From: Sphingomonas natans | Lineage (GTDB): Bacteria > Pseudomonadota > Alphaproteobacteria > Sphingomonadales > Sphingomonadaceae | NCBI RefSeq assembly: GCF_030546695.1 | Contig: NZ_JAUOTP010000001.1 | Span: forward strand, 62,001-126,000 | DNA: 64,000 bases | Direction of reading: 5' to 3' | In this document: piece after piece, positions 1 through 64,000 of the stretch | How the letters are laid out: each line of letters opens with the position of its first letter | How positions within the stretch are numbered: position 1 is the stretch's first letter | Notes under the pieces: generated by a model | Told to the model about the DNA's origin: nothing | The model's database searches: none | The model's input: only the letters and a program-made list of their open reading frames with translations | Translations under genes and position numbers: made by a program

Positions 1-2
1 CC

Positions 3-656
3 TATCGCAACGGCACGATGTATTCGAGCTACACCGCCGCCAGTTTCGCGCGCATCTGGGAGCTCGCGCGCAAGCATCAGGTCAATCTCGACGGCGTCGT
101 CACCTGGGCGTTCGAATTCGAGGACCAGCCCTGGTTCGCGGGCTATCGCCAGCTCGCCACCAATGGCGTCGATCTGCCGGTGCTCAACGTCTTCCGCATG
201 TTCGGCCAGCTCGGCCCCGATCAGGTGCAGGCGACGAGCAGCGGCGAATTGCCGCTCGAGACGATCAAGGCGGATGGCGCAGGCAAACAGGCCGATGTCG
301 GCGTGCTCGCGACGCGCGGGCCGGCCGGCAAGGTCGCGGTCCTGTTATGGAATTATCATGACGATGACGTGCCCGGCCCGGATGCGGCGGTGGGCCTCGC
401 GCTGAAGGGCCTCGGCGCAGGCAAGGCGCGCAAGGTCACCCTGCTCAGGGTCGATCCGGCCAATGCCAACGCCTTCACCGCGTGGAAGGCGATGGGATCG
501 CCGCAATCCCCCGACGACAAGCAATATGCCGCACTCGAGCAGGCCTCGCGGCTGCTGCCCTCGCCACCGCAGACGCTCGCGGTGAAGAGCGGCGCCGCCA
601 CGCTCGACCTGCGCATCCCGCGCCAGGGCGTGATGCTGGTTTCGATCGAGCCGTGA
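3..656 (+). CDS. GH39-like glycoside hydrolase, C-terminal fragment
   Basis: This is the 3' end of a gene cut by the left edge of the window; the open frame continues upstream of base 1, so the true start is not visible. The visible 217 residues look like the C-terminal part of a GH39 beta-xylosidase-type enzyme. The end of the catalytic barrel (WAFEFEDQPWFAGYRQLA) is followed by a beta-sandwich domain with the typical VAVLLWNYHDDD segment. The catalytic glutamates would lie in the missing part. The family removes xylose or related sugars from oligosaccharides, which suits the pectin/hemicellulose setting. A dispersed repeat separates it from the next gene. The family call is moderately sure; substrate specificity cannot be read. 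Confidence 0.7.
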   Translation, partial: YRNGTMYSSYTAASFARIWELARKHQVNLDGVVTWAFEFEDQPWFAGYRQLATNGVDLPVLNVFRMFGQLGPDQVQATSSGELPLETIKADGAGKQADVGVLATRGPAGKVAVLLWNYHDDDVPGPDAAVGLALKGLGAGKARKVTLLRVDPANANAFTAWKAMGSPQSPDDKQYAALEQASRLLPSPPQTLAVKSGAATLDLRIPRQGVMLVSIEP

Positions 657-680
657 GGGTGGGGCGCGCCTGTCTTTCCC

Positions 681-806
681 ACCCCGCGCATCCTGAGGAG
701 CTGCTGAGCTTGTCGAAGCAGCGTCTCGAAGGACCAGTGCCGTCCTTCGAGACGGGCCTTCGTCTCCGCTACGCTTCGCTCAGTCGCTCCTCAGGATGAG
801 CGGGGT
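681..806. repeat. Dispersed inverted repeat, type A copy 1
   Basis: The outer arms CATCCTGAGGAGC (about 689-701) and GCTCCTCAGGATG (786-798) pair almost perfectly. A second hairpin lies inside, GTCTCGAAGGAC against GTCCTTCGAGAC. A closely similar element occurs at 55951-56072. The right arm runs into the predicted start of the downstream transporter gene. It resembles the REP-like palindromes scattered through sphingomonad genomes. Confidence 0.85.
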
Positions 807-2082
807 GGTGATAAGCGGGGGCTTCGGTACTGGCACCACGAAGCGCTGGTCGGTCGCGCTCGTCATCGCCGCCGCGATCGCGATCTCCTATCTCGATCGC
901 CAGACATTGCCGTGGGCAATCAAGAACATCCAGGCCGATATTCCGATCAGCAATCAGGTGAAGGCTGCGCTCGATAGCGCGTTCCTGCTCACCTACGGGC
1001 TCATGTATCTCGGCGGCGGCTGGCTGCTCGATCGCGTCGGCACGCGGCGCGGCTTCCTCATCGTGATGACCTTCTGGTCGCTGGCCTGCGCCAGCCATGG
1101 CCTCGCCGGGGGCGTGATCGCGCTCGCCGCGAGCCGGCTGCTGCTCGGCATGGGCGAGGGCGGAGGCTTTCCCGCCGCGACGCGCGCCGTCGCCGAATGG
1201 TTTCCGCCAAGCGATCGCGCCACCGCGATCGGCATCATCAATGCCGGCACGGCGGTGGGCGCGGTCGTCGCCCCGCCTATGATCGCCGCGATCCTGCTGC
1301 ATGGCGACTGGCTCGGGCTGGCAAGCTGGCGCTGGGTCTTCTTCGTCACCGGCGGGCTAGGGCTGGCTTGGGCGCTCTGGTGGGGGCTCACCTATTTCAC
1401 GCCCGCCACCACGCACGCCGAGGCGGCCGAGACGCCCGACGCAGATCCGATCGGCATCGGCCAGTTGCTCGCGCATCGCGAGGTGCTGGGCGTGATGGGC
1501 GCCAAATTCCTCAGCGACGCGGCCTGGTATTTCTATCTGTTCTGGTTGCCCAAATATCTGTTCGAGGCGCGCGCCTTCGATCTTAAGCAGGCCGCCACGA
1601 TCGGCTGGATTCCCTATGCCGCCTCGGGCGTCGGGAGCCTGTGCGGCGGCTATCTCTCCAGCCGCCTGCTGCGCGCGGGCCTGTCGGTCAACGCCGCGCG
1701 CAAGACCGCGCTCGGGATCAGCGCGGCCTGCATGCCTTTCGTCATGCTCGTGCCGCACGTCCCCTCGATCGGGCTCGTCATCTTCCTGTTCAGCCTCGCC
1801 TTCTTCGGGCAGCAGAGCTGGTCCACCCTGGTGATGACGCTGCCCACCGATCTCGTGCCCCATCGCGCGCTCGGCAAGCTCGCCGGGCTCGTCGGCATGG
1901 GCGGCGCGTTCGGCGGCGTCGTCATGGGGCAAACCGCCGGCTGGATGCTCGATCACGGCTTCAGCTACGGCCCCGTCCTCGCCATCGCCGCCTCGCTCCA
2001 CGTGATCGCCTTCGCGCTGATCTGCGTCGCGATCCCGTCCATCCGTCCCCTCGATTTCAGCCGAAAGGTTCTGCCGCAGTGA
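796..2082 (+). CDS. MFS transporter, anion:cation symporter type (hexuronate/sugar-acid)
   Basis: A 428-residue, about 12-helix major facilitator protein of the inner membrane. The N-terminal SYLDRQTLPWAIK and the LLLGMGEGGGFPAATRAVAEWFPPSDRA loop match the ExuT/ACS branch, which carries hexuronates, aldonates and similar acids with protons. It is first in a tight unit: its stop overlaps the GTG start of a sugar-acid dehydratase (GTGA), which is followed by a beta-hydroxyacid dehydrogenase, so it probably imports their substrate. The ATG at 796 lies inside the arm of a dispersed repeat. In-frame GTG codons around 805-808 are alternatives, so the repeat may supply the start codon. Transport family is fairly sure; the substrate is inferred. 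Confidence 0.85.
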   Translation: MSGVVISGGFGTGTTKRWSVALVIAAAIAISYLDRQTLPWAIKNIQADIPISNQVKAALDSAFLLTYGLMYLGGGWLLDRVGTRRGFLIVMTFWSLACASHGLAGGVIALAASRLLLGMGEGGGFPAATRAVAEWFPPSDRATAIGIINAGTAVGAVVAPPMIAAILLHGDWLGLASWRWVFFVTGGLGLAWALWWGLTYFTPATTHAEAAETPDADPIGIGQLLAHREVLGVMGAKFLSDAAWYFYLFWLPKYLFEARAFDLKQAATIGWIPYAASGVGSLCGGYLSSRLLRAGLSVNAARKTALGISAACMPFVMLVPHVPSIGLVIFLFSLAFFGQQSWSTLVMTLPTDLVPHRALGKLAGLVGMGGAFGGVVMGQTAGWMLDHGFSYGPVLAIAASLHVIAFALICVAIPSIRPLDFSRKVLPQ

Positions 2083-3257
2083 AGATTACCGAAGTCCGCA
2101 CCCGCGTCGTCCAGTGGGCGGGCGATACACTGCCCTTGCCCCCGCATTTCTGCACCAATCCGATGGATCTGGTGTCGCCGATGCTCTCGCCCGAAACGAT
2201 GGGCACCTTCACCTTCCACGGCTGGCTGATCGTCGAGATCATGACGGACGACGGCCTGGTCGGCATCGGCAATGCCGCGCTCTCGCCGCTCGTCACTAAG
2301 CAGATGATCGATCTCTATCTGGCGCCTCTGCTGATCGGCCAGAATCCGTGGGACAGCGAATTCTTGTGGCAGCACATGTATCGCAAGACGATGGCATTCG
2401 GGCGCAAGGGCGTGGCGATGGTCGCGATCAGCGCGGTCGACATCGCGCTCTGGGATCTGATGGGGAAGTCGGCCAAGCAGCCCTGTTTTCGGCTGCTGGG
2501 CGGGCGCACCAAGGCGAAGATTCCGGTCTATGCGAGCCGGCTCTACTCGATCCCGCTCGATGAGCTCGCCGCCGAGGCCGCGAAGTACAAGGCGGAGGGC
2601 TACAAGGCGATGAAACTGCGCTTCGGCTGGGGGCCGGTCGACGGTGCCGAGGGCATGGTCCGCAATGTCGAACTGGTCCGCACCGTGCGCGAGACGGTCG
2701 GCGACGGCGTGGATATCATGGCCGACGCGTACATGGGCTGGAGTCTCGATTATGCGAAGCGAATGATGCGGCTGATCGAGCCGTTTAATTTGCGCTGGCT
2801 GGAAGAGGCGATCATCCCCGACGACATTCACGGTTATGGGGAACTGCGCCGCTTCGGAAGCACGCCGATCGCCGCGGGCGAGCATGAGCATACGATCTAC
2901 GGCTTCCGCCAGATGATCGAGGCGAAGGCGGTCGATTATATCCAGTTCGATACCAACCGCGTCGGCGGGATCAGCGCCGCGCGCAAGATCGTCGCGCTGG
3001 CAGAAGCGCATTCGATCCCCGTCGTCCCGCATGCCGGGCAGATGCACAATTACCATGTCTCGATGGCGAGCCTGAACTGCCCGATCTCGGAATATTTTCC
3101 GCCCGTCGATGTCGAAGTCGGCAACGAACTGTTCTGGTACATCTTCAAGGGCGAGCCGATCGCGCAGGACGGTTTCATCGATCTTGACGACGATCTGCCC
3201 GGCCTCGGCCTAGAGATAGACGAAGCCGCTCTCTCCCAGTTCAAGGTGACCGAATGA
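2079..3257 (+). CDS. Enolase-superfamily (mandelate racemase subgroup) sugar-acid dehydratase
   Basis: A 392-residue cytoplasmic enzyme starting at GTG 2079, overlapping the transporter stop by 4 bases. It has the capping domain followed by the barrel. The K-x-R motif sits in MKLRFGWGP; metal ligands are the acids in ADAYM, EEAI and GEHE; a catalytic His lies in PHAG, paired with Asp in FDTN. This set is that of acid-sugar dehydratases, and KLRFGWGPVDG is close to rhamnonate-dehydratase-like proteins. It differs clearly from the true L-rhamnonate dehydratase at 45117, so it probably acts on another aldonate or aldarate. Expected product: a 2-keto-3-deoxy acid. It overlaps the next gene by ATGA, so the three genes form an operon. 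Confidence 0.85.
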   Translation: MKITEVRTRVVQWAGDTLPLPPHFCTNPMDLVSPMLSPETMGTFTFHGWLIVEIMTDDGLVGIGNAALSPLVTKQMIDLYLAPLLIGQNPWDSEFLWQHMYRKTMAFGRKGVAMVAISAVDIALWDLMGKSAKQPCFRLLGGRTKAKIPVYASRLYSIPLDELAAEAAKYKAEGYKAMKLRFGWGPVDGAEGMVRNVELVRTVRETVGDGVDIMADAYMGWSLDYAKRMMRLIEPFNLRWLEEAIIPDDIHGYGELRRFGSTPIAAGEHEHTIYGFRQMIEAKAVDYIQFDTNRVGGISAARKIVALAEAHSIPVVPHAGQMHNYHVSMASLNCPISEYFPPVDVEVGNELFWYIFKGEPIAQDGFIDLDDDLPGLGLEIDEAALSQFKVTE

Positions 3258-4126
3258 CCAAGGTAGCGTTTTTGGGCCTGGGGACGATGGGCGCGGGCAT
3301 GGCCGGGCAGCTCCTCGCCAAGGGCTTCGATCTCACCGTCTGGAACCGCAGCGCCGAAAAGGCGGCGTCCCTCGCGGCCGAGGGCGCTTCGGTCGGCGCG
3401 ACGCCGGCGCTTGCGGCGGCCGGCGCGGACATCGTCATCTCGATGCTCGCCGACGACAGCGCCTCCCGCGCGGCGTGGCTCGGCGAGGAGGGCGCGCTCG
3501 CCGCGATGGCCGAAGGCGGCCTCGCGATCGAATGCAGCACGGTCACCGCCGAATGGGTGAACGAGCTGGCCGCGGCGGGCGCGGACAGGAGCATTGCCGT
3601 CCTCGATGCGCCCGTCACCGGCAGCAAGGCGCAGGCGGCGTCGGGGGGGCTCCGCTTCCTCGTCGGAGGCCCTGTCGAGGCGCTCGATCGCGCGCGCGGC
3701 GTGTTCGATGCGATGGGCAACGAGATTCTGTCCTGCGGACCGACCGGCAGCGGCGCGCTGCTGAAACTGCTCAACAATTATCTGTGCGGGGTCGAGGTCG
3801 CCGCCTTGGCCGAGGTCATCGCCTTCGCCGAACAGGCCGGGCTCGATGTCGGCATGGCGATCAAGGTCATCGCCGAAGGCGCGCCCGGCAGCCCGATCGT
3901 CAGGACGCTCGCGCAGCGCATGACCGGGCGCGATTACACGCCCCATTTCTTCCCGGCGCTCATGGCCAAGGATGTGCGCTATGCGGGCGAGGCGATGGCG
4001 CGCGAAGGCATGCCCTCGGCTTTGGCGCAGGCGGCCGAAGCGCGCTTCCTCGCGGCGGACGAACAGGGCTTCGGCGCGCTCGACATCGCGACGGTCATCG
4101 AGCCGCTCAGGCGCGCGAAGCACTGA
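3254..4126 (+). CDS. NAD(P)-dependent beta-hydroxyacid dehydrogenase (3-HIBADH / tartronate semialdehyde reductase family)
   Basis: A 290-residue protein with an N-terminal Rossmann fold (GLGTMGAGMA nucleotide loop) and an all-helical C-terminal domain. The substrate loop DAPVTGSKAQAASG and the catalytic Lys in LLKLLNNYL are the family hallmarks. Members oxidise or reduce 3-hydroxyisobutyrate, tartronate semialdehyde, succinate semialdehyde or sugar-acid-derived beta-hydroxyacids. Here it is third in an operon with a transporter and a sugar-acid dehydratase, so a role in processing the dehydration or aldol product is likely; the exact substrate cannot be read. It converges on the IclR gene with only 12 bases between the stops, and no T-rich hairpin is visible there. 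Confidence 0.8.
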   Translation: MTKVAFLGLGTMGAGMAGQLLAKGFDLTVWNRSAEKAASLAAEGASVGATPALAAAGADIVISMLADDSASRAAWLGEEGALAAMAEGGLAIECSTVTAEWVNELAAAGADRSIAVLDAPVTGSKAQAASGGLRFLVGGPVEALDRARGVFDAMGNEILSCGPTGSGALLKLLNNYLCGVEVAALAEVIAFAEQAGLDVGMAIKVIAEGAPGSPIVRTLAQRMTGRDYTPHFFPALMAKDVRYAGEAMAREGMPSALAQAAEARFLAADEQGFGALDIATVIEPLRRAKH

Positions 4127-4138
4127 CGATAGGGAGCC

Positions 4139-4945
4139 TTAGCCGGCTCCGTCCCCGGCGGGGCCGTCCGCCGGGGTCCAGCCCAGCGCCCGGCTGATCG
4201 CCGCTGCGGCCGCGCGGACGCAGGGCGCCAGCGTCTGCATCCGGTGTTCGCCGAGATACTGGCCGGCGCTCGCGATGCTGATCGCGGCGACGATCTTGCC
4301 GCCGACGTCGCGGATCGGCGCGGCGATCGCGTGGATGCTGTCGGGCGGCGGGCCGACGTTGAGCACATTCCCCATCGCCGCATAGCCGTGCATCTCGGCG
4401 AGCCAGTCGGGCAAAGCGGCGGCGACATCGGACGCCTCATAGGCCGAGCGCAATGCCGCCGGCGAGGCGTCGAGCAGCAGTGCCTTGCCGAGGCTCGTCT
4501 CCGCCAGCCGACGCCGCGTCCCCGGCGCGGTCGTCACCGCTACCCGCTCGTTGCCCGCGCTGCGATGAAGGTGGACCGAATAATCACCGTCCCGCCGCCC
4601 GAGGAACGCCGAGTGCCCGGTCTCCGCGGCGAGATCGTCCAGATGCCGCCGCGCGATCAGCAGCAGATCGATCTGCTCCTGCGCGCAGGAGCCGAGTTGC
4701 AGCAGCTTCGGCCCGGCATGAAATTCGCCCGACGCTGAGATGGCGACGAAGCGGCGGTCAGCCAGCGCCTGCACCAGCCGCCACGTCGTCGTCTTGGACA
4801 GCCCCGACTGGCGCAGCAGGGCGGGCATCCGCATCGGCTGGGCGACGATACGCTCCAGCATGTCCAGCCCGCGCTCCAGCGTCTGCGCGCCGACGGTGCC
4901 GGCGCGCTTCTCGGTCTCGGTCTGCAGGAGCGTGTCCTCCGACAT
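4139..4945 (-). CDS. IclR-family transcriptional regulator (last gene of the PQQ-dehydrogenase/lyase unit)
   Basis: A 268-residue regulator with an N-terminal winged helix (about residues 20-85, LLRQSGLSKTTTWRLVQAL) and the IclR effector domain (TSLGKALLLD, IAAPIRDVGGKIVAAISIAS). It starts one base after the stop of the GH105 gene, so it is probably co-transcribed with the whole 11136 to 4947 unit. It is more similar to the rhamnose-cluster IclR at 44105 (shared AAPIRD, AISxxSAxQY segments) than to the IclR at 15546. It could bind the TCTCAC-N3-GTGAGA boxes, including the one in front of its own operon, or respond to a product of that operon. Ligand unknown. Confidence 0.88.
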   Translation of the reverse strand: MSEDTLLQTETEKRAGTVGAQTLERGLDMLERIVAQPMRMPALLRQSGLSKTTTWRLVQALADRRFVAISASGEFHAGPKLLQLGSCAQEQIDLLLIARRHLDDLAAETGHSAFLGRRDGDYSVHLHRSAGNERVAVTTAPGTRRRLAETSLGKALLLDASPAALRSAYEASDVAAALPDWLAEMHGYAAMGNVLNVGPPPDSIHAIAAPIRDVGGKIVAAISIASAGQYLGEHRMQTLAPCVRAAAAAISRALGWTPADGPAGDGAG

Positions 4946-4946
4946 G

Positions 4947-6299
4947 TTACTTCTTTAGCGGAGGATCGAAGGAAAGGTCGATCATCGCCTGCCTTTCCTC
5001 CTGCGATCGCGCCCAGTCTGCGATCTGCTCGGGCGTTGCTCCGGCGGGCTTCGGCCGCAGCGCGATCGGCAGGCGGACCGGCCCCGGCGGATCGCGGCGC
5101 GGCTCGGCCGACGGAAAGGCGGTGAAGCCTTTGCCGAGGTCCATCACCTCGACGCCGGCCAGCAGGAAGGCTCCGGTCCCGTACAGCGCATGATCGTCCG
5201 CGGCCGATGGCACGGGCTGGTCACCCGCGCGCTGCGCGAAGCCGAGCAGTCCGTTCGGCTGGACCTTCGCCGCGAGCCCCGACCAGGCGCGCTCGACGCG
5301 CGGCAGATAGGCCTTGCGATCGAGCACGCCATGATTGACGCCCCACGCCATCGCATAAGCGAAGAGCGCGGCGCCCGTCGTCTCCGGGCCCGAAGGGTCG
5401 GTTGGATCGAGCAGGTTGGCGGTCCACAGCCCGTCTTCCTTGCGCTGCAGCTGGGAGACCCGATCCATCAGCGTCCGGAACGTCGCGATATAGCGCGCGC
5501 GCGACGGATGATCGGCGGGGAGCGTGTCGAGCAGCCGCGCGAGCCCGGCGGCGACCCAGCCATTGCCCCGGCTCCAGAAGAGGGGCTGGCCGCCCCGCGT
5601 CTTGCGCAGCGGAAAGCGTTCGTCGCGCCAGAACAATTTGTGCTCGGGCGACCACAGTCGATCATAGACGTGCCACCATTGCGCATCCATCGCCTTCAGA
5701 TAGCGATCGTCGCCGGTCTGGACCGACAGGCGCGCGAAGACCGGCGGCGCCATGAACAGCGAATCGCACCACCACCAGACGAGCTTGCCCGGCGGCGGCG
5801 GCGTTTCGAGCAGCGCCAATTGACCATCGAGCCGGTCGCGCAGCGGCGCGATCTCGCCGGCCTCGCCGCTGCGCGCGGCAAGCTCCTCATAGACTTCGCC
5901 GATCGCGACATTGTCGGCGTCCATCATATTGTGCGGCGACCAGGCGCCGAGCAGCCCGAAATTATAATGTTCGGCCACCTCGCGCAGATAGGCCTGCGCG
6001 CCTGCCTCGTCCGAGACGCGGGCGAGGCGGCCGAGTCCGATCAGGAACGTCGCCGAGATCCAGTTGACCGTCACTCCGCCGGATCGTTCGCGGGGGATGT
6101 GGAGCGGCTGCGCGGCCAGCGCCGCGATCTGCGCGGCCGCCGTATGGTTGAGCACCGCGAGCACGCGATCGGGGGCAGGCACGGCCTGCGGATCGAAGCG
6201 AAACGCCTCGGCGCGATAGGTCAGTGGCGCGGCGGCTGGGGCCGGCGTCGCGATGGTGGCAAGGAGCAGGGCGACGATCAGCGTCTTCTTCGCCGTCAC
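4947..6299 (-). CDS. Exported GH105-type unsaturated rhamnogalacturonyl hydrolase
   Basis: A 450-residue alpha/alpha-barrel enzyme with a clear signal peptide (MTAKKTLIVALLLATIATPAPAAA). Motifs of the YteR/GH105 family are present: WWWCDSLFMAPP, which carries the catalytic Asp, and LFWSRGNGWVAAGLARLL. The family hydrolyses the 4,5-unsaturated galacturonyl residue from lyase-produced rhamnogalacturonan or homogalacturonan oligosaccharides, giving unsaturated galacturonate plus rhamnose or a shortened chain. The export signal puts it in the periplasm; a second GH105 at 56088 has none and should work in the cytoplasm. Its start overlaps the stop of the PL22 gene (ATGA), and the IclR gene follows one base later. 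Confidence 0.9.
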   Translation of the reverse strand: MTAKKTLIVALLLATIATPAPAAAPLTYRAEAFRFDPQAVPAPDRVLAVLNHTAAAQIAALAAQPLHIPRERSGGVTVNWISATFLIGLGRLARVSDEAGAQAYLREVAEHYNFGLLGAWSPHNMMDADNVAIGEVYEELAARSGEAGEIAPLRDRLDGQLALLETPPPPGKLVWWWCDSLFMAPPVFARLSVQTGDDRYLKAMDAQWWHVYDRLWSPEHKLFWRDERFPLRKTRGGQPLFWSRGNGWVAAGLARLLDTLPADHPSRARYIATFRTLMDRVSQLQRKEDGLWTANLLDPTDPSGPETTGAALFAYAMAWGVNHGVLDRKAYLPRVERAWSGLAAKVQPNGLLGFAQRAGDQPVPSAADDHALYGTGAFLLAGVEVMDLGKGFTAFPSAEPRRDPPGPVRLPIALRPKPAGATPEQIADWARSQEERQAMIDLSFDPPLKK

Positions 6300-7657
6300 T
6301 TGGCGATCGTCCCTGTCGCGGTCTTCTGGAGCGCCCAGGCGGGCAGCGGCACTGTCATGAGATCGAGCTTCTTTCCTTGGCTGAGCATTCCGGACTGGAT
6401 GAGGATGCGGGTCCCATCCGGACTGAAATCACCATGATTGTGATCGGGCTTCATCTGGTGCCCGGTCGAGAGCATCGTCCGCTGGCCGTTGGTGCGATCG
6501 AGCAACCAGACCGTCCCGTTCCAATCATCGGCCAACCCCCAGCGCCCGTCGGGCGTCGCGCCGGAATGCCAGAAGCTGCGCCCGTCCGTCCAGTTGGTCT
6601 GTCCGAGATTCTCGGTCGTGCCGTCGCGCAGCGAAACGACGATCACGCCCGACATATGCTGTCTCAGCTTCGGCGTGTGGCCCATGAGATTGAACATCAC
6701 ATGGTCCCTGTCGATGAACACCTCGTGCGTGACCCAGTCGTCGGGAAGCTCGGGATAAAGCGGGCGGTTGCCGCTGCCGTCGGCGCGGACGATCCACATG
6801 CGCTGCGGCGCATCGCCGCCCGTCTCCCAGCAATAGAGGATCTCGCCCGGGACCCACGGATTGGCCTGGACGTGGCCCATGCGGAACGGCGCGTCGATCA
6901 CCGTGCGCCACGCGCCGGTTTTCAGATCGAGCGCGCGGACGCCGCCGGGCACCTGCGGGACGGGCTGGCCGGGCGGACGGGGCGGTGCCTCGGACCGGGA
7001 CACGCCGAAATAGGCGGTCTTCTCGTCGGCATCGAGCGTCCACCCACCCGAATCGCGATAGTCGGCGGGCAAGGTGGCGATGCGGCGCTCGAAGCGACCT
7101 GTGCCCTTCCTGCCCGCAGCGGCCAGCCTAAACACGGCGTCGAGATCGACCGCGTAGAGGCTCCAGCGGCCATCGCTCTTGCGCAGATAGAAGAGCTCGT
7201 TGGTCAGCCGCGCGACATTGAGCGAGCCCGTCATCACGTCTGGTCCGTCGGTCAGCTGGACGATGCTGCCGCTGGCCTCATCGACCGCGAACGCCTGCGC
7301 GTTGCCGTCCGCCGAGCGCTTCGACGAGCGGAAGATGATGTGGCGGCCGTCATGCGCCCATTGCGGATGCGTCTGGTAGATCTTGGAATCGCCGCCCGCA
7401 GGATCGTCGGTGAGCAACTGAAGCTGCGCGCCAGCGACCTTGTCGACGACGATCCGCTTCTCGGACGGAAAGGCGCGGCCGACATCGTTCGCCATCACAG
7501 GGGCTGACAGCGAGATGGCGGCGATCGACGCCAGCCATAACCCGCTAGTCCTGAGCTTGTCGAAGGATCGTCCTTTTCGTCCAACCTGCGAGCCGAAGGA
7601 GCAGGACAGTGCTTCGACAGGCTCAGCACGAAGGGAAAACGGGGAAAGTTTTTTCAT
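6296..7657 (-). CDS. Exported oligogalacturonate lyase-like protein (PL22 family)
   Basis: A beta-propeller protein of 453 residues with PL22 features: TDDPAGG near the N-terminus, GHVQANPWVPGEILYCWETGG, WVTHEVFIDRDHVMFN, and a late DHNHGDFSPDG segment of the metal-binding type. PL22 enzymes cleave short oligogalacturonates by beta-elimination. The start is taken at ATG 7657, which overlaps the upstream stop as ATGA, rather than at 7675. The N-terminus is odd. After MKKLSPF come about 32 residues encoded by a dispersed inverted repeat (RAEPVEALSCSFGSQ, then RSFDKLRTSG), and then a normal hydrophobic stretch LWLASIAAISLSAPVMAND. The repeat seems to have inserted in frame within a signal peptide. 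Whether the protein is still exported is uncertain; it may act in the periplasm or be retained. Confidence 0.82.
   Translation of the reverse strand: MKKLSPFSLRAEPVEALSCSFGSQVGRKGRSFDKLRTSGLWLASIAAISLSAPVMANDVGRAFPSEKRIVVDKVAGAQLQLLTDDPAGGDSKIYQTHPQWAHDGRHIIFRSSKRSADGNAQAFAVDEASGSIVQLTDGPDVMTGSLNVARLTNELFYLRKSDGRWSLYAVDLDAVFRLAAAGRKGTGRFERRIATLPADYRDSGGWTLDADEKTAYFGVSRSEAPPRPPGQPVPQVPGGVRALDLKTGAWRTVIDAPFRMGHVQANPWVPGEILYCWETGGDAPQRMWIVRADGSGNRPLYPELPDDWVTHEVFIDRDHVMFNLMGHTPKLRQHMSGVIVVSLRDGTTENLGQTNWTDGRSFWHSGATPDGRWGLADDWNGTVWLLDRTNGQRTMLSTGHQMKPDHNHGDFSPDGTRILIQSGMLSQGKKLDLMTVPLPAWALQKTATGTIAK
7547..7635. repeat. Dispersed inverted repeat, type C, inside the PL22 coding region
   Basis: Arms CTGAGCTTGTCGAAG (7551-7565) and CTTCGACAGGCTCAG (7612-7626) pair at 14 of 15 positions, with about 46 bases between them. 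The whole unit is read in frame as roughly residues 8-39 of the PL22-type protein. It is the familiar sphingomonad type that reads FDKLRT when translated. Confidence 0.9.
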
Positions 7658-8772
7658 CGTAGCTGTACGTCCCACACCTTGGACCGGCGCGACGTGCCAT
7701 CCGGCCCGGTGACGTCGAGGATCGTGACGAAGCTACCGGGCTTGGCGAAGGCGTGGATCGGATGCTGTTCGGTCGAGCTGGTTCCATCGCCGAAATCCCA
7801 GTGCCAGCCGGTGGCCTTGCCGACGCTGTCGTCATGGAAGGCGACGAGGCGGCGATCCATGTCGACGACCTTCCAGCTCCAGCGCGCTTCGAGCTTGGCG
7901 TTCTCGATCGGCATCAGCTTGAACAGCGGGAGGTCCGAGGCAAGGCCGAACATCGGGCGCTGGGTGGAAAGCGACCAGAAGCCGTTCTTCGCGTCGGTCT
8001 TCACGTCGTCATAGTCGATGACGATCCAGCCGAGCGCGATCAGTGCATCCTCGCGCAGTTTCGACTCCACCGATCGCTCCGGACCTTCGGGATCGGCATG
8101 GTCGAACGGCGTGATGTAGAATTCGAGGCGGTAGGTGCCGCTTTGGCCCGGCGTGAATTTGTAGCTCTGCGCCGCATTGGCGAAGGGGAAATTCTTGATC
8201 CACGTCGGCGAGCCCCACGCCATCGCCCAATCCTTGTCCTTGTGCGGGGTCATGATGTGGTAATTCTGCGCCTGGACGCCGTGGCTATACCAGTGCGTGA
8301 GCGAGCCGGGCACGCGCGGATCGGTCTTCGACGCGCGCTGGCCGACCCATTCGGGCTTCCAGATGTCCTGGTGCTGGACGTCGATCAGCGGCCCGCCGGT
8401 GAGATCGGCATCGACGACGACCTCGAACGTGTCGTTGTGGAGGCCGGGCAGCGAGAAATCCCAATAATCGTCCTTGGCTTCGTAGAGGAAATAGAGGCGG
8501 TTGAGGCCTTTCACCCAGCCGACCTTGACGCGGATGTTGAGCGTCTTGTCCGGATTGTGGTGGCCGCCGTCCTGATCGGTCATCTGGTCCTGGCCGACGA
8601 CATAGCTTTCGGGGACCATGTCCCAGTCGGAGAACTCGCCGTCGATGCGCGGGATCCTGTCCTGCGGGAACTGAAAGACCTTGTAGGTGGTCTGCGGCTT
8701 GTCGAACGCCGCAGCGGGCGCCGTCACCACCGCGCCGGCAAGGGCGGCTGCCGCTACGAATTTGCTGAGCAT
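7654..8772 (-). CDS. Exported CBM9-like plus PKD-domain protein
   Basis: A 372-residue protein with a signal peptide (MLSKFVAAAALAGAVVTAPAAAF). Residues about 25-290 resemble the CBM9/DOMON-like sugar- or cofactor-binding fold (RIDGEFSDWDMVPESYVVG, LYFLYEAKDDYWDF, DTFEVVVDADLTGG). The C-terminal 80 residues are a PKD domain (GWHWDFGDGTSSTEQHPIHAF). No catalytic motif is visible. It lies between the PQQ dehydrogenase and the PL22 lyase in one unit, so a substrate-binding or presenting role in the periplasm or on the surface is likely. DOMON-type domains can also carry haem or sugar in electron-transfer proteins, which would fit next to a quinoprotein, but no haem ligands can be assigned. Confidence 0.75.
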   Translation of the reverse strand: MLSKFVAAAALAGAVVTAPAAAFDKPQTTYKVFQFPQDRIPRIDGEFSDWDMVPESYVVGQDQMTDQDGGHHNPDKTLNIRVKVGWVKGLNRLYFLYEAKDDYWDFSLPGLHNDTFEVVVDADLTGGPLIDVQHQDIWKPEWVGQRASKTDPRVPGSLTHWYSHGVQAQNYHIMTPHKDKDWAMAWGSPTWIKNFPFANAAQSYKFTPGQSGTYRLEFYITPFDHADPEGPERSVESKLREDALIALGWIVIDYDDVKTDAKNGFWSLSTQRPMFGLASDLPLFKLMPIENAKLEARWSWKVVDMDRRLVAFHDDSVGKATGWHWDFGDGTSSTEQHPIHAFAKPGSFVTILDVTGPDGTSRRSKVWDVQLR

Positions 8773-8787
8773 CTTGAGCCTTGCCTT

Positions 8788-11136
8788 CTATTTCTTCGCA
8801 TCGAGCCGGAAGGCGACGATGGCATCACCCTGCGGATCCTTGAGCGAGCCGCCGCCGGCCGGGATCACGACATATTGGTGCCCGTCGCGGCCGCGATAAC
8901 TGAGCGGGGTCGCGTGTCCGCCCGCGGGCAGCCTGGTCTGCCAGACGAGCTTGCCGGTGTGGACATCGAATGCGCGGAACATCTCGTCCTGCGTCGCGGC
9001 GACGAAGACGAGGCCGCCGCCGGTGGCGAGCGTGCCGCCGATATTCGGCGCGCCTAGTACGATCGGCAATCCGAGGCGAAGCCCGAACGGGCCGCTCGCG
9101 CGCGCATCGCCGAGCGGGCGCGTCCAGACCGTCCGCCTCGTCTTCAGGTCGATCGCGCTGATCTCGCCGAAGGGTGGCTGCTGGCAGGGCACGCCCAGCG
9201 CCGAGAGAAACGGCCCCCAGTGGACGGCATAAGGCGTCCCGGCCATCGCGCCGCCGGGCGCCGAATGCCCGCGCGGATCGACCTTGGGGACCAGCCCCTC
9301 GCGATCGGCCTGTTCGCGCGAGATGAACTGGTCGCGATCCGCTAGATGGTTCGAGTTGACGATCAGTAGCCCGCGGCCCGCATCGATCGAGACGCTGCCC
9401 CAATCGATGCCGCCCAATTCGCCCGGATAGCGGATCGTCGGCGTCATCCCCATCGGCGTGTACATGCCGCCATAGACGGAGCGACGGAACGCGATCCGGC
9501 ACGAGAGCTGATCGAAGGGCGTAAGGCCCCACATCGTCCCCTCGGTCAGATCGCCGCGGAACGGGCTCGGCATGCCGACCGAATAAGGCTGGGTTGGTGA
9601 TGGACGCTCGCCCGTGGCCGAGGCGGGCGGTGCGCGGCGTTCCTCGACCTGGGTGAGCGGCTTGCCGGTCTGCCGGTCGAGCACGAACAATTGCTCGGTC
9701 TTCGTGGCGAGGATGATCGCCGGGACGGTGCGATCGCCGACCGGGAAATCGACGAGAGCGGGCTGCGCGGCGAGGTCATAATCCCACAGATCGTGATGCA
9801 CGGCCTGGAAGGTCCAGCGGACCGCGCCCGTCGTGACATCGATCGCGACGAGCGATGTCGAGAAGCGATCGGTGCTGGCAGGGCGTTTGCCGCCGAAGAA
9901 ATCGGGGCTGCCATTGCCCATCGGGACGAAAACGAGATTCAGGCGATCGTCGCCGCTGAAGACCGTCCAGGCATTGGGCGTGGAGTGCGTGTAGATCGTC
10001 CCGGGGGCGGGCGGCTGGGTCGCATCGGGCTTGGCGGCGTCGAACGCCCATTTCAGCCGCCCGGTGACCGCATCATAGCCGCGGATCACGCCCGGCGGCA
10101 CCTCGGTCGACTGGTTGTCGACGACATAAGCGCCGATGACGGCGGTGCCGTTGACGATCGTCGGGGGGGAGGTCGGGTGGGTCCAGCCTTGCGGAATCTT
10201 GCCGAGGCCGGTGAGCAGATCCGCGCGGCCGCCGTCGCCGAAGCTTCGGCAGAAGGCGCCCGTTTTCGCATCGAGCGCGATCAGGTGATTGTCGATCGTG
10301 CCGGCGAGGATCCGGGTGGAGCATTCGGCGGTGCCGACGGGTGCGCGGAAGAAGGTCACGCCGCGGCAGGCGGGGTGGCCGCCGGATGAATCGCGGTTGA
10401 GCGTATCGCGTCGCCAGACCTGCCTGCCCGTCACCGGATCGAGCGCGAAGATCCTGTTGAAGGCGGTGCAGCCATACACCAGCCCATCGGCCATGATCGG
10501 ATTGAGCTGGAGACCGCCGCGGCGCTTGCCGTCGGGCGAGCGCAGGCCGCTATGATAGACCCATGCCTCGCCGAGCCGACCGACGCTCGCGGGGTTGATC
10601 TCGGCGAGGGGAGTATAACGATTGGCGGCGCGGTTGCCGTAGCTCGGCCAGTCGAGGTCGCCCGAGGCGGTGGCGTTGGGACGGGGCAGGACGCCGCTGC
10701 CGTCGATGTGCGCGCCGCCGATGAGCGGCGCGAGCAGGACCACCAGCGAGATCGCCGCGATCGTGCCAAGCACCAGGCGCGGCGCGCCGCTCCTCCGGAC
10801 GTTCCGGAAGGCGAGGAGCAGCAGGATCGCGAGACCGATCAGGAAGGCGAGGCGGGGCATCAGCGCCCAGAAGTTGAACCCGCCTTCATAAAGCGCCCAG
10901 CCAAGGCTTGCGGCGAGCAAGGCCGCCATCAGCCATAGTGCCGCTACGCGCCGGCGAACCATCAGCACCGCGCAGGCGAGTAGCGCGGCGCCGGCGAGGA
11001 GATAATAAGCCGAGCCGCCCAAAGTCAGCAGCCAAAGCCCGGGTACGGCCAGTGCGGCGCCGCTGAGCGCAAAGAGTAGTACGCCGATCCAGATCAGCCA
11101 GGGTCGACCCCTCGGTGCGCCTTCCTGCCGGATCAT
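8788..11136 (-). CDS. Membrane-bound PQQ-dependent aldose dehydrogenase (mGDH family)
   Basis: A 782-residue protein, close to the usual length of about 796 of the glucose/quinate/shikimate quinoprotein family. The first 150 residues hold about five membrane helices. The rest is an eight-bladed propeller with typical segments: DWPSYGNRAANRYTPLAEIN, RPRIFALDPVTG-like repeats, GTIDNHLIALDAKTG, FQAVHHDLWDYDLAAQPALVD, MGMTPTIRYPGELGGIDWGSVSID and GGLVFVAATQDEMFRAFD. These enzymes oxidise aldoses on the periplasmic side to lactones and pass electrons to ubiquinone. It is the first gene of a five-gene minus-strand unit and faces a Tat-exported lactonase-like gene across a promoter region holding a palindromic operator. 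That pairing suggests lactone hydrolysis in the same compartment. PQQ biosynthesis genes are not in the window. Confidence 0.9.
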   Translation of the reverse strand: MIRQEGAPRGRPWLIWIGVLLFALSGAALAVPGLWLLTLGGSAYYLLAGAALLACAVLMVRRRVAALWLMAALLAASLGWALYEGGFNFWALMPRLAFLIGLAILLLLAFRNVRRSGAPRLVLGTIAAISLVVLLAPLIGGAHIDGSGVLPRPNATASGDLDWPSYGNRAANRYTPLAEINPASVGRLGEAWVYHSGLRSPDGKRRGGLQLNPIMADGLVYGCTAFNRIFALDPVTGRQVWRRDTLNRDSSGGHPACRGVTFFRAPVGTAECSTRILAGTIDNHLIALDAKTGAFCRSFGDGGRADLLTGLGKIPQGWTHPTSPPTIVNGTAVIGAYVVDNQSTEVPPGVIRGYDAVTGRLKWAFDAAKPDATQPPAPGTIYTHSTPNAWTVFSGDDRLNLVFVPMGNGSPDFFGGKRPASTDRFSTSLVAIDVTTGAVRWTFQAVHHDLWDYDLAAQPALVDFPVGDRTVPAIILATKTEQLFVLDRQTGKPLTQVEERRAPPASATGERPSPTQPYSVGMPSPFRGDLTEGTMWGLTPFDQLSCRIAFRRSVYGGMYTPMGMTPTIRYPGELGGIDWGSVSIDAGRGLLIVNSNHLADRDQFISREQADREGLVPKVDPRGHSAPGGAMAGTPYAVHWGPFLSALGVPCQQPPFGEISAIDLKTRRTVWTRPLGDARASGPFGLRLGLPIVLGAPNIGGTLATGGGLVFVAATQDEMFRAFDVHTGKLVWQTRLPAGGHATPLSYRGRDGHQYVVIPAGGGSLKDPQGDAIVAFRLDAKK

Positions 11137-11219
11137 CCCGCTTTTCTCCCATCGCGCTTATATTTGGAGCGGTGCTAGACTGCGCCGGCCCGGCCTGCAT
11201 CCTTGGATCGATCCCCGGT

Positions 11220-11234
11220 TCTCACTGGGTGAGA
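11220..11234. promoter_or_regulatory. Palindromic operator, regulon 1 site a (TCTCAC-TGG-GTGAGA)
   Basis: A perfect 6-bp inverted repeat with a 3-bp spacer lies between the divergent PQQ dehydrogenase (starts 11136) and the Tat-exported amidohydrolase (starts 11306). The same geometry recurs at 12302, 15425 and 20775, always in a promoter region. The shape fits an IclR-family box; IclR genes at 15546 or 4139 are the candidate binders. Confidence 0.8.
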
Positions 11235-11305
11235 GGTCGATCGCGATGGCGGTTGGCGTCGCCGGCTCGGGGCTGGCAGCGTTGCGCGCAACGGAGAGAA
11301 TGATG

Positions 11306-12286
11306 ATGGGGATCGGAGAGGGGATCGGGCGGCGCGAGCTGCTGATCGGCGGCGCGGCGACATTGGCGGCGGCGACGGCGGGCAAGGCCGCCGGGCGCGC
11401 GATACCGATCATCGACACGCATATCCACCTGTTCGATCCCAATCGGCCGCAGGGCGCGCCCTATCGCGGCCCGCGCAATTCGCCGACTTACGAAAAGGGC
11501 GCGTTTCCGGCTGATTATGCGGCCCTCGTCCGGCGCCATGATGTCGTCGGCGCGATCGAGGTGGAGGCCAGCGCCTGGATCGAGGACAATCTGTGGGTGC
11601 TGGAGACGGCGGCGCGCGATCCGATCATGATCGGCACGATCGGCAACATCCCTCTCGAGACGGCCGGCTTCGACAAGATCGTCGCGCGCTTCGCCAAGGA
11701 TCCGCTGTTCCGGGGGCTGCGCTACGGCAATCTGTGGGGTTACGATCTCGTCACGCAGAGCCGGGAGCAGAGCTTCCTGAACGGGCTCAAGCTGCTGGCC
11801 GACATGGATCTCGTGCTGGACACCGCCAATCCGCGGCTCGATCTGCTGCAGGCGGTGGTGCGGATCTCGGATGCCGTGCCGGGGCTGCGCATCGTGCTCG
11901 ATCATCTGCCGCGTTTCGATCCCGAGCCGGCGGACCAGGCAGGCTATGATGCGGTCCTACGCGAGCTCGCGCAGCGTCCGACCGTGTTCGCCAAGCTTTC
12001 GGAGATCATTCATCCGTTGGCGGGGCGGACGGCGACGAACGTGGAGGCCTATCGCGATCGGCTACGGCTGCTGGCAGGCACGTTCGGCCCCGATCGAGTC
12101 ATGTTCGGGAGCGATTGGCCTAATATCCTCCAGGATACGCCGCTCGATCAGGTATTCGCCGTCGCGCGCGCTTTCTATGCGGATCGGCCGATCGCCGAGC
12201 AGGAGAAGTATTTCTGGCGCAACTCGCTGGCCGCCTACAAATGGCAGCCGCGCACGCCCGCCCAAAGGCGCCTGACCAGTGGATGA
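11306..12286 (+). CDS. Tat-exported amidohydrolase (sugar lactonase type)
   Basis: The start at ATG 11306 is chosen because GGAGAG at 11293-11298 sits seven bases upstream; ATGs at 11300 and 11303 are alternatives. The 326-residue product begins with a twin-arginine signal (GRRELLIGGAATLAAATAG). A metal-dependent hydrolase barrel follows: IIDTHIHLFDP near residue 40, RGLRYGNLW, LDHLPRF and VMFGSDWPN. This is the COG3618 family, whose members include L-rhamnono- and L-fucono-lactonases and the LRA2 enzyme at 47987. A lactone-hydrolysing role is inferred, acting in the periplasm on the product of the adjacent PQQ dehydrogenase. Export of this family by Tat is unusual, since relatives such as the 47987 protein have no signal. 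Confidence 0.85.
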   Translation: MGIGEGIGRRELLIGGAATLAAATAGKAAGRAIPIIDTHIHLFDPNRPQGAPYRGPRNSPTYEKGAFPADYAALVRRHDVVGAIEVEASAWIEDNLWVLETAARDPIMIGTIGNIPLETAGFDKIVARFAKDPLFRGLRYGNLWGYDLVTQSREQSFLNGLKLLADMDLVLDTANPRLDLLQAVVRISDAVPGLRIVLDHLPRFDPEPADQAGYDAVLRELAQRPTVFAKLSEIIHPLAGRTATNVEAYRDRLRLLAGTFGPDRVMFGSDWPNILQDTPLDQVFAVARAFYADRPIAEQEKYFWRNSLAAYKWQPRTPAQRRLTSG

Positions 12287-12301
12287 ATATCACGGGCTCG
12301 C

Positions 12302-12316
12302 TCTCACCTGCTGAGA
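12302..12316. promoter_or_regulatory. Palindromic operator, regulon 1 site b (TCTCAC-CTG-CTGAGA)
   Basis: The same 6-3-6 geometry as the site at 11220, with one arm mismatch; the flanks extend the pairing to CTCTCA/TGAGAG. It lies 129 bases in front of the TonB-dependent receptor gene and just after the amidohydrolase stop. Confidence 0.72.
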
Positions 12317-12444
12317 GTGAACAGATGCCGGTTGTTTGACAGACAAGCGCCGAAAGACCCAAGATTTCGATGCCCGCCGGATCAAGTTCGGCAAGAGCAT
12401 AAAAGACCGATCAGCCAAAAAGGCGCGGTCACAGAGGAGGATGT

Positions 12445-15237
12445 ATGAAGGGATTCCTTAAGGGGAGCCGGCTGCCTGCCGCGCTTCTGTTGGGCGCCGG
12501 GCTCAACGCAATGCTTTTCGCCGATCCGGTTTTCGCGCAGGCCGCCCCGACGCCGCCGCCCGCAAGCCCCGCAGATGCCAGCGCTTCCACCGTGCCCGCC
12601 GGTACGCTGCCATCCTCGACGGGTCCGTCGGAGGCCGACGTTTCCGAGATCGTGGTTACCGGCTCCAGCATCCGCGGCGTGCCGCCGACGGGTTCGCAGC
12701 TGATCCAGCTGAGCGCGGATTCGGTGGTCAATACCGGCGCCACGACGACGCAAGAGTTGCTGTCGAACGTGCCCCAGCTCGGCGCGTTCAACACCACGCC
12801 CCGGCCGGACCAGCGATCCAACGGCATCATCTCGACCGCGCCGAACATCCGCGGCATCGGCCAGGCGCAGACGCTCGTGCTGATCAACGGTCATCGGCTC
12901 GTCGGCGTCGGCCAGCTTCAGAACATTCCCGATCCCTCGATCGTGCCGCCGTCCGCTATCCAGCGGGTCGAGATCGTCGCCGACGGCGCGTCTTCGGTGT
13001 ACGGATCGGACGGCATCGCCGGCGTCGTCAACGTCATCACGCGCCGCGATTATCAGGGCATCGAAGGCACGTTTCGCACCGGCTTCGGCAAGGACGGCTA
13101 CCGGACGCTCAACGCCAATGCCGTGACCGGCGCCAAATGGGGCACGGGCGGCGTGATGGTCTCGGGCGAATATACCAAGAACAGCCGCATCGAAGCCCGC
13201 GACAAGAATTACCTGACGCAGAATTTCCTCGCTCAGGGCGGCCGCGACAATCGCGTGATCGGCAATGCCTGCACGCCTGCCACCTATCGCTACAACACCG
13301 CGGCGGGCGCCCCCACCGGCGACTTCATCCAGCCGGCCACGGGCGCGATCAATCCGCGCTGCGACAATTTCTCCGACGGCGACATCTATCCCAAGCAGGA
13401 GCGGCTGAGCTTCTTCGGATCGGGCCATCAGGACGTGACCAATGGCATCGAGCTGTTCGGCGACGCCTTCTATTCGCGCACCACCTCCGACGCGAAGCGC
13501 CCCGAGGGCTCGCTCTACGCGAACGGCGTCGTCACCCGGCAGAGCCCGTTCTTCCCGGCCGGGGTGCCGGCGTCGGTTCCCTCGGTGACGGTCTATTACA
13601 ACGTGAACCGCGTGACCGGCATTCCCGAGCGCGACAGCCAGGAAGTGGAGGTCTATGGCGGAACGGTCGGCACGAACATCAAGCTGCCGCATGACTTCAA
13701 TTGGACGACCTACGTCACCGGATCGCGCAGCCAGACCGATCTGCACGAGGGCAGCTTCAGTTCGATCGCCAACGCCGCCTTTATCAACGCGCCGACCGCC
13801 GCGACGGCGATCGATCCGTTCGGCAATGGCACGAGCTCGCAGACGGCCATCACGCTCGCCGACTGGGAGCAGCGCTACTTCTCCAAGCAGTATATCTGGG
13901 AGATCAACTCCAAGATCGACGGCAAGCTGTTCACCTTGCCCGGCGGCGACGTCAAGGTCGCGCTCGGCGGCGTCTATCGCCAGGAATATTATGACGGCCT
14001 GTTCCTGAATGGCCGGATCGGCTTCCGCGAAGGCGTCGGCGCGCAGAGCGGGCTCCGCAAGGTCTATTCGGGCTTCGGGGAGTTGTTCGTGCCGATCTTC
14101 GGCGCGGACAATGCGACCGGCATCTTCCAGCGGCTCGATCTCTCGCTGTCGGGACGCTACGACAAATATAACGATTTCGGCAGCACGACGAACCCGAAGA
14201 TCGGCGTCAATTGGTCGCCCGTCGGCGGGCTGACCTTCCGCGGCAGCTACAGCACGTCGTTCCATGCTCCGGCATTGCCCGATTTGTTCGGACCCGACAC
14301 GCGCGCCGGCTATCTGGCGAACGGACTGTTGCCACCGGGCATGCCGGTCGGCTCCGTGCCGGGCGGCATCTTCATCGCGGGCGGCAATCCCAATCTCGAT
14401 GCCGAGAAATCCAAGAGCTATTCGCTCGGCGCCGATTTCCAGCCAGAGGCCATCCGCGGCCTGCGGGCAAGCCTCACTTACTACAATATCAAGTTCAAGG
14501 GCCGCGTGGCCTTCCCGAACTCGGCCTTCTTCTACGTCGATCCGGCCTTCAATCCCTATTTCGTCAGCAACATCGTCTGCGCGAGCGGGACCTATCCGAC
14601 CGGCACGAACTGCGTATCGCGGCCGATCGACAAGAATACCGTGTTCAACCTGATCAAGGATATTCCCCGTCAGGGCTTCCCCGCGACAGTCAACAGCGCC
14701 GCCGATCTGCCCGATATCTACAGTGTCACGATCCTGCGTCGCGCCAACCTCGCGCAGATCAACACGGACGGTCTCGATTTCGATATCGGCTACGAATTCG
14801 ATACCGGCATCGGCAGGATCGGGACGCAGATCCAGGGCAATTATGTCCTGAATTACAATCAGAGCGGTGCGCCGGGCTCCGCCTTCGTCGATCAGTTCAA
14901 TTTCGGGCAGCAGCGCCTGAAGGTTCGCGGCCAGACCTCGCTCAAGTCCGGTCCCGTCGTCGCGGTCGGCACCGTCAACTTCACGGGGAAGTATAAGAAC
15001 CAGTTCAATCTCGCGAGTGGAGCGCTCGCGATCGACAAGATCGACTCCTACACCACGGTAGATCTGCACTTCGGCTATCAATTCGACGGCGAGGGGCTGA
15101 TGAAGGGCAGCGAGATCGATCTCGATGTCAGCAACCTGTTCGACCAGGAGCCGCCGTTCATGCGATCGGCGTTCGGCTACGGGATCGGCGACGTGGTCGG
15201 CCGTGTCATCAGCGTGGCGGTCCGCAAGAAGTTCTAA
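12445..15237 (+). CDS. TonB-dependent outer-membrane receptor (oligosaccharide uptake candidate)
   Basis: A 930-residue receptor with a signal peptide (cleavage after ADPVFAQA), a Pro/Ala-rich linker, a TonB-box-like DVSEIVVTGSSIRG, the plug domain (LLSNVPQLGAF, RGIGQAQTLVLINGHRL, YGSDGIAGVVNVITRR) and a long 22-strand barrel. It ends in the outer-membrane signature aromatic residue (VRKKF). A good Shine-Dalgarno, GAGGAGG, precedes the start at 12445. The upstream operator and the downstream strong terminator mark it as a single-gene unit inside regulon 1. The setting suggests uptake of pectin oligosaccharides, but receptors of this type cannot be assigned a substrate from sequence alone. Confidence 0.92.
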   Translation: MKGFLKGSRLPAALLLGAGLNAMLFADPVFAQAAPTPPPASPADASASTVPAGTLPSSTGPSEADVSEIVVTGSSIRGVPPTGSQLIQLSADSVVNTGATTTQELLSNVPQLGAFNTTPRPDQRSNGIISTAPNIRGIGQAQTLVLINGHRLVGVGQLQNIPDPSIVPPSAIQRVEIVADGASSVYGSDGIAGVVNVITRRDYQGIEGTFRTGFGKDGYRTLNANAVTGAKWGTGGVMVSGEYTKNSRIEARDKNYLTQNFLAQGGRDNRVIGNACTPATYRYNTAAGAPTGDFIQPATGAINPRCDNFSDGDIYPKQERLSFFGSGHQDVTNGIELFGDAFYSRTTSDAKRPEGSLYANGVVTRQSPFFPAGVPASVPSVTVYYNVNRVTGIPERDSQEVEVYGGTVGTNIKLPHDFNWTTYVTGSRSQTDLHEGSFSSIANAAFINAPTAATAIDPFGNGTSSQTAITLADWEQRYFSKQYIWEINSKIDGKLFTLPGGDVKVALGGVYRQEYYDGLFLNGRIGFREGVGAQSGLRKVYSGFGELFVPIFGADNATGIFQRLDLSLSGRYDKYNDFGSTTNPKIGVNWSPVGGLTFRGSYSTSFHAPALPDLFGPDTRAGYLANGLLPPGMPVGSVPGGIFIAGGNPNLDAEKSKSYSLGADFQPEAIRGLRASLTYYNIKFKGRVAFPNSAFFYVDPAFNPYFVSNIVCASGTYPTGTNCVSRPIDKNTVFNLIKDIPRQGFPATVNSAADLPDIYSVTILRRANLAQINTDGLDFDIGYEFDTGIGRIGTQIQGNYVLNYNQSGAPGSAFVDQFNFGQQRLKVRGQTSLKSGPVVAVGTVNFTGKYKNQFNLASGALAIDKIDSYTTVDLHFGYQFDGEGLMKGSEIDLDVSNLFDQEPPFMRSAFGYGIGDVVGRVISVAVRKKF

Positions 15238-15275
15238 CACGTTTTCCCGATCGCCACAGGATGGCGATCCCTGAG

Positions 15276-15312
15276 GGTCAGGCTTCCTATCGCGGAAGCC
15301 TGACCTTTTTTT
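15276..15312 (+). terminator. Rho-independent terminator after the TonB receptor
   Basis: A perfect 12-bp stem GGTCAGGCTTCC / GGAAGCCTGACC with a 6-base loop is followed by seven T's. It begins 38 bases after the receptor stop codon. Confidence 0.95.
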
Positions 15313-15358
15313 GTGTCTGTGTCAGGCGATGCTGGACAGGTCCTGAACCAAAGGGCAG

Positions 15359-15373
15359 TATTGTCATACAATA
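15359..15373. promoter_or_regulatory. 15-bp perfect palindrome TATTGT-CAT-ACAATA
   Basis: A perfect 6-bp inverted repeat with a 3-bp spacer in the 308-base gap between the TonB receptor and the IclR gene. It differs from both IclR-type boxes in the window. TTGT...ACAA half sites resemble those of FCD-GntR repressors, so a GntR-type protein, perhaps one encoded here (23378 or 38065), is possible. The rest of this gap holds the terminator at 15276 and the operator at 15425; I see no gene in it. Confidence 0.6.
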
Positions 15374-15424
15374 GAAATCGGCGGCTGACATGTTCAGCTA
15401 CCGGATTCGCTGCCGCTCGCCGCC

Positions 15425-15439
15425 TCTCAGTTCGTGAGA
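15425..15439. promoter_or_regulatory. Palindromic operator, regulon 1 site c (TCTCAG-TTC-GTGAGA)
   Basis: The same 6-3-6 palindrome with one mismatch, 107 bases in front of the IclR gene at 15546. It suggests that the regulator controls its own expression and that of the transporter translated from the same message. Confidence 0.75.
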
Positions 15440-15545
15440 GAATTGGCCTGCCGGCGTCGGCGTCGTGCATGGGCTTGCCGATGCAATCCGCCGTAAAAAG
15501 GCGAAGTGAAGGGCCGAAAAGAGCCCGCAAACGGAGGAGAGAGAG

Positions 15546-16379
15546 ATGGGAACTCCGAAGAACCAGTCGGTCATGAAGGCCTTTGTCCTGTTGCGGGCGT
15601 TTCGCCGGCCGGACGAATGGTTGACCAGCTCCGAGCTTTCGCGTCGCGCGAAGATGCCCGAGGCGTCCGGCTATCGGATGATGCAGACATTGGAGGGGAT
15701 TGGCGCGGTCGTTCGCGATGCGCGCGGGCGTTACCGTCCGGGCATGCTTCTGCTCGAATTGTCCAACAGCATCGACGCGCAGGATCTGTGGCGGACCGCG
15801 GCCCAGTCGATCCTCGAGAGCTGGTCGCAGCGTCTCGACGTCACCGTCCAGATCGGCGTCTACGAAGAGGGCATGGTCACCTATGTCGCGCGCGCCGGAC
15901 GGCCGCGCGGCAGTTTCCTGCTCGCGCAGGGCATGCAGTTCGAGGCCTATTGTACCGCGCTCGGCAAGATCCTGCTCGCCGAACTGCCCGAGGACGATCT
16001 CAAGGCCTTTTTCGAAGAGGGCGAGCTCGTCGCCTTCACCCCCCAGACGATCACCCGCGAGGATCGCCTGCGCGCGGAGTTACAGGAAATCCGGTTGCTC
16101 GGCTTCGCGCTCGACGATCGCGAGACGCTGGAGGATGTGCGCTGCATCGCCGCGCCGGTGCGCAACCCGGCGGGCCGGGTGGTGGCGGCGATCTCCTTCT
16201 GCGACGAGGCGGATCGTCTGAGCGAAGCTAGGCGCCAGGAGATGACGGACAATCTGCTCGAGGCGGCTGCGGAGGTCGGGCGTCGCATCTATCCGTGGTG
16301 CGATACGCCGCCGGCGAGGCTGTCGGGCATATCGGGCAAAGAGCCCACCGCGATGGCTCATGCAGGCGTGGCCTTGTGA
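15546..16379 (+). CDS. IclR-family transcriptional regulator (candidate regulon 1 regulator)
   Basis: A 277-residue protein preceded by a GGAGG ribosome site. The winged-helix domain covers about residues 8-70 (MKAFVLLRAFRRPDEWLTSSELSRRAKMP); the effector domain follows (GMQFEAYCTALGKILLAELPEDDL, DVRCIAAPVRNPAGRVVAAISF). The stop overlaps the GTG start of an MFS transporter. Four TCTCAC-N3-GTGAGA palindromes lie within about 10 kb around it, one in front of itself, making it the best candidate for their binder. The IclR at 4139 is the competing candidate. Effector is unknown; a sugar acid or 2-keto-3-deoxy acid is plausible from the neighbours. Confidence 0.88.
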   Translation: MGTPKNQSVMKAFVLLRAFRRPDEWLTSSELSRRAKMPEASGYRMMQTLEGIGAVVRDARGRYRPGMLLLELSNSIDAQDLWRTAAQSILESWSQRLDVTVQIGVYEEGMVTYVARAGRPRGSFLLAQGMQFEAYCTALGKILLAELPEDDLKAFFEEGELVAFTPQTITREDRLRAELQEIRLLGFALDDRETLEDVRCIAAPVRNPAGRVVAAISFCDEADRLSEARRQEMTDNLLEAAAEVGRRIYPWCDTPPARLSGISGKEPTAMAHAGVAL

Positions 16380-17680
16380 TCTCAGATCTGCGGGCCGGCA
16401 TTGCCGAGAAAAGCGGGCGGCTGCGCTGGACGGTCGTCACCTGGGCGTTCGTGATCAGCGCGGTTTCCTACCTTGATCGCAACAATATCTCGATCGCGGG
16501 GTCGTCCATCAAGGAGGCCTTCGCGCTGAGCGATCGACAACTCGGCCTCGTCTTTTCCGCCTTCGCGCTCGGCTATGCGCTGAGCCAGCCCTTTGCCGGG
16601 CGGATCGCGGACCGGTTCGGCGCCTATCGCTGCGTCGCCGCGGCGATCGTGTGGTGGGGGGTCTTCACCGCGCTGACTGCGATGCTGCCGCCGGGCCTGC
16701 CGTTCGCGCTGACGCTGCTGATCGTCGTGCGGCTGCTGCTGGGCGTAGGCGAGGCGGTGATCTTCCCGGCGACCAACCGGCTCGTCAGCAGTTGGGTGCC
16801 GAAGTCCGAACGTGGCCTCGCCAATGGCTTCATCTTCGCCGGCGTGGGCATCGGCGGCGGTATCGCTCCGCCGCTCATCACCGCGATCGTCGTCAATTTC
16901 GGCTGGCAATGGGCCTTCTATGCGAGTGCGATCATCGGCGTCGTCGTCGGCATCGGCTGGCTGTTCGCGGTGCGCGATACGCCTCACGAGCATCCGGCGA
17001 TCTCGCCGCAGGAGCTGGCCTATATCGAGGCGCATGTGGCGCCACGGTCGAAGGGCGAGGGCGGCGCGGACTGGCGCACGGTCGTCAAGGACAAGCAGGT
17101 GCTGCTGCTAACGACGAGCTATTTCTGCTTCGGCTATGTCGCCTACATCTTCTTCTCCTGGTTCTTTATCTATCTGTCGAAGGTCCGCGGGCTGGATCTG
17201 AAATCGAGCGCGCTGCTCGCTACACTCCCTTTCCTGGCGATGACGATCTTCTCGACGCTCGGCGGATCGGTTTCCGACAGGATGGCTGCAAGGCACGGGG
17301 ACCGGATCGGGCGTTGCCGGATCGCGGCGGGCGCGATGATCCTGGCGAGCCTGTTCGTGATGGGCGCAACCGCCGTGTCGAGCGCGCAGCTCGCGAGCAT
17401 CGTCCTCGCCGGCGGGGCGGGCTCGCTCTACTTCGCGCAGAGTGCGTATTGGACGCTCAGTGCCAATATCGGCGGCAAATCGAGCGGCGTGCTGTCCGGC
17501 GTGATGAACATGGGCGCGCAACTGGGAGGGGTGGTTACCGCCTCGACGATGCCGATCGTGGCCGAGTCCTTCGGCTGGACGGCGTCGTTCCTCGTCGCGG
17601 GCGGGATCGCGATGGTGGGCGGGCTGCTGTGGCTGCTGATCGATCCGCAGCATGAACTGAGCGAAGCCGAGGCAGGCTGA
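16376..17680 (+). CDS. MFS transporter, anion:cation symporter type
   Basis: A 434-residue, 12-helix protein that starts at GTG 16376, four bases inside the IclR stop (GTGA), so translation is coupled. SYLDRNNISIAGSSIKEAF and RLLLGVGEAVIFPATNRLVSSWVPKSERGLANG are typical of the hexuronate/aldonate branch. Because its message appears to share the regulon 1 operator with the exported dehydrogenase, lactonase, dehydratase and aldolase genes, it may bring into the cytoplasm the acid they produce. Substrate is inferred only from context. The intergenic region after it (17681-17768) contains an imperfect inverted repeat CTCCTGC/GCAGGAA without a T-tract. Confidence 0.87.
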   Translation: MISDLRAGIAEKSGRLRWTVVTWAFVISAVSYLDRNNISIAGSSIKEAFALSDRQLGLVFSAFALGYALSQPFAGRIADRFGAYRCVAAAIVWWGVFTALTAMLPPGLPFALTLLIVVRLLLGVGEAVIFPATNRLVSSWVPKSERGLANGFIFAGVGIGGGIAPPLITAIVVNFGWQWAFYASAIIGVVVGIGWLFAVRDTPHEHPAISPQELAYIEAHVAPRSKGEGGADWRTVVKDKQVLLLTTSYFCFGYVAYIFFSWFFIYLSKVRGLDLKSSALLATLPFLAMTIFSTLGGSVSDRMAARHGDRIGRCRIAAGAMILASLFVMGATAVSSAQLASIVLAGGAGSLYFAQSAYWTLSANIGGKSSGVLSGVMNMGAQLGGVVTASTMPIVAESFGWTASFLVAGGIAMVGGLLWLLIDPQHELSEAEAG

Positions 17681-17768
17681 GCGAACCGGGCTCCTGCGCA
17701 AGGCAGGAACCCGCATTTCGTATTTGCGCGGGATCGTTCCTGCAACGCCGCCGTCTATCCGGCCGACT

Positions 17769-18296
17769 TCAAGGCTTGGCGGGTGCGTCCCCGCGCGGAA
17801 TATGCATCGAGATCAGGACGAGTTCGCCGTCCGGCGCAGGAAATTGGTGCGCCGTCTCGGCGGGCACGAAGAAGACGTCGCCGGGGGCGACCTTGATCGT
17901 CTGGCCGCCGGTGATGCTGGTGCCGGAGACGTTGCCGTTCTTGCCCGGCTTCGGATCGGCGATCTGGCCGCCCATCAGCAGCGTGCCTGTGCCGCGCACG
18001 ACGTAGAAAAGCTCGATGTCGGCATGCGTCGCCGCGGTCCAGCCGCCGCGGCGGATCTCGATGAAACTCGTATAGGTGCCGAACTGGTGAATCGGCTGGA
18101 CGATCACGGGCTGGCCCGGCTTCATCTCGCCTTCGGCATGCTTGATGATCGCCGCGATCTCGGCCGAGGTCGCGTAGCTCGCGAGCCCGGTCGGCTGGAT
18201 GGGCAGCGACAGCGTGTAAGGCTGCTGCGCCACAGCGGAGCCTGCCAGTGCCACCGCGCCAATAGCGGCGAGGACGCGCAGACGGTGACCGGTCAT
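17769..18296 (-). CDS. Exported cupin-domain protein
   Basis: A 175-residue protein with a signal peptide (MTGHRLRVLAAIGAVALAGSAVAQ), start at ATG 18296, eight bases after the upstream DapA-family stop. A single cupin barrel is visible: motif 1 around THADIELFYVVRGTGTLLMGG and motif 2 GDVFFVPAETAHQFPAPDG, which give two or three metal-binding His/Glu residues. Small cupins such as KdgF act on unsaturated uronates in pectin catabolism by opening the ring, and other cupins are sugar isomerases or epimerases. Either would suit a gene placed last in an exported dehydratase-aldolase unit, but similarity to KdgF is only at the level of fold. Function is therefore unassigned. Confidence 0.8.
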   Translation of the reverse strand: MTGHRLRVLAAIGAVALAGSAVAQQPYTLSLPIQPTGLASYATSAEIAAIIKHAEGEMKPGQPVIVQPIHQFGTYTSFIEIRRGGWTAATHADIELFYVVRGTGTLLMGGQIADPKPGKNGNVSGTSITGGQTIKVAPGDVFFVPAETAHQFPAPDGELVLISMHIPRGDAPAKP

Positions 18297-18304
18297 ATGC
18301 TTCC

Positions 18305-19300
18305 TCACGCGCGCAGATAGGGGCGGAGATAGGTGTCCATCACGCGCTTGATCTCCTCCACCGAACGCGCGGGCAGATAGCGCCCCGCCGACGAGCCCAT
18401 CGCCATCGGCCCCATGCGCAGCGTCGTGCCGGGCGTGAAGATGCCACGCGCGATCATCGCCTCGATCGAGCTTTGCGAGAACATCGTGTTGGCCGCCTGG
18501 ATCGCGCCGAAGATCTGGAAAGCCTTGGCCTTGTCGCCCGCCTGCCACGCTTCCCACGCCGCTTGGTAGACGTCCGTGAGCGTCATGAAGGGGCAGGCGC
18601 CGATGAAGCCGCGATCCATTTCGGTGACCAGGAAATTGGCGCCGCGCCCGGAGAAGTCCGCGACCTCGCCCTTGGTGCGCTTCAGCAATTCCTGGACGCG
18701 CTCCAGCGGCTCGCCGGATTCGTCCTTCACGTAGCGCATCGTCGGGATCGTCTCGTACATCCTGACGAGCAGATCGACGCTCATCTTGCCGACCGCCTGC
18801 ACGAACAAAGGCAGGTGGCTCATCTTGCCGACCTGCTGATAATAATCGAGCAGCGCCGCCTCGTCAGTGATCTTCTCGGGCGGAATGCAGATCACGGCCG
18901 CGGCGCCGATCTTGGCGGCATGCGTCGCGTAACGCTTTACCGCCGCCGTGTCGGGGCTCTGGATGCCGATCACCACCGCCGTCTCGCCGCCCTTGGCTGC
19001 GCCGACGAGCGCTTCCGCGCCCTGCAGCCGTTCGGCCTCGGTCAATACGGTCCAGCCGCTGGCGATCTGCGGCCAGGCTATGCCCGGCACGCGCGCGCGG
19101 CGCAGGAAGGTCACCTGGCCCGCGAGCTGGGCGAAATCGATCTTGTCGGCGGCGTCGACCGGCGTCGCGCCGATCGGGAAGAGGCCGCGGAAGCGCTTGT
19201 CCGCAGGCGCCGCCTGCAGCAGCGCGCCGGGCGCGGCGAAGGCCGCGGCGCCAAGCGCCAGCCCCTGCAGCAGCAGGCGCCGGGTGGGCATGTGGATCAC
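18305..19300 (-). CDS. Tat-exported dihydrodipicolinate-synthase (DapA) family aldolase
   Basis: A 331-residue protein of the class I aldolase DapA/NanA/KDG-aldolase family with an N-terminal twin-arginine signal (TRRLLLQGLALGAAAFAAPGALLQA). The catalytic Schiff-base Lys is in MRYVKDESG. Barrel strands RGLFPIGATPVDAADKIDF and GIAWPQIASGW are in family positions, although the canonical GTTGE motif is altered. The GTG start at 19300 overlaps the stop of the dehydratase (GTGA); ATG 19291 is the alternative. In non-phosphorylating pathways such aldolases split 2-keto-3-deoxy sugar acids to pyruvate and an aldehyde. Family members are normally cytoplasmic, so a Tat signal is remarkable and agrees with the Tat signal on the gene just upstream. 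Confidence 0.85.
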   Translation of the reverse strand: MIHMPTRRLLLQGLALGAAAFAAPGALLQAAPADKRFRGLFPIGATPVDAADKIDFAQLAGQVTFLRRARVPGIAWPQIASGWTVLTEAERLQGAEALVGAAKGGETAVVIGIQSPDTAAVKRYATHAAKIGAAAVICIPPEKITDEAALLDYYQQVGKMSHLPLFVQAVGKMSVDLLVRMYETIPTMRYVKDESGEPLERVQELLKRTKGEVADFSGRGANFLVTEMDRGFIGACPFMTLTDVYQAAWEAWQAGDKAKAFQIFGAIQAANTMFSQSSIEAMIARGIFTPGTTLRMGPMAMGSSAGRYLPARSVEEIKRVMDTYLRPYLRA

Positions 19301-20697
19301 CGCAGAATCTGCTTGGTCGCGCGATCGAAGGCGGCGCGGTCGATCGGCACGCCAAGACCCGGCGCGGTCGGCGCGTGGATATAGCCGTCCTTATCGGGGC
19401 GATACTTGATCGGCATGTAAGGGTGATCGACCAGTTCGGCCGGGTAGGGCACTTCGAACCACGAGGCGTTGGGTAGCGCCAGCTCGAGGTGAAAGTGCAC
19501 CGCCAGATCCATCGGGTTGCCCCAATTGTGCGGCGTGCATTCGAGGCCGAAGGCATCCGCAAGCAGGCCAACGCGCATCGATCCGCTGATGCCACCCGTA
19601 TTGTCCGCGATCAGGCGGACGACGTCGAGCGCGCCCTTGGCGATATATTCGGCGAAGTCCGCGATCGAATAGATGAACTCGCCGACGTGGATCGGTAGGT
19701 TCGCATAGCGGCAAAGCTCGATCAGGCCTTCCTGATCGTCGGTGCGCAGCGGATCCTCGAACCAGGCGAAGTCGAGATCATCAAGCGCGCGGGCGACCTT
19801 CATCGCCTCGTAGCGATTGTACATCATCACCGGATCGTGGGCGAGGATATACTCGTCGCCGACCGCCGCGCGGATCTGCTTCGCTTCCTCGATATGGCCG
19901 AGATAGGCGGGCACGTCCGCGCCCTTGCGATGCGCGCCGGTGCCGGGGTGGATCTTATAGGCGCGGAAGCCCTGGCTCTTGGCCTTCAATGCCTCGGGCG
20001 CATAATCCTCGATCGAGGGGTGATGCGTCGAGCTGGCATAAGCGATCAGCTTGGTCTTCTGCGCGCCGACGCCGCCATGCAGGATCTGGTAGATCGGGCG
20101 GTTCACCGCCTTGCCCATGATGTCCCACAGGCAGATGTCGGCGGCCGCGCGGTACCAGTTCGGCCAGGCGCCGCCGCCGCGCAGGACGAGACCGCTGCCC
20201 TGGAGGGCGGGCGTGACGAACGCGGATTCATCGCCGACGCCGCCGCGCTTCCCGAAGGTCTGCGCGCCCGTGTAGCGGCCATTCTCCTTGGGATCGCCCA
20301 TCTGCCCGTTGAAGCCGTAGGTGCTCTTCAGCCCGGACGTGGAGGCCAATGCTGGCAGCAGATCCACCACGCTCTTGCCGACGAGCGTCGCCTTCGCCCA
20401 ATCGACCCAGCCTTGCCCCGGCGTGCGATTGCGGTTGCCGAGCGTATAGAGGCCTTCGATCCCGCTGTTGGTGATGATCGAGACGATCTCGCCATTCTCA
20501 CCGTTCAGGCTTTTATAGCCGGCGATGTCGGTGACGTAGCAGCGCACCTCCTTGACCGTGAGATCGGGCAGGTCGCCTGCCTTGACGCCCACGGTCTGCG
20601 CGGCGGCCGCTCCGGGATTGGCCAGTGCCGCCATTCCGGCCGTGGCGAGCGCCGCCGACGAGCCCAGAATTTCGCGACGGGATGCCATGGCTTTCAT
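19297..20697 (-). CDS. Tat-exported enolase-superfamily sugar-acid dehydratase
   Basis: A 466-residue protein with a classic twin-arginine signal (SRREILGSSAALATAGMAAL) followed by the mandelate-racemase-type fold. Active-site elements are present: K-x-H in AYKIHPG, metal ligands in AHDPVMM, FEDPL and VGEFIYS, and a His in CTPHNWGNP. The enzyme therefore looks catalytically complete and should dehydrate a sugar acid to a 2-keto-3-deoxy acid. A start at ATG 20688 is also possible. It is the first gene after the 21-bp palindrome at 20775 and overlaps the DapA-family gene. Enolase-superfamily dehydratases are usually cytoplasmic, so export of this one with its aldolase partner is the key oddity of the region. 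Confidence 0.88.
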   Translation of the reverse strand: MKAMASRREILGSSAALATAGMAALANPGAAAAQTVGVKAGDLPDLTVKEVRCYVTDIAGYKSLNGENGEIVSIITNSGIEGLYTLGNRNRTPGQGWVDWAKATLVGKSVVDLLPALASTSGLKSTYGFNGQMGDPKENGRYTGAQTFGKRGGVGDESAFVTPALQGSGLVLRGGGAWPNWYRAAADICLWDIMGKAVNRPIYQILHGGVGAQKTKLIAYASSTHHPSIEDYAPEALKAKSQGFRAYKIHPGTGAHRKGADVPAYLGHIEEAKQIRAAVGDEYILAHDPVMMYNRYEAMKVARALDDLDFAWFEDPLRTDDQEGLIELCRYANLPIHVGEFIYSIADFAEYIAKGALDVVRLIADNTGGISGSMRVGLLADAFGLECTPHNWGNPMDLAVHFHLELALPNASWFEVPYPAELVDHPYMPIKYRPDKDGYIHAPTAPGLGVPIDRAAFDRATKQILR

Positions 20698-20774
20698 GCG
20701 ATCTCGGCCCTCTTCCAGTTATCTGTTTTTCCGTGATCAGACCTTGGCCGACGCTCAGGACCGGCGCAAAGTCG

Positions 20775-20795
20775 GTCTCTCACAGCGTGAGAGAC
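20775..20795. promoter_or_regulatory. Palindromic operator, regulon 1 site d (GTCTCTCAC-N3-GTGAGAGAC)
   Basis: The longest and most perfect of the four sites: nine paired bases on each side of AGC. It lies 78 bases in front of the dehydratase start (20697) and just after the aldose epimerase stop (20804), so the downstream genes probably have their own regulated promoter. Confidence 0.85.
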
Positions 20796-20803
20796 GGTCG
20801 CGC

Positions 20804-21949
20804 TCAGCGCCCCGCGGTCGACAGCTTGAAGATCAGGACGTGGCGATAGGGTTTGCCCGGATCGACGCGCGCCGAGACGAAGGCAGGCTTGTTGGGCGCG
20901 TCCGGGAATTTCTGCGGCTCCAGCGCGATGCCGTCGCCCATCCGGTAGAGATGGCCGCTTTTGCCGACATAGGTGCCGTCGAGGAAGTTGCCCGTGTAGA
21001 ACTGGACGCCCGGCTCGGTGGTCAGCACCTCCAGCACGCGGCCCGATTGCGGATCCTCCAGCCGCGCGGCGAGACCGGGTTCGGCGGTGAGGCCCTTGTC
21101 GAGCGCGAAATTGTGGTCGTAGCCCTGGCCGAAGCGCATCTGCTCGTCGCGCCCGTCGCGGATGCCATCGGCCACGACGCGCGGTTTGCGGAAGTCGAAG
21201 ACGGTGCCCGCGACCGGCCGCAGTTCGCCCGTCGGGATCAGCTTGGCGTCGACCGGCGTGTAGGCGGCGGCGGGGATCGTCAGGCGGTGCCCGGTCGCGC
21301 CGCCAGGCGAGCCTTCGCCGGCGAGATCGAAGATGGCGTGGCTGGTCATGTTGACGACGGTCGGCTTGTCGGTCGTGGCCGCATAAGCGATCGTCAGCGC
21401 ATTCTGCTCGTCGAGCGAATAGGTGACCGTCACGTCGAGCTTGCCGGGATAGCCGGCATCGCCATCGGGACTGGTCAGCGCGAGCACGAGCTTCGCGACC
21501 GGGCCGCTCGTGGCCGAGACGATGCGCCAAACCTTCTTGTCGAAGCCGTTGCCGCCGCCGTGCAGCGAGTTGGTCTTGTCGTTGAGCGGGAGCGAATAGC
21601 TCTTGCCGTCAAGTGTGAAGCGGCCGCCGGCAATGCGATTGGCGTAGCGGCCGACGGTGACTCCGAAGAAATTGGGCTTGCTCTCGTAGGTCGCCGCATC
21701 GTCATAGCCGAGCACGATGTCGGCGATCTTGCCGTCGCGGTCGGGCGACTTCAGCGCCTGCAGCGTCGCGCCATAAGAGAGGATGCGCGCGGAGACGCCC
21801 TTGCCGTTCGAGAGCGTGACGGCCTCGATCGCGGTGCCGTCCTTGAGCGTTCCGGCAGCCTCGCGATGCACTTCGGCGGCGGTGGCGGGGGCGGCCATCA
21901 GCAGCGCTGCGGCCAGGCATGTGGACGGACCACGGGCAATTCCTCGCAT
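20804..21949 (-). CDS. Exported aldose 1-epimerase (mutarotase)
   Basis: A 381-residue protein starting at ATG 21949 (GGAGAGG upstream), giving a signal peptide (MRGIARGPSTCLAAALLMAAPATAAEV). Galactose-mutarotase family motifs are present: RYANRIAGGRFTLDGKSY, NSLHGGGNGFDKKVW, NMTSHAIFDLAG with the catalytic His, GQGYDHNFALD and EPGVQFYTGN, which includes the catalytic Glu region. It interconverts the anomers of free aldoses. In the periplasm it would feed the beta-anomer to a PQQ dehydrogenase or to the diverging FucP-type sugar symporter at 22066. It lies upstream of the Tat-exported dehydratase on the same strand but is separated from it by the site d operator. Confidence 0.9.
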   Translation of the reverse strand: MRGIARGPSTCLAAALLMAAPATAAEVHREAAGTLKDGTAIEAVTLSNGKGVSARILSYGATLQALKSPDRDGKIADIVLGYDDAATYESKPNFFGVTVGRYANRIAGGRFTLDGKSYSLPLNDKTNSLHGGGNGFDKKVWRIVSATSGPVAKLVLALTSPDGDAGYPGKLDVTVTYSLDEQNALTIAYAATTDKPTVVNMTSHAIFDLAGEGSPGGATGHRLTIPAAAYTPVDAKLIPTGELRPVAGTVFDFRKPRVVADGIRDGRDEQMRFGQGYDHNFALDKGLTAEPGLAARLEDPQSGRVLEVLTTEPGVQFYTGNFLDGTYVGKSGHLYRMGDGIALEPQKFPDAPNKPAFVSARVDPGKPYRHVLIFKLSTAGR

Positions 21950-21995
21950 AACCTCTCCAGGGCGGATGGCGTTGACGCATCCGTCGCCGCTTTCT

Positions 21996-22008
21996 AGTCC
22001 GACAAAAT
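21996..22008. promoter_or_regulatory. Candidate GntR half-site AGTCCGACAAAAT
   Basis: It lies between the divergent mutarotase and FucP-type transporter genes. The core GTCCGACAA recurs at 30213 in the divergent promoter of the arabinose lactonase and dehydratase, and with one change at 24179. It may be a binding site for the GntR protein encoded at 23378. Confidence 0.4.
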
Positions 22009-22065
22009 AGCGAAGGACAAGCGTGCGCGCCAAGGCGGGCGACGAATCAAGCGAGGAGTGGATCG

Positions 22066-23373
22066 ATGCCCGCACCAGTGAATGCCGCCGCGGTGAGCCG
22101 CGCGGATCCCTCCGGCCCGAAGGTCAGCACGCGCGCCTCGCTGAGCCTGCTCGCGAGCCTCTTCTTCATGTGGGGTTTCATCACGGTCATCAACAACACG
22201 CTGCTGCCGCATCTGCGCAGCGTGTTCGATCTCAGCTACACGCAGACGACGCTGATCGAGAGCGTATGGTTCATCGCGTACTTCTTCGCATCGATCCCGT
22301 CGGCCAAGCTGATCGAGCGGATCGGTTACCAGAAGTCGTTGGTGACCGGGCTCGGCATCATGGCGCTCGGCGCGCTTGGCATGGTCCTCGCAGCATCGAT
22401 CCCGTCCTACGGGGTGACTTTGGTGATGCTGTTCGTGATCGCGAGCGGGATCACTTTGCTGCAGGTCGCGGCCAACCCCTATGTCGCGGTGATCGGATCG
22501 CCCGAGACCGCCTCGTCGCGGCTCAATCTGGTGCAGGCGATGAACTCGGCGGGGACGATGCTGGCGCCCGCATTCGGCGCCTATCTGATCCTCGGCCGCT
22601 CGGTCAGCGGCACCGCTACGGCAGACCGCGTGCTGACGCCCGCCGAGCGGCTCGCCGACGCGCATTCGGTGGTGCTGCCCTATCTGCTCGTGGCCATCGT
22701 GCTGCTCGTCCTGGCGGCGGTGATCGCACGCTTCCCGCTGCCCGCGATCGGCCAGAATGCGACCAGCCGCGTCGACAAGGAGGCGCGCAAGAGCCTATCG
22801 CTGTGGGAGCATCGCGCGCTCGTGCTCGGCATCCCGACGATGGTCGCCTATCTGCTCGCCGAGATCGGCGTGGCCAACCTGTTCGTCAATTTCGTCAGCC
22901 AGCCGCACATCGCCAATCTCACGCACGAGAAGGCCGGTCAGTATCTCACGCTGCTGTGGGGCGGGATGATGGTCGGCCGGTTCGTCGGCTCGGCGATCAT
23001 GCAGAAGTTCCGGGCGGAGGATGTGCTGGCGGTGTTCGCCGCGGGTGCGCTGATCGTGATGCTGACGGTGCTGTTCACGAGCGGGCATGTCGCGATGTGG
23101 GCGCTGATCCTCGTCGGGCTGTTCCATTCGATCATGTTCCCGACGATCTTCACTCTCGCGATCCGCGGGCTTGGGCCGCTGACCGAAGAGGGGTCGGGCT
23201 TGATGATCATGGCGATTGCGGGCGGCGCGCTCGTGTTCGTGCAAGGGCTTCTCGCCGACCGCTTCGGCCTGCAGGCATCGTTCGCGCTGACGGCGGTATG
23301 CGAGGTCGTGACGCTGGCTTATGCGCTGTGGGGCGCGAAGCCCTCGGCCATCCAGGCCGATCGGGCCGTCTGA
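22066..23373 (+). CDS. FucP-family sugar:proton symporter (L-arabinose candidate)
   Basis: A 435-residue, 12-helix transporter of the fucose-galactose-glucose symporter family, recognised by SLLASLFFMWGFITVINNTLLPHLRSVFDLSYTQ, by LQVAANPYVAVIGSPETASSRLNLVQAMNSAGTMLAP and by AIRGLGPLTEEGSGLMIMAIAGGA. It lies in the inner membrane. It stands beside the GntR gene and the oxidative arabinose genes, so L-arabinose is the likely cargo; galactose or fucose cannot be excluded. It converges on the GntR gene with four bases between the stops. Confidence 0.87.
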   Translation: MPAPVNAAAVSRADPSGPKVSTRASLSLLASLFFMWGFITVINNTLLPHLRSVFDLSYTQTTLIESVWFIAYFFASIPSAKLIERIGYQKSLVTGLGIMALGALGMVLAASIPSYGVTLVMLFVIASGITLLQVAANPYVAVIGSPETASSRLNLVQAMNSAGTMLAPAFGAYLILGRSVSGTATADRVLTPAERLADAHSVVLPYLLVAIVLLVLAAVIARFPLPAIGQNATSRVDKEARKSLSLWEHRALVLGIPTMVAYLLAEIGVANLFVNFVSQPHIANLTHEKAGQYLTLLWGGMMVGRFVGSAIMQKFRAEDVLAVFAAGALIVMLTVLFTSGHVAMWALILVGLFHSIMFPTIFTLAIRGLGPLTEEGSGLMIMAIAGGALVFVQGLLADRFGLQASFALTAVCEVVTLAYALWGAKPSAIQADRAV

Positions 23374-23377
23374 CGCC

Positions 23378-24148
23378 TCAGGCCATCGCGCTGCGCGTAT
23401 CCTCAAGCGCCAGCGCGACGAGGGCGCGCATCGCCTCCGCCGCAGCCTCGGGCTCGCCGGCGGCAATGGCGTCGTAGACGCGGACATGATCGGGAATCGC
23501 GTTGCGCGGCAGCGGCTCGCCGCGCTGCTTGAATATCGTCGTCCAGCTCACCGCCGCACCGATGCTCGCGCTCAACGCGACGAGCGCGTCGTTACGCGTG
23601 GCCTGCAGGATCGCGTCGTGAAAGTCGCGATCCGCGGCACGGCCGGCTTCGGTGGCGAGGCTGTGCTGGCGCATCCCCGTCAGCGCATCGCGCAGCGCCT
23701 TCAGGTCCGTCCGATCGCGGCGCTCGGCCGCGAGGCGCGCGGCGGCGGGCTCGATGATAGAACGCAGCTCGAACAGGTTGCGTACGAAATCCATGTGCGG
23801 CCGGCCGGAAAAGGCCCAGGCCAGCACCTCGGGATCGAGCAGGTTCCAGCGGTTGCGGGGCAGCACGCGCGTACCCGCCTTCGGCTTGCTTTCGACGAGC
23901 CCCTTGGCGACCAACACCTGAATCGCCTCGCGATAGGCGGTGCGCGACACGTCGAGGCTTTCGGAAAAGGCGACCTCGCCCTCCAGCCGCTCGCCCGGCG
24001 CATATTCGCCGCCGAGGATCGCCCGGCCAAGCTTGTTGGCGATCGCGCCGTGCAGCCGGCGGCCGGTCCCGCGCCGGACACGCCCGATCGCGACCGGGCC
24101 GGTACCGCCATCCGCTTCCTTCTCGATATCGTCGGCGCTGGGCTCCAT
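23378..24148 (-). CDS. GntR-family (FadR/FCD) regulator of the arabinose cluster
   Basis: A 256-residue regulator with an N-terminal winged helix (about residues 25-95, FSESLDVSRTAYREAIQVLVAKGLVESKPKAGTRVLP) and a C-terminal all-helical FCD domain (LFELRSIIEPAAARLAAERR, DRDFHDAILQAT) carrying metal-binding Asp/His positions. It lies between the sugar symporter and the divergent 2-oxoglutarate semialdehyde dehydrogenase, so it probably represses the arabinose genes and responds to a pathway acid. GTCCGACAA-like sites in three nearby promoters are candidate operators. Confidence 0.88.
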   Translation of the reverse strand: MEPSADDIEKEADGGTGPVAIGRVRRGTGRRLHGAIANKLGRAILGGEYAPGERLEGEVAFSESLDVSRTAYREAIQVLVAKGLVESKPKAGTRVLPRNRWNLLDPEVLAWAFSGRPHMDFVRNLFELRSIIEPAAARLAAERRDRTDLKALRDALTGMRQHSLATEAGRAADRDFHDAILQATRNDALVALSASIGAAVSWTTIFKQRGEPLPRNAIPDHVRVYDAIAAGEPEAAAEAMRALVALALEDTRSAMA

Positions 24149-24178
24149 CAGATGAGCATCAGTGCATCAGTCGGGGGC

Positions 24179-24190
24179 GTCCGGCAATTG
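24179..24190. promoter_or_regulatory. Weak GntR-site candidate GTCCGGCAATTG
   Basis: It lies in the divergent promoter between the GntR gene and the aldehyde dehydrogenase. It matches the GTCCGACAATTA element at 30214 with two differences. Support is weak on its own and comes from its position. Confidence 0.25.
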
Positions 24191-24222
24191 CCACCCGTCG
24201 CGCTCTCGAATATGTCTGAGTA

Positions 24223-25692
24223 ATGAGCTCAGATCCCACAGAAGTCGAAACCGCCTGCCTCGCCGCCGAGGCCGCCTTCGATACGTATCGCGCCACCGAC
24301 CGCGAGGCGCGCGCCGTTTTCCTCGAACGCATCGGCGAGGAGATTGCCGCGATCGGCGCGGACCTGATCACCACCGCATCGCGCGAAAGCGGGCTGCCGA
24401 CGGCGCGACTCGAAGGCGAGCGGGGGCGGACGATCGGCCAGCTCAAGATGTTCGCGGGCTACGTTCGCGCCGGCTATTGGATGGGCGTGCGGATCGATCC
24501 CGCGCTGCCGGAGCGCGCGCCGTTGCCGCGACCCGATCTGCGCCTGCGGATGATCCCGCTCGGCCCGGTCGCGGTGTTCGGCGCGTCGAACTTCCCGCTC
24601 GCTTTCTCGACCGCGGGGGGCGACACCGCCTCCGCGCTCGCGGCGGGCTGCCCGGTGGTGGTGAAGGCGCATCCGGCGCATCCCGAGACGGGTGAACTGG
24701 TCGCAGCTGCGATCCGCCGCGCGGTTGCCGCCTGCGGTCTGCCGGAGGGCGTGTTCGGCCATGTGACGGGTCCGGGCAACGAGATAGGCGCGGCACTGGT
24801 CCAGGATCCGCGCATCGCCGCGGTGGGCTTCACCGGATCGCGCGGCGGCGGGCTCGCGCTTGCGAAGCTCGTGCAGGCGCGGCCCGTGCCGATCCCGATC
24901 TACGCCGAGATGTCGAGCATCAACCCCGTGCTGCTGATGCCGGCCGCGCTCGCGGCACGCGGCGCGGCGCTGGGAACGGCCTTCGCGCAATCGGTGACGA
25001 TGGGCGTCGGGCAGTTCTGCACCAACCCCGGTTTGCTGCTTGGTATCGAAGGCGATGGCCTGACGGCGTTCGAAGAGGCGGCGACCGCAGCGCTGACGCA
25101 GGCTGCGGCCGGCAAGATGCTGACGGGCGGAATCCACGACGCTTATGAGAATGGCGCGAACGCGCTGGCCGGTCATAATCGTGTCGAGACGCTCGCGCGC
25201 GGGCTGGTCGGCGAGGGCGATGCGCGTGGGCAGGCAGCGTTCTTTGCGACGAGCGCCGAGGCGTTTCTCGAAGATCCCGCGCTCGGGCACGAAGTGTTCG
25301 GCCCGTCGTCGATCCTCGTCCGCTGCAAGGACGAGGCGACGCTGATGTCGGTCATCGCCGCGGCCGAAGGGCAGCTGACTGCGACTTTGCAGATGGACCC
25401 TGAGGACGAAGCGCTGGCCTCCAGGGTGCTGCCGCTGCTCGAGCGCAAGGCGGGACGCATCCTCGTTAATGGCTGGCCGACGGGCGTCGAGGTGACGCAC
25501 GCGATGGTGCATGGCGGGCCGTTTCCGGCGACTTCGGACGCGCGGACGACGTCGGTCGGCAGTCTCGCGATCGACCGCTTCCTGCGGCCGGTGAGCTATC
25601 AGAATCTGAGCGCTGCCTTGCTCCCGCCGGAGTTGCGGGACGATGCGCCGAACGTGCCCAAGCTGCTCGACGGGGTCGCGTCGCTCGGCTGA
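24223..25692 (+). CDS. 2-oxoglutarate semialdehyde (2,5-dioxopentanoate) dehydrogenase
   Basis: A 489-residue aldehyde dehydrogenase of the NADP-dependent type III alpha-ketoglutaric semialdehyde dehydrogenase branch. Landmarks are [49 protein letters not shown], the catalytic Glu in [10 protein letters not shown], the catalytic Cys in VGQFCTNPG, and the family-specific GGPFPATSD and RTTSVGS near the C-terminus. It carries out the last step of oxidative arabinose breakdown, giving 2-oxoglutarate in the cytoplasm. It leads an operon with the next three genes. Confidence 0.93.
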
Positions 25693-25724
25693 GCGCATAT
25701 CGAATAATCGGAAAGGGAGACCGG

Positions 25725-26726
25725 ATGAGCCTCAGGCTGCTGCAGCATCGCGACGATAATGGCCAACGAACCGTGATCGCCGCGCAAGGGGATCGCGCGA
25801 CGATCGTGCCCAATGTCGCCAGCGTGCGCGAACTGGCGCTGCGCGCGATCGGCGAGGGCGTGAGCCTGGCCGAGGCGGTCGCAGCGGCGGGCGAGGGGGC
25901 CGAGGTCGATCTCGCCGCCGAATATGCGGCGGGCCGGCTGATCGCGCCGATCGATCATTCCGATGCCGCGCATCTGATTCTGACCGGAACTGGCCTCACC
26001 CATCTCGGCTCGGCCGAGGGGCGCGACAAGATGCACAAGGCGGCGGCCGCGGCCGAAACGCAGACCGACAGCATGCGGATGTTCCTGGAAGGGCTCGAGG
26101 GCGGCAAGCCCGGCGCGGGCGCGATCGGCCAGCAGCCCGAATGGTTCTACAAGGGCGACGGGCAGCAGCTTGTCGATCCCGGCAAGCCGCTGACCATGCC
26201 GAGCTTCGCCAAGGATGGCGGCGAGGAGCCCGAGCTGGCGGGCGTCTATATCGTCGGCGACGATGGGACGCCGTATCGGATCGGCCTGTGCCTCGGCAAC
26301 GAGTTCAGCGATCATGTGACCGAGCGGCACAATTATCTGTGGCTCGCCCACTCCAAGCTGCGCCAGGCGTCGATCGGGCCCGAGCTGCTGGTCGGCGACG
26401 CGCCGAGCGACGTACGCGGCGCGAGCCGGATCACGCGCGACGGCGCGGTGATCTGGGAAAAGCCGTTCCTCTCGGGCGAGGACAATATGTCGCACAGCCT
26501 GGCCAATCTCGAGCATCACCATTTCAAATATGATCTGTTCCGCCGGCCGGGCGACCTGCACGTCCACTTCTTCGGCACCGCGACCCTCTCGTTCAGCGAC
26601 GGCATCAAGACCGAGCCGGGTGACGTGTTCGAGATCGAGGCCGCGCCCTTCACGCTGCCGCTGCGCAACCCGCTGGCGCGCGCCGAGGGCGATGCGACGC
26701 TCCCGTCGGTCGTGAAGGCGCTCTGA
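25725..26726 (+). CDS. AraD1/GguC-type 2-keto-3-deoxy-L-arabinonate dehydratase (FAH fold)
   Basis: A 333-residue protein of the fumarylacetoacetate-hydrolase fold, AraD1/GguC branch. LILTGTGLTHLGSAEGRDKMH, the GVYIVGDDGTPYRIGLCLGNEFSDHVTE segment with the acidic metal ligands, and HHHFKYDLFRRPGDLHVHFFGT are characteristic. It probably dehydrates 2-keto-3-deoxy-L-arabinonate to 2-oxoglutarate semialdehyde, the substrate of the dehydrogenase encoded just upstream. The chemistry is inferred from the family and from the complete set of neighbours. It overlaps the next gene by one base (TGATG). Confidence 0.87.
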   Translation: MSLRLLQHRDDNGQRTVIAAQGDRATIVPNVASVRELALRAIGEGVSLAEAVAAAGEGAEVDLAAEYAAGRLIAPIDHSDAAHLILTGTGLTHLGSAEGRDKMHKAAAAAETQTDSMRMFLEGLEGGKPGAGAIGQQPEWFYKGDGQQLVDPGKPLTMPSFAKDGGEEPELAGVYIVGDDGTPYRIGLCLGNEFSDHVTERHNYLWLAHSKLRQASIGPELLVGDAPSDVRGASRITRDGAVIWEKPFLSGEDNMSHSLANLEHHHFKYDLFRRPGDLHVHFFGTATLSFSDGIKTEPGDVFEIEAAPFTLPLRNPLARAEGDATLPSVVKAL

Positions 26727-27652
26727 TGACGGGACCGATCCGCGTCGCGATCGTCGGCATGGGCAAGATCGCCCATGACCAGCATGTCCCTGCCATCGCC
26801 AACAATGAGGCGTTCGAACTGGCCGCGACGGTCAGTTCGCGCGGCGAGGCGACCGGCGGCGTGCCGCTGTTCCGCACGCTCGGCGAGTTGCTCGCCGACG
26901 GGCCGGAGATCGATGCGGTCGCGCTCTGCACACCGCCGCAGGTTCGCTACGCGCTCGCGCAGGAAGCGATCGCGGCCGGCAAGCATGTCTTCCTCGAGAA
27001 GCCGCCCGGGGCGACGCTCGCCGAAGTGGCGGTGCTCGACGAATATGCCGCCAAGGCCGGCGTTACGCTCTTCGCGAGCTGGCATTCGCGCTACGCCGCC
27101 GGCGTCGGCCACGCGCGAGCGTGGCTGGCCGGGCGCGCCATCCAAAGCGTTTCGATCGTCTGGCGCGAGGACGTGCGTGTCTGGCATCCGGGGCAGGCGT
27201 GGATATGGGAGCCGGGCGGGCTCGGCGTGTTCGATCCCGGCATCAACGCGCTCTCCATCGCGACGCATATCCTGCCGCCCTTCTTCCTCGAGGAAGGGAC
27301 GTTGTTCCTGCCGGCGAACCGCGCCGCGCCGATCGCGGCCCTGCTCAACTTTCGCGACGCGCACGGCACCCCGATCGCGATGGATCTCGACTGGCGCCAG
27401 ACCGGCCCGCAGACATGGGACATCACGGTCGAGACCGACGCCGGCCAGCTCCGGCTCGCCAAGGGCGGCAACGAGCTCTTCCTGCCCGCGGGCGAGCATA
27501 AGAGCGACGACCACGAATATCCCGGCCTTTACGCGCGCTTCGCCGATCTGGTGCGCAGCGGCACGAGCGATGTCGATATCGCGCCGCTGCGGCATGTCGC
27601 GGACGCGTTCCTGCGGGGGCGGCGCGAGCTGGTCGAAGACTTTCACGACTGA
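26726..27652 (+). CDS. L-arabinose 1-dehydrogenase (Gfo/Idh/MocA family)
   Basis: A 308-residue oxidoreductase with a Rossmann domain (VAIVGMGKIAHDQHVPAI), the EKPPG motif (KHVFLEKPPGATLAEVAVLD) and WHSRYAAGV. It shares long, nearly colinear stretches, such as WIWEPGGLGVFDPGINALSI, with the Azospirillum L-arabinose 1-dehydrogenase as I remember it. It oxidises L-arabinose (often also D-galactose) to the lactone with NAD(P)+ in the cytoplasm. There is no signal peptide, in contrast to the quinoprotein dehydrogenase at 8788. Confidence 0.92.
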   Translation: MTGPIRVAIVGMGKIAHDQHVPAIANNEAFELAATVSSRGEATGGVPLFRTLGELLADGPEIDAVALCTPPQVRYALAQEAIAAGKHVFLEKPPGATLAEVAVLDEYAAKAGVTLFASWHSRYAAGVGHARAWLAGRAIQSVSIVWREDVRVWHPGQAWIWEPGGLGVFDPGINALSIATHILPPFFLEEGTLFLPANRAAPIAALLNFRDAHGTPIAMDLDWRQTGPQTWDITVETDAGQLRLAKGGNELFLPAGEHKSDDHEYPGLYARFADLVRSGTSDVDIAPLRHVADAFLRGRRELVEDFHD

Positions 27653-27663
27653 CGACAATAGCG

Positions 27664-27679
27664 CCGGCCGATCGGCCGG
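27664..27679. promoter_or_regulatory. Perfect 16-bp palindrome CCGGCCGATCGGCCGG
   Basis: It lies in the 53-base gap between the arabinose dehydrogenase and GH51 genes, 26 bases before the GH51 start and directly followed by its AGGAGG-type ribosome site. It could be a mRNA hairpin that changes expression within the operon or a protein site. No other copy was noticed. Confidence 0.4.
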
Positions 27680-27705
27680 ACGCAAAAGGAGGGGGAGAAC
27701 AGCCG

Positions 27706-29259
27706 ATGATCCGTACGTTACGACACGCGACACTGGCGCTGATGCTGACGACGACGCCGGTCGCGGCGATGGCGCAGGAGGCCTTGACCGCGACCGCCAC
27801 GATCAAGGGCGATACGCCGGGCCCGATCTACGACCGGCACATCTTCACGCAATTCGCCGAGCATCTCGGCACGGGCATCTATGGCGGCCTGTGGGTGGGC
27901 AAGAACAGCAAGATCCCCAACACGCGCGGCTTCCGCAACGATGTCGTCCAGGCGCTGCGCGATCTGAGCGTGCCGACGATCCGCTGGCCGGGCGGCTGCT
28001 TCGCCGACGAATATCACTGGCGGGAGGGCATCGGCCCGCAGGCCAAGCGCAAGGTGAAGATCAATACGCATTGGGGCGGCGTCACCGAGCCCAACACGGT
28101 CGGCACGCACGAGTTTATGGACCTGCTCGATCAGGTCGGCGCCGAGGCCTATATCTCAGGCAATGTCGGCGACGGCACGCCCACCGAGATGGCGGAGTGG
28201 GTCGAATATATGACCTCGCCTTCGGGCACGCTCGCGGAGGAGCGCGCGAAGAACGGCCACAAGGCGCCGTGGAAGGTGCCCTATTTCGGCATCGGCAACG
28301 AACTGTGGGGCTGCGGCGGCAATATGCGCGCCGAATATGCGGCGGACGAAACACGCCGCTTCGCGACCTTCGTGAAGGTGCCCTACGGCGAGAAGATCAC
28401 CAAGATCGCCTCGGGCGCGAACAGCGAGGATTATAACTGGACCGAAGTGATGATGCAGCAGGCGACCAAGGCGGTCGGCGGCCTGTCGCTCCATTATTAT
28501 ACGGTGCCCAAAGGCTTCGAAAAGCGCTCGGTCTCGGTCGGTTTCGACGAGACGCTTTGGGCCGAGACGATGTCGCGCACCTGGAAGATGGAGGAGCTTC
28601 TCACGAAGCACGGCGCGATCATGGACAAATATGATCCCGAGAAGCGCGTGTTTCTCGCCGTCGACGAGTGGGGGACCTGGTATGAGGAGGATGCGGGCAC
28701 GCATCGCGGGTTCCTGCGCCAGCAGAACACGCTGCGCGATGCACTGGTGGCCGGCATCAACCTTAACATCTTCGCCAAGCATGCCGATCGCGTCCGCATG
28801 ACGGCGATCGCGCAGATGATCGACGTGCTGCAGGCGATGATCCTGACCGACGGCGCGAAGATGGTGAAGACGCCGACCTATTACGTCTTCCAGATGTACA
28901 AGCCGTACATGGACGCGACGGTGCTGCCGATCGATCTGAAGTCGCCCTGGTACGGCAAGGATCAGTGGGTCGTGCCCGCGGTCAGCGCCTCGGCGGTGAA
29001 GGACAAGGCCGGGCAGGTGCATGTCGGCCTGACGAACGCCGATCCGAACCGGCCGGTGACGGTGACCGTCAGCCTGACCGGCGTCGCCGGCACCGCGGTG
29101 TCGGGCAAGGTGATCACCGCGAACGCGATGGATGCGCTCAACAGCTTCGCGCAGCCTTCGACCGTGGTGCCGACCGCCTTCACCGGCGCGCGGCTGGACG
29201 GCGGCACGCTGACCGTGACGCTGCCCGCCAAATCGGTGGTGATGCTCGATCTGAAGTAG
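27706..29259 (+). CDS. Exported alpha-L-arabinofuranosidase, GH51
   Basis: A 517-residue enzyme with a signal peptide (MIRTLRHATLALMLTTTPVAAMAQ) and strong AGGAGG ribosome site. GH51 signatures are GPIYDRHIFTQFAEHLG, RWPGGCFADEYHW, the acid/base Glu about residue 199 in GIGNELWGCGGNM and the nucleophile about residue 321 in VDEWGTWY. A C-terminal beta-sandwich completes it. It releases arabinose from arabinan side chains in the periplasm, feeding the arabinose pathway of the same operon. Confidence 0.95.
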   Translation: MIRTLRHATLALMLTTTPVAAMAQEALTATATIKGDTPGPIYDRHIFTQFAEHLGTGIYGGLWVGKNSKIPNTRGFRNDVVQALRDLSVPTIRWPGGCFADEYHWREGIGPQAKRKVKINTHWGGVTEPNTVGTHEFMDLLDQVGAEAYISGNVGDGTPTEMAEWVEYMTSPSGTLAEERAKNGHKAPWKVPYFGIGNELWGCGGNMRAEYAADETRRFATFVKVPYGEKITKIASGANSEDYNWTEVMMQQATKAVGGLSLHYYTVPKGFEKRSVSVGFDETLWAETMSRTWKMEELLTKHGAIMDKYDPEKRVFLAVDEWGTWYEEDAGTHRGFLRQQNTLRDALVAGINLNIFAKHADRVRMTAIAQMIDVLQAMILTDGAKMVKTPTYYVFQMYKPYMDATVLPIDLKSPWYGKDQWVVPAVSASAVKDKAGQVHVGLTNADPNRPVTVTVSLTGVAGTAVSGKVITANAMDALNSFAQPSTVVPTAFTGARLDGGTLTVTLPAKSVVMLDLK

Positions 29260-29337
29260 AACGACGAGGGGGTCAGCGCGAAACGGCATTCGCTGCTGGC
29301 CCGCTTCGAGACGTCCGGGACGGAGGCCGTACCTCCT

Positions 29338-30195
29338 TTAGCGCGGGCTCACTGCCCGTCCCGAAAGTCGCCCGGGCACATCGACCGGAAAGGCGAACAG
29401 GCCGCCCGCCAGCGGCTGATCGGCCAGCGCGGCGTCGTCCATATTGTCGCGTGCGGTCGTCGCGTAGGCGGTCTTGAGGTCGGGCCCGCCGAAGGCGATC
29501 TTGGTGACGTTCGCGCAGGGAAAGCGAACCGTCTCCACAAGCTTGCCGTCCGGCGCATAACGCCGCGCCGACCAGCCGCCCCACAGGCCGACCCAAAGGT
29601 GATCCTCGCTGTCGAGGACGACGCCGTCTGGCGTGCCGTCGGCCGGATCGATCGTCGCGAAGAGAACGCCGTCGATGAGCGTGTCGCGCTCACCGATGTC
29701 GAAGCGCCAGATCTGCCCAGCGAGCGTATCGACGTGATAGAGGAGGCGGCCGTCGGCGGTGACGGCAGGACCGTTTGTGATCGCGCATTCGCCGCCGACC
29801 GTCGTGAGCTTTCCGCCTGCGAACAGATGGACCGCGCCGGTCGCCAGCGTGCAGCCGAAGTCCATCGAGCCGAACCAGATGCGGCCGGCGGGATCCACCG
29901 TGCCGTCGTTCAGCCGATTGCCCGCGCGCATCTCGACCCGGGCGGTTTCGCCCGTCACGCGTTCGCCATCGAAGCGTTCGAGCGCGTGGCCGCGTCCCAG
30001 CACGAAGCCGCCCGCGGCGTCGAGCAGCAGGAACCCCGGATAGCCGCCGACCTCGATCGTGCGCTGCGTGTTCGTCTCCGGCTCGAGCGAATGGAGCCTG
30101 CCGGAAAGGATGTCGCCGAACCAGAGCGTGCCGCTTCGATCGTCCCAGAGAGGGCCTTCGCCCAAGGTGGCGCCTACGGGCCATACGCACTGCAC
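29338..30195 (-). CDS. SMP-30/gluconolactonase-family L-arabinolactonase
   Basis: A 285-residue six-bladed propeller of the SMP-30/regucalcin family. Metal-site residues are visible in LGEGPLWDD (Glu), [11 protein letters not shown] (Asn), [11 protein letters not shown] (Asn) and [17 protein letters not shown] (Asp). It would hydrolyse L-arabino-gamma-lactone, the product of the dehydrogenase at 26726, to L-arabinonate. There is no signal peptide, so it acts in the cytoplasm. It is transcribed divergently from the arabinonate dehydratase and shares a promoter region with GTCCGACAA repeats. Confidence 0.9.
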
Positions 30196-30212
30196 TTCCG
30201 TTCCTCCCGATC

Positions 30213-30235
30213 AGTCCGACAATTATCCGACAAGT
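30213..30235. promoter_or_regulatory. Tandem GTCCGACAA elements (AGTCCGACAATTATCCGACAAG)
   Basis: Two overlapping TCCGACAA direct repeats 12 bases apart lie between the divergent lactonase and dehydratase genes. The element AGTCCGACAA also occurs at 21996. TTGTCGGATAA, read on the other strand, is a near palindrome. This is a candidate operator for the GntR at 23378. Confidence 0.5.
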
Positions 30236-30345
30236 CCGCTCGGCTTGGCAAGCGTCGGCTGGCGCGGTTGCAAAACGCACTGACGGTTGGGCCCGCGCGA
30301 CCGGATTGCGCTCGGCGCCATAAAACTTATAAATACTCCTACATA

Positions 30346-32160
30346 ATGGAATCGGGACGGGTAATGGGCGAGGGAAGACGGTCTGGGTTGCGGTCGCGCG
30401 CGTGGTTCGACAATCCGGACAATATCGACATGACCGCGCTCTACGTGGAGCGGTATCTCAATTTCGGGTTGAGCCTGGAGGAGCTGCGATCGGACAAGCC
30501 GATCATCGGCATCGCTCAGACGGGCAGCGACCTCAGCCCCTGCAACCGCCACCATCTGGTGCTGGCCGAGCGCATGCGCGAGGGCATTCGCGAGGCCGGC
30601 GGCATCGCCATGGAATTTCCCGTCCATCCCATCCAGGAGACGGGCAAGCGGCCGACCGCGGGACTCGACCGCAATCTCGCCTATCTCGGCCTGGTCGAGG
30701 CGCTTTACGGTTATCCGCTCGATGGCGTGATCCTGACCACCGGTTGCGACAAGACGACGCCTGCGCTGCTGATGGCTGCCGCGACGGTGAATCTGCCGGC
30801 GATCGCGCTCTCGGTCGGGCCGATGCTCAATGGCTGGTTCAAGGGCGAGCGGACCGGATCGGGGACGATCGTCTGGCATGCGCGCCAGCTGCTCGCCGCG
30901 GGCAAGATCGACGACGAAGGCTTCATCCGCCTCGTCGCGAGTTCGGCGCCGTCGACCGGCTTCTGCAATACGATGGGCACCGCCTCGACGATGAACAGCC
31001 TGGCCGAGGCGCTGGGGATGATGCTGCCGGGCACTGCGGCGATCCCGGCGCCGTATCGCGATCGCCAGGAGGCTGCATACAAGACCGGCCTGCGCATCGT
31101 GGACATGGTGCGCGAGGATCTGAAGCCGTCCGACATCATGACGCGCGAAGCCTTCCATAACGCGATCGTCGTCAATTCGGCGATCGGCGGCTCGACCAAT
31201 GCGCCGATCCATCTGGCCGCGATCGCGCGCCACATCGGCGTCGAGCTGGCGCTCAAGGAATGGGAGACGGTCGGCCACAAAGTGCCGCTGCTCGTCAATC
31301 TGCAACCTGCCGGTGAATATCTGGGCGAGGATTATTATCGCGCCGGATCGGTTCCGGCCGTCGTCTCGCAGCTGATCGAGCAGGGCCTGATCCGCGAAGG
31401 CGCGATGACCGTCAACGGCAAGACGATCGGCGACAATTGCCGCGGCGTCGAGATCGAAGACGAGCGCGTCATCCGCCCGTTCGCCACGCCTCTGATGAAA
31501 GATGCGGGCTTCGTCGTGTTCACGGGCAATCTGTTCGATGCCGCGATCATGAAGACGAGCGTCATCAGCCCGGAATTCCGCGCGCGTTATCTCTCCAATC
31601 CGGACGATCCCGACGCGTTCGAAGGCCCCGCGGTCGTGTTCGACGGACCTGAGGATTATCACCACCGGATCGACGATCCGTCGCTCGGCATCACGCCCGC
31701 CACCTTGATGTTCATGCGCGGGGCGGGGCCGATCGGCTATCCCGGTGCCGCCGAAGTCGTGAACATGCGGCCGCCCTCCTATCTGATCACCGAGGGGATC
31801 ACCGCGCTGCCGTGCATCGGCGACGGGCGCCAGTCTGGGACGAGCGGAAGTCCGTCGATCCTGAACGCCAGTCCCGAGGCAGCGGCGATGGGTGGCCTGG
31901 CGCTGCTGCGCACCGGGGATCGGGTACGGATCGATCTCAATGTCGGGACGGTCGACGTCCTCATTCCCGACGAGGAACTGGCCGAGCGCCGGCGCGTGCT
32001 GACCGAAGCAGGCGGCTTCGCTTATCCGGCGTCGCAGACGCCGTGGCAGGAGATTCAGCGTTCCGTCGTCGGCCAGATGAATACCGGCGCGATCCTGGAA
32101 GGCGCCGAGAAATATCAGCGCATCGCCCAGACGATGGGACTGCCGCGCGACAATCATTGA
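30346..32160 (+). CDS. L-arabinonate dehydratase (IlvD/Edd family Fe-S dehydratase)
   Basis: A 604-residue dihydroxyacid/sugar-acid dehydratase. [26 protein letters not shown] is typical of the arabinonate/xylonate subfamily. Cluster cysteines are expected in [19 protein letters not shown] and STGFCNTMG, and [17 protein letters not shown] and [14 protein letters not shown] complete the signature. It converts L-arabinonate to 2-keto-3-deoxy-L-arabinonate. ATG 30346 is used; ATG 30364 with a GGGACGGG stretch upstream is an alternative. The GH35 gene follows ten bases after the stop, so both are likely one unit. Confidence 0.92.
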
Positions 32161-32170
32161 GGGTTACGGA

Positions 32171-34612
32171 ATGAAGAAGCGTGCGATCCGCCATGGCGTG
32201 GCCATGGTGCTGGTGTTGGCGCTTTCTTCTTCTCCGGCCGCCGCGGAACTGGTGACCGTCGATGCGACGAAGGCGGCGCTGCCGCCTCGGAGCGCGCATC
32301 TCCATATGGGCGCGGGGGCGGGGCCGCACGGCACGATCGGCGTCAACAATCGCTATCTGACGCGCGACCGCCGGCCCTGGCTCCCGGTCATGGGCGAGTT
32401 TCACTTCAGCCGCTTTCCGGCCTCGGGCTGGGAAGACGAAATCCTGAAGATGAAGGCGGCGGGCGTCTCGATCATTGCCACCTACGTGATCTGGAACCAG
32501 ATCGAGCGCGAGCCCGGGCAGCTCGACTGGACGGGCGATCGCGACATACGTCGCTTCGCCGAACTGTGCGCCAAGCATGACATGCTGCTGTTCGTCCGGC
32601 CCGGGCCGTGGGCGCATGCCGAGACGCGCTTCGGCGGGATCCCGGATTGGGTCGTGTCGACGACGCGGCCACGCAGCAACGATCCGGCCTATCTCGCCGA
32701 GGTGGAGCGCTTCTGGCGCGGTCTGGCCGAGCAGTTGAAGGGCGAGCTGTGGAAGGACGGTGGCCCGATCGTCGGACTGCAGATCGAAAACGAGTATAAT
32801 CTCGACGGAGAGAGCCGGGGACGCGCGCATATCGCGACGCTGAAGGCGCTCGCGGTGCGGCTCGGCTTCGACGTGCCGCTCTATACGGTCACCGGCTGGG
32901 ATCAGACGATCTATCCCAAGGGAGAGGTCGTGCCCGTGCAGGGCGGCTATCCGGACGAGCCCTGGTCGGCAAAGCTGGTGAAGCTGCCGCCGAAAGAGAA
33001 TTACCTGTTCCGCTTCCACAGCCGCGTGAGCGGGGATCTAGGGGCGCAGACGCGCGCGGCGCGGGGGCGGGGCGATGCGGACGACGATGTCGACGATACG
33101 CCGTTCCTGGGGGCCGAATATGGCGGTGGAGTGCCGGTCATGTATCGGCGCAGACCCCTCCTGAGCCCCGCGGATGTCGGCGCGGCGGTCACCACGCAGG
33201 TGGGATCGGGCGTCAATCTGCTCGGCTATTACATGTTCCACGGCGGCGCGAACCCGCTGGCGCATGGCCGCTCGCTGGAGGAGACGCAGCGATCGGGCGG
33301 CTATAATGACGTGCCGGCGATCGGCTATGATTTCCAGGCGCCGATCGGGCAATATGGCGAGGTGAATGCGGTGAGCGGCGCGATCCGCCCGCTCCATTAT
33401 CTGCTGGAAAGCTATGGCGACCGGCTCGCGACGATGATCCCGCACGAGCCGGCGGTGCAGCCGTCCGGCCCGGCCGATATGTCGACCTTGCGCTGGTCGG
33501 TGCGCAGCGACGGCGATGCGGGCTTCCTGTTCGTCAACAATCATGTCCGCCAATATGCGATGGCGCCGCATGGCGACGTGCGCTTCGACGTCCGCCTCCC
33601 GAGTGGGAAAGTGCGGATCCCATCGACGGGCGTCACGATCGCGGACGGCGCGAGCTTCGTGTGGCCGGTCAATCTCGACTTGGACGGCGTACGGCTCGTC
33701 TGGGCGACCGCGCAGCCGGTGACGCGGCTCCGCGACGAGGAGGGGGCGATCCACGTCCTCCTCGCGACGCAGCCGGGGGCGGTGGAGCTGGCGTTCGCAG
33801 CCGCCGGGATCCGATCGGTCTCCGTGCCGACGAAGGCGGACGCGGCCGGGCGGCTGCTGGCGCAGGTGTTGCCCTCGACCGACCGCTTGATCACGATCGA
33901 GAAGCTCGACAGCACCAAGGTACGCATCCTGCTCCTCGATGCGGGCTCGGCGAAGCGGATCTGGGTGGGGGATGTCGGCGGGACGCGCCGGCTGGTGCTG
34001 ACAGACGCGGATCTGTTCTTCTCGGGCAAGGCGCTCGTGCTGCGCCAGCGGGGCGAGCCGCATTTTCGTTTCTCGACCTGGCCGCTCGCGAGCGACGTCT
34101 CGGCGAATGCGGAGATCACGCGACGGGGCACGGCGATGGAAGCGAGCGTCGCCGGGCCGCCCGCCGGCTCGATCGCGATCACATCGACGCGCGCGCCCGG
34201 CGAGGCACCGCCGATTGAGATCGGTGGGCCGGCCAAGGCGGCGATGCAGCCGCTGCCGGAGTCGCATCGCGCCGATGCGGTCTGGTCGTTCATCGTCCCG
34301 CAGAGTGCGCTACGCGATGTCGAGGATGCCTATCTCGAAATCGACTATCGCGGCGATATCGGGCGGGTGAGCGACGGCACGACGATGCTGGACGACGCCT
34401 TCTGGGACGGCCGGGTATGGCGGATCGGGCTGAAGCGCTTCGCGGCGAGGCTGGGGCACCCCTGGTCGATCGCGATCATGCCGCTACGCGCGGATGCGCC
34501 AATCTATCTGGACGAGCGCGCTCGAGCGCTCTTGCCCAAGGCGGCGCAGGTCGCCGAGCTGCGTTCGATACGTCTGGTGCCGGAATATGAGCTGCGAGTG
34601 ACGCTGCGTTAG
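32171..34612 (+). CDS. Exported beta-galactosidase, GH35
   Basis: An 813-residue protein with a signal peptide (MKKRAIRHGVAMVLVLALSSSPAAAE). GH35 elements: MGEFHFSRFPASGWEDEILKMKAAG, VRPGPWAHAETRFGGIPDW, acid/base Glu about residue 208 in GLQIENEYN and the nucleophile about residue 316 in FLGAEYGGG. C-terminal beta domains follow. It would trim galactan side chains or arabinogalactan in the periplasm. It is co-directional and nearly continuous with the arabinonate dehydratase gene, linking galactan and arabinan removal. Confidence 0.93.
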   Translation: MKKRAIRHGVAMVLVLALSSSPAAAELVTVDATKAALPPRSAHLHMGAGAGPHGTIGVNNRYLTRDRRPWLPVMGEFHFSRFPASGWEDEILKMKAAGVSIIATYVIWNQIEREPGQLDWTGDRDIRRFAELCAKHDMLLFVRPGPWAHAETRFGGIPDWVVSTTRPRSNDPAYLAEVERFWRGLAEQLKGELWKDGGPIVGLQIENEYNLDGESRGRAHIATLKALAVRLGFDVPLYTVTGWDQTIYPKGEVVPVQGGYPDEPWSAKLVKLPPKENYLFRFHSRVSGDLGAQTRAARGRGDADDDVDDTPFLGAEYGGGVPVMYRRRPLLSPADVGAAVTTQVGSGVNLLGYYMFHGGANPLAHGRSLEETQRSGGYNDVPAIGYDFQAPIGQYGEVNAVSGAIRPLHYLLESYGDRLATMIPHEPAVQPSGPADMSTLRWSVRSDGDAGFLFVNNHVRQYAMAPHGDVRFDVRLPSGKVRIPSTGVTIADGASFVWPVNLDLDGVRLVWATAQPVTRLRDEEGAIHVLLATQPGAVELAFAAAGIRSVSVPTKADAAGRLLAQVLPSTDRLITIEKLDSTKVRILLLDAGSAKRIWVGDVGGTRRLVLTDADLFFSGKALVLRQRGEPHFRFSTWPLASDVSANAEITRRGTAMEASVAGPPAGSIAITSTRAPGEAPPIEIGGPAKAAMQPLPESHRADAVWSFIVPQSALRDVEDAYLEIDYRGDIGRVSDGTTMLDDAFWDGRVWRIGLKRFAARLGHPWSIAIMPLRADAPIYLDERARALLPKAAQVAELRSIRLVPEYELRVTLR

Positions 34613-34635
34613 CATCGATCCTCCCTGGCTCTGCC

Positions 34636-34741
34636 GGGGAGGGGGATCGCCGGCGCAGCCGGTAGTGGAAGGGAAAATCTGCGCTGCTTCCGCCGTTTAC
34701 ACGGCTGCCCCTCCGCCGTCCTGCGGACGGTCCCCCTCCCC
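34636..34741. repeat. Long imperfect inverted repeat, type D
   Basis: Outer arms GGGGAGGGGGA (34636-34646) and TCCCCCTCCCC (34731-34741) pair perfectly, with smaller hairpins inside (CGGCGCAGCCGG; CCGTCCTGCGGACGG). It fills most of the gap between the convergent GH35 and TonB receptor genes and has the look of another dispersed sphingomonad palindrome. It is the only copy I noticed in the window. Confidence 0.75.
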
Positions 34742-34762
34742 ATCTGCGATGGAGAAGATCAC

Positions 34763-34794
34763 AAAAAAGGGGAGGCAGGTTGCCCTGCCTCCCC
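34763..34794 (-). terminator. Rho-independent terminator of the second TonB receptor
   Basis: Read on the minus strand, an 11-bp perfect stem GGGGAGGCAGG / CCTGCCTCCCC with a 4-base loop is followed by six T's (the A-run at 34763-34768). It lies 25 bases after the receptor stop. Confidence 0.93.
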
Positions 34795-34819
34795 CCTTGG
34801 GATCACCTGTTACGGTCGA

Positions 34820-37804
34820 TTACAGCTGGACGGTGACACCGAGCGTGATCGTTCGGCCGATGCGCGTCTGGAACAGCGTGTCCTTGCGATTGCTGTCGAT
34901 ATAGATGCGGTTCTGCTCGTCGGTGAGGTTCGAGCCCTCGATCAGCACCTTGACGTTCTCGGTGATGTTGTACGAGGCCGAGGCATCGACATAGATCGTG
35001 CTGTCGTTGACCTGAACGTCGCTACCCGGCGAAGCAGGCACGCCGCGCAGGAACGGATCGCGATAGTTGATCGTGCCGCGAAGGCTGAACTTCTTGTCCT
35101 CGTAATAAGCCGTGCCCGACGCCGTATTCTTGGACAGGCCGAGCAGTGCCGCTTCCGTCGTCGCCGTCACGGCGCCGTTGGACGTTGCCGTGATGTAGCT
35201 GATCTTCGAGGTCACGCGCGTGTAGTTCGCAAGGACGCCGAAATTCTTGAGGAAGGGCGAGGCGAGGAAGGTGAACGGCACCTGCGCGTTGACCTCGACG
35301 CCGTTCAGCTTGCCACCCGGGGTGTTGGACGGTGCGCTGACGGTGAACAGCTCGTTCGCGCCGGTGTTCGACCCGGCCAGCAGAGCCTCCGGCAGGCCGA
35401 GCGTGTTGAACGGCACGACCTGCGGGACCGTCTGGATGAAGGTGCTGATGTTCTTGTGGAAATACGCGACCGACAGCAGCGAGCCCGGGCGGAAATACCA
35501 CTCGGCCGCCGCGTCGAACGTCTTGGCGCTGATCGGCTTCAGGTTCGGGTTCTGCACGCTCGCCGTGCGGGTGACGGCGTTGATCGTGCTGCTCGGCGTC
35601 AGAGCGGCGAGCTCGGGACGCGCGATGACCTTGGACGCCGAGAAGCGCAGCAGCAGGCTCCGCATCGGCTCGAACACGATGTTCGCCGACGGCAGCCAGT
35701 TATCATAAGTGCGGTTGGCCGAGGTGAACACGCCGGTCACGCCGGTTGGCGAGCTGGCGAGAGCGACCGGGTTGAACGCGCTCGAGAACTGGTAGGTGTG
35801 GACGAAGCGCACGCCGAAATCGCCGCGGACACCGATCGGCAGACGATCCTGAAGATCGAACGTGCCCATGAGGTAGCCGCTCGTCTCTTCTTCCAGGACC
35901 TGCGACAGGCCGGTGCCGCACGAGACGCCGCAGGTGCGGGCCTGATCGAGCGAATAGGCGCTGATCAGCTTCTCGGGATCGAGCGACGCCCAGCTGGCCG
36001 GTGCGCTATGACCCCACAGATCGTTGACGCCATCGATCTGCATCGAGAGGCTCGACAGGGTCACGCCGGCCGGCAGGTTCTTGGTCGTGATGTCGGCGGT
36101 GTAGTAGCCGGTCGAGAGCGAGGTGAAGTCCGCGCGGCGGAACTGGCCGCCGGCCTTCACGGTGAAGATGTCGAACGCCTTCCAGTTCAGATTGACCTCG
36201 CCGGTCATGCCCTTGGTCTGGTTGTAGCGGGGCGCGCCCTGGAAGCCGAAGCCGCCGAGGACGGTGCCGTCCGCCAGACCCGCGGCATAATTGAAGTTGG
36301 TCGGGTTCGAGACATCGAAGCCGAAGCCGAGATCCGGCGTGCTGTTGCCGTTATAGTTGAACGTGAACGGCTTATCGATCGCGTCCATATAATATTGGAA
36401 ACGCTGCTTCGTCTGCAGGCGCGACTTGTTGACGCCGACGAGCGCGGTCATTTCGAGCTTGTCGGTGAAGTCATGCTTGAAGTTGAAATTGGCCTGCTTG
36501 AAGGTCGAGACGAAATTGTCGACCAGACCTTCCGAACGGACGTCGACACCCGTGTAGCTCGCGTCCTGGACCGAGCCGAGGCTGTTGAGCGTGAGCGACT
36601 GGATGGCGGTGTCCGGCATGCCGTTGTTCGATGCCGAGCGACCGAACGAGATCGCCTCGATGTAATTGTCGCGGCGCACGACGTGGAAGCGCGAGTAGAG
36701 CAGATCGATCGACATGTCGGTCTGGTCGTCGGGCTGGAACTGCAGCGTGGCGGTGCCGCCGATGCGCGTCTGCTTCTGCTCGGAATTCAGATAGCGCGGA
36801 ATGCGCGGGAAGAAGGCGCCGCTGCCTGGCGTGTTGGGCGCATCGGCGCGACGCGCGGCGAGAACGGCGTTATAGGCTGCAAGCGCGGTGGCGCCGCTGG
36901 CGCGGGGATCGCCCGGATAGCAGAGCGTGGCGGTCGCGCCCTTCGAGCCGATCGCCGGAACGGCGGTTGCGGCACCGACCGGCGAGCAGAAGCCGCCATT
37001 GGTGTTGGACGACAGGATATCGACGGCCGAATAGCCGACCTCGCGGATGTTGCGCTCCTGATAAGCGAGCGAACCGAGGATGCCCCAGCGACCATCGCCG
37101 AACTTCTTCGAGACGAGCAGCGAGCCGCGCGGATTCACGTCCTTGGAGACGGTGTTGTACAGGCCCTTGGCGGTCGCGCTGACCACGAAGTCCTTCTTCT
37201 GCGCGAGCGGCTTGGGTGCGGTCAGATCGACGGTCGCGCCGAGCGAGCCTTCCTCGACATCGGCCGACGGCGTCTTGCGCACGGACAGGCCGTTGAAGAT
37301 TTCGGTCGGGAAGACGTTGAAATCGAAAGAGCGGCCGTTGTTCTGCGCGCCATAGATGTCGGAGGCGCCGGCCTGGGCGGTGCCTTCCATGCCGTTGATG
37401 CGGACGCGGGTGAAGCCGGCGCCGAGACCACGGACCGAGATGTTCTTGCCTTCGCCGCCGTCGCCGCGCGCGAGCGCGACGCCCGGGATGCGCTGCATCG
37501 ACTCTGCGAGGTTGGAGTCGGGGAACTTGCCGAGATCCTCGGCGACGATGCTGTCGATCGCTGCGGTCTCGGTGCGCTTCTGGCTGAGCGCGCTATCGAG
37601 CGAGGCGCGGAAGCCGCTGACGACGATTTCCTGGGCGTCCGTCGCAGCAGGGGCAGCGGGCGCTGCGGCGTCTGCGGGCGCGGCGGCAGGAGCGACCGTC
37701 TGCGAGAAGGCAGGCGCGGCGACGACGAGCGTCGCGATCAGCGCAAGCGCCGAAGAACCGCGCAAACGAACGGAATTGGACGAAATCGGGATCATGCCAG
37801 TCAT
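34820..37804 (-). CDS. TonB-dependent receptor (Caulobacter/Xanthomonas-type carbohydrate receptor)
   Basis: A 994-residue outer-membrane receptor. It has a signal peptide (SSALALIATLVVAAPAFSQ), an Ala/Pro-rich linker, TonB box QEIVVSGFRASLDSALSQKR, plug segments (IVAEDLGKFPDSNLAESMQRIPGVALARGDGGEG, VRGLGAGFTRVRINGME) and a barrel ending in LGVTVQL. The SGFRASLDSALSQKR and DSNLAESMQRIPG signatures mark the class abundant in sugar loci of Sphingomonas, Caulobacter and Xanthomonas. A rhamnose-type operator lies 42 bases upstream, so uptake of rhamnose-containing oligosaccharides is the best guess. A start at ATG 37795 is possible. Confidence 0.93.
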   Translation of the reverse strand: MTGMIPISSNSVRLRGSSALALIATLVVAAPAFSQTVAPAAAPADAAAPAAPAATDAQEIVVSGFRASLDSALSQKRTETAAIDSIVAEDLGKFPDSNLAESMQRIPGVALARGDGGEGKNISVRGLGAGFTRVRINGMEGTAQAGASDIYGAQNNGRSFDFNVFPTEIFNGLSVRKTPSADVEEGSLGATVDLTAPKPLAQKKDFVVSATAKGLYNTVSKDVNPRGSLLVSKKFGDGRWGILGSLAYQERNIREVGYSAVDILSSNTNGGFCSPVGAATAVPAIGSKGATATLCYPGDPRASGATALAAYNAVLAARRADAPNTPGSGAFFPRIPRYLNSEQKQTRIGGTATLQFQPDDQTDMSIDLLYSRFHVVRRDNYIEAISFGRSASNNGMPDTAIQSLTLNSLGSVQDASYTGVDVRSEGLVDNFVSTFKQANFNFKHDFTDKLEMTALVGVNKSRLQTKQRFQYYMDAIDKPFTFNYNGNSTPDLGFGFDVSNPTNFNYAAGLADGTVLGGFGFQGAPRYNQTKGMTGEVNLNWKAFDIFTVKAGGQFRRADFTSLSTGYYTADITTKNLPAGVTLSSLSMQIDGVNDLWGHSAPASWASLDPEKLISAYSLDQARTCGVSCGTGLSQVLEEETSGYLMGTFDLQDRLPIGVRGDFGVRFVHTYQFSSAFNPVALASSPTGVTGVFTSANRTYDNWLPSANIVFEPMRSLLLRFSASKVIARPELAALTPSSTINAVTRTASVQNPNLKPISAKTFDAAAEWYFRPGSLLSVAYFHKNISTFIQTVPQVVPFNTLGLPEALLAGSNTGANELFTVSAPSNTPGGKLNGVEVNAQVPFTFLASPFLKNFGVLANYTRVTSKISYITATSNGAVTATTEAALLGLSKNTASGTAYYEDKKFSLRGTINYRDPFLRGVPASPGSDVQVNDSTIYVDASASYNITENVKVLIEGSNLTDEQNRIYIDSNRKDTLFQTRIGRTITLGVTVQL

Positions 37805-37845
37805 GCCTCGCCTGTGGGAATGAGAACGGACACCTAAAGTCGGCG

Positions 37846-37860
37846 TCTCATATAGTGGAA
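37846..37860. promoter_or_regulatory. Palindromic operator, regulon 2 site a (TCTCAT-ATA-GTGGAA)
   Basis: A 6-3-6 imperfect palindrome 42 bases in front of the TonB receptor start. On the other strand it reads TTCCAC-TAT-ATGAGA, sharing the TTCCAC half with the sites at 45063 and 60593. It is one of the two hybrid sites that carry one half of each box type. Confidence 0.6.
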
Positions 37861-38064
37861 CTACGGTTCAGTTTATAAGCAGGGCCGAAACCGAGCGCCA
37901 GTGCATTAATCCGATATATGCGATCAAATGCTTGTTTCCGGCGTGTTTCCGGTCACGCGTTGCAGCTTTGCATCATGCTGCACTGCGAAGAGGCTTTGCC
38001 CGCGCTTGTGAGATTCGCTGGAACGATGCAAACCGCGCGCAGAACTTTGGGGGGAGGCGAACGG

Positions 38065-38793
38065 GTGGCAGTGACCGCGCAGGCGCACCGTTCCGGTCTG
38101 GGCCGCAACCTGACGCATGGGCTGGTCGATACGCTGGGCAGAGCAATCGTCGTCGGCGAATATGATGCGACGGCCTTCCCGACCGAGGCCGAACTGGCCA
38201 AGCAGCACAAAGTGAGTCGCTCGGTGACGCGCGAAGCGGTCAAGATGCTGACCGCGAAGGGGCTGCTCAGCGCCCGGCCGCGACAGGGCACGATCGTGCG
38301 CCTGCGCGAATATTGGAACCTGTTCGACACCGACATATTGCGCTGGCTGCTGGAGCGGCGCTTTTCGCTGGACCTGCTCGTGCAGTTCAATCAGCTCCGG
38401 ATCGCGCTGGAGCCGGAGGCGGCGGCGCTCGCCGCGACGCATGCGACGGAGGAGGAGCGCGCGGCGATCCGCGCGGGCCTGGATCGGATGCGCGACGCCG
38501 AGCGCGGCGAAGACGAACTGCTCGCCGCCGATATCGCCTTCCACGTCGCGATCCTCGAAGGATCGGGCAACCCCTTCTACCGCCAGCTCAGCGATATGGT
38601 GGAGACCGCGTTGCGCACCTCGATCCGCTTCACCAACCGGATCGACGGCCGCACCGCGAGCGTCGCTGCGCATGCCGCCGTCTGCGAGGCGATCCTGGCG
38701 GGAGACGCAAGCGGGGCACGCCTGGCGATGCAGCGGATCATCGCCGATGTCTTCGCGATCATCGACGGGGCAAAGCCGCCCGCACCAGAATGA
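38065..38793 (+). CDS. GntR-family (FadR/FCD) transcriptional regulator
   Basis: The start is put at GTG 38065, which has a very strong GGGGGGAGG seven bases upstream; the frame is open back to 37918 with ATG 38026 as an alternative. The 242-residue product has a winged helix (FPTEAELAKQHKVSRSVTREAVKMLTAKGLLSARPRQGTIV) and an FCD domain (LRIALEPEAAALAATHATEE, ADIAFHVAILEGSGN). Members such as DgoR and UxuR respond to sugar acids. Its target is not evident; it may control the adjacent TonB receptor or bind the TATTGT-N3-ACAATA palindrome at 15359. Its 3' end overlaps lutC on the other strand by 35 bases. Confidence 0.87.
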   Translation: MAVTAQAHRSGLGRNLTHGLVDTLGRAIVVGEYDATAFPTEAELAKQHKVSRSVTREAVKMLTAKGLLSARPRQGTIVRLREYWNLFDTDILRWLLERRFSLDLLVQFNQLRIALEPEAAALAATHATEEERAAIRAGLDRMRDAERGEDELLAADIAFHVAILEGSGNPFYRQLSDMVETALRTSIRFTNRIDGRTASVAAHAAVCEAILAGDASGARLAMQRIIADVFAIIDGAKPPAPE

Positions 38794-39388
38794 CGTGAAG
38801 GAAACGAGGGCCGTGCGCGCCGCGCACATAAGTGCCCTCAATGTCGGTCGTGCCCGAGACGCCCGTTACCCAATAATGCGCGCGCGGCTGCGGACCGGGG
38901 AGGGTGGCTTCCTCCAGGTGCGCGACGATCCGGTCGGCCTCGAGCAGGACGATGTGGTGGAGCGCGACGAAGTTCGGGAGCATCGGCGCGTCGGGCGCGG
39001 TCTCGAACACGAGTGACCCCGTCTCGGCGATGCCGCAGCGGGCGACGGCGAGGACGACGGGCTCCTCGGTCGCGGCGGCTTCGTGCACGGCGAAGGGGGA
39101 CCAGTCGCAGCCTGACAGTCGCGCGTCGGGCGGAAGATAGAGCGCCGGGGGCAGGCCCTGCTCGATGCAGTAGCGCAGGATCGCAGCGGGGAGATCGGCG
39201 AGCGTGTCGATCCGGTCGTGCGTCGCGGCGATGCTGGGGAGCGACAGCTTGGCGACAAAGCCTTCCTCCAGCGCCGTCGCATCGACAAAGGGCCGCTCGG
39301 GGGCGATCAGCAGGGCATCGGCCCCGATCGCCGCGGGGCCGGGGACGGTCGGCTTGAGGCGCGACAGGATTTCCTCGCGCGCGTTCAT
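38759..39388 (-). CDS. lutC: L-lactate utilization protein C (LUD domain)
   Basis: A 209-residue LUD-domain protein starting at ATG 39388, which overlaps the lutB stop (ATGA). VLAVARCGIAETGSLVFETAPDAPMLPNFVALHHIVLLEADRIV is the family core; the C-terminal SGTTDIEGTYVRGAHGPRFLHVILV is diagnostic. With LutA and LutB it forms the complex that oxidises L-lactate to pyruvate. It is the last gene of the minus-strand unit that begins with the rhamnose regulator, so the lactate made by the rhamnose pathway can be used. Confidence 0.93.
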   Translation of the reverse strand: MNAREEILSRLKPTVPGPAAIGADALLIAPERPFVDATALEEGFVAKLSLPSIAATHDRIDTLADLPAAILRYCIEQGLPPALYLPPDARLSGCDWSPFAVHEAAATEEPVVLAVARCGIAETGSLVFETAPDAPMLPNFVALHHIVLLEADRIVAHLEEATLPGPQPRAHYWVTGVSGTTDIEGTYVRGAHGPRFLHVILVRAALPRR

Positions 39389-40776
39389 CGGCGGCGTCCG
39401 CTCTTGTACTGGGCCATGAAGCTGCGCGCCTCGGGGGCGGGCATGTCGCGATGATCGGTCCAGCCGCCGGCAAGCGGCAGGCGTCTGATCCAGCCGCGTC
39501 CCAGGACGCGCATCGCACGCAAGGCGCTGCCGCTGGCAAGGCGATAGAGTGCGGGGCGGCGCGCGAACCAGGCCCAGACGCCAAGCCCCGCGCGCATCGT
39601 CTTTGGCTCGAGGCCTTCGCGCCAGCTCTTCTCGCGCCAGCCGCGCAGGAGCGTCGGCAGCGGGATGCGGACGGGGCAGACTTCCTGGCACTTGCCGTTG
39701 AGCGTGCAGGCGTTGGGCAGTTCGCGGCTCTTGGGGAGGCCGTCGAGCACCGGGGTCAGCACCGCACCCATCGGACCGGGATAGGTGCCGCCATAAGCAT
39801 GGCCGCCGATCTGCCGGAACACGACGCAATGGTTCATGCACGCGCCGCAGCGGATGCAGCGGAGCATCTCGGCGAGGCCCTCCTCACGCATCGTCGTCCG
39901 ACCATTGTCGACGAGGACGATGTGCATCTGTTCGGGGCCGTCGCGATCGCCCGGGCGGCGCGGGCCGGTATAGAAGGTCGTATATTGCGTGAGCGCGGCG
40001 CCCGTCGCCGAGCGCGCGAGCATCCGCAGCAGGTGCACCGCGTGCGGCATCGAGGGGACGATCTTCTCGATCCCCGCAGTGACGATATGGACGCGCGGGG
40101 GCACGAGCGAGAGCTCGGCATTGCCCTCGTTGGTGACGGTGCAGACCGCACCCGTGTCCGCGATCAGGAAGTTGGCGCCCGAGATGCCGACGTCGGCGCC
40201 CAGCATCTGCGTGCGCAGTTCGCGGCGCGCGCTTTCCGCCATCGCCGCGATCGTCTCTTCCTGGTGGGGGCTGCGGTGGCGTGCCTTGAACAGTAGCGAG
40301 ACCTGCTCGCGCGTCTTGTGCATCGCCGGCCAGATAATGTGCGAGGGGCGCTCGTCGGCGAGCTGAATGATATGTTCGGCGAGATCGGTCTCGACGCGCT
40401 CGATCCCGGCCTCGGCCAGCGCGTGCGGCAAGCCTATCTCCTCGCCGAGCATCGACTTTGAGCGCGCGACGGTGCGTGCGCCGGCGGCCTTGCAGATGTC
40501 GATGACGATCTTGCACGCCTCGTCCGAGGTGCGCGCCCAGTGGACCTGCGCGCCGGCGGCGATCGCGTTCGCCTCGAACTCTTCCAGATACGCGCCGAGA
40601 TGCGCGATCACATGATCCTTGATCGCCGCGGCGCGATCTCGGGCGTCCTCAAAATCGGGAAAGGCATCGACGGCGAGGGCGCGCTTGGCCTCGGCGGTGC
40701 CGGCGGTGCGCTCGACCGCGATCTTGAGGATCGGATCGGCCAGCGCCAGATCGACGCGATCGCCGAAGTCGCTCAT
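39385..40776 (-). CDS. lutB: L-lactate utilization iron-sulfur protein B
   Basis: A 463-residue protein: an N-terminal LUD domain (SKSMLGEEIGLPHALAEAGIERVETDLAEHIIQLADERPSHI) and two ferredoxin-like cluster motifs, CIRCGACMNHC near residue 310 and CTLNGKCQEVCPVRIPL near residue 355. It matches the YkgF/LutB family of normal length. It works in the cytoplasm with LutA and LutC. It overlaps lutA and lutC by four bases at each end, showing tight translational coupling. Confidence 0.95.
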   Translation of the reverse strand: MSDFGDRVDLALADPILKIAVERTAGTAEAKRALAVDAFPDFEDARDRAAAIKDHVIAHLGAYLEEFEANAIAAGAQVHWARTSDEACKIVIDICKAAGARTVARSKSMLGEEIGLPHALAEAGIERVETDLAEHIIQLADERPSHIIWPAMHKTREQVSLLFKARHRSPHQEETIAAMAESARRELRTQMLGADVGISGANFLIADTGAVCTVTNEGNAELSLVPPRVHIVTAGIEKIVPSMPHAVHLLRMLARSATGAALTQYTTFYTGPRRPGDRDGPEQMHIVLVDNGRTTMREEGLAEMLRCIRCGACMNHCVVFRQIGGHAYGGTYPGPMGAVLTPVLDGLPKSRELPNACTLNGKCQEVCPVRIPLPTLLRGWREKSWREGLEPKTMRAGLGVWAWFARRPALYRLASGSALRAMRVLGRGWIRRLPLAGGWTDHRDMPAPEARSFMAQYKSGRRR

Positions 40777-41543
40777 GCTTTCTCTCCGATCGCGGGACCG
40801 TCGCCCATGCCGGCGATGAGCTCGATCGCGTGGAAGCTACGCACGGAGGAACCGCGGCGGCTGAGCTTGCCGGCCATGTTCATCAGGCAGCCGAGATCGC
40901 CCGCGAGCAACAGATCGGCGCCGGTCGCCTCGATCGCGGCGGCCTTCTCCTCGACGATCGCGTTCGAGATGGCGGGATATTTTACGCAGAAGGTGCCGCC
41001 GAAGCCGCAGCACGTCTCCTCGCCGGCGAGCGGGCGGAGCTGGAGCCCGTCGACTGCCCTCAGGAGCCGGCGCGGCTGCGCCTTGATGCCGAGTTCGCGC
41101 AGGCCCGAGCAGCTGTCGTGATAGGCGGCGGTGGCGGGTAGCGTGACGCCCTCGGGCCGCCAGCCGCGCACCTCGTCGAGATAGGCCATGATCTCGTAGG
41201 TCTTGGCGGCGACCGCGTGGGCGCGCGGACCCCAGACGGGATCGTCCTCGAGGATCTCGGGATAATGGCTGCGGATCGTGCCCGCGCACGAGCCCGACGG
41301 GATGACGACATGCTCGTAGGGTTCGAGCATCGCGATCGCGCGCTTCGCCAGATCGATCGCGGTGTCGCGGTCGCCCGAATTGAGCGCGGGCTGGCCGCAG
41401 CAGGTCTGCGCCTCGGGGACGACGACCTCGCAGCCCGCCGCTTCCAACGCAGCGAGCGCGGCGAAGCCGATGCGCGGGCGCATCGCATCGACGAGGCAGG
41501 TAACGAAAAGGGCGACGCGCGGCCGCAGCATTTCAGAGGCCAT
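40773..41543 (-). CDS. lutA: L-lactate utilization protein A (CCG domain)
   Basis: A 257-residue protein with two CCG cysteine domains: AQTCCGQPALNSGD near residue 50 and GEETCCGFGGTFCVKYPAISNAIVEEKA near residue 180, plus VIPSGSCAGTIRSHYPE. It is the LutA/YkgE subunit of the lactate-oxidising complex, likely holding non-cubane or cubane Fe-S clusters. ATG 41543 is used; ATG 41531, after the upstream hydrolase stop, is an alternative. Confidence 0.93.
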   Translation of the reverse strand: MASEMLRPRVALFVTCLVDAMRPRIGFAALAALEAAGCEVVVPEAQTCCGQPALNSGDRDTAIDLAKRAIAMLEPYEHVVIPSGSCAGTIRSHYPEILEDDPVWGPRAHAVAAKTYEIMAYLDEVRGWRPEGVTLPATAAYHDSCSGLRELGIKAQPRRLLRAVDGLQLRPLAGEETCCGFGGTFCVKYPAISNAIVEEKAAAIEATGADLLLAGDLGCLMNMAGKLSRRGSSVRSFHAIELIAGMGDGPAIGEKA

Positions 41544-42504
41544 GACGCGCCGCAAATGCGAGGAACAGATCGGGCCAGGCGGCGGCCGCCTTGGCCTTTT
41601 CGCCGATGCCGAAGCCGTGGCCCCCCGCCTCGAAGATATGCGTCTCGACGGGCACGCCTTTCTGCTTGAGCGCCATCATCATCGCGGTGGCATTCTCGAT
41701 CGGCACGGTCTTGTCGTCGATGGCCTGCGCGATGAAGGTCGGCGGCGCGTCGGCGGCAACATTCTGTTCGAGCGAATAAGCGCGCGCGCGGGCCGGGGTT
41801 GGATCGGGGCCGAGCAACTGTTTGCGCGAACCCGCATGCGCGGACGGGCCGTCCATCATGATCACTGGATACATGAGCGCCGCGACCTTCAGCCCGAGCG
41901 GCTGGGTATCGATCGCATCGATGGGCGTGTAGCTCGGCTTGGCGTCCTGCGTCGCCAGCCAGCCGGCGAGATGCCCGCCCGCGGAAAAGCCGATGACGCC
42001 GATCCGGGCAGGATCGAACTTTTCGCGTGCCGCCATGCTGCGCACCGTCCGGAGCGCGCGCTGCGCGTCCTGGAGCGGCGCCTCCGATCCGGCCGCCCAG
42101 CCATCGGCGGGCAGGCGATAGAGAAGGATGAAGCAGGTATAACCGGCCGACGCGAGCCGGCGGGCGATCTCATAGCCTTCCAGCCCGATCGCGACCCGGA
42201 CATAGCCGCCGCCCGGGATCAGCAGCAGAGCCGCGCCATTGGGCTTCTTCGGGCGCAGCATCGTCAGCGTCGGTGTCACGACATGCTCGAAATAGGTGTC
42301 GTCGGGCGGGCTGTCGGGGCGACGCAGGCCTTCCTTTTCGGTGACGGTCACGGCCTCGCCGCCCGGCGCCTTGCCGGGCCAGATCGGGAAGCGGGTGAAG
42401 CCCTTCGGCAGGGGGAAGCTCTGCGCGGACGCAGGTCCGGCGGCGGCCAGCGCGGCGGTCGCGGCGATGCCCGCCATCAGCGTGCGGCGATCAATCAGGG
42501 TCAA
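41533..42504 (-). CDS. Exported alpha/beta-hydrolase, carbohydrate esterase-like
   Basis: The start at TTG 42504 overlaps the upstream stop (TTGA) and includes a twin-arginine-like signal (IDRRTLMAGIAATAALAAAG); ATG 42477 is an alternative. About 323 residues with an oxyanion segment LIPGGGYVRVAIGLEGYEIARRLA, nucleophile Ser in GFSAGGHLAGW, Asp in AIDDKTVP and His in AGGHGFGIG. It resembles Aes/BD-FAE-type acetyl or feruloyl esterases that deacylate plant polysaccharides. Its place between a CE12 rhamnogalacturonan acetylesterase and lutA supports pectin deacetylation in the periplasm. Confidence 0.85.
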   Translation of the reverse strand: MTLIDRRTLMAGIAATAALAAAGPASAQSFPLPKGFTRFPIWPGKAPGGEAVTVTEKEGLRRPDSPPDDTYFEHVVTPTLTMLRPKKPNGAALLLIPGGGYVRVAIGLEGYEIARRLASAGYTCFILLYRLPADGWAAGSEAPLQDAQRALRTVRSMAAREKFDPARIGVIGFSAGGHLAGWLATQDAKPSYTPIDAIDTQPLGLKVAALMYPVIMMDGPSAHAGSRKQLLGPDPTPARARAYSLEQNVAADAPPTFIAQAIDDKTVPIENATAMMMALKQKGVPVETHIFEAGGHGFGIGEKAKAAAAWPDLFLAFAARHGL

Positions 42505-43310
42505 TGGCAGGCTCCTCGCCCGAGCGGGCTCGTCCGGGTCAGATCCGGACGCACGGGCAATATGGTCTTCGAAACCGGCAGGGTAAGCCCCGCCAGTGCC
42601 GTGGCGACGAGATCGGCGACGGCGCGCGCGCCGAGTTCGCTCAGATGCGTATTGTCGTCGATGCCCTGCGGATAGTTCGGCGCCTGCGCGGCAGTCATGT
42701 GTAGATAGAAGACGAGCGAAGCCTGCGGCCCCGCCTTGTCGAGCCACGCGCGCGACAGGCTTTCGAGATCGATGAGCGGTGTCGCGGTCTTTTCCGCGAC
42801 CTCGCGCACGACGTCCGAATATTCGGCGAAATCGGCCTGGGCGAGGCCACGATCGTTGAAGGCGTGGCGCGCGACGGGGGTGATCAGCACCGGCACGGCC
42901 TGCGCGCCGCGCACCATCCAGACGAAATGCAGCAGATTGTCGCGATAGTCGGTCCAGGCGCGCGTGAAGCGCTCGGGCTTGCTGCGATCGGCATCGTTGT
43001 GACCGAACTGGATCAGCACCGTATCGCCGGGCCTCACCTCGGCCATCAGCCGATCCCAGCGGCCTTCGCCAAGGAAGGTGCGCGTGCTGCGCCCCGCGAA
43101 GGCATGGTTGCGGACTTCGACGCCGGGGGCGACCGCGCAACGCAGCATCGTCCCCCAGCCCATCTGCGGATAGCGATCGGGCTTCGCGTCGGCCGCAGTG
43201 GAATCACTCGCGATCAGGATAGCGGGCAGGCGCGGCGCGGCGGCGGGCGCCGCGCCTAACAGAGGCAGCAAAGCGAGCGCCGCCGCAAGCCTGCCCGCCG
43301 CCCACATCAC
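42501..43310 (-). CDS. Exported SGNH hydrolase, rhamnogalacturonan acetylesterase (CE12-like)
   Basis: A 269-residue protein with a signal peptide (MMWAAGRLAAALALLPLLGAAPAAA). The SGNH blocks are clear: IASDSTAA (Ser), HAFAGRSTRTF (Gly), VLIQFGHNDADRS (Asn) and DNTHLSELGA (Asp-His). CE12 enzymes remove acetyl groups from galacturonate in rhamnogalacturonan-I so that lyases and hydrolases can act. It overlaps both neighbours by four bases, which places it in one unit with the rhamnose dehydrogenase and the lut genes. A second CE12-like gene is at 62345. Confidence 0.92.
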   Translation of the reverse strand: MMWAAGRLAAALALLPLLGAAPAAAPRLPAILIASDSTAADAKPDRYPQMGWGTMLRCAVAPGVEVRNHAFAGRSTRTFLGEGRWDRLMAEVRPGDTVLIQFGHNDADRSKPERFTRAWTDYRDNLLHFVWMVRGAQAVPVLITPVARHAFNDRGLAQADFAEYSDVVREVAEKTATPLIDLESLSRAWLDKAGPQASLVFYLHMTAAQAPNYPQGIDDNTHLSELGARAVADLVATALAGLTLPVSKTILPVRPDLTRTSPLGRGACH

Positions 43311-44071
43311 TGCAGGTTCACGAACATCCCGCCATCGACGAGCAAGGCCGCGCCGGTGACGTAGGCGGCCATATCCGAGGCGAGGAAGACGATCGGGCCG
43401 GCGAGATCCTCGGGCATGCCGAGGCGGCCGAGCGGGGTGCGCTCTTCCATATATTTGCGCTTCTCGGCGTCGGCGAGATCATCCTTGTTGATCTCGGTGA
43501 GGATCGTGCCGGGCAGGACGCTGTTGCAGCGTATGCCATATTTGCCGAGCGCGATCGCGGTGGATTGCATCAGCGAATGCACGCCGGCCTTGGTTGGCGT
43601 GTAATGCGTCTGGAATTCGCCGCCGACGAGCGCGGAGATGGACGAGACCGCGACGATGGCGCCGCCATGACCCTGCTTGACCATCTGCTGGGCTGCGGCC
43701 TGGACCATGAAGTAAGCGCCGTGGAGATTGACGCGGAATGTGCGCTCGACGACGTCGACGGGCATATCGAGGAACGAATGGAACGGGCAGATGCCCGCAT
43801 TGCTGACCATCACGTCGACCTTGCCCAAGGCCTCCACCGCCTTCGCGACGAAGGCCTGCGCGGTTTCGGGATCGGCGACGTCGCCCTTCACCGCGATCGC
43901 CTTGCGGCCGAGCGCCTGGATCGCCTCGACACAGGCCTGCGCCGGGCCATCGCTATGTGCATAATTGATCGCGACATCGGCGCCATGCTGCGCCGCGCCG
44001 ATCGCGGCGGCACGGCCGATGCCGGTGGAGGCGCCGGTGACGAGTACGGTCTTGCCTTCGAGCAGCTTCAC
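43307..44071 (-). CDS. L-rhamnose 1-dehydrogenase (SDR, LRA1 type)
   Basis: A 254-residue short-chain dehydrogenase: TGASTGIGRAAA cofactor loop, SNAGICPFHSFLDMP, catalytic Ser in VSSISALVGGEFQTHYTPTKAG with the Y-x3-K pair, and a C-terminal VTGAALLVDGGMFVNLQ. The NAGICPFHSFLDMP and ISALVGG-QTHYTPTKAG stretches match the Azotobacter/Sphingomonas LRA1 enzymes as I recall them. It oxidises L-rhamnose to L-rhamnono-lactone in the cytoplasm, the first step of the pathway continued at 47987 and 45117. Confidence 0.95.
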   Translation of the reverse strand: MKLLEGKTVLVTGASTGIGRAAAIGAAQHGADVAINYAHSDGPAQACVEAIQALGRKAIAVKGDVADPETAQAFVAKAVEALGKVDVMVSNAGICPFHSFLDMPVDVVERTFRVNLHGAYFMVQAAAQQMVKQGHGGAIVAVSSISALVGGEFQTHYTPTKAGVHSLMQSTAIALGKYGIRCNSVLPGTILTEINKDDLADAEKRKYMEERTPLGRLGMPEDLAGPIVFLASDMAAYVTGAALLVDGGMFVNLQ

Positions 44072-44104
44072 GGTTGCAGTCCTTCTGTGTGGTGTTCGAT
44101 GTGC

Positions 44105-44920
44105 CTAGCGGCGCGGGGGCTTCGTGCGCGGGCTCCAGCCGAGATCCGAGCTGATCCGTTCGGCGGTTCCCCGGACGTCTTCGCCCAATGTCTCCATCCG
44201 CGCGTCGTCCATATATTGGGCGGCGCTGGAAACGCTGATCGCGGCGACGATCCGCCCCGATGCATCGCGGATCGGCGCGGCGACGCAGCGTATCTGATCC
44301 TGATTTTCCTCGAGATCGTAAGCGCGGCCCTCGGCGGCATAATCCTGCATCCGGGCGAGCCAGACGGCATAATCGGCCTTCGGCGCGCCGGACGCCTGAT
44401 CGGCATCGAACAGCCGGCGCCAGGCGGATTCGGTGCCGTCGATCAGCAGCGCCTTGCCGAGGCCGGTCGAGGTCAGCGGTTGGCGATCGCCGACGCGGCT
44501 CGAGATGTCGACGCGACGGCGGCCGGGTATCTTGTCGAGATACAGAGCGAGCTCGTTGTCGAGGCGGCCGAGATGGACGGTGTCTTCGCTGCGCTGGGCG
44601 AGTTCGTCGATGTGCGGGCGCGCGATCTGGACGACATCGGCCTGCGATTGGGCGAGGAAGCCGAGGTGGAGCAGCTTCGGGCCGAGCTGATAGCCTTCGC
44701 GCGGCAGGAAGGTGAGGAAGCCGCGATCGATCAGCGCATTGGCGAGGCGGTGCGCGGTCGATCGAGTAAGGCCCATGCGGCCGGAAAGCTCGGCCAGCTT
44801 GATCGGGCCGTCGATCACGTGATCGAGCATGTCGAGCCCGCGAAGGAGGGTCTGGCTACCCTGGACCTTCGCTTTTTCCTCGCCCGCCCCGGAATCTTCG
44901 TTTGACGCCGCTTTTCTCAT
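44105..44920 (-). CDS. IclR-family regulator of rhamnose catabolism
   Basis: A 271-residue regulator, winged helix at about residues 20-85 (LAELSGRMGLTRSTAHRLANALIDRG) and effector domain (LTSTGLGKALLIDG, CVAAPIRDASGRIVAAISVSSAAQYMDDARMETL). It sits at the head of the minus-strand rhamnose/lactate unit and diverges from rhmD; the shared 196-base promoter region holds two TTCCAC-N3-GTGGAA-type boxes. It is therefore the likely repressor of regulon 2. Rhamnonate or 2-keto-3-deoxyrhamnonate is a plausible effector. Confidence 0.92.
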   Translation of the reverse strand: MRKAASNEDSGAGEEKAKVQGSQTLLRGLDMLDHVIDGPIKLAELSGRMGLTRSTAHRLANALIDRGFLTFLPREGYQLGPKLLHLGFLAQSQADVVQIARPHIDELAQRSEDTVHLGRLDNELALYLDKIPGRRRVDISSRVGDRQPLTSTGLGKALLIDGTESAWRRLFDADQASGAPKADYAVWLARMQDYAAEGRAYDLEENQDQIRCVAAPIRDASGRIVAAISVSSAAQYMDDARMETLGEDVRGTAERISSDLGWSPRTKPPRR

Positions 44921-44934
44921 CTAATAACATCCTA

Positions 44935-44949
44935 TTCCATAAAGTGAGA
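44935..44949. promoter_or_regulatory. Palindromic operator, regulon 2 site b (TTCCAT-AAA-GTGAGA)
   Basis: It lies 15 bases in front of the rhamnose IclR start codon, where it would block transcription of the regulator and of the downstream lut genes. One half is of the TTCCAC type, the other GTGAGA as in regulon 1. Confidence 0.6.
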
Positions 44950-45062
44950 TAATGCAAACAGGCAGCCGGGGAGAGGCTTGCGGATTTCGCGTCACGACAC
45001 GCACGGATTTTCGCCATTTTCGACCCGTCATCTTTCATATGATGGCCTGAGGCGTCACGAAA

Positions 45063-45077
45063 TTCCACGATGTGGAT
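45063..45077. promoter_or_regulatory. Palindromic operator, regulon 2 site c (TTCCAC-GAT-GTGGAT)
   Basis: The wider context GAAATTCCAC-GAT-GTGGATTTCC is nearly palindromic over 23 bases. It lies 40 bases in front of the rhmD start and is shared with the divergent regulator. Confidence 0.78.
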
Positions 45078-45116
45078 TTCCGGGCGTGCCGCATGAAGCT
45101 TTGGGAGTTTTAAGAC

Positions 45117-46310
45117 GTGGCGATCGTTTCGTTGCCGAAGATCAATCATGTCCGCGCCTTCACCGTGCGCGGCGGCGGTGCCGACTATCACGATCAGGGC
45201 GAAGGCCACTGGATCGACAATCACATCGCCACGCCGATGTCGAAATATCCCGAATATCGCCAGTCGCGGCAGAGCTTCGGCATCAACGTGCTCGGCACTT
45301 TGGTCGTGGAGATCGAGGCCGAGGACGGCACGATCGGCTTTGCGGTGACGACCGGCGGCGAACCGGCGGCGTTCATCGTCGAGAAGCATCTCGCGCGCTT
45401 CCTCGAAGGCCGCAGCCCGACCGAATATGAGAAGATCTGGGATCAGATGTACTTCTCGACCCAATATTACGGGCGCAAGGGCATCGTCGTGAACGCGATC
45501 TCGGGTGTCGATCTGGCGCTCTGGGATCTGCTCGGCAAGCTGCGCCAGGAGCCCGTCTATCATATGCTGGGCGGCGCGGTGCGCGACGAGCTGCAATTCT
45601 ATGCGACGGGCGCGCGCCCGGATCTCGCCAAGGAATTCGGCTTCATCGGCGGCAAGATGGCGCTCCATCACGGTCCCGCCGAGGGCGTCGAAGGTCTGCA
45701 CAAGAACATCGCCGAGCTGGCCGAAATGCGCGAGCGCGTCGGCCCCGATTTCTGGCTGATGTGGGATTGCTGGATGGCGCTCGACGTCGACTATGCGACC
45801 CGCCTGGCGATCGCCGCGCACGAGCTGGGTCTCAAGTGGATCGAGGAGGCGATCAGCCCCGACGATTATTGGGGCTATGCCGCGCTCAAGCGCAACGTGC
45901 CCAAGGGCATGCTGGTGACGACCGGCGAGCATGAGGCGACCCGCTGGGGCTTCCGCATGCTGCTGGAGATGGATTGCTGTGACATCATCCAGCCCGACGT
46001 CGGCTGGTGCGGCGGCGTGACCGAATTGCTCAAGATCAGCGCGCTCGCCGATGCGGCGGGCAAGATGGTCGTGCCGCACGGTTCGTCGGTGTACAGCTAT
46101 CACTTCGTGATCACGCGCCACAATTCGCCGTTCGCCGAATTCCTGATGATGCATCCGGGGCCGACCGAGGTGGTGCCGATGTTCCATCCGCAGCTGATCG
46201 GCGAACCCGTCCCCCAGAACGGACGTCTCAAGGCCAGCGCGCTCGATGCGCCGGGCTTCGGCGTCGAGCTGAATCGCGATATTGCGATGCAGCGCCCCTA
46301 CACTCACTGA
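45117..46310 (+). CDS. rhmD: L-rhamnonate dehydratase
   Basis: A 397-residue enolase-superfamily enzyme starting at GTG 45117. It is nearly colinear with E. coli Rhm[117 protein letters not shown] and FGVELNRDI. It converts L-rhamnonate to 2-keto-3-deoxy-L-rhamnonate. First gene of the plus-strand rhamnose operon (45117 to about 51847), preceded by the operator at 45063. Confidence 0.97.
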
Positions 46311-46324
46311 ACGAAAGCGAACCA

Positions 46325-47182
46325 ATGAAGCTCTGCCGCTACGGGCCGGTTGGCCAGGAAAAGCCCGGCCTCGTCGACGCCGACGGTGCGATCCGCGATC
46401 TTTCGGGCATCGTCGCCGACATCACGATCGAGACGCTGGCGCAGGCGCAGGCGGCCGATCCGGCGTCGCTGCCGCTGGTCGAAGGCAGCCCGCGTTATGG
46501 CGTGCCGTTCGCGGGCATCGGCAAGATCGTCGCGATCGGGCTCAACTATCGCGATCATGCGATCGAATCGAACCTGCCGATCCCGACCGAGCCGGTCATG
46601 TTCATGAAGGCGCTGTCGAGCCTTTCCGGCCCCTATGACGATGTCATGCTGCCCAAGGATTCGACCTATTCCGACTGGGAGGTCGAGCTCGGCGTGATCA
46701 TCGGCAAGACCTGCCGCTACGTCAGCCAGGACGACGCGCTCGACAAGGTTGCGGGCTATGTCCTCGCCAACGACGTGTCGGAGCGCTTCAACCAGAAGCA
46801 GCGCGGCAGCCAGTGGAGCAAGGGCAAGGGCCACGACACCTTCTGCCCGGTCGGCCCGTGGCTCGTGACGCCCGACGAGGTCGGCGACGCGCAGGAGCTG
46901 GACATGCATCTCGACGTCAACGGCACGCGCATGCAGACCGGCAACACGCGGACGATGATCTTCAACCTGAAGGAAATCATCTCCTACGTCAGCGAATATG
47001 TGACGCTGTATCCGGGCGATCTGGTCATCACCGGTACGCCTCCGGGCGTGGGCGAGGGCAAGAAGCCCGATGCCATCTACCTGAAGGCGGGTGACGTGAT
47101 GGAGCTCGGCATCGCCAAGCTGGGCACGCAGAAGCAGAACGTCGTCGCATGGAGCCAGCTTGGCGACGAGGTGCTCGCATGA
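46325..47182 (+). CDS. L-2,4-diketo-3-deoxyrhamnonate hydrolase (FAH family, LRA6 type)
   Basis: A 285-residue fumarylacetoacetate-hydrolase family protein. IGLNYRDHAIESNLPIPTEPVMFMK, DSTYSDWEVELGVIIGKTCRYVS with the acidic metal ligands, GYVLANDVSERFNQKQRGSQWSKGKGHDTFCPVGPWLVT and TGTPPGVGEGKKP are the expected motifs. In the non-phosphorylating rhamnose pathway it cleaves the diketo acid to pyruvate and L-lactate. Its neighbour on the 3' side, overlapping by four bases, is the dehydrogenase that makes that diketo acid. Confidence 0.93.
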   Translation: MKLCRYGPVGQEKPGLVDADGAIRDLSGIVADITIETLAQAQAADPASLPLVEGSPRYGVPFAGIGKIVAIGLNYRDHAIESNLPIPTEPVMFMKALSSLSGPYDDVMLPKDSTYSDWEVELGVIIGKTCRYVSQDDALDKVAGYVLANDVSERFNQKQRGSQWSKGKGHDTFCPVGPWLVTPDEVGDAQELDMHLDVNGTRMQTGNTRTMIFNLKEIISYVSEYVTLYPGDLVITGTPPGVGEGKKPDAIYLKAGDVMELGIAKLGTQKQNVVAWSQLGDEVLA

Positions 47183-47928
47183 GCGTCTATCAGGGCCGCT
47201 TCGAGGGCCGTTGCGCGATCGTCACCGGCGGGGCCTCGGGCCTCGGCAAGGCGGCTGCGGCGCGGATCGTCGCCGAGGGCGGCAAGGTCGTCCTGTGGGA
47301 CCTGAACGCGGATGCGCTGGCGGCGGCGAAGGCCGAGACCGGCGCGACCGACGTCGTCGCGCTCGACGTGTCGGACCAGGCTGCGGTGGCTGCGGCTGCC
47401 AAGGCGAGCGAGGCCGCGCTTGGCAAGGTCGACATCCTGATCTGCTCGGCGGGCATTACCGGTGCGACCGCGCCGGTTCATGAATATCCGCTCGACAGCT
47501 GGAAGCGCGTCGTCGACATCAACTTGAACGGCTTGTTCTATTGCTGCCGCGAGGTCGTGCCGCTGCTGCTGGCCAACGGTTATGGCCGGATCGTCAACGT
47601 CGCCTCGGTCGCGGGCAAGGAAGGCAATCCGAACGCCAGCGCCTATTCGGCGACGAAGGCGGGCGTGATCGGTCTGACCAAGAGCCTGGGCAAGGAGCTG
47701 GCCGAAAAGGGCGTGATCGCCAACGCGCTTACGCCTGCGACGTTCGAGAGCCCGATCCTGGCGCAGCTGCCGAAGAGCCAGGTCGATTATATGCGCTCCA
47801 AGATCCCGATGGGGCGCTTGGGCGAAATCTCCGAATCCGCGGCGATGGTGTGCTTCATGGCGTCCGAGGAGTGCAGCTTCACGACCGCCTCCACTTTCGA
47901 CACGTCGGGCGGCCGCACCACCTTCTGA
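47179..47928 (+). CDS. 2-keto-3-deoxy-L-rhamnonate 4-dehydrogenase (SDR, LRA5 type)
   Basis: A 249-residue SDR starting at ATG 47179 (ATGA overlap). TGGASGLGKAAAARIV binds the cofactor; Ser in VNVASVAGKEGNPNASAYSATKAG and the following Tyr-x3-Lys form the active site; the C-terminus SFTTASTFDTSGGRTTF is typical of sugar-acid SDRs. It would oxidise 2-keto-3-deoxy-L-rhamnonate at C4 to the 2,4-diketo acid. No LRA4-type aldolase is seen, consistent with this branch being used. Confidence 0.92.
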   Translation: MSVYQGRFEGRCAIVTGGASGLGKAAAARIVAEGGKVVLWDLNADALAAAKAETGATDVVALDVSDQAAVAAAAKASEAALGKVDILICSAGITGATAPVHEYPLDSWKRVVDINLNGLFYCCREVVPLLLANGYGRIVNVASVAGKEGNPNASAYSATKAGVIGLTKSLGKELAEKGVIANALTPATFESPILAQLPKSQVDYMRSKIPMGRLGEISESAAMVCFMASEECSFTTASTFDTSGGRTTF

Positions 47929-47986
47929 CCTCATCGCGACGCAGCCGGCCGGACAGAGCCGGCGCGTCGCACTTCTGGAGAGGCCG

Positions 47987-48895
47987 ATGGCCGCGATCCC
48001 GTTCGTCGATGCGCATGTCCATCTGTGGGATCTGGATCATATCCATTATTCCTGGCTGACGCCGCCGTTCAGCGACGAAGGCCCGAACGGCAGCGTCGAG
48101 AGCATCGCGCACGATTACGGCGTCGCCGACTATCGCGCGGACATGGCGAAATGGAACGTCGTCGGCGCGGTCCATATCGATGCGGGCGCCGATCCCGAGC
48201 AGGCGCTGCACGAGACCGAATGGCTCGAGGGTGTCGCCGACCGGGACGGCCTGCCGACGGCGATCGTCGCCTTCGCGCCGCTCCATGATCCGAAGGTAGA
48301 GGCGCTGCTGGAGGCGCAGGCCGCGCATCCGCGCGTGCGGGGCATCCGCCAGATCGTCAACTGGCACACCAATCCGCTGCGGACCTACACGCCGCACGAC
48401 GTGACGCAGGACGATCAATGGTGGGCGGGCTATGGCCTGCTCGGCAAATATCGCCTGTCGTTCGACCTGCAATGCTATGCCGGGCAGATGGCGGGGCTCG
48501 CACCGCTGATCGAGCGGCACGAGGACGTGCCCGTCATCATCAATCATATCGGCATGCCGGTGACGACCGATCGCGAGGGCGTGACGCGCTGGCGCTATGG
48601 CCTGCGCGCGCTGGCGGCGCTGCCGCATGTCGCGATCAAATTGTCGGGCCTGGGCTTCATCGCGCGCGACTGGACGCTCGCAAGCGTGCGGCCGTTCCTT
48701 TTGGAGGCGATCGACATGTTCGGCACCGAGCGCTGCCTGTTCGCGAGCGACAGCCCGACCGACAAATTGTTCGCGCCGCTCGATCGCTATCTGGAAGCCT
48801 ATCACGCGATCGCCGCCGATTTCTCCGAGGACGAGCAGCGCGATCTGTTCGGCCGCAACGCCAACCGCATCTATAGACTGGGACTGGACCTATGA
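47987..48895 (+). CDS. L-rhamnono-gamma-lactonase (amidohydrolase, LRA2 type)
   Basis: A 302-residue metal-dependent hydrolase: FVDAHVHLWDLDHIHYSWL near the N-terminus, GAVHIDAGADPEQALHETEWL, VRGIRQIVNWH, VIINHIGMPVTTDREG, AIKLSGLGF and CLFASDSPTDKLF. This is the COG3618 lactonase family used in rhamnose and fucose pathways. No signal peptide, so it acts in the cytoplasm, in contrast to the Tat-exported relative at 11306. A 58-base gap separates it from the SDR gene. Confidence 0.93.
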   Translation: MAAIPFVDAHVHLWDLDHIHYSWLTPPFSDEGPNGSVESIAHDYGVADYRADMAKWNVVGAVHIDAGADPEQALHETEWLEGVADRDGLPTAIVAFAPLHDPKVEALLEAQAAHPRVRGIRQIVNWHTNPLRTYTPHDVTQDDQWWAGYGLLGKYRLSFDLQCYAGQMAGLAPLIERHEDVPVIINHIGMPVTTDREGVTRWRYGLRALAALPHVAIKLSGLGFIARDWTLASVRPFLLEAIDMFGTERCLFASDSPTDKLFAPLDRYLEAYHAIAADFSEDEQRDLFGRNANRIYRLGLDL

Positions 48896-49968
48896 CGCCC
48901 AACCCGCTGATCGGCATTCTCTATCACTGGCTTGGGGGCCTCGCCTCGGCGAGCTTCTACGTGCCGTATCGCGGCGTGAAGCGCTGGTCGTGGGAGATTT
49001 ACTGGCTCACGGGCGGCATCTTCTCCTGGGTGGTGGCGCCGTGGTTCTTCGCCGGGCTGCAGACGCACGATCTGCTCGGCGTACTCGGCCGGACGCCGAC
49101 CAACATCAAGCTGTGGGCGATCTTCTTCGGCGTGCTCTGGGGCTTCGGCGGGCTCGGCTACGGTCTGGTCATGCGCTATCTGGGGTTGTCGCTGGGGATG
49201 GCCGTGGTGCTGGGGCTGTGTACGGTCTTCGGCACGCTGATACCGCCGCTGTTCACCGGCGAATTCCACGAGAAATTGCTGGCGACCGCATCCGGCAACA
49301 TCGTGCTGTTGGGCCTCGCGCTTACATTGCTGGGAATCGTGATCGTCGCGATCGCGGGTGGCAAGAAGGATGCGATGCTCACCGAGGAGCAGAAGCGCGC
49401 GGTCGTTGCCGAGTTCGATTTCAAGAAGGGCGTCATCGTCGCGATATTCGCCGGCATCATGTCGGCCTGCTTCGCCTTCGGCCTGGCCGCCGGCGAGCCG
49501 ATCAAGGCGGTGTCGGCCGCCGCCGGCACGGGCCCCTTGTGGACCGGGCTGCCGGTGCTCTGCCTCGTCATGTTCGGCGGGCTGCTCACCAACGCGATCT
49601 GGTGCGCGATTCTGATCGTCCGCAATCGCTCGGTCGGGCAGTTTGCGGGCGCAGCGAGCGACGGCAACGGCCGCGCGCCCCTGCTGGCCAATTATGCACT
49701 GAGCGCGCTTGCCGGCACGACCTGGTATTTCCAGTTCTTCTTCTACACGATGGGCGAGAGCCAGATGGGACGCCTCGGCTTTTCGAGCTGGACGGTCCAC
49801 ATGGCCAGCATCATCATCTTCGGCACGCTCTGGGGCTTCGCCTTCCGCGAGTGGAAGGATGCCGGGCCGAAGGTAAAGGCGATCGTCTGGTGCGGCATCG
49901 GCATGCTGCTGATCGCCACGATCGTGATCGGCTACGGCAACCGGCTCGCGCTGGGCACCGGCGTATGA
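48892..49968 (+). CDS. rhaT: L-rhamnose:proton symporter
   Basis: A 358-residue, ten-helix permease of the RhaT family. MTPNPLIGILYHWLGGLASASFYVPYRGVKRWSWEIYWLTGGIFSWV, FGGLGYGLVMRYLGLSLGMAV, FFYTMGESQMGRLGFSSWTVHMASIIIFGTLWGF are characteristic. It is slightly longer than E. coli RhaT (344). It overlaps lactonase and GH43 genes by four bases, so uptake and catabolism are encoded in one message. Confidence 0.96.
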   Translation: MTPNPLIGILYHWLGGLASASFYVPYRGVKRWSWEIYWLTGGIFSWVVAPWFFAGLQTHDLLGVLGRTPTNIKLWAIFFGVLWGFGGLGYGLVMRYLGLSLGMAVVLGLCTVFGTLIPPLFTGEFHEKLLATASGNIVLLGLALTLLGIVIVAIAGGKKDAMLTEEQKRAVVAEFDFKKGVIVAIFAGIMSACFAFGLAAGEPIKAVSAAAGTGPLWTGLPVLCLVMFGGLLTNAIWCAILIVRNRSVGQFAGAASDGNGRAPLLANYALSALAGTTWYFQFFFYTMGESQMGRLGFSSWTVHMASIIIFGTLWGFAFREWKDAGPKVKAIVWCGIGMLLIATIVIGYGNRLALGTGV

Positions 49969-51038
49969 GGCCGACTGCGGCGCTCGCGGCGCTGTTGCTG
50001 GCGGCCGCCACGCCGGCGGTTGCGGCACCCGCGCCGCTCGATGCGCCGCTGGTGATGACCGACATGCATCTGCACGATCCGTGGATCGTCGCCGATGAAG
50101 CGAGCCGGACCTATTATCTGTTCACGCGCAACGAAGCCGCGATGACGGGCGACAAGCGCCTCGGCACGATGGTCTATGCCAGCCGCGATCTGAAGCACTG
50201 GACCAAGCCCAAGCTCGCGTTCGTGCTGCCCGAGGGGCTGTGGGCCAATGCCGGCGCGTGGGCGCCCGAAGTGCATCGCTGGAAGGGTAAGTGGTATCTC
50301 TTCACGACCTTCCACAACAGCAAGGCGGTGATCGGCAAGGTCGGCCCGCGCGAAACCTACCGGCGCGGCACCGTGCTGGCCGTGTCCGATACGGTCGACG
50401 GGACCTACACGCTGGTGCGCGGCGGCGAGCCGATCGTGGACAAGGCGCAGATGACGCTCGACGGATCGCTCTATGTCGATCCCAAGGGCAAGCCGTGGAT
50501 CGTCTATGCGCATGAGTGGTGGCAGATGGTGGACGGCACGATCGAGGCCGCGCCGCTGAAGGACGACCTGTCGATCGCCGGCCCCGCACGCGTGCTGTTC
50601 AAGGCGAGCGAAGGCCCGTGGGTCGTCGGGCAGAAACAGCCGCTGGGCGACACGGTGTTCGTGACCGACGGGCCCGAGCTCTATCGCAGCAAGACCGGCG
50701 CTTTGCTGATGCTGTGGTCGAGCTATGGCGAGAAGGGCTATGTCGAGGCGCAGGCGCGATCGAAGAGCGGCGGGATCGAGGGGCCGTGGGAGCAACTCGG
50801 GCCGCTCGTCCAGCGCGACAGCGGGCATGGCATGGTCTTCAAGAGCTTCGACGGCAAATTGATGATGGTGCTCCACCGGCCCTTCGCCAACGCGCTCGGC
50901 AAGCTTTACGAGATGCGCGACGATGGCGACCGGCTGAGCGTGGTGCGCGAGGCGACGGAGCTGGATGGCGAGGCCTATCCCACCCATCCGTGCGTCGCCG
51001 GGCACAGTTCGTTCGACGGCGTGACGCCGGGGTGCTGA
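49965..51038 (+). CDS. Exported GH43-family glycosidase
   Basis: A 357-residue five-bladed propeller with a signal peptide (MRPTAALAALLLAAATPAVAAPAP). MHLHDPWIVADEASRTYYLF gives the general-base Asp, WAPEVHRWKGKWYLFTTFH is the classic GH43 second strand, and SEGPWVVGQ probably holds the acid Glu. GH43 enzymes cut arabinan, xylan or galactan chains; this subfamily cannot be named. It is in the rhamnose operon after rhaT. Confidence 0.88.
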   Translation: MRPTAALAALLLAAATPAVAAPAPLDAPLVMTDMHLHDPWIVADEASRTYYLFTRNEAAMTGDKRLGTMVYASRDLKHWTKPKLAFVLPEGLWANAGAWAPEVHRWKGKWYLFTTFHNSKAVIGKVGPRETYRRGTVLAVSDTVDGTYTLVRGGEPIVDKAQMTLDGSLYVDPKGKPWIVYAHEWWQMVDGTIEAAPLKDDLSIAGPARVLFKASEGPWVVGQKQPLGDTVFVTDGPELYRSKTGALLMLWSSYGEKGYVEAQARSKSGGIEGPWEQLGPLVQRDSGHGMVFKSFDGKLMMVLHRPFANALGKLYEMRDDGDRLSVVREATELDGEAYPTHPCVAGHSSFDGVTPGC

Positions 51039-51847
51039 CGGGCAAACCCTGGCCGCTGCGGGGAGCCGGAAGCTTCACGCTCGAACAGCCGGATTGCGCG
51101 GCGGAGACGGCCGTCGTGACCGCCGTGCAAGATCCGGTGATGATCGAGTTTTCCGCCGAGCGGCCCAACGGCCGGGCGATGCTCGTGCTGGGCGGGGGCG
51201 GCTACACCGCGCTGATGGCCGGGCGGGAGGGCGTGCAGGTCGCGCTCTGGCTGAATGGCCTGGGCTATCAGGCATTCGTGCTGATCCATCGCTTTCCGAA
51301 TGCCGAGAATGGAGAGGCCGCACCGCTCGACGATGCGATTGCGGCGATGCGGGCGATCCGCGCGAGCGGGGTGCGCGAGGTCGGCGCGGTCGGGCTTTCG
51401 TCGGGCGGGCATCTCGCGGCGTGCCTGGCGGCCGAATATCCTGCCGAGTGGGCAAGCGAGCCCGGAGACTCCTATCGACCCGACGTGATGGTGATCGGCT
51501 ACGGGCCGATCTCGACCAACGCCAAGGGCCGGACGATCGTGGCCGACAAGGCGCCGCTGCCGCCGGCCGAGAAGCAGGCGATGTACGATCGGCTGCAGCC
51601 CGACGCGCAACTGCTGCCCGCGCCGCCGCCTGCCTTCATCGTCTATTCTGGCAACGATCCGGTCGTGCCGGTCGAAAATGCGTTCCGGCTGCATCGCGCG
51701 ATCGTCGAGGCGAAGGGCACGTCCGAACTGCATATCTTCGCCGATGCGCCGCACGGCTTCGCGCTCGATACGCCGGGGCTGCCGGTGTCGCGCTGGCCGG
51801 CGCTGTGTGAGGCCTGGCTGCGGCAGATCGGGTTTCTCGACGACTGA
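51032..51847 (+). CDS. Alpha/beta-hydrolase, esterase-like
   Basis: A 271-residue protein starting at GTG 51032, seven bases inside the GH43 stop. MLVLGGGGYTALMAGREGVQVALWL forms the oxyanion region, VGLSSGGHLAACLAAEYP carries the nucleophile Ser, VYSGNDPVVPVENA the Asp, ADAPHGFALD the His. It is related to the exported esterase at 41533 but has no signal peptide, so it should act in the cytoplasm, perhaps on acetylated imported oligosaccharides. Last gene of the rhamnose operon. Confidence 0.8.
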   Translation: MLTGKPWPLRGAGSFTLEQPDCAAETAVVTAVQDPVMIEFSAERPNGRAMLVLGGGGYTALMAGREGVQVALWLNGLGYQAFVLIHRFPNAENGEAAPLDDAIAAMRAIRASGVREVGAVGLSSGGHLAACLAAEYPAEWASEPGDSYRPDVMVIGYGPISTNAKGRTIVADKAPLPPAEKQAMYDRLQPDAQLLPAPPPAFIVYSGNDPVVPVENAFRLHRAIVEAKGTSELHIFADAPHGFALDTPGLPVSRWPALCEAWLRQIGFLDD

Positions 51848-51856
51848 CTGTCTGAC

Positions 51857-51968
51857 CCATCCCGTTCGGTTCGAGCAGCTTCGAGCGAAGTCGAGAAGCG
51901 TTCGTCGAGAACTGCTTCTCGACTGCGATCTCGACAAGCTCGATCTTCGCTCGAAGCCAACGGGGGAT
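51857..51968. repeat. Dispersed inverted repeat, type B copy 1
   Basis: The left end CCCGTTCGGTTCGAGC pairs with the right end GCTCGAAGCCAACGGGG, with internal TTCGAGCGAAG and TCTCGACAAGCTCGA elements. It sits between the esterase gene and GH28. Similar elements lie at 53285 and 60677. Confidence 0.85.
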
Positions 51969-51992
51969 GTAACACCTAGGAGGTGCACCTCG

Positions 51993-53273
51993 ATGCTTAC
52001 TCAGGATTACACGCGCCGCGCCGTCACTCTCTCGCTCCTCTCCGCGCCTTTGTGGCCGGCCTTCGCCGCCGGGGCGGGTGACGCGCCGATCACGAAGTTC
52101 GGCGCCAAGGCCGACGGCGTGACGATCAACACGCGCGCGATCCAGGCAACGATCGATGCGGTCGCCAAGCGCGGCGGCGGAACGGTGATCGTGCCGCCGG
52201 GCGTTTTCGTCAGCGGCGCCTTGTTCCTGAAGCCGAAGGTGAACCTGCATCTCGAGAAAGGCGCGGTGCTGCGCTGCTCGACCGACCTGGCCAATTTCCC
52301 TGAGCAGCGCACGCGGATCGAGGGGCATTTCGAGGAGCATTTCAATCCGGGGCTGATCAACGCCAAGGGTTGCGACGGCTTGCGGATCAGCGGTGCGGGG
52401 ACGCTCGACGGGGCGGGGCGGCCGATCTGGGACATGTTCTGGAAGCTCCGCAATGCAGCGCCCGATCCGCACAATTTCCGCAATGTCGGCGTGCCGCGCG
52501 CGCGGCTCGCGGTCATCGAGAGCTCGCGCGGGGTCACGATCGAGGGGGTGACGTTCAAGGACAGCCAGTTCTGGAACCTGCATCTGTACCGCTGCGAAGA
52601 CGTGACGGTGCGCAATGCGCGCTTCGAAGTACCCGACGATTACAAGCAGGCGCCGAGCACCGACGGCATCGATCTCGACAGCTGCCGCCAGGTGACGATC
52701 GAGGGCTGCTATTTCTCGGTCACCGACGATTGCATCGCCGCCAAGGGCAGCAAGGGGCCGCACGCGATGGAGGACAAGGACAGTCCGCCGGTCGAAGGCA
52801 TCCGCGTGCGAAACTGCGAGTTCCGGCGCGGCAACGGCATCCTGACGCTCGGCAGCGAGGCGACGATCGTGCGCGACGTGATCGTCGAGGATTGCCGGAT
52901 CACGGGCAACGTCAAGATCGCCGCGCTCAAGCTGCGTGCCGATACGCCGCAACATTATGAGGACATCCACTTCCGCAACATCACGCTGGACGCAGCAGGC
53001 GGCACGATCCTCGCGATCGTGCCGTGGAGCCAATATACCGATCTGAAGGGCGCGCCGCCGCCGCAATCGGTCGTGCGCAATGTCAGTCTGTCGGGGATCA
53101 AGGGGCGGTTCGGGGCGTTCGGCGCGATCCGCGGCAATCCGGGGCAGACCACGATCAGCGACATCCGGCTCGAGGATGTCGACGTGACGCTCGCGCAGCC
53201 GAAGCTGGAGGCCGAGGGGGTGAGCGGGTTGCGGTTCGAGCGGGTGCGGGTGAACGGGGTGGTGCGGGGGTAG
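51993..53273 (+). CDS. Exported GH28-family pectin hydrolase
   Basis: The start at ATG 51993 follows an AGGAGG at 51978-51983; the frame is open further upstream but lacks coding character. A 426-residue right-handed beta-helix with a short signal (TRRAVTLSLLSAPLWPAFAAG, possibly Tat). GH28 blocks: APSTDGIDLDS, VTDDCIAAKGSKGP, GNGILTLGSEA and VKIAALKLR. The His of the usual G-H-G block is Asn here, while the catalytic Asp residues are kept. This pattern suggests an exo-acting rhamnogalacturonan or galacturonan hydrolase rather than a classic endopolygalacturonase. Confidence 0.88.
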   Translation: MLTQDYTRRAVTLSLLSAPLWPAFAAGAGDAPITKFGAKADGVTINTRAIQATIDAVAKRGGGTVIVPPGVFVSGALFLKPKVNLHLEKGAVLRCSTDLANFPEQRTRIEGHFEEHFNPGLINAKGCDGLRISGAGTLDGAGRPIWDMFWKLRNAAPDPHNFRNVGVPRARLAVIESSRGVTIEGVTFKDSQFWNLHLYRCEDVTVRNARFEVPDDYKQAPSTDGIDLDSCRQVTIEGCYFSVTDDCIAAKGSKGPHAMEDKDSPPVEGIRVRNCEFRRGNGILTLGSEATIVRDVIVEDCRITGNVKIAALKLRADTPQHYEDIHFRNITLDAAGGTILAIVPWSQYTDLKGAPPPQSVVRNVSLSGIKGRFGAFGAIRGNPGQTTISDIRLEDVDVTLAQPKLEAEGVSGLRFERVRVNGVVRG

Positions 53274-53284
53274 GCGTCTCCCTC

Positions 53285-53405
53285 AGTCCGTTTGCTTCGA
53301 GCAGCCATCGAGCTTGTCGAGAGGGCGTGTCGAGAAGGTTGGAGCTCAGTTCTCGATACGGGCTCTCGGCAGGCTCGATCCCTACTCGAACCGAACGGGT
53401 TGGGA
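53285..53405. repeat. Dispersed inverted repeat, type B copy 2
   Basis: Left end GTCCGTTTGCTTCGAGCAG, right end CTCGAACCGAACGGGTTGG, with internal TCGAGCTTGTCGAGAGG and TCTCGGCAGGCTCGA. It lies between the convergent GH28 and GH43-like genes, where it could end transcription in both directions. Confidence 0.82.
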
Positions 53406-53424
53406 TAATCCGTTACACGGGCCT

Positions 53425-54399
53425 CTATCGCCCGCTCAGATCCACCTCGGTCGGCGCATTGCGATCGACCGTCACCACGCCGTCCTGCTCGTGCAGTTCG
53501 GTCATCTGGATCGCGGTGCGGCGGCCCCAGGCGTTGTCGGTCGCGGTCTGCGGTTCGTTGGTCTGGTGGACGAAGTAGATCAGATAGGCGCGGTCGCCCG
53601 CGACGATGACGTCGGGGTGTTGGCCCTTGGCGCGGTCGGTCTCGGCTTTGCCGGCGTCGGCGAGCAGATAGTCCGGCTGGCGGGTCCAATGCTCGCCGTC
53701 GGCGGAGCTCATGACGAGGAGGCCTTTCCACGCGTCCGAGATCAGCCACCACTGGCCCTTCCAGCGGAAGCCCTTGGGGCCTTCGCCGGGCGTCTCGACG
53801 ACCGTGCCCTTGATCGTCCAGTGGACGAGATCGGAGCTGTCCGCGTACCGGATCGCCTTGTTCATTTTCTCGTCGTTGAACCAGAGACGGTAGCCGCCTT
53901 CGGGCAAGCCGGCGACACTCGCGTCGATGATGCGGTCCGAGCCGAGATCCAGCCTCTCGCCGCATTGCCAGCTCTTCAGATCCTTGCTCGTCAGGTGGAC
54001 GAGGAAGCGCGGCGCGTTCCAGTCCTTGAAGACACCGGGGACGACCGTGATCCACATGTGCCACTGGCCGGCAAGCCATTCGACGTCGGGCGCCCAGAGC
54101 GTCTCGCCGGTGCAGGATTTGGGGATGGCGGCGATGCCGCCGTAGCGCCAGCGCGCGCCGTCCTTCGAGCGGGCGATACCGATATGGGTGGCGTGGAACC
54201 AGCCGACGTCCTTGGGATCGGCGGCGGGCGCCATCGCGGCGCGGCGGTTGGTGTAGAACATCACCCACTCGCCCGTCTTCGTATCATGGACGGTCGAGGG
54301 ATCGGCGGCGCCATCGTAAACCGGATCGCGGAACAGGGGTTTGGGCGCAATCGCCGGCTGAGAGGCGGCAGCGGCAGCGAGAGCGAACAGACCGATCAT
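53425..54399 (-). CDS. Exported GH43-like beta-propeller glycosidase
   Basis: A 324-residue protein starting at ATG 54399, sharing one base with the transporter stop (TGATG). It has a short signal peptide (MIGLFALAAAAASQPAIA). DPVYDGAADPSTVHDTKTGEWVMFYTNRRA, WAPDVEWLAGQWHMWITVVPG, DASVAGLPEGGYRLWFNDEK and EGPKGFRWKGQWWLISD are the repeated propeller strands of the GH43 clan. The fold is clear; subfamily and substrate are not. Confidence 0.82.
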   Translation of the reverse strand: MIGLFALAAAAASQPAIAPKPLFRDPVYDGAADPSTVHDTKTGEWVMFYTNRRAAMAPAADPKDVGWFHATHIGIARSKDGARWRYGGIAAIPKSCTGETLWAPDVEWLAGQWHMWITVVPGVFKDWNAPRFLVHLTSKDLKSWQCGERLDLGSDRIIDASVAGLPEGGYRLWFNDEKMNKAIRYADSSDLVHWTIKGTVVETPGEGPKGFRWKGQWWLISDAWKGLLVMSSADGEHWTRQPDYLLADAGKAETDRAKGQHPDVIVAGDRAYLIYFVHQTNEPQTATDNAWGRRTAIQMTELHEQDGVVTVDRNAPTEVDLSGR

Positions 54400-55913
54400 C
54401 AGCGGGCGCCTCCGACCGGGTTGTTGCCCCACAAGCGGTCGTAGCGCCAGCCGGCGAGATCCTCGACGATCGCGCCGTTCTCCGCAGATGAGGGGGTGCG
54501 GTTGCCCGCGCGCAGATGCTCGATCTCGGCCATCAGGATACCGTGCGTGCGGGGGGTCAGGCGGAAGCGCGTCGAGACGAAGACGCCGAAGGCGAGCATT
54601 GCGATCGTGCCGAGCCCCATCACGCCGACGATCGCGGCGATCGCCTGCGGGCTCTGCTCGGTCGCCTTCGAGACGAAGCCCGACGCCTGCATGACCTGAC
54701 CGACGAGGATAACGGCGAGCGCCTGGCTCATCTTGCGGACGAAGGTCATCACGCCGGCGAAGGCGCCCTCGCGGCGGCGGCCGGTGACGATCTCGTCGAC
54801 GTCGGCCATATAATTGTAGGTCGCCCAGGGGATGTAGTTCAGCGCGCCGCGCCCAAGGCCTGCGAAGACGACGGGGAGCCAGAAGAGCGCCGAGGTCGCG
54901 CCATAGCCCGCGCCGTACATGACGAGGAAAATCACGACGCCGATCGCGAAGCTGGCCGCGGCCATGCGGTAGGCGGCGGCGGGCGAGAGCTTCAGCGCGA
55001 AGTTGATCGCGAGCACGACCGCGACGAGCTGCACCACATAGGTCACGCCGACGAGATTGGCGACGATCGCGGTGGAGCCGGCGAGCGCGAAGATCACGAA
55101 ATAGGTGAAGGCCGCATTGTAGATATCCTGGCTGATATAGCCGCCGAGATACATGCCGAGATGGAGCCGGAACGCGCGGATGCGCAGCGTGGAGAAGAGG
55201 TTGCGGTAGAGCGCCCTGAACGCCGCGCCGAGCGTTGCGCCGCCGCGCGCGGCTTCCTCCTCGTCGAGCCCGGGGGGACGCGGACGCTCCCAGCTGAACG
55301 CGTAGAGCAGACCCGCCGCACCCATGAACAGGCCAGAGAAGATGATGCCCATATAGAGATAGGTGTCGGGCGATTTCGGGCCGAGATAGGAGATCAGCCA
55401 GCCGGGCAGGAAGGCCGCGCCGACCGCCGAGCATTGGCCGAGCAGGATGCGCGCGCCGGCGAACTTCGCCTTCGTGCGATAGTCGGTCGACATTTCGGAG
55501 GCGAGCGTCTCGTACGGGATGATCTCCATCGCGTAGACCATCTCGAACAGCACGTAGGTGACGAGATAATACCAGAAGCTCTGGCCCGCGACCCACATGA
55601 TCGCGAAGCTCGGCAAGAGCGGGATCGCGGCGAGGATGAAGAAGCGGCGGCGGCCGAAACGGCGGCCGAGCCAGGAGCGCCCGATATTGTCGGACAGGTG
55701 GCCGATCATGGGGCTCGTGAAGGCATCAAGCACGCGCGCGACGCCGAATATGATCGTCGCCTGCGCGGCCGAGAGCCCGCAGAAGCTGGTGTAGAAGAGC
55801 AGGATCCACGTGCTGATGACCGCCATCGAGCCCGCGCCGAGCACGTCGTTCGAGCCGTAGGCGGCGAGATTGTACCAGCGCACGGGCCGGGGGGTGATGG
55901 CGGCCGAAGCCAT
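54399..55913 (-). CDS. GPH-family glycoside-pentoside-hexuronide:cation symporter
   Basis: A 504-residue, 12-helix transporter starting at ATG 55913 (AGGAG ten bases upstream). YGSNDVLGAGSMAVISTWILLFYTSF, ARVLDAFTSPMIGHLSDNIGRSWLGRRFGRRRFFILAAIPL and YETLASEMSTDYRTKAKFAGAR match the GPH/MelB-type family. It probably imports an oligosaccharide or unsaturated disaccharide released from rhamnogalacturonan, which the cytoplasmic GH105 encoded upstream could split. A type A repeat separates the two genes. Confidence 0.9.
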   Translation of the reverse strand: MASAAITPRPVRWYNLAAYGSNDVLGAGSMAVISTWILLFYTSFCGLSAAQATIIFGVARVLDAFTSPMIGHLSDNIGRSWLGRRFGRRRFFILAAIPLLPSFAIMWVAGQSFWYYLVTYVLFEMVYAMEIIPYETLASEMSTDYRTKAKFAGARILLGQCSAVGAAFLPGWLISYLGPKSPDTYLYMGIIFSGLFMGAAGLLYAFSWERPRPPGLDEEEAARGGATLGAAFRALYRNLFSTLRIRAFRLHLGMYLGGYISQDIYNAAFTYFVIFALAGSTAIVANLVGVTYVVQLVAVVLAINFALKLSPAAAYRMAAASFAIGVVIFLVMYGAGYGATSALFWLPVVFAGLGRGALNYIPWATYNYMADVDEIVTGRRREGAFAGVMTFVRKMSQALAVILVGQVMQASGFVSKATEQSPQAIAAIVGVMGLGTIAMLAFGVFVSTRFRLTPRTHGILMAEIEHLRAGNRTPSSAENGAIVEDLAGWRYDRLWGNNPVGGAR

Positions 55914-55950
55914 GGGTCCTAACTCCTGGGGCATACGCAAACTTTTACCT

Positions 55951-56072
55951 CCCGCTCATCCTGAGGTGCCATTGAGCGAAGTCGAAATGGCGTCTCGAAG
56001 GATTTGCGCAGCGGTGCGGGTCCTTCGAGACGGGTCTTCGCCTGCGCTCAGTCCCTCCTCAGGATGAGCGGG
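55951..56072. repeat. Dispersed inverted repeat, type A copy 2
   Basis: Perfect outer arms CCCGCTCATCCTGAG (55951-55965) and CTCAGGATGAGCGGG (56058-56072), with an inner GTCTCGAAGGA / TCCTTCGAGAC hairpin. It matches the element at 681-806. It is between the GH105 and transporter genes of one minus-strand unit. Confidence 0.9.
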
Positions 56073-56087
56073 TGGGGCAGGGTTTCA

Positions 56088-57203
56088 TCAGATATAGGTG
56101 CGCAGGAACTCGCCCAGAGCGACCATCGCGAGGCTCTGGCCGTAGGGCATCGAGGTCAGGCGGATGTCCTTGTAGAATTGCATCGTCTCGCCCATCGCGG
56201 TGCCGAAGCTGACCTGCTGCAATTCGCCCGCCTCGTCGATATTGGCGAGCACGCCCTTGACCGCCTTGATGCCGACTTCCTCATAATGGCGCGGCAGGTA
56301 ACCCTTCCGGACGCCCTTGAGGATGCCATAAGCGAAGCCGGCAGTGGCCGAGGCTTCGAGATAGCTGGTCGGATCGACGATCAGCGTGTGCCACAGGCCC
56401 GTCTCGGGATCCTGCGTTTCGGCGAGCGTCTTCACCTGCGCGGCGAGCGTATCGATCAGAAAAATGCGAAACGCATCGCCCTGGGGCAAATCGAGGATCT
56501 CGATGATCTCGGGGATCGCGATCGTGACCCAGCAATTGCCGCGCGCCCACAGCGCCTCGGCATAATTGTGGCGGCCGTTGAAATCCCAGCCGTGGAACCA
56601 GAGGCCGGTCTTCTTGTCGAACAGATATTTGATGTGGATGAGGAACTGGCGCTTGGCCTCCTCGACATAATGCGGGCGGTTCAGCAGCAGGCCGATCTTC
56701 GCGAGCGGGAGCACGCTCATCATCAGCGTGTCGTCCCACATCTCGCCGGGATTCACGTCGTTGAAGACGATGTGCTGGAAGCCGCCTTCCTCGGTCTTGG
56801 GCAGGCCGTCATCGGCCATCAGCCATTCGGCCCAGGTGTCGAGATAGGGGATGTAGCGCGGATCTGGCTCGTATTCGTAGAGGTAGGCGAGCGTGATGAA
56901 CGGCGCCATCGTGTTAATGTTCTTGGTCGGCGTGCCTTCGGCGAAGCGATCCTCGAACCACTGCTTGATGACCGCGAGCGCGGTCTTGTCGCCGGTCTGC
57001 TCGAACAGACGCCACAGGCCGAACAGGCCGACGCCGTGGGTCCACTCCCAGCCGGCCCAGCCCTTGGTGTCGATGATCCGCCCGTCTTCCAGATGGAGCA
57101 GGAACTCGCCCGTCTCGTCCTTGATGTTGAGCAGATTGTCGATCAGCTTGGCGATCGCGGTGGTGACGTCGCCGTGCGGAACGTCATGGGTGAGGGCGGC
57201 CAA
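56088..57203 (-). CDS. Cytoplasmic GH105-type unsaturated rhamnogalacturonyl hydrolase
   Basis: A 371-residue alpha/alpha-barrel without signal peptide. WAGWEWTHGVGLFGLWRLFEQTGD, NVNPGEMWDDTLMMSVLPLAKIGLLLNRPHYVEEAKRQF with the catalytic Asp, and ALWARGNCWVTIAIPEIIEIL with GLWHTLIVDPTSYLEASATAGFAYGI are close to YteR/YesR-type enzymes. It would cleave unsaturated galacturonyl-rhamnose imported into the cytoplasm, releasing rhamnose for the pathway at 43307-48895. It lies 36 bases after the GH35 gene in a unit headed by rhaM. Confidence 0.92.
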   Translation of the reverse strand: MAALTHDVPHGDVTTAIAKLIDNLLNIKDETGEFLLHLEDGRIIDTKGWAGWEWTHGVGLFGLWRLFEQTGDKTALAVIKQWFEDRFAEGTPTKNINTMAPFITLAYLYEYEPDPRYIPYLDTWAEWLMADDGLPKTEEGGFQHIVFNDVNPGEMWDDTLMMSVLPLAKIGLLLNRPHYVEEAKRQFLIHIKYLFDKKTGLWFHGWDFNGRHNYAEALWARGNCWVTIAIPEIIEILDLPQGDAFRIFLIDTLAAQVKTLAETQDPETGLWHTLIVDPTSYLEASATAGFAYGILKGVRKGYLPRHYEEVGIKAVKGVLANIDEAGELQQVSFGTAMGETMQFYKDIRLTSMPYGQSLAMVALGEFLRTYI

Positions 57204-57239
57204 TTTAGTCTCCTGAAGATCGATAGAAAAGGGTTGAAG

Positions 57240-60200
57240 CTATTTGAGCTGGGCGGGCGTGGTCGGCGCTGCGACCATGCGGACGGGGATGCCGCCCTTC
57301 ACGTTGCGCATCGTGACGAGCCTGACCTGCTCCAAGGCATCGCCGGGCGCGCCATCGGAGGTGACGGCGAGCGCGATGCTGTTGGGGCCGTGGTGGTTGA
57401 GGATGCCCTCGGGGATCGGGAAGACGCGCTGCGGTCCGATATGGGCGATGAATTGCCCCATGTTCCAGCCGTTGACGAAGATGAGCGCGCGGTACTGCGC
57501 GATCGAACGCGGCGTCGTGGTGTCGCCGAACGCCAAAGCGATCGTCGCGTCTTGGCTCTTGGGGACGGAGAGCGTGACGTTCGTGCGATACCAGGTCGTG
57601 CCCGCCTGCGCGGTGGCGGCCGGAACGGTCGCGGACTGCCAGCGGGCGTCGTCGAAGCCGGGCAGATGCCAGCCTATCCGCTCGCCATATTGGCCGCCAC
57701 TGTTGGCGGGGCCGCGCGCCGGATCGGGGAGATCCTCGCCGCCTTTCTTGCCCTGGATCTTCCAGGCGATCGGGATCGCGAAGCTGCGGCCGCCGGGGCG
57801 ATCGAGCGAAGCCGAGATCAGGCCACGCGCTTCCTTGTGGAAATCGTCGGCATCGAGATCCCAATTGTGGCCGTCGTTGCGGACCATGACGCTGAGGACA
57901 TGATCGCCGGGCGCTTGCGCGGCGGAGACGTCGAACTTCGCGAGAGCGGTCGTGATCGGGCGGGGGAGGCCGCTCGCAATCTCGTTCTGGCCGACGAACT
58001 TGCCGTCGAGCCAGACCTGGACGAGGCCCGCACCGCCGCCGCCGTAGAAGAGCGCGAGCTGTTTGGCGTCCGCGCCGCCCTGGAAATGGCCGCGATACCA
58101 GACGTCGCCGTCGTGGAAGCCATAGGGGTCCATGACGAGCGTCGGCTGGCCATCGGGCTTGGCGGTGATCGTCGCGCTGCCGCGTTTGTCGATCGCCTGC
58201 CATTTGCGATCGTCGAACGCCGGATCGGCCTCGGGCGAGCCGGCGGCCATGCGCCAGTTGGTGAGCGTGGGGAGAGCGACGGGCGCCGGGCCGGCGAGCG
58301 GCGTGGTCGCGACGCGGCTGCCGATGGGGGAGGTCTTCATCGCCACGGCGGCGCCGTTCCAGCGAACCGACTTGAGCGCGGCGGGCGCCCACAGTTCGAG
58401 CGGGGTGGCGTCCTTCGTGTCGCCGGTCAGCGCTAGCGTGCCGCGCGCGGCGGTGGCGCTGCGGACGAGCGCGGGGCCGCGGACCAGCACGTCGCTGCCG
58501 GCGGGATGCCAGTAGCGCACGGCTTCGGCCTCGTCGGCGAGGATCAGGGTCAGCGGCGGGCGACCGCCGCCCTCGATGCGGACGATCGAGCGCCCACTAT
58601 GCGCGTAATCGAGGCGGAGATCGCCCTTGGCGGCATCGAAGCTGCTCGTCGCGCCGCCCTGGACCACGGTCACGGTAGGGGCGGAGGCGAAGCGCAGCAT
58701 CGTCTCGCCGGTTTCGCCGGCGCGGCCGTAGAGCAGGATCACGTCCTGACCGTCGATCTTGAGCGCGGTCTGCACTTCGGAGGTCGAGTAAACGAGGCGC
58801 TGGCCGCCGAGCGCGACGCCGGCGACGAGCCACTTCGCGTCGAAGCCGTTCAGGCGCATCGGCCCGGCGGCGGGGAAGGTGTATTTGCCGTCGGGCAGAT
58901 CGGCGGTGATCGTGAAGCTGTCGTCGCTCTGGCGGTTGGACGGCTTGTGCGTGACGAGCAGGAAGCGCGTGTCCGTCTCCGGGCTCTTGTTGTGATAGAC
59001 GGCGACGTTGGGCGAGGAGACCTGCACCGCGCCTGCCGGGACCATGCCCGCGAGATCGGGCACGGCGGCGATGAGGCCGCCCAATTGCTTGAGCTCCTCC
59101 GCCTTTTCGCGGACTTCGCGCGCCTCGGAAATGGCCGAGCCATAATCGTAGCTCGCGAAGACCACGGGGGCGGGCTGCCAGCCCCAGCTCGTGCCGCCAT
59201 AGCCCATGTAGAAGCTCTGGATATCGATGCCGTTGGCGAGATTGGTGCCGTAGAAGACGCGCTGGAAACGCTTGCCGCGCTGGATCGCGTTGCATTCGTA
59301 GCCGCCGTTCGAGCCCCAATAATCGAACCAGCCGCCGCCGAATTCGGCGAGGAAGCCGGGCGTGTTCGGCGAGGCGGAGGCGCCGCCCTTCGCGCCGCCG
59401 GGGCCGTAGAAGCCCCATTCGGGCGCGGCGACGTCGCGCGTCGGCTCGCCGGCGACGGTGCAGGTACCGCCCGGATAGCCATCGAACGCATACAGGTCGT
59501 TCGGGCCCTTGATCACGTTCGCGATCGTGGAGCTTTCGGGGACCCAATTGCCGTTGCGGCCCTGATCGTTGTGGAAGATCGGGACGTTGATGCCGTCGGC
59601 GCGCGCCTTGGCGTAGAGATGATCCATGTAGCGGCGCTGCGACGGCGTCGTCGCCGACAGCTCATTCTCGATTTGGTGGAGAATGACGGTGCCGTTATGG
59701 CCCTTGCCGTCGCCGTTGATCTGGTGGCGGGCGATGATCGCGTCGATATGCGTCAGCCACTCATCGGCGGCGGCCATGTAATCGGGATCGTCGGTGCGCG
59801 CGCGTGCCTTCTGGTTTACGAGCCAGCCGGGAAAGCCGCCGCGCGAGAGTTCGGCGTTCACGTATGGCCCGGCGCGGGTCATGACGTAGAGGCCTTCCTC
59901 CTCCGCCATCGTCAGCAACCGCTCGACATCGCGGATGCCGGTGAAGTCGTACACGCCCCGCTTCGGGCTGTGATAGCCCCAGTCGAAATAGACGGCGACG
60001 GTGTTGAAGCCGCTCGCCTTCATCTTCTGGAGAATGTCGCGCCACAGATCGGGGCTGGGCAGGCGGAACGGATGCATCTCGCTCGACCAGATGACGAGGC
60101 GCTTGCCGTCGATCATCAGCGAGCGCGCGTCGTAGGAGACGCGGCCGAACATCTTGACCGGGGCGGCGAGATTCTCGGTCTGCCGTCCGACCTGCGCGTG

Positions 60201-60266
60201 CAGCGTGGCGGGCGCCAGCGCGGTCGCGAGCGAAAGGGCGATCAGATGACGGCGCATTGGTCGCAT
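57240..60266 (-). CDS. Large exported GH35 beta-galactosidase-like enzyme
   Basis: A 1008-residue protein starting at ATG 60266, sharing one base with the rhaM stop. Signal peptide MRPMRRHLIALSLATALAPATLHAQ. GH35 blocks: WSSEMHPFRLPSPDLWRDILQKMKASGFNTVAVYFDWGYHSPK, TRAGPYVNAELSRGGFPGWL, acid/base Glu about residue 202 in HQIENELSA and nucleophile about residue 308 in LAEFGGGWFDYWG. Long C-terminal beta domains with jelly-roll modules follow. It resembles large pectin/galactan-active GH35 enzymes. It is only distantly like the GH35 at 32171 and is under the rhamnose-type operator. Confidence 0.92.
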   Translation of the reverse strand: MRPMRRHLIALSLATALAPATLHAQVGRQTENLAAPVKMFGRVSYDARSLMIDGKRLVIWSSEMHPFRLPSPDLWRDILQKMKASGFNTVAVYFDWGYHSPKRGVYDFTGIRDVERLLTMAEEEGLYVMTRAGPYVNAELSRGGFPGWLVNQKARARTDDPDYMAAADEWLTHIDAIIARHQINGDGKGHNGTVILHQIENELSATTPSQRRYMDHLYAKARADGINVPIFHNDQGRNGNWVPESSTIANVIKGPNDLYAFDGYPGGTCTVAGEPTRDVAAPEWGFYGPGGAKGGASASPNTPGFLAEFGGGWFDYWGSNGGYECNAIQRGKRFQRVFYGTNLANGIDIQSFYMGYGGTSWGWQPAPVVFASYDYGSAISEAREVREKAEELKQLGGLIAAVPDLAGMVPAGAVQVSSPNVAVYHNKSPETDTRFLLVTHKPSNRQSDDSFTITADLPDGKYTFPAAGPMRLNGFDAKWLVAGVALGGQRLVYSTSEVQTALKIDGQDVILLYGRAGETGETMLRFASAPTVTVVQGGATSSFDAAKGDLRLDYAHSGRSIVRIEGGGRPPLTLILADEAEAVRYWHPAGSDVLVRGPALVRSATAARGTLALTGDTKDATPLELWAPAALKSVRWNGAAVAMKTSPIGSRVATTPLAGPAPVALPTLTNWRMAAGSPEADPAFDDRKWQAIDKRGSATITAKPDGQPTLVMDPYGFHDGDVWYRGHFQGGADAKQLALFYGGGGAGLVQVWLDGKFVGQNEIASGLPRPITTALAKFDVSAAQAPGDHVLSVMVRNDGHNWDLDADDFHKEARGLISASLDRPGGRSFAIPIAWKIQGKKGGEDLPDPARGPANSGGQYGERIGWHLPGFDDARWQSATVPAATAQAGTTWYRTNVTLSVPKSQDATIALAFGDTTTPRSIAQYRALIFVNGWNMGQFIAHIGPQRVFPIPEGILNHHGPNSIALAVTSDGAPGDALEQVRLVTMRNVKGGIPVRMVAAPTTPAQLK

Positions 60267-60580
60267 CAGGCGTGGTGGAAGATCATCGGGAGCGGCCATT
60301 CCTTGGGCCGATTGTCGGGCTCGACCTCCATCAGCGGCGCCATATAATCCCACCAGCGCTTCATGACCGGATGGTGGGGCATGTCGGCCTGGCTGTTGAC
60401 CTCGGCGACCTTCAGGACCGCGAAGAGCGAGAGCGTGTTCTCGTCGAGGAAGATCGAATAATCGGAGATGCCGCTGTCGGTGAGCAAAGCGGACAGCTCG
60501 GGCCAGATCTCGTCATGGCGCTTGCGATATTCGGCGATGACGCCGGGCTTCAGCTGCATCTTGAACGCCTGAATCGACAT
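60266..60580 (-). CDS. rhaM: L-rhamnose mutarotase
   Basis: A 104-residue protein, the normal length for RhaM. The start at ATG 60580 has GGAGAGG upstream; an earlier in-frame ATG at 60598 lies inside the operator. AFKMQLKPGVIAEYRKRHDEIWPELSALL, DYSIFLDENTLSLFAVLKV and KRWWDYMAPLMEVEPDNRP match E. coli RhaM. It interconverts the anomers of L-rhamnose in the cytoplasm. It leads the unit rhaM - GH35 - GH105 - GPH transporter - GH43-like, linking this block to rhamnose use. Confidence 0.95.
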   Translation of the reverse strand: MSIQAFKMQLKPGVIAEYRKRHDEIWPELSALLTDSGISDYSIFLDENTLSLFAVLKVAEVNSQADMPHHPVMKRWWDYMAPLMEVEPDNRPKEWPLPMIFHHA

Positions 60581-60592
60581 GGCCTCTCCGAC

Positions 60593-60607
60593 TTCCACTA
60601 TGTGGAA
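60593..60607. promoter_or_regulatory. Palindromic operator, regulon 2 site d (TTCCAC-TAT-GTGGAA)
   Basis: A perfect palindrome, the best copy of the rhamnose-type box. It begins 13 bases in front of the rhaM start codon, a place where bound repressor would block transcription. Confidence 0.85.
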
Positions 60608-60676
60608 TTGATCTGTATATAATGGTACGTCGATCGCGGTGGCGCGTCAACGTGGTCGTGCTTGAATCCGCTCCTG

Positions 60677-60797
60677 CCATTCGCTTCGAGCGGAGTTCGA
60701 GCTTGCCGAGAACGAAATCGAGAAGTCGGTTCAGTGGCGGGCGAGTTCTCGACGGGCGCTTCTCGACAAGCTCGAAGCTGCTCGAACCAAACGGGCG
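60677..60797. repeat. Dispersed inverted repeat, type B copy 3
   Basis: Left part CATTCGCTTCGAGCGGAGTTCGAGC, right part GCTTCTCGACAAGCTCGAAGCTGCTCGAACCAAACGGGCG form a long hairpin like the elements at 51857 and 53285. It lies between the end of the GH28 gene and the rhaM promoter. Confidence 0.8.
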
Positions 60798-60810
60798 TGG
60801 GCGATCGCCG

Positions 60811-62340
60811 CTAGTCGCGCCACAGAGGGGTGCGGGTGGCTTTGAGGCCGGGTGCGTCCTCAATCTTGAAGGGCGGGCGCGCGTCGGGCGTGGCAGTCTG
60901 CAGCTTAAGCCCATCCACGGTGATGTCCCTCGCGTGGCGGACCCACAGCCCCCAGCTCGGTAGCACGCCGAACATGCTCGGCTCGGGATAGGCCGTTGGG
61001 ACTTCGGGCGGCACGAGCGCGGCATCCTCGGCGGTGCCACCGCCGTTATAGGTCAGGTCGATGTTGCGCAGCGTGACCGCCTCGACCGGGTGGCCGGGCA
61101 GGCCCGCGATCGACGCGGGGAAGCGATGATCGATGCCGGTCGCGGTGATGTCGCTGATCGTGACGTCGCGGATCGAGCCGATGCCGGTGCCGGGCGGGCC
61201 GCGGCGGCGATCGCCGATGCGCAGGAAGATGGGCGCGGTGGTGACGTCGCGCATGACGAGGCGGCGCGCGGTCACGTCGGTCATCGCGCCGCCGTCGACC
61301 GTCTCCAGCGCGAGGCCGCGGCAATGATCGAAGGTGCAATCCTCGATCAGGACATGGGCGTAGCCGCCGGTGCTCTCGGTACCGAGCTTGATCCGGCCGG
61401 TCGGGCGATCACGATCGGGCGCGGCGAGCATCGTCGTGCCGCGCGTCCCATCCAGCATCGTGCCGAGATCGTAGCCCGAGACCGCGCAGTGGCGGATGAC
61501 GATATCCTCGGCGGCGATCGATCGGCCGAGCGCGTAGGTCGCCTTGACGACGATGCCGTCGTCATTGGGCGTGTTCACGCGGCAGCGCTCGACGAGCACG
61601 CCTTTGGTGCAATCGAGATCGATGCCGTCGCGATCGGTATCGATCTGGAGATCAGTGATCGTCAGCTTCTGCGTGCCGGTGGCGAGGATCGCGAAGTGGC
61701 CGCATTTGAGCATCGAGAAACCGGACAGGCGGATGTTGCGACCGTTCTTGAGCGCGATCGCCTTGTTGCCCTGGTCGCGCATCGCGGCGGCGGCCGGCTC
61801 CAGCTCGCTGATGCTCTTGGCGGGCATCTGCTTCATCGACAGCGGGCGCTCGCCGGTCTGCGATTTCCAGCGCGCGCCGGGCCCGTGGCGGGTGAGGCCG
61901 ACGCCGTGGATCAGGCCGGGGCCGACGATCGCGACATCTTCCACGCCGTCGCCCCAGATCAGGCTGTTGCGCCAGTAGGAGTGGCCATAATCCTGATATA
62001 GCTGGTCGATCTCCTCCTCGGGCAGATCATATTTGCCCGGGTGGCGCGCGGGATCGGCGGCCTCGATGACCGCGCCTTTTGCCAGCATCAGGGTGATGCG
62101 GCTCTTGAGGCGGATCGTGAAGCAGAGGTAGCGGCCGGCGGGGAACAGCACCGTGCCGCCGCCAGCGCGCGCGGCGGCCTCGATCGCGGCGTTGACTGCA
62201 TCGGTATCGAGCGTGACGCCGTCGCCGCGCGCGCCGAGCTTGCGGACGTCGAAGACGCGCGCGGCGTGCGCCGGGAAGGGCGCGAGCGCGGCAGCGGCGC
62301 TGGTGGCGAGCGCAAGGGTCACGTCTCTGCGGGTTATCAT
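60811..62340 (-). CDS. Exported GH28-family hydrolase (rhamnogalacturonan/polygalacturonan active)
   Basis: A 509-residue beta-helix enzyme starting at ATG 62340 with a twin-arginine signal (MITRRDVTLALATSAAAALAPFPAHAA). GH28 blocks: TDRDGIDLDCTKG, NTPNDDGIVVKATYALG, and GRIKLGTESTGGYAH. The Asp triad is present. KYDLPEEEIDQLYQDYGHSYWRNSLIWGDGVEDVAIVGPGLIHG is typical of exported exo-type enzymes of this family. It follows the CE12-like gene with only four bases between, so the pair likely acts on acetylated pectin. Confidence 0.9.
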   Translation of the reverse strand: MITRRDVTLALATSAAAALAPFPAHAARVFDVRKLGARGDGVTLDTDAVNAAIEAAARAGGGTVLFPAGRYLCFTIRLKSRITLMLAKGAVIEAADPARHPGKYDLPEEEIDQLYQDYGHSYWRNSLIWGDGVEDVAIVGPGLIHGVGLTRHGPGARWKSQTGERPLSMKQMPAKSISELEPAAAAMRDQGNKAIALKNGRNIRLSGFSMLKCGHFAILATGTQKLTITDLQIDTDRDGIDLDCTKGVLVERCRVNTPNDDGIVVKATYALGRSIAAEDIVIRHCAVSGYDLGTMLDGTRGTTMLAAPDRDRPTGRIKLGTESTGGYAHVLIEDCTFDHCRGLALETVDGGAMTDVTARRLVMRDVTTAPIFLRIGDRRRGPPGTGIGSIRDVTISDITATGIDHRFPASIAGLPGHPVEAVTLRNIDLTYNGGGTAEDAALVPPEVPTAYPEPSMFGVLPSWGLWVRHARDITVDGLKLQTATPDARPPFKIEDAPGLKATRTPLWRD

Positions 62341-62344
62341 GCGC

Positions 62345-63634
62345 TCAGTTTCCGGCCGGTTTGGCGGCGCTGTAGGCGACGCTCTTGGGGATATAAATCG
62401 CGCTTGGCAGCGGCGGATGCGCGGGATCAAAATGCGGCATCACGACGTGCGGCGCGAGCTCGGGGATATTGGCGCGGATTCGCTCGGCGATGGCGCTGGC
62501 GAGCAGCCAGGCGCCTTCATTATCATTGTGCGTGCGATCGGTGCCGTTCGCCATGAACAGGAGCGGCGACAGGTCCGGGCCGATCGCTTCGTAGATCTTC
62601 TTGGTGTCGGTGTTGAGATCGATTAGCGGCACGTGCTGCTCGGCCGCGAGCTTGCGGACGGCTTCCGCATATTCGGTCATGGTGCCGGCGATCTTGCCAT
62701 TCGCATCGAAATTGCGGCGCTCGGGCGAGGTGACGAGCACCGGATGCGCGCCGCGGCGGCGTGCTTCGGCGATGTAGGCACGGAGATAGGCGGGGTAGGT
62801 CTCGGCCGTGTCAACGAAGGTCTGCGGCCATTGCGATTTCTGGTCGTTGTGGCCGAACTGGATGAACAGCCAGTCGCCCGGCTGGATCGTCGAGAGGATT
62901 TTGTCGAGGCGCAGGCTGGTCAGGAACGACTTCAGCGTCTCGCCGGACTTGGCGTGGTTGGCGACGACGATCTGGTCGTCGAGCATCGCGGGGAGCATCT
63001 GCCCCCAGCTCGCGGCGGGCTCGGCATATTGATCGGTGACGGTGGAATCGCCAGCGAGGTAGATGGTCGGCGCCTTGGTAGGCTCGATGCGGATCGAGGC
63101 GACCTTGGGCGCGCCGAGGAATTCCAGCGTCAGCTTCTCGTCCCACGCAAAACCGTCGCGGTCCTTGGCATCGATCCGGACCGCGTCGCCGCCGGGCGCG
63201 GTAGGCGGCGGGGGGGGGAGAGCATCGGTGCGGACGTTCACTAAAAAGCTGCGCTCGACGAACTTGCCGGGCTTCGTCGGCACGGCGAGCAGCATAAGGC
63301 GGCGGGCTTCGGCCTTTACCGTGGTCGTGCCCGCGGCCTTGGCGTCGCCGAAGCGGACGGTGACGCGGTACGTGCCTTCGGGGACTGCGGCGGAGAACAG
63401 AAAGGCGTCGGCGGTGCCGCCCGGCTCGAAGCCGTAGCCGCCCTTATCGTAGAGGCGGCTGCGCGCGACCGGCGTGCCCTGTCCGCTGGTGCCGAAATCA
63501 AAGGCGAGCGGGTGCGGCGTGGCGGCGGCGGCGAGCATTCCCAGCAGGCCGATCATCGGGGCGCGCACCGCTTCGTCTCGTGCCGGATCGATCCGTCGCG
63601 TCCCGTCATATCCGCTCCTCCCGGGAGCCGACAT
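62345..63634 (-). CDS. Exported rhamnogalacturonan acetylesterase, CE12-like with N-terminal beta-sandwich
   Basis: The start at ATG 63634 has GAGGAG seven bases upstream; ATG 63556 would give a more compact signal peptide (MIGLLGMLAAAATPHPLA). The mature part begins with a malectin/CBM-like module (FDFGTSGQGTPVARSRLYDKGGYGF). The SGNH esterase follows: YLAGDSTVTDQYAEPAASWGQ (Ser), HAKSGETLKSF (Gly), FIQFGHNDQKSQ (Asn) and DRTHNDNEGAWLLA (Asp-His). It deacetylates rhamnogalacturonan. Divergent from the PL22 gene at 63735; the 100-base region between holds CGGGATTTAGTCCCG, a short inverted repeat. Confidence 0.9.
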   Translation of the reverse strand: MSAPGRSGYDGTRRIDPARDEAVRAPMIGLLGMLAAAATPHPLAFDFGTSGQGTPVARSRLYDKGGYGFEPGGTADAFLFSAAVPEGTYRVTVRFGDAKAAGTTTVKAEARRLMLLAVPTKPGKFVERSFLVNVRTDALPPPPPTAPGGDAVRIDAKDRDGFAWDEKLTLEFLGAPKVASIRIEPTKAPTIYLAGDSTVTDQYAEPAASWGQMLPAMLDDQIVVANHAKSGETLKSFLTSLRLDKILSTIQPGDWLFIQFGHNDQKSQWPQTFVDTAETYPAYLRAYIAEARRRGAHPVLVTSPERRNFDANGKIAGTMTEYAEAVRKLAAEQHVPLIDLNTDTKKIYEAIGPDLSPLLFMANGTDRTHNDNEGAWLLASAIAERIRANIPELAPHVVMPHFDPAHPPLPSAIYIPKSVAYSAAKPAGN

Positions 63635-63734
63635 CGCTGGCTCCTCGCATTTATCCCGCTTTACGGGCGGGCCTGCTTGGGTGCAAGACGAGCATAATAT
63701 ACGGGATTTAGTCCCGACATGTGGGAGAATGAGG

Positions 63735-64000
63735 ATGGTCTGGCGGAACGGTTCGATACTGGCTCTGGCGATGCTGGCGGGCGGGAGCGTAAGTGCTGCG
63801 CCGGTCAAGCAATGGATCGATCCGACGACGGGCCATGAGATCGTCCGCATCAGCCAGGAGCCGGGCACGGCGAGCCTCTATTTCCACCAGATGAACTACA
63901 CGCCGCAGGGCGACAAGATGGTCATCTCGGTGCCCGACGGCATCTCGGTCGTGACGCTGAAGGACTGGAGCGTAACCCCGCTCGTAAAGGGCAAGGACCT
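63735..64000 (+). CDS. Exported oligogalacturonate lyase (PL22), N-terminal part
   Basis: The gene runs off the right edge of the window. A GGGAGAATGAGG stretch precedes ATG 63735. The visible 88 residues have a signal peptide (MVWRNGSILALAMLAGGSVSAAPVK) and the PL22 opening WIDPTTGHEIVRISQEPGTASLYFHQMNYTPQGDKMVISVPDG. This is closer to classic oligogalacturonate lyases than the protein at 6296. Known enterobacterial PL22 lyases are cytoplasmic, so the signal peptide points to periplasmic digestion here. Confidence 0.88.
   Translation, partial: MVWRNGSILALAMLAGGSVSAAPVKQWIDPTTGHEIVRISQEPGTASLYFHQMNYTPQGDKMVISVPDGISVVTLKDWSVTPLVKGKD

Follow-up and report, generated by a model that had tools for sequence, protein, structure and literature searches.

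A predicted extracytoplasmic sugar-oxidation module with Tat-type lactonase-like, enolase-superfamily and DapA-family proteins in Sphingomonas natans

The window analysed here is a stretch of 64,000 nt from Sphingomonas natans (GCF_030546695.1, NZ_JAUOTP010000001.1, positions 62,001-126,000 of the forward strand), and all genes named in a preceding sequence-only reading were recovered among its ORFs and translations. A membrane-bound PQQ dehydrogenase of the glucose/quinate/shikimate family (8788..11136, minus strand; PF01011) scored 855.2 bits against TIGR03074, above the cut-off of 832.65, in line with its earlier naming as a membrane PQQ aldose dehydrogenase. The plus strand carries LACT, a Tat-type amidohydrolase resembling COG3618 and fuconolactonase (11300..12286; PF04909), whose likely start is 11300, preceded by GGAGAG, or 11306, and a TonB-dependent receptor (12445..15237; identity read from the translation), which would serve outer-membrane uptake and has similar receptors near the DapA genes of relatives. 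A terminator-like hairpin follows the receptor at 15273-15308, taken from a consensus scan that returned fewer sites than expected by chance, the promoter and terminator counts not exceeding those of shuffles (2 vs 2.1 and 4 vs 7.4). Also on the plus strand are an IclR-family regulator (15546..16379; PF01614, PF09339), 48.6% identical to the IclR protein adjoining the DapA gene in locus L048, and an MFS carrier (16376..17680; PF07690) with a D-galactonate transporter as its best NCBIfam match, below cut-off (TIGR00893, 254.5 bits, cut-off 395).

On the minus strand lie a cupin (17769..18296; PF07883, 39.3 bits), the DapA-family protein DAPA (18305..19300), the enolase-superfamily protein ENOL (19297..20697) and a GalM-type aldose 1-epimerase, or mutarotase (20804..21949; PF01263), which exceeds the cut-off of NF008277 (312.8 vs 240) and lies below that of TIGR02636 (326.7 vs 397.65). 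DAPA and ENOL overlap by four bases if DAPA begins at the GTG at 19300, with an ATG at 19291 as the alternative start. An exported-looking PKD-domain protein (7654..8772, minus strand; PF18911), whose N-terminal part resembles what we take to be a carbohydrate-binding module, is a conserved neighbour with relatives in L008, L018, L024, L029, L041 and L099. A weakly similar cupin-like protein follows the Tat-DapA gene in L099 (32.5% identity over 80 residues), and a mutarotase gene also adjoins that of L052.

Twin-arginine motifs precede a hydrophobic N-terminal stretch in LACT (GRRELLIGG), ENOL (SRREILGSS) and DAPA (TRRLLLQGL) and are kept in relatives. All three proteins passed a simple rule of our own (RR-x-hydrophobic, then an uncharged hydrophobic stretch), whereas it rejected the cytoplasmic counterparts encoded at 2079, 45117 and 47987 in the same window, so that both sides of the distinction drawn in the sequence-only reading stood. 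The rule misses starts that seem clear by eye (lactonases of L041 and L008, enolases of L049 and L056) and may pass a false one (enolase of L031), and the 21-position Pfam model TAT_signal (PF10518) gave two matches in the genome and none in the window. Against a genome background of 11 MR_MLE_C matches (10 above cut-off) and three DHDPS matches, with N-termini read in the right frame, only ENOL and DAPA carry a Tat signal; in L075, another DHDPS ORF, RR occurs only far upstream of the evident start. Export of LACT, ENOL and DAPA is thus a well-supported prediction. Read by eye, the N-terminus of the mutarotase, which probably starts at 21949, and that of the cupin, starting at 18296, are Sec-like, in line with the earlier proposal that both are exported.

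DAPA matches PF00701 with 39.7 bits (cut-off 22.1), and its structure model (pLDDT 90.4) has 7c0d as nearest fold. Its Schiff-base Lys192 is invariant in 51 of 51 aligned rows, as is the motif W-P-x-x-x-S-x-W, whose third place is Gln in 50 of 51. The Lys had been noted before; the usual loop Tyr, however, is absent where DHDPS has PYY, and 49 of the 51 aligned rows have no Tyr in residues 138-150, which weakens the candidacy of DAPA as a plain aldolase. The nearest solved relative, by profile (81.3 bits) and by fold, is L-2-keto-3-deoxyarabonate dehydratase (PDB 7c0c, 7c0d, 3fkk), which has its Lys at the position aligned with that of DAPA, although identity is about 20% and DAPA differs by lacking the Tyr-bearing loop and by the W-P-x-x-x-S-x-W motif. 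DAPA is a putative 2-keto-3-deoxyaldonate lyase.

ENOL matches PF13378 with 167.4 bits, and its structure model has a pLDDT of 78.7. The claim that its active-site residues are intact holds for K248-x-H250 and the metal ligands D288, E314 and E340, conserved in 22 of 22 aligned rows, but not for the mandelate racemase-type Asp-His dyad: the Asp column is Ile363 in all 22 rows, with His390 in 21 and one gap, which weakens a plain mandelate racemase-type dehydratase as the identity of ENOL. The best profile match, at 162 bits, is an Agrobacterium enolase-superfamily protein (PDB 1rvk/4hcd/4hch, the title of 4hch being D-glucarate dehydratase), which likewise has K-x-H and no dyad Asp; identity is 22%, the profile alignment covers ENOL only from position 158 of 453, and the fold ranking places 4jhm and 2ox4 above it. 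Against NCBIfam equivalogs, ENOL reached at best 113.8 bits for a known sugar-acid dehydratase (cut-off 550) and LACT 81.9 bits for L-fucono-1,5-lactonase NF052480 (cut-off 400), and no equivalog cut-off for a lactonase, dehydratase or aldolase was exceeded. We infer an aldonate dehydratase for ENOL and a lactonase for LACT, which is classed only as a PF04909 amidohydrolase of the COG3618/fuconolactonase kind.

A species-genome scan found relatives of DAPA, nearly all in MAGs, in Acidobacteriota, Verrucomicrobiota and Proteobacteria. The loci L009-L063 were found through DNA patterns derived from DAPA, so that conservation of DAPA, but not of its neighbours, is partly built in; by title 53 of these 55 are MAG contigs, with binning errors possible, and the other two are weak Aureimonas matches. 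Many of the loci come from Bryobacterales that are close relatives of each other, and the neighbours common to L010 and L013, which overlap on a single contig, are counted twice. The 51-locus set comprises L008 and L009-L058, leaving out L006 and L007 (the sites of L052 and L048, respectively), L059 (DAPA cut by a contig end) and L060-L063 (weak relatives); alignment A2 omits L021 and A3 omits L031, both over-long ORFs. Under the stricter Tat rule 49 of the 51 DapA loci pass, a retention that argues against chance; the two that fail are L057, truncated at a contig end, and L046, which looks broken. The bare RR pattern occurs in 54/56 DapA, 26/30 enolase and 15/16 lactonase ORFs, counts that include the duplicates L006 and L007 and, among the 26 enolase matches, at least four fragments or non-terminal RR.

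An enolase-superfamily gene is present in 30 of the 51 loci (23 pass the Tat rule), a lactonase relative in 14 (10 pass) and a PQQ or propeller/cytochrome-type protein in 26. Within the DNA covered, an enolase-superfamily gene is absent from 21 loci and a lactonase relative from 37; counting only the 40 loci whose DNA spans 9 kb or more, the figures are 15 and 26, and 17 are without a PQQ or propeller/cytochrome-type protein. Proteins predicted to be exported, namely an oxidoreductase, a lactonase, an enolase and a DapA protein, are repeatedly grouped in other phyla. The full set is not universal. The lactonase family occurs somewhere in 15 of 16 DapA-bearing genomes (presence only, whatever the location signal). 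At E 1e-30, 4 of 14 such genomes lack an ENOL orthologue, and two further DapA-bearing genomes have only weak ENOL matches (124-128 bits). The DapA gene itself is rare (2/7 genomes of the genus and 2/385 of a class sample, S. natans included). A plasmid search with DAPA gave distant relatives only, in 103 records, all below 60% and the best 20 of 103 below 29%, and a viral-contig scan with DAPA alone gave no match. For an acidobacterial BMC shell gene and a second DapA gene, membership in a catalogued BMC type was considered; the Acidobacteria type of PMC8217296 has a class II aldolase.

Such patchiness, with some loci missing members and several alphaproteobacteria missing orthologous ENOL, would be expected if separate exported enzymes had come together fortuitously or under a shared regulator and had no common substrate chain. 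We consider this unlikely, since the same exported functions recur through different enzyme subfamilies in several loci and ENOL and DAPA are closely packed in the window. L047, L049, L052 and L056, all without orthologous ENOL, encode other enolase-superfamily proteins with Tat-like starts (read by eye in L049 and L056, which fail the rule) less than 9 kb from the DapA gene, about 23-51% identical to one another and to ENOL. In L052, a Tat-DapA and the alternative enolase are found together with a mutarotase whose start is signal-like and a PQQ dehydrogenase that lacks the membrane part, and on the L099 contig about 12 kb of DNA encode a lactonase, a Tat-DapA, a cupin-like protein, a PQQ-type protein and a Tat enolase. 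The DNA itself shows the genes, the conserved Tat-type signals, the invariant key residues and the co-location of the predicted exported members in three phyla, and together these make good comparative evidence for what would be an extracytoplasmic module.

Our preferred reading of the locus, to which we give a probability of about 50%, is a non-phosphorylating module for sugar oxidation outside the cytoplasm. The exported mutarotase would anomerise a monosaccharide, whose C1 the PQQ dehydrogenase would oxidise on the periplasmic face, converting aldose to lactone; LACT would open the lactone, and ENOL would remove water to give a 2-keto-3-deoxyaldonate. DAPA would convert this keto acid via a Schiff base at Lys192, most likely splitting it into pyruvate and a short aldehyde and less likely dehydrating it a second time, and the MFS carrier would import the acid products. 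The full pathway to pyruvate and aldehyde is plausible. A complete carbon-splitting route from aldose through lactone, aldonate and 2-keto-3-deoxyaldonate to pyruvate and aldehyde, entirely periplasmic, passing electrons directly to the respiratory chain without sugar import or phosphorylation, with repeated origins from different enolase subfamilies and a spread across phyla, is a tentative reading to which we give somewhat less weight. For the periplasmic Entner-Doudoroff-like route proposed earlier, the export signals and recurrent grouping speak in favour; the missing loop Tyr and dyad Asp, the equivalog scores below cut-off, the result for pqqC, the loci without an enolase or lactonase gene and the rarity of the DapA gene speak against it. 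A profile search found no pqqC in the genome (positive control: above cut-off in 2/99 family members), so the first step may need externally supplied PQQ. Splitting a sugar outside the membrane also carries the risk of product loss, which counts against the benefit of such a module.

The window also encodes a cytoplasmic L-rhamnose diketo-hydrolase pathway (43307-48895, with RhaT at 48892-49968), whose lactonase and dehydratase belong to the same superfamilies as those of the locus but which, unlike it, involves no DapA-type step and lacks signal peptides. In 8 of 56 loci (L008-L063, the basis of the counts in this paragraph), a relative of its dehydrogenase or hydrolase is encoded close to the Tat-DapA gene, and because some relatives adjoin L-rhamnose-pathway genes, a 6-deoxyhexose is a possible substrate. 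This association also raises the alternative that only oxidation, lactone opening and dehydration take place outside, the 2-keto-3-deoxyaldonate being taken up and then cleaved by a cytoplasmic dehydrogenase and hydrolase as in that route, with another role for DAPA on the same keto acid, such as a second dehydration or aldol/retro-aldol equilibration. Relatives of the 47149 dehydrogenase (7/56 loci), FAH-type hydrolases (3/56, that of L022 with only 214 bits) and an FMN L-lactate dehydrogenase (2/56) near Tat-DapA genes are consistent with it, as are the hydrolase and dehydrogenase of L099, the LldD of L013, above its own cut-off, and the likeness of DAPA, without loop Tyr, to L-2-keto-3-deoxyarabonate dehydratase. 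The L012 hydrolase barely exceeds the NF053535 cut-off (500.8 vs 500), and those of L013 (442.3) and L099 (480.5) fall below it. However, such genes are absent from the DNA covered in 48 of the 56 loci, and those of the window, some 25 kb distant, are accompanied by a cytoplasmic dehydratase and lactonase of their own and so would not need the exported set. We regard keto acid import as rather unlikely.

Plant cell-wall oligosaccharides offer another possible substrate, the exported enzymes then acting on their reducing ends in an oxidative trimming before uptake. The window contains GH88, an arabinofuranosidase, two GH35 and an oligogalacturonate-lyase match just below cut-off, GH28, GH106 and UxaC occur in L041 and L029, and TonB receptors and the conserved PKD protein lie close by. 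The DapA-type and enolase-type members known to us, however, have active sites that close around small acids, and a scan covering 85 of the 174 neighbour proteins listed shows few glycosidase families among the first 25 of 104 families (GH28 in two, GH2 in two). We regard this reading as very unlikely. The scan did not point to any single substrate.

The sugar-oxidation module that we favour shares its enzyme superfamilies and predicted order with non-phosphorylating Entner-Doudoroff-type aldonate pathways, which proceed through a sugar 1-dehydrogenase, a lactonase, a dehydratase and a DapA-type aldolase or dehydratase. Known routes of this type are cytoplasmic and use NAD(P) dehydrogenases, whereas the locus has a membrane quinoprotein dehydrogenase and three enzymes with Tat signals. 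In its first step on the periplasmic face, followed by acid uptake, it resembles the periplasmic membrane PQQ glucose dehydrogenase systems, but a dehydratase and a lyase are predicted to be exported as well; to our knowledge, periplasmic PQQ oxidation systems end at oxidation or lactone opening. The available text of PMC12076931 describes the conversion of some sugars to acids in the periplasm before transport. Our searches of open-access papers gave no description of such an exported module, matching the earlier reading, to which none was known.

C-C cleavage in sugar catabolism is regarded as cytoplasmic, and the present comparison suggests that some bacteria may dismantle sugars outside the cytoplasm. 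If this is true, some plant-polymer degraders would take the breakdown of sugars as far as three-carbon units while still in the periplasm, importing small acids alone and delivering the electrons directly to respiration. It would also provide a function for enolase-superfamily and DapA-family proteins with Tat signals, which by family name would be taken for cytoplasmic enzymes.

The gene list of the sequence-only reading was borne out by gene calls and family searches. On the minus strand lie, in transcription order, a GalM-type mutarotase (start at 21949), the enolase-superfamily protein ENOL, a putative aldonate dehydratase assigned by family search (20697-19297), the DapA-family protein DAPA, a putative 2-keto-3-deoxyaldonate lyase (19300-18305) whose gene shares four bases with that of ENOL when read from a GTG start, and lastly a cupin (18296-17769). 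Judged by eye, the N-termini of the mutarotase and the cupin look Sec-like. The plus strand carries LACT, a COG3618-like amidohydrolase and putative lactonase (11300-12286), along with a TonB-dependent receptor, an IclR regulator and an MFS carrier. Two further genes run leftward, one for a membrane PQQ dehydrogenase (11136-8788) and one for a protein with a PKD domain (8772-7654).

As had been claimed, LACT, ENOL and DAPA each start with a twin-arginine motif followed by a hydrophobic stretch, passing our Tat rule (RR-x-hydrophobic, then an uncharged hydrophobic stretch), which the cytoplasmic counterparts in the window at 2079, 45117 and 47987 do not pass. Across the host genome (4.56 Mb, 13 contigs), the enolase C-terminal family was matched at 11 places and the DapA family at three, and inspection of these N-termini revealed a Tat-type signal only at the ENOL/DAPA locus. 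LACT, ENOL and DAPA are all very likely exported. The same genome holds a further cluster (L078, G000:C8:410000-429999), in which genes for an aldehyde dehydrogenase and an MFS carrier accompany a DapA-family gene and enolase-superfamily genes; no signal was seen on the DapA and enolase proteins encoded there.

Regarding chemistry, the view that the ENOL active site is intact held for K248-x-H250 and the metal ligands D288, E314 and E340 (22 of 22 aligned rows), with H390 present in 21 and gapped in one, but not for the mandelate-racemase dyad, whose Asp position is Ile363 in all 22. The best profile match, 1rvk/4hcd, likewise has the K-x-H motif without the dyad Asp, and 4hch, from the same group, is titled D-glucarate dehydratase. 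The Schiff-base lysine read in DAPA was recovered as Lys192 in all 51 sequences, together with invariant Asp193, Glu194, Trp76, Ser81 and Trp83. Compared with DHDPS, where it bears the catalytic Tyr, one loop of DAPA is shortened; 49 of 51 sequences have no Tyr there, and the remaining two have one further along. The nearest solved relative by both sequence and fold is L-2-keto-3-deoxyarabonate dehydratase. DAPA likely forms a Schiff base with a 2-keto acid, after which either cleavage or dehydration may follow. Structure models reached a pLDDT of 90.4 for DAPA, with a low-confidence signal region, and 78.7 for ENOL, with a poorly modelled insert (120-178).

The Tat-bearing gene set recurs in other genomes only in part. 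Counting one row per locus, the signal is retained on DAPA in 49 of 51 loci under the Tat rule, but an enolase-superfamily gene is present in 30 (23 pass) and a lactonase relative in 14 (10 pass); a PQQ or propeller/cytochrome-type protein occurs in 26. These neighbour counts are limited by contig ends, which lie close to the DAPA gene in many loci; among the 40 loci of at least 9 kb, the numbers were 25 enolases (20 passing), 14 lactonases (10 passing), 23 PQQ or propeller/cytochrome-type proteins and seven with a BMC-cluster gene. A bare RR pattern was found in 54/56 DAPA, 26/30 ENOL and 15/16 LACT ORFs of relatives, counts that take in two duplicate loci and, for the enolases, at least four fragments or matches with RR away from the start. 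At the genome level, the LACT family is present, exported or not, in 15 of 16 DAPA-bearing genomes (including the window genome and one congener). ENOL scored above 700 bits in five of 14 such genomes, 447-498 bits in three and 124-128 bits in two, and was not found at E 1e-30 in four.

In the genomes of L047, L049, L052 and L056, which lack a strong ENOL, different enolase-superfamily members are encoded no more than 9 kb from DAPA and look Tat-bearing at the N-terminus; those of L047 and L052 pass the Tat rule, and for those of L049 and L056 the signal was judged by eye. These enolases share about 23-51% identity with one another and with ENOL, and resemble L-rhamnonate dehydratase (L047) or gluconate/galactonate dehydratases (L049, L056, L052), all under cut-offs. 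L052, from the same MAG as L048 (G536), also carries a mutarotase whose N-terminus resembles a signal peptide, and a glucose-type PQQ dehydrogenase that lacks the membrane part (552.8 bits, under cut-off). No enolase was found in the locus DNA examined of other alphaproteobacterial loci, e.g., L048, L050, L053 and L054. The best evidence for linking exported dehydration with the DapA step is the recurrence of the arrangement, built from different parts, in loci such as L047, L049, L052 and L056.

Further arrangements were observed around the Tat-bearing DapA genes. Next to Tat-DapA lies a conserved pair (L048 10962-12932, also L047, L049, L056, L011 and L013) made up of a beta-propeller protein with a signal and a small CxxCH/helix-hairpin-helix protein, perhaps the oxidoreductase of those loci. 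One Opitutae contig (L015) holds three Tat-bearing DapA paralogues inside 16 kb (1020-2156, 9842-11050, 15428-16552). In acidobacterial and Opitutae loci, a BMC shell protein and a second DapA-family protein, on which no Tat signal was noticed, adjoin the exported set (L041 4152-5956, L029 2947-4646, L024 6528-8176, L015 4738-6506); the shell assignment stems from PF00936 in L041 and from clustering in the other three, and a BMC cluster occurs in 8 of 51 loci.

DAPA is rare, being found, with the window genome counted each time, in two of seven genomes of the genus, two of 149 in the family sample (the other a 30% relative without evident signal) and two of 385 in the class sample. Scanning the species-genome collection yielded 55 loci, 53 of them MAGs by title. 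Among 247 genomes from the phylum of L041 (labelled Bryobacterales), scoring the best six or eight candidates per genome, DAPA was found at E 1e-50 in seven and ENOL at E 1e-90 in one, L041's own genome counting for both. A tree built from 51 DAPA proteins places the window protein in a seven-row set (support 100/99) that also holds a congener and contigs with the labels Acidobacteriaceae, Gammaproteobacteria, Phenylobacterium and unplaced proteobacterium; these mixed labels, if correct for the MAGs, make DAPA look transferred between phyla. Separately, the DAPA of L028, a contig labelled Rhodanobacteraceae, nests in an otherwise acidobacterial clade, reflecting recent transfer or a binning error.

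The window also encodes what looks like a complete cytoplasmic diketo-hydrolase pathway for L-rhamnose, RhaT included (43307-49968; Lra1 466.7 bits, cut-off 400; L-rhamnonate dehydratase 762.9, cut-off 393; diketo hydrolase 539.7, cut-off 500). Near it lie L-lactate oxidation genes (39385-41555), where the LutB/LldF model falls just under its cut-off (437.1 versus 444.8). At 24223-32160, an aldehyde dehydrogenase, an AraD1/GguC protein, a Gfo/Idh oxidoreductase, an arabinofuranosidase and an IlvD-type dehydratase look like a cytoplasmic L-arabinose route. Near Tat-bearing DAPA in relatives, 7 of 56 loci have dehydrogenases like that at 47149, three have FAH hydrolases and two have LldD; in L099, genes for a hydrolase and a dehydrogenase come after the Tat enolase on the opposite strand. 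These L-rhamnose-type neighbours hint at a 6-deoxyhexose as substrate of the exported set. Galactose or arabinose would suit both the mutarotase, being of GalM type, and the PQQ dehydrogenase, being of glucose type, equally well. A search for one pqq gene, pqqC, found none in the host genome and exceeded its cut-off in 2 of 99 members of the family, so the dehydrogenase may depend on outside PQQ.

No exported dehydratase and lyase of the ENOL/DAPA kind was found described in the open-access literature searched, including PMC12076931, PMC8217296, PMC5507952 and PMC13274419; with most subscription journals outside this search, novelty is provisional. Overall, we put at about even odds that LACT, ENOL and DAPA would act with the oxidation step as one extracytoplasmic chain, and would more tentatively extend it to a full extracytoplasmic route down to pyruvate and an aldehyde, which we hold to be somewhat doubtful.
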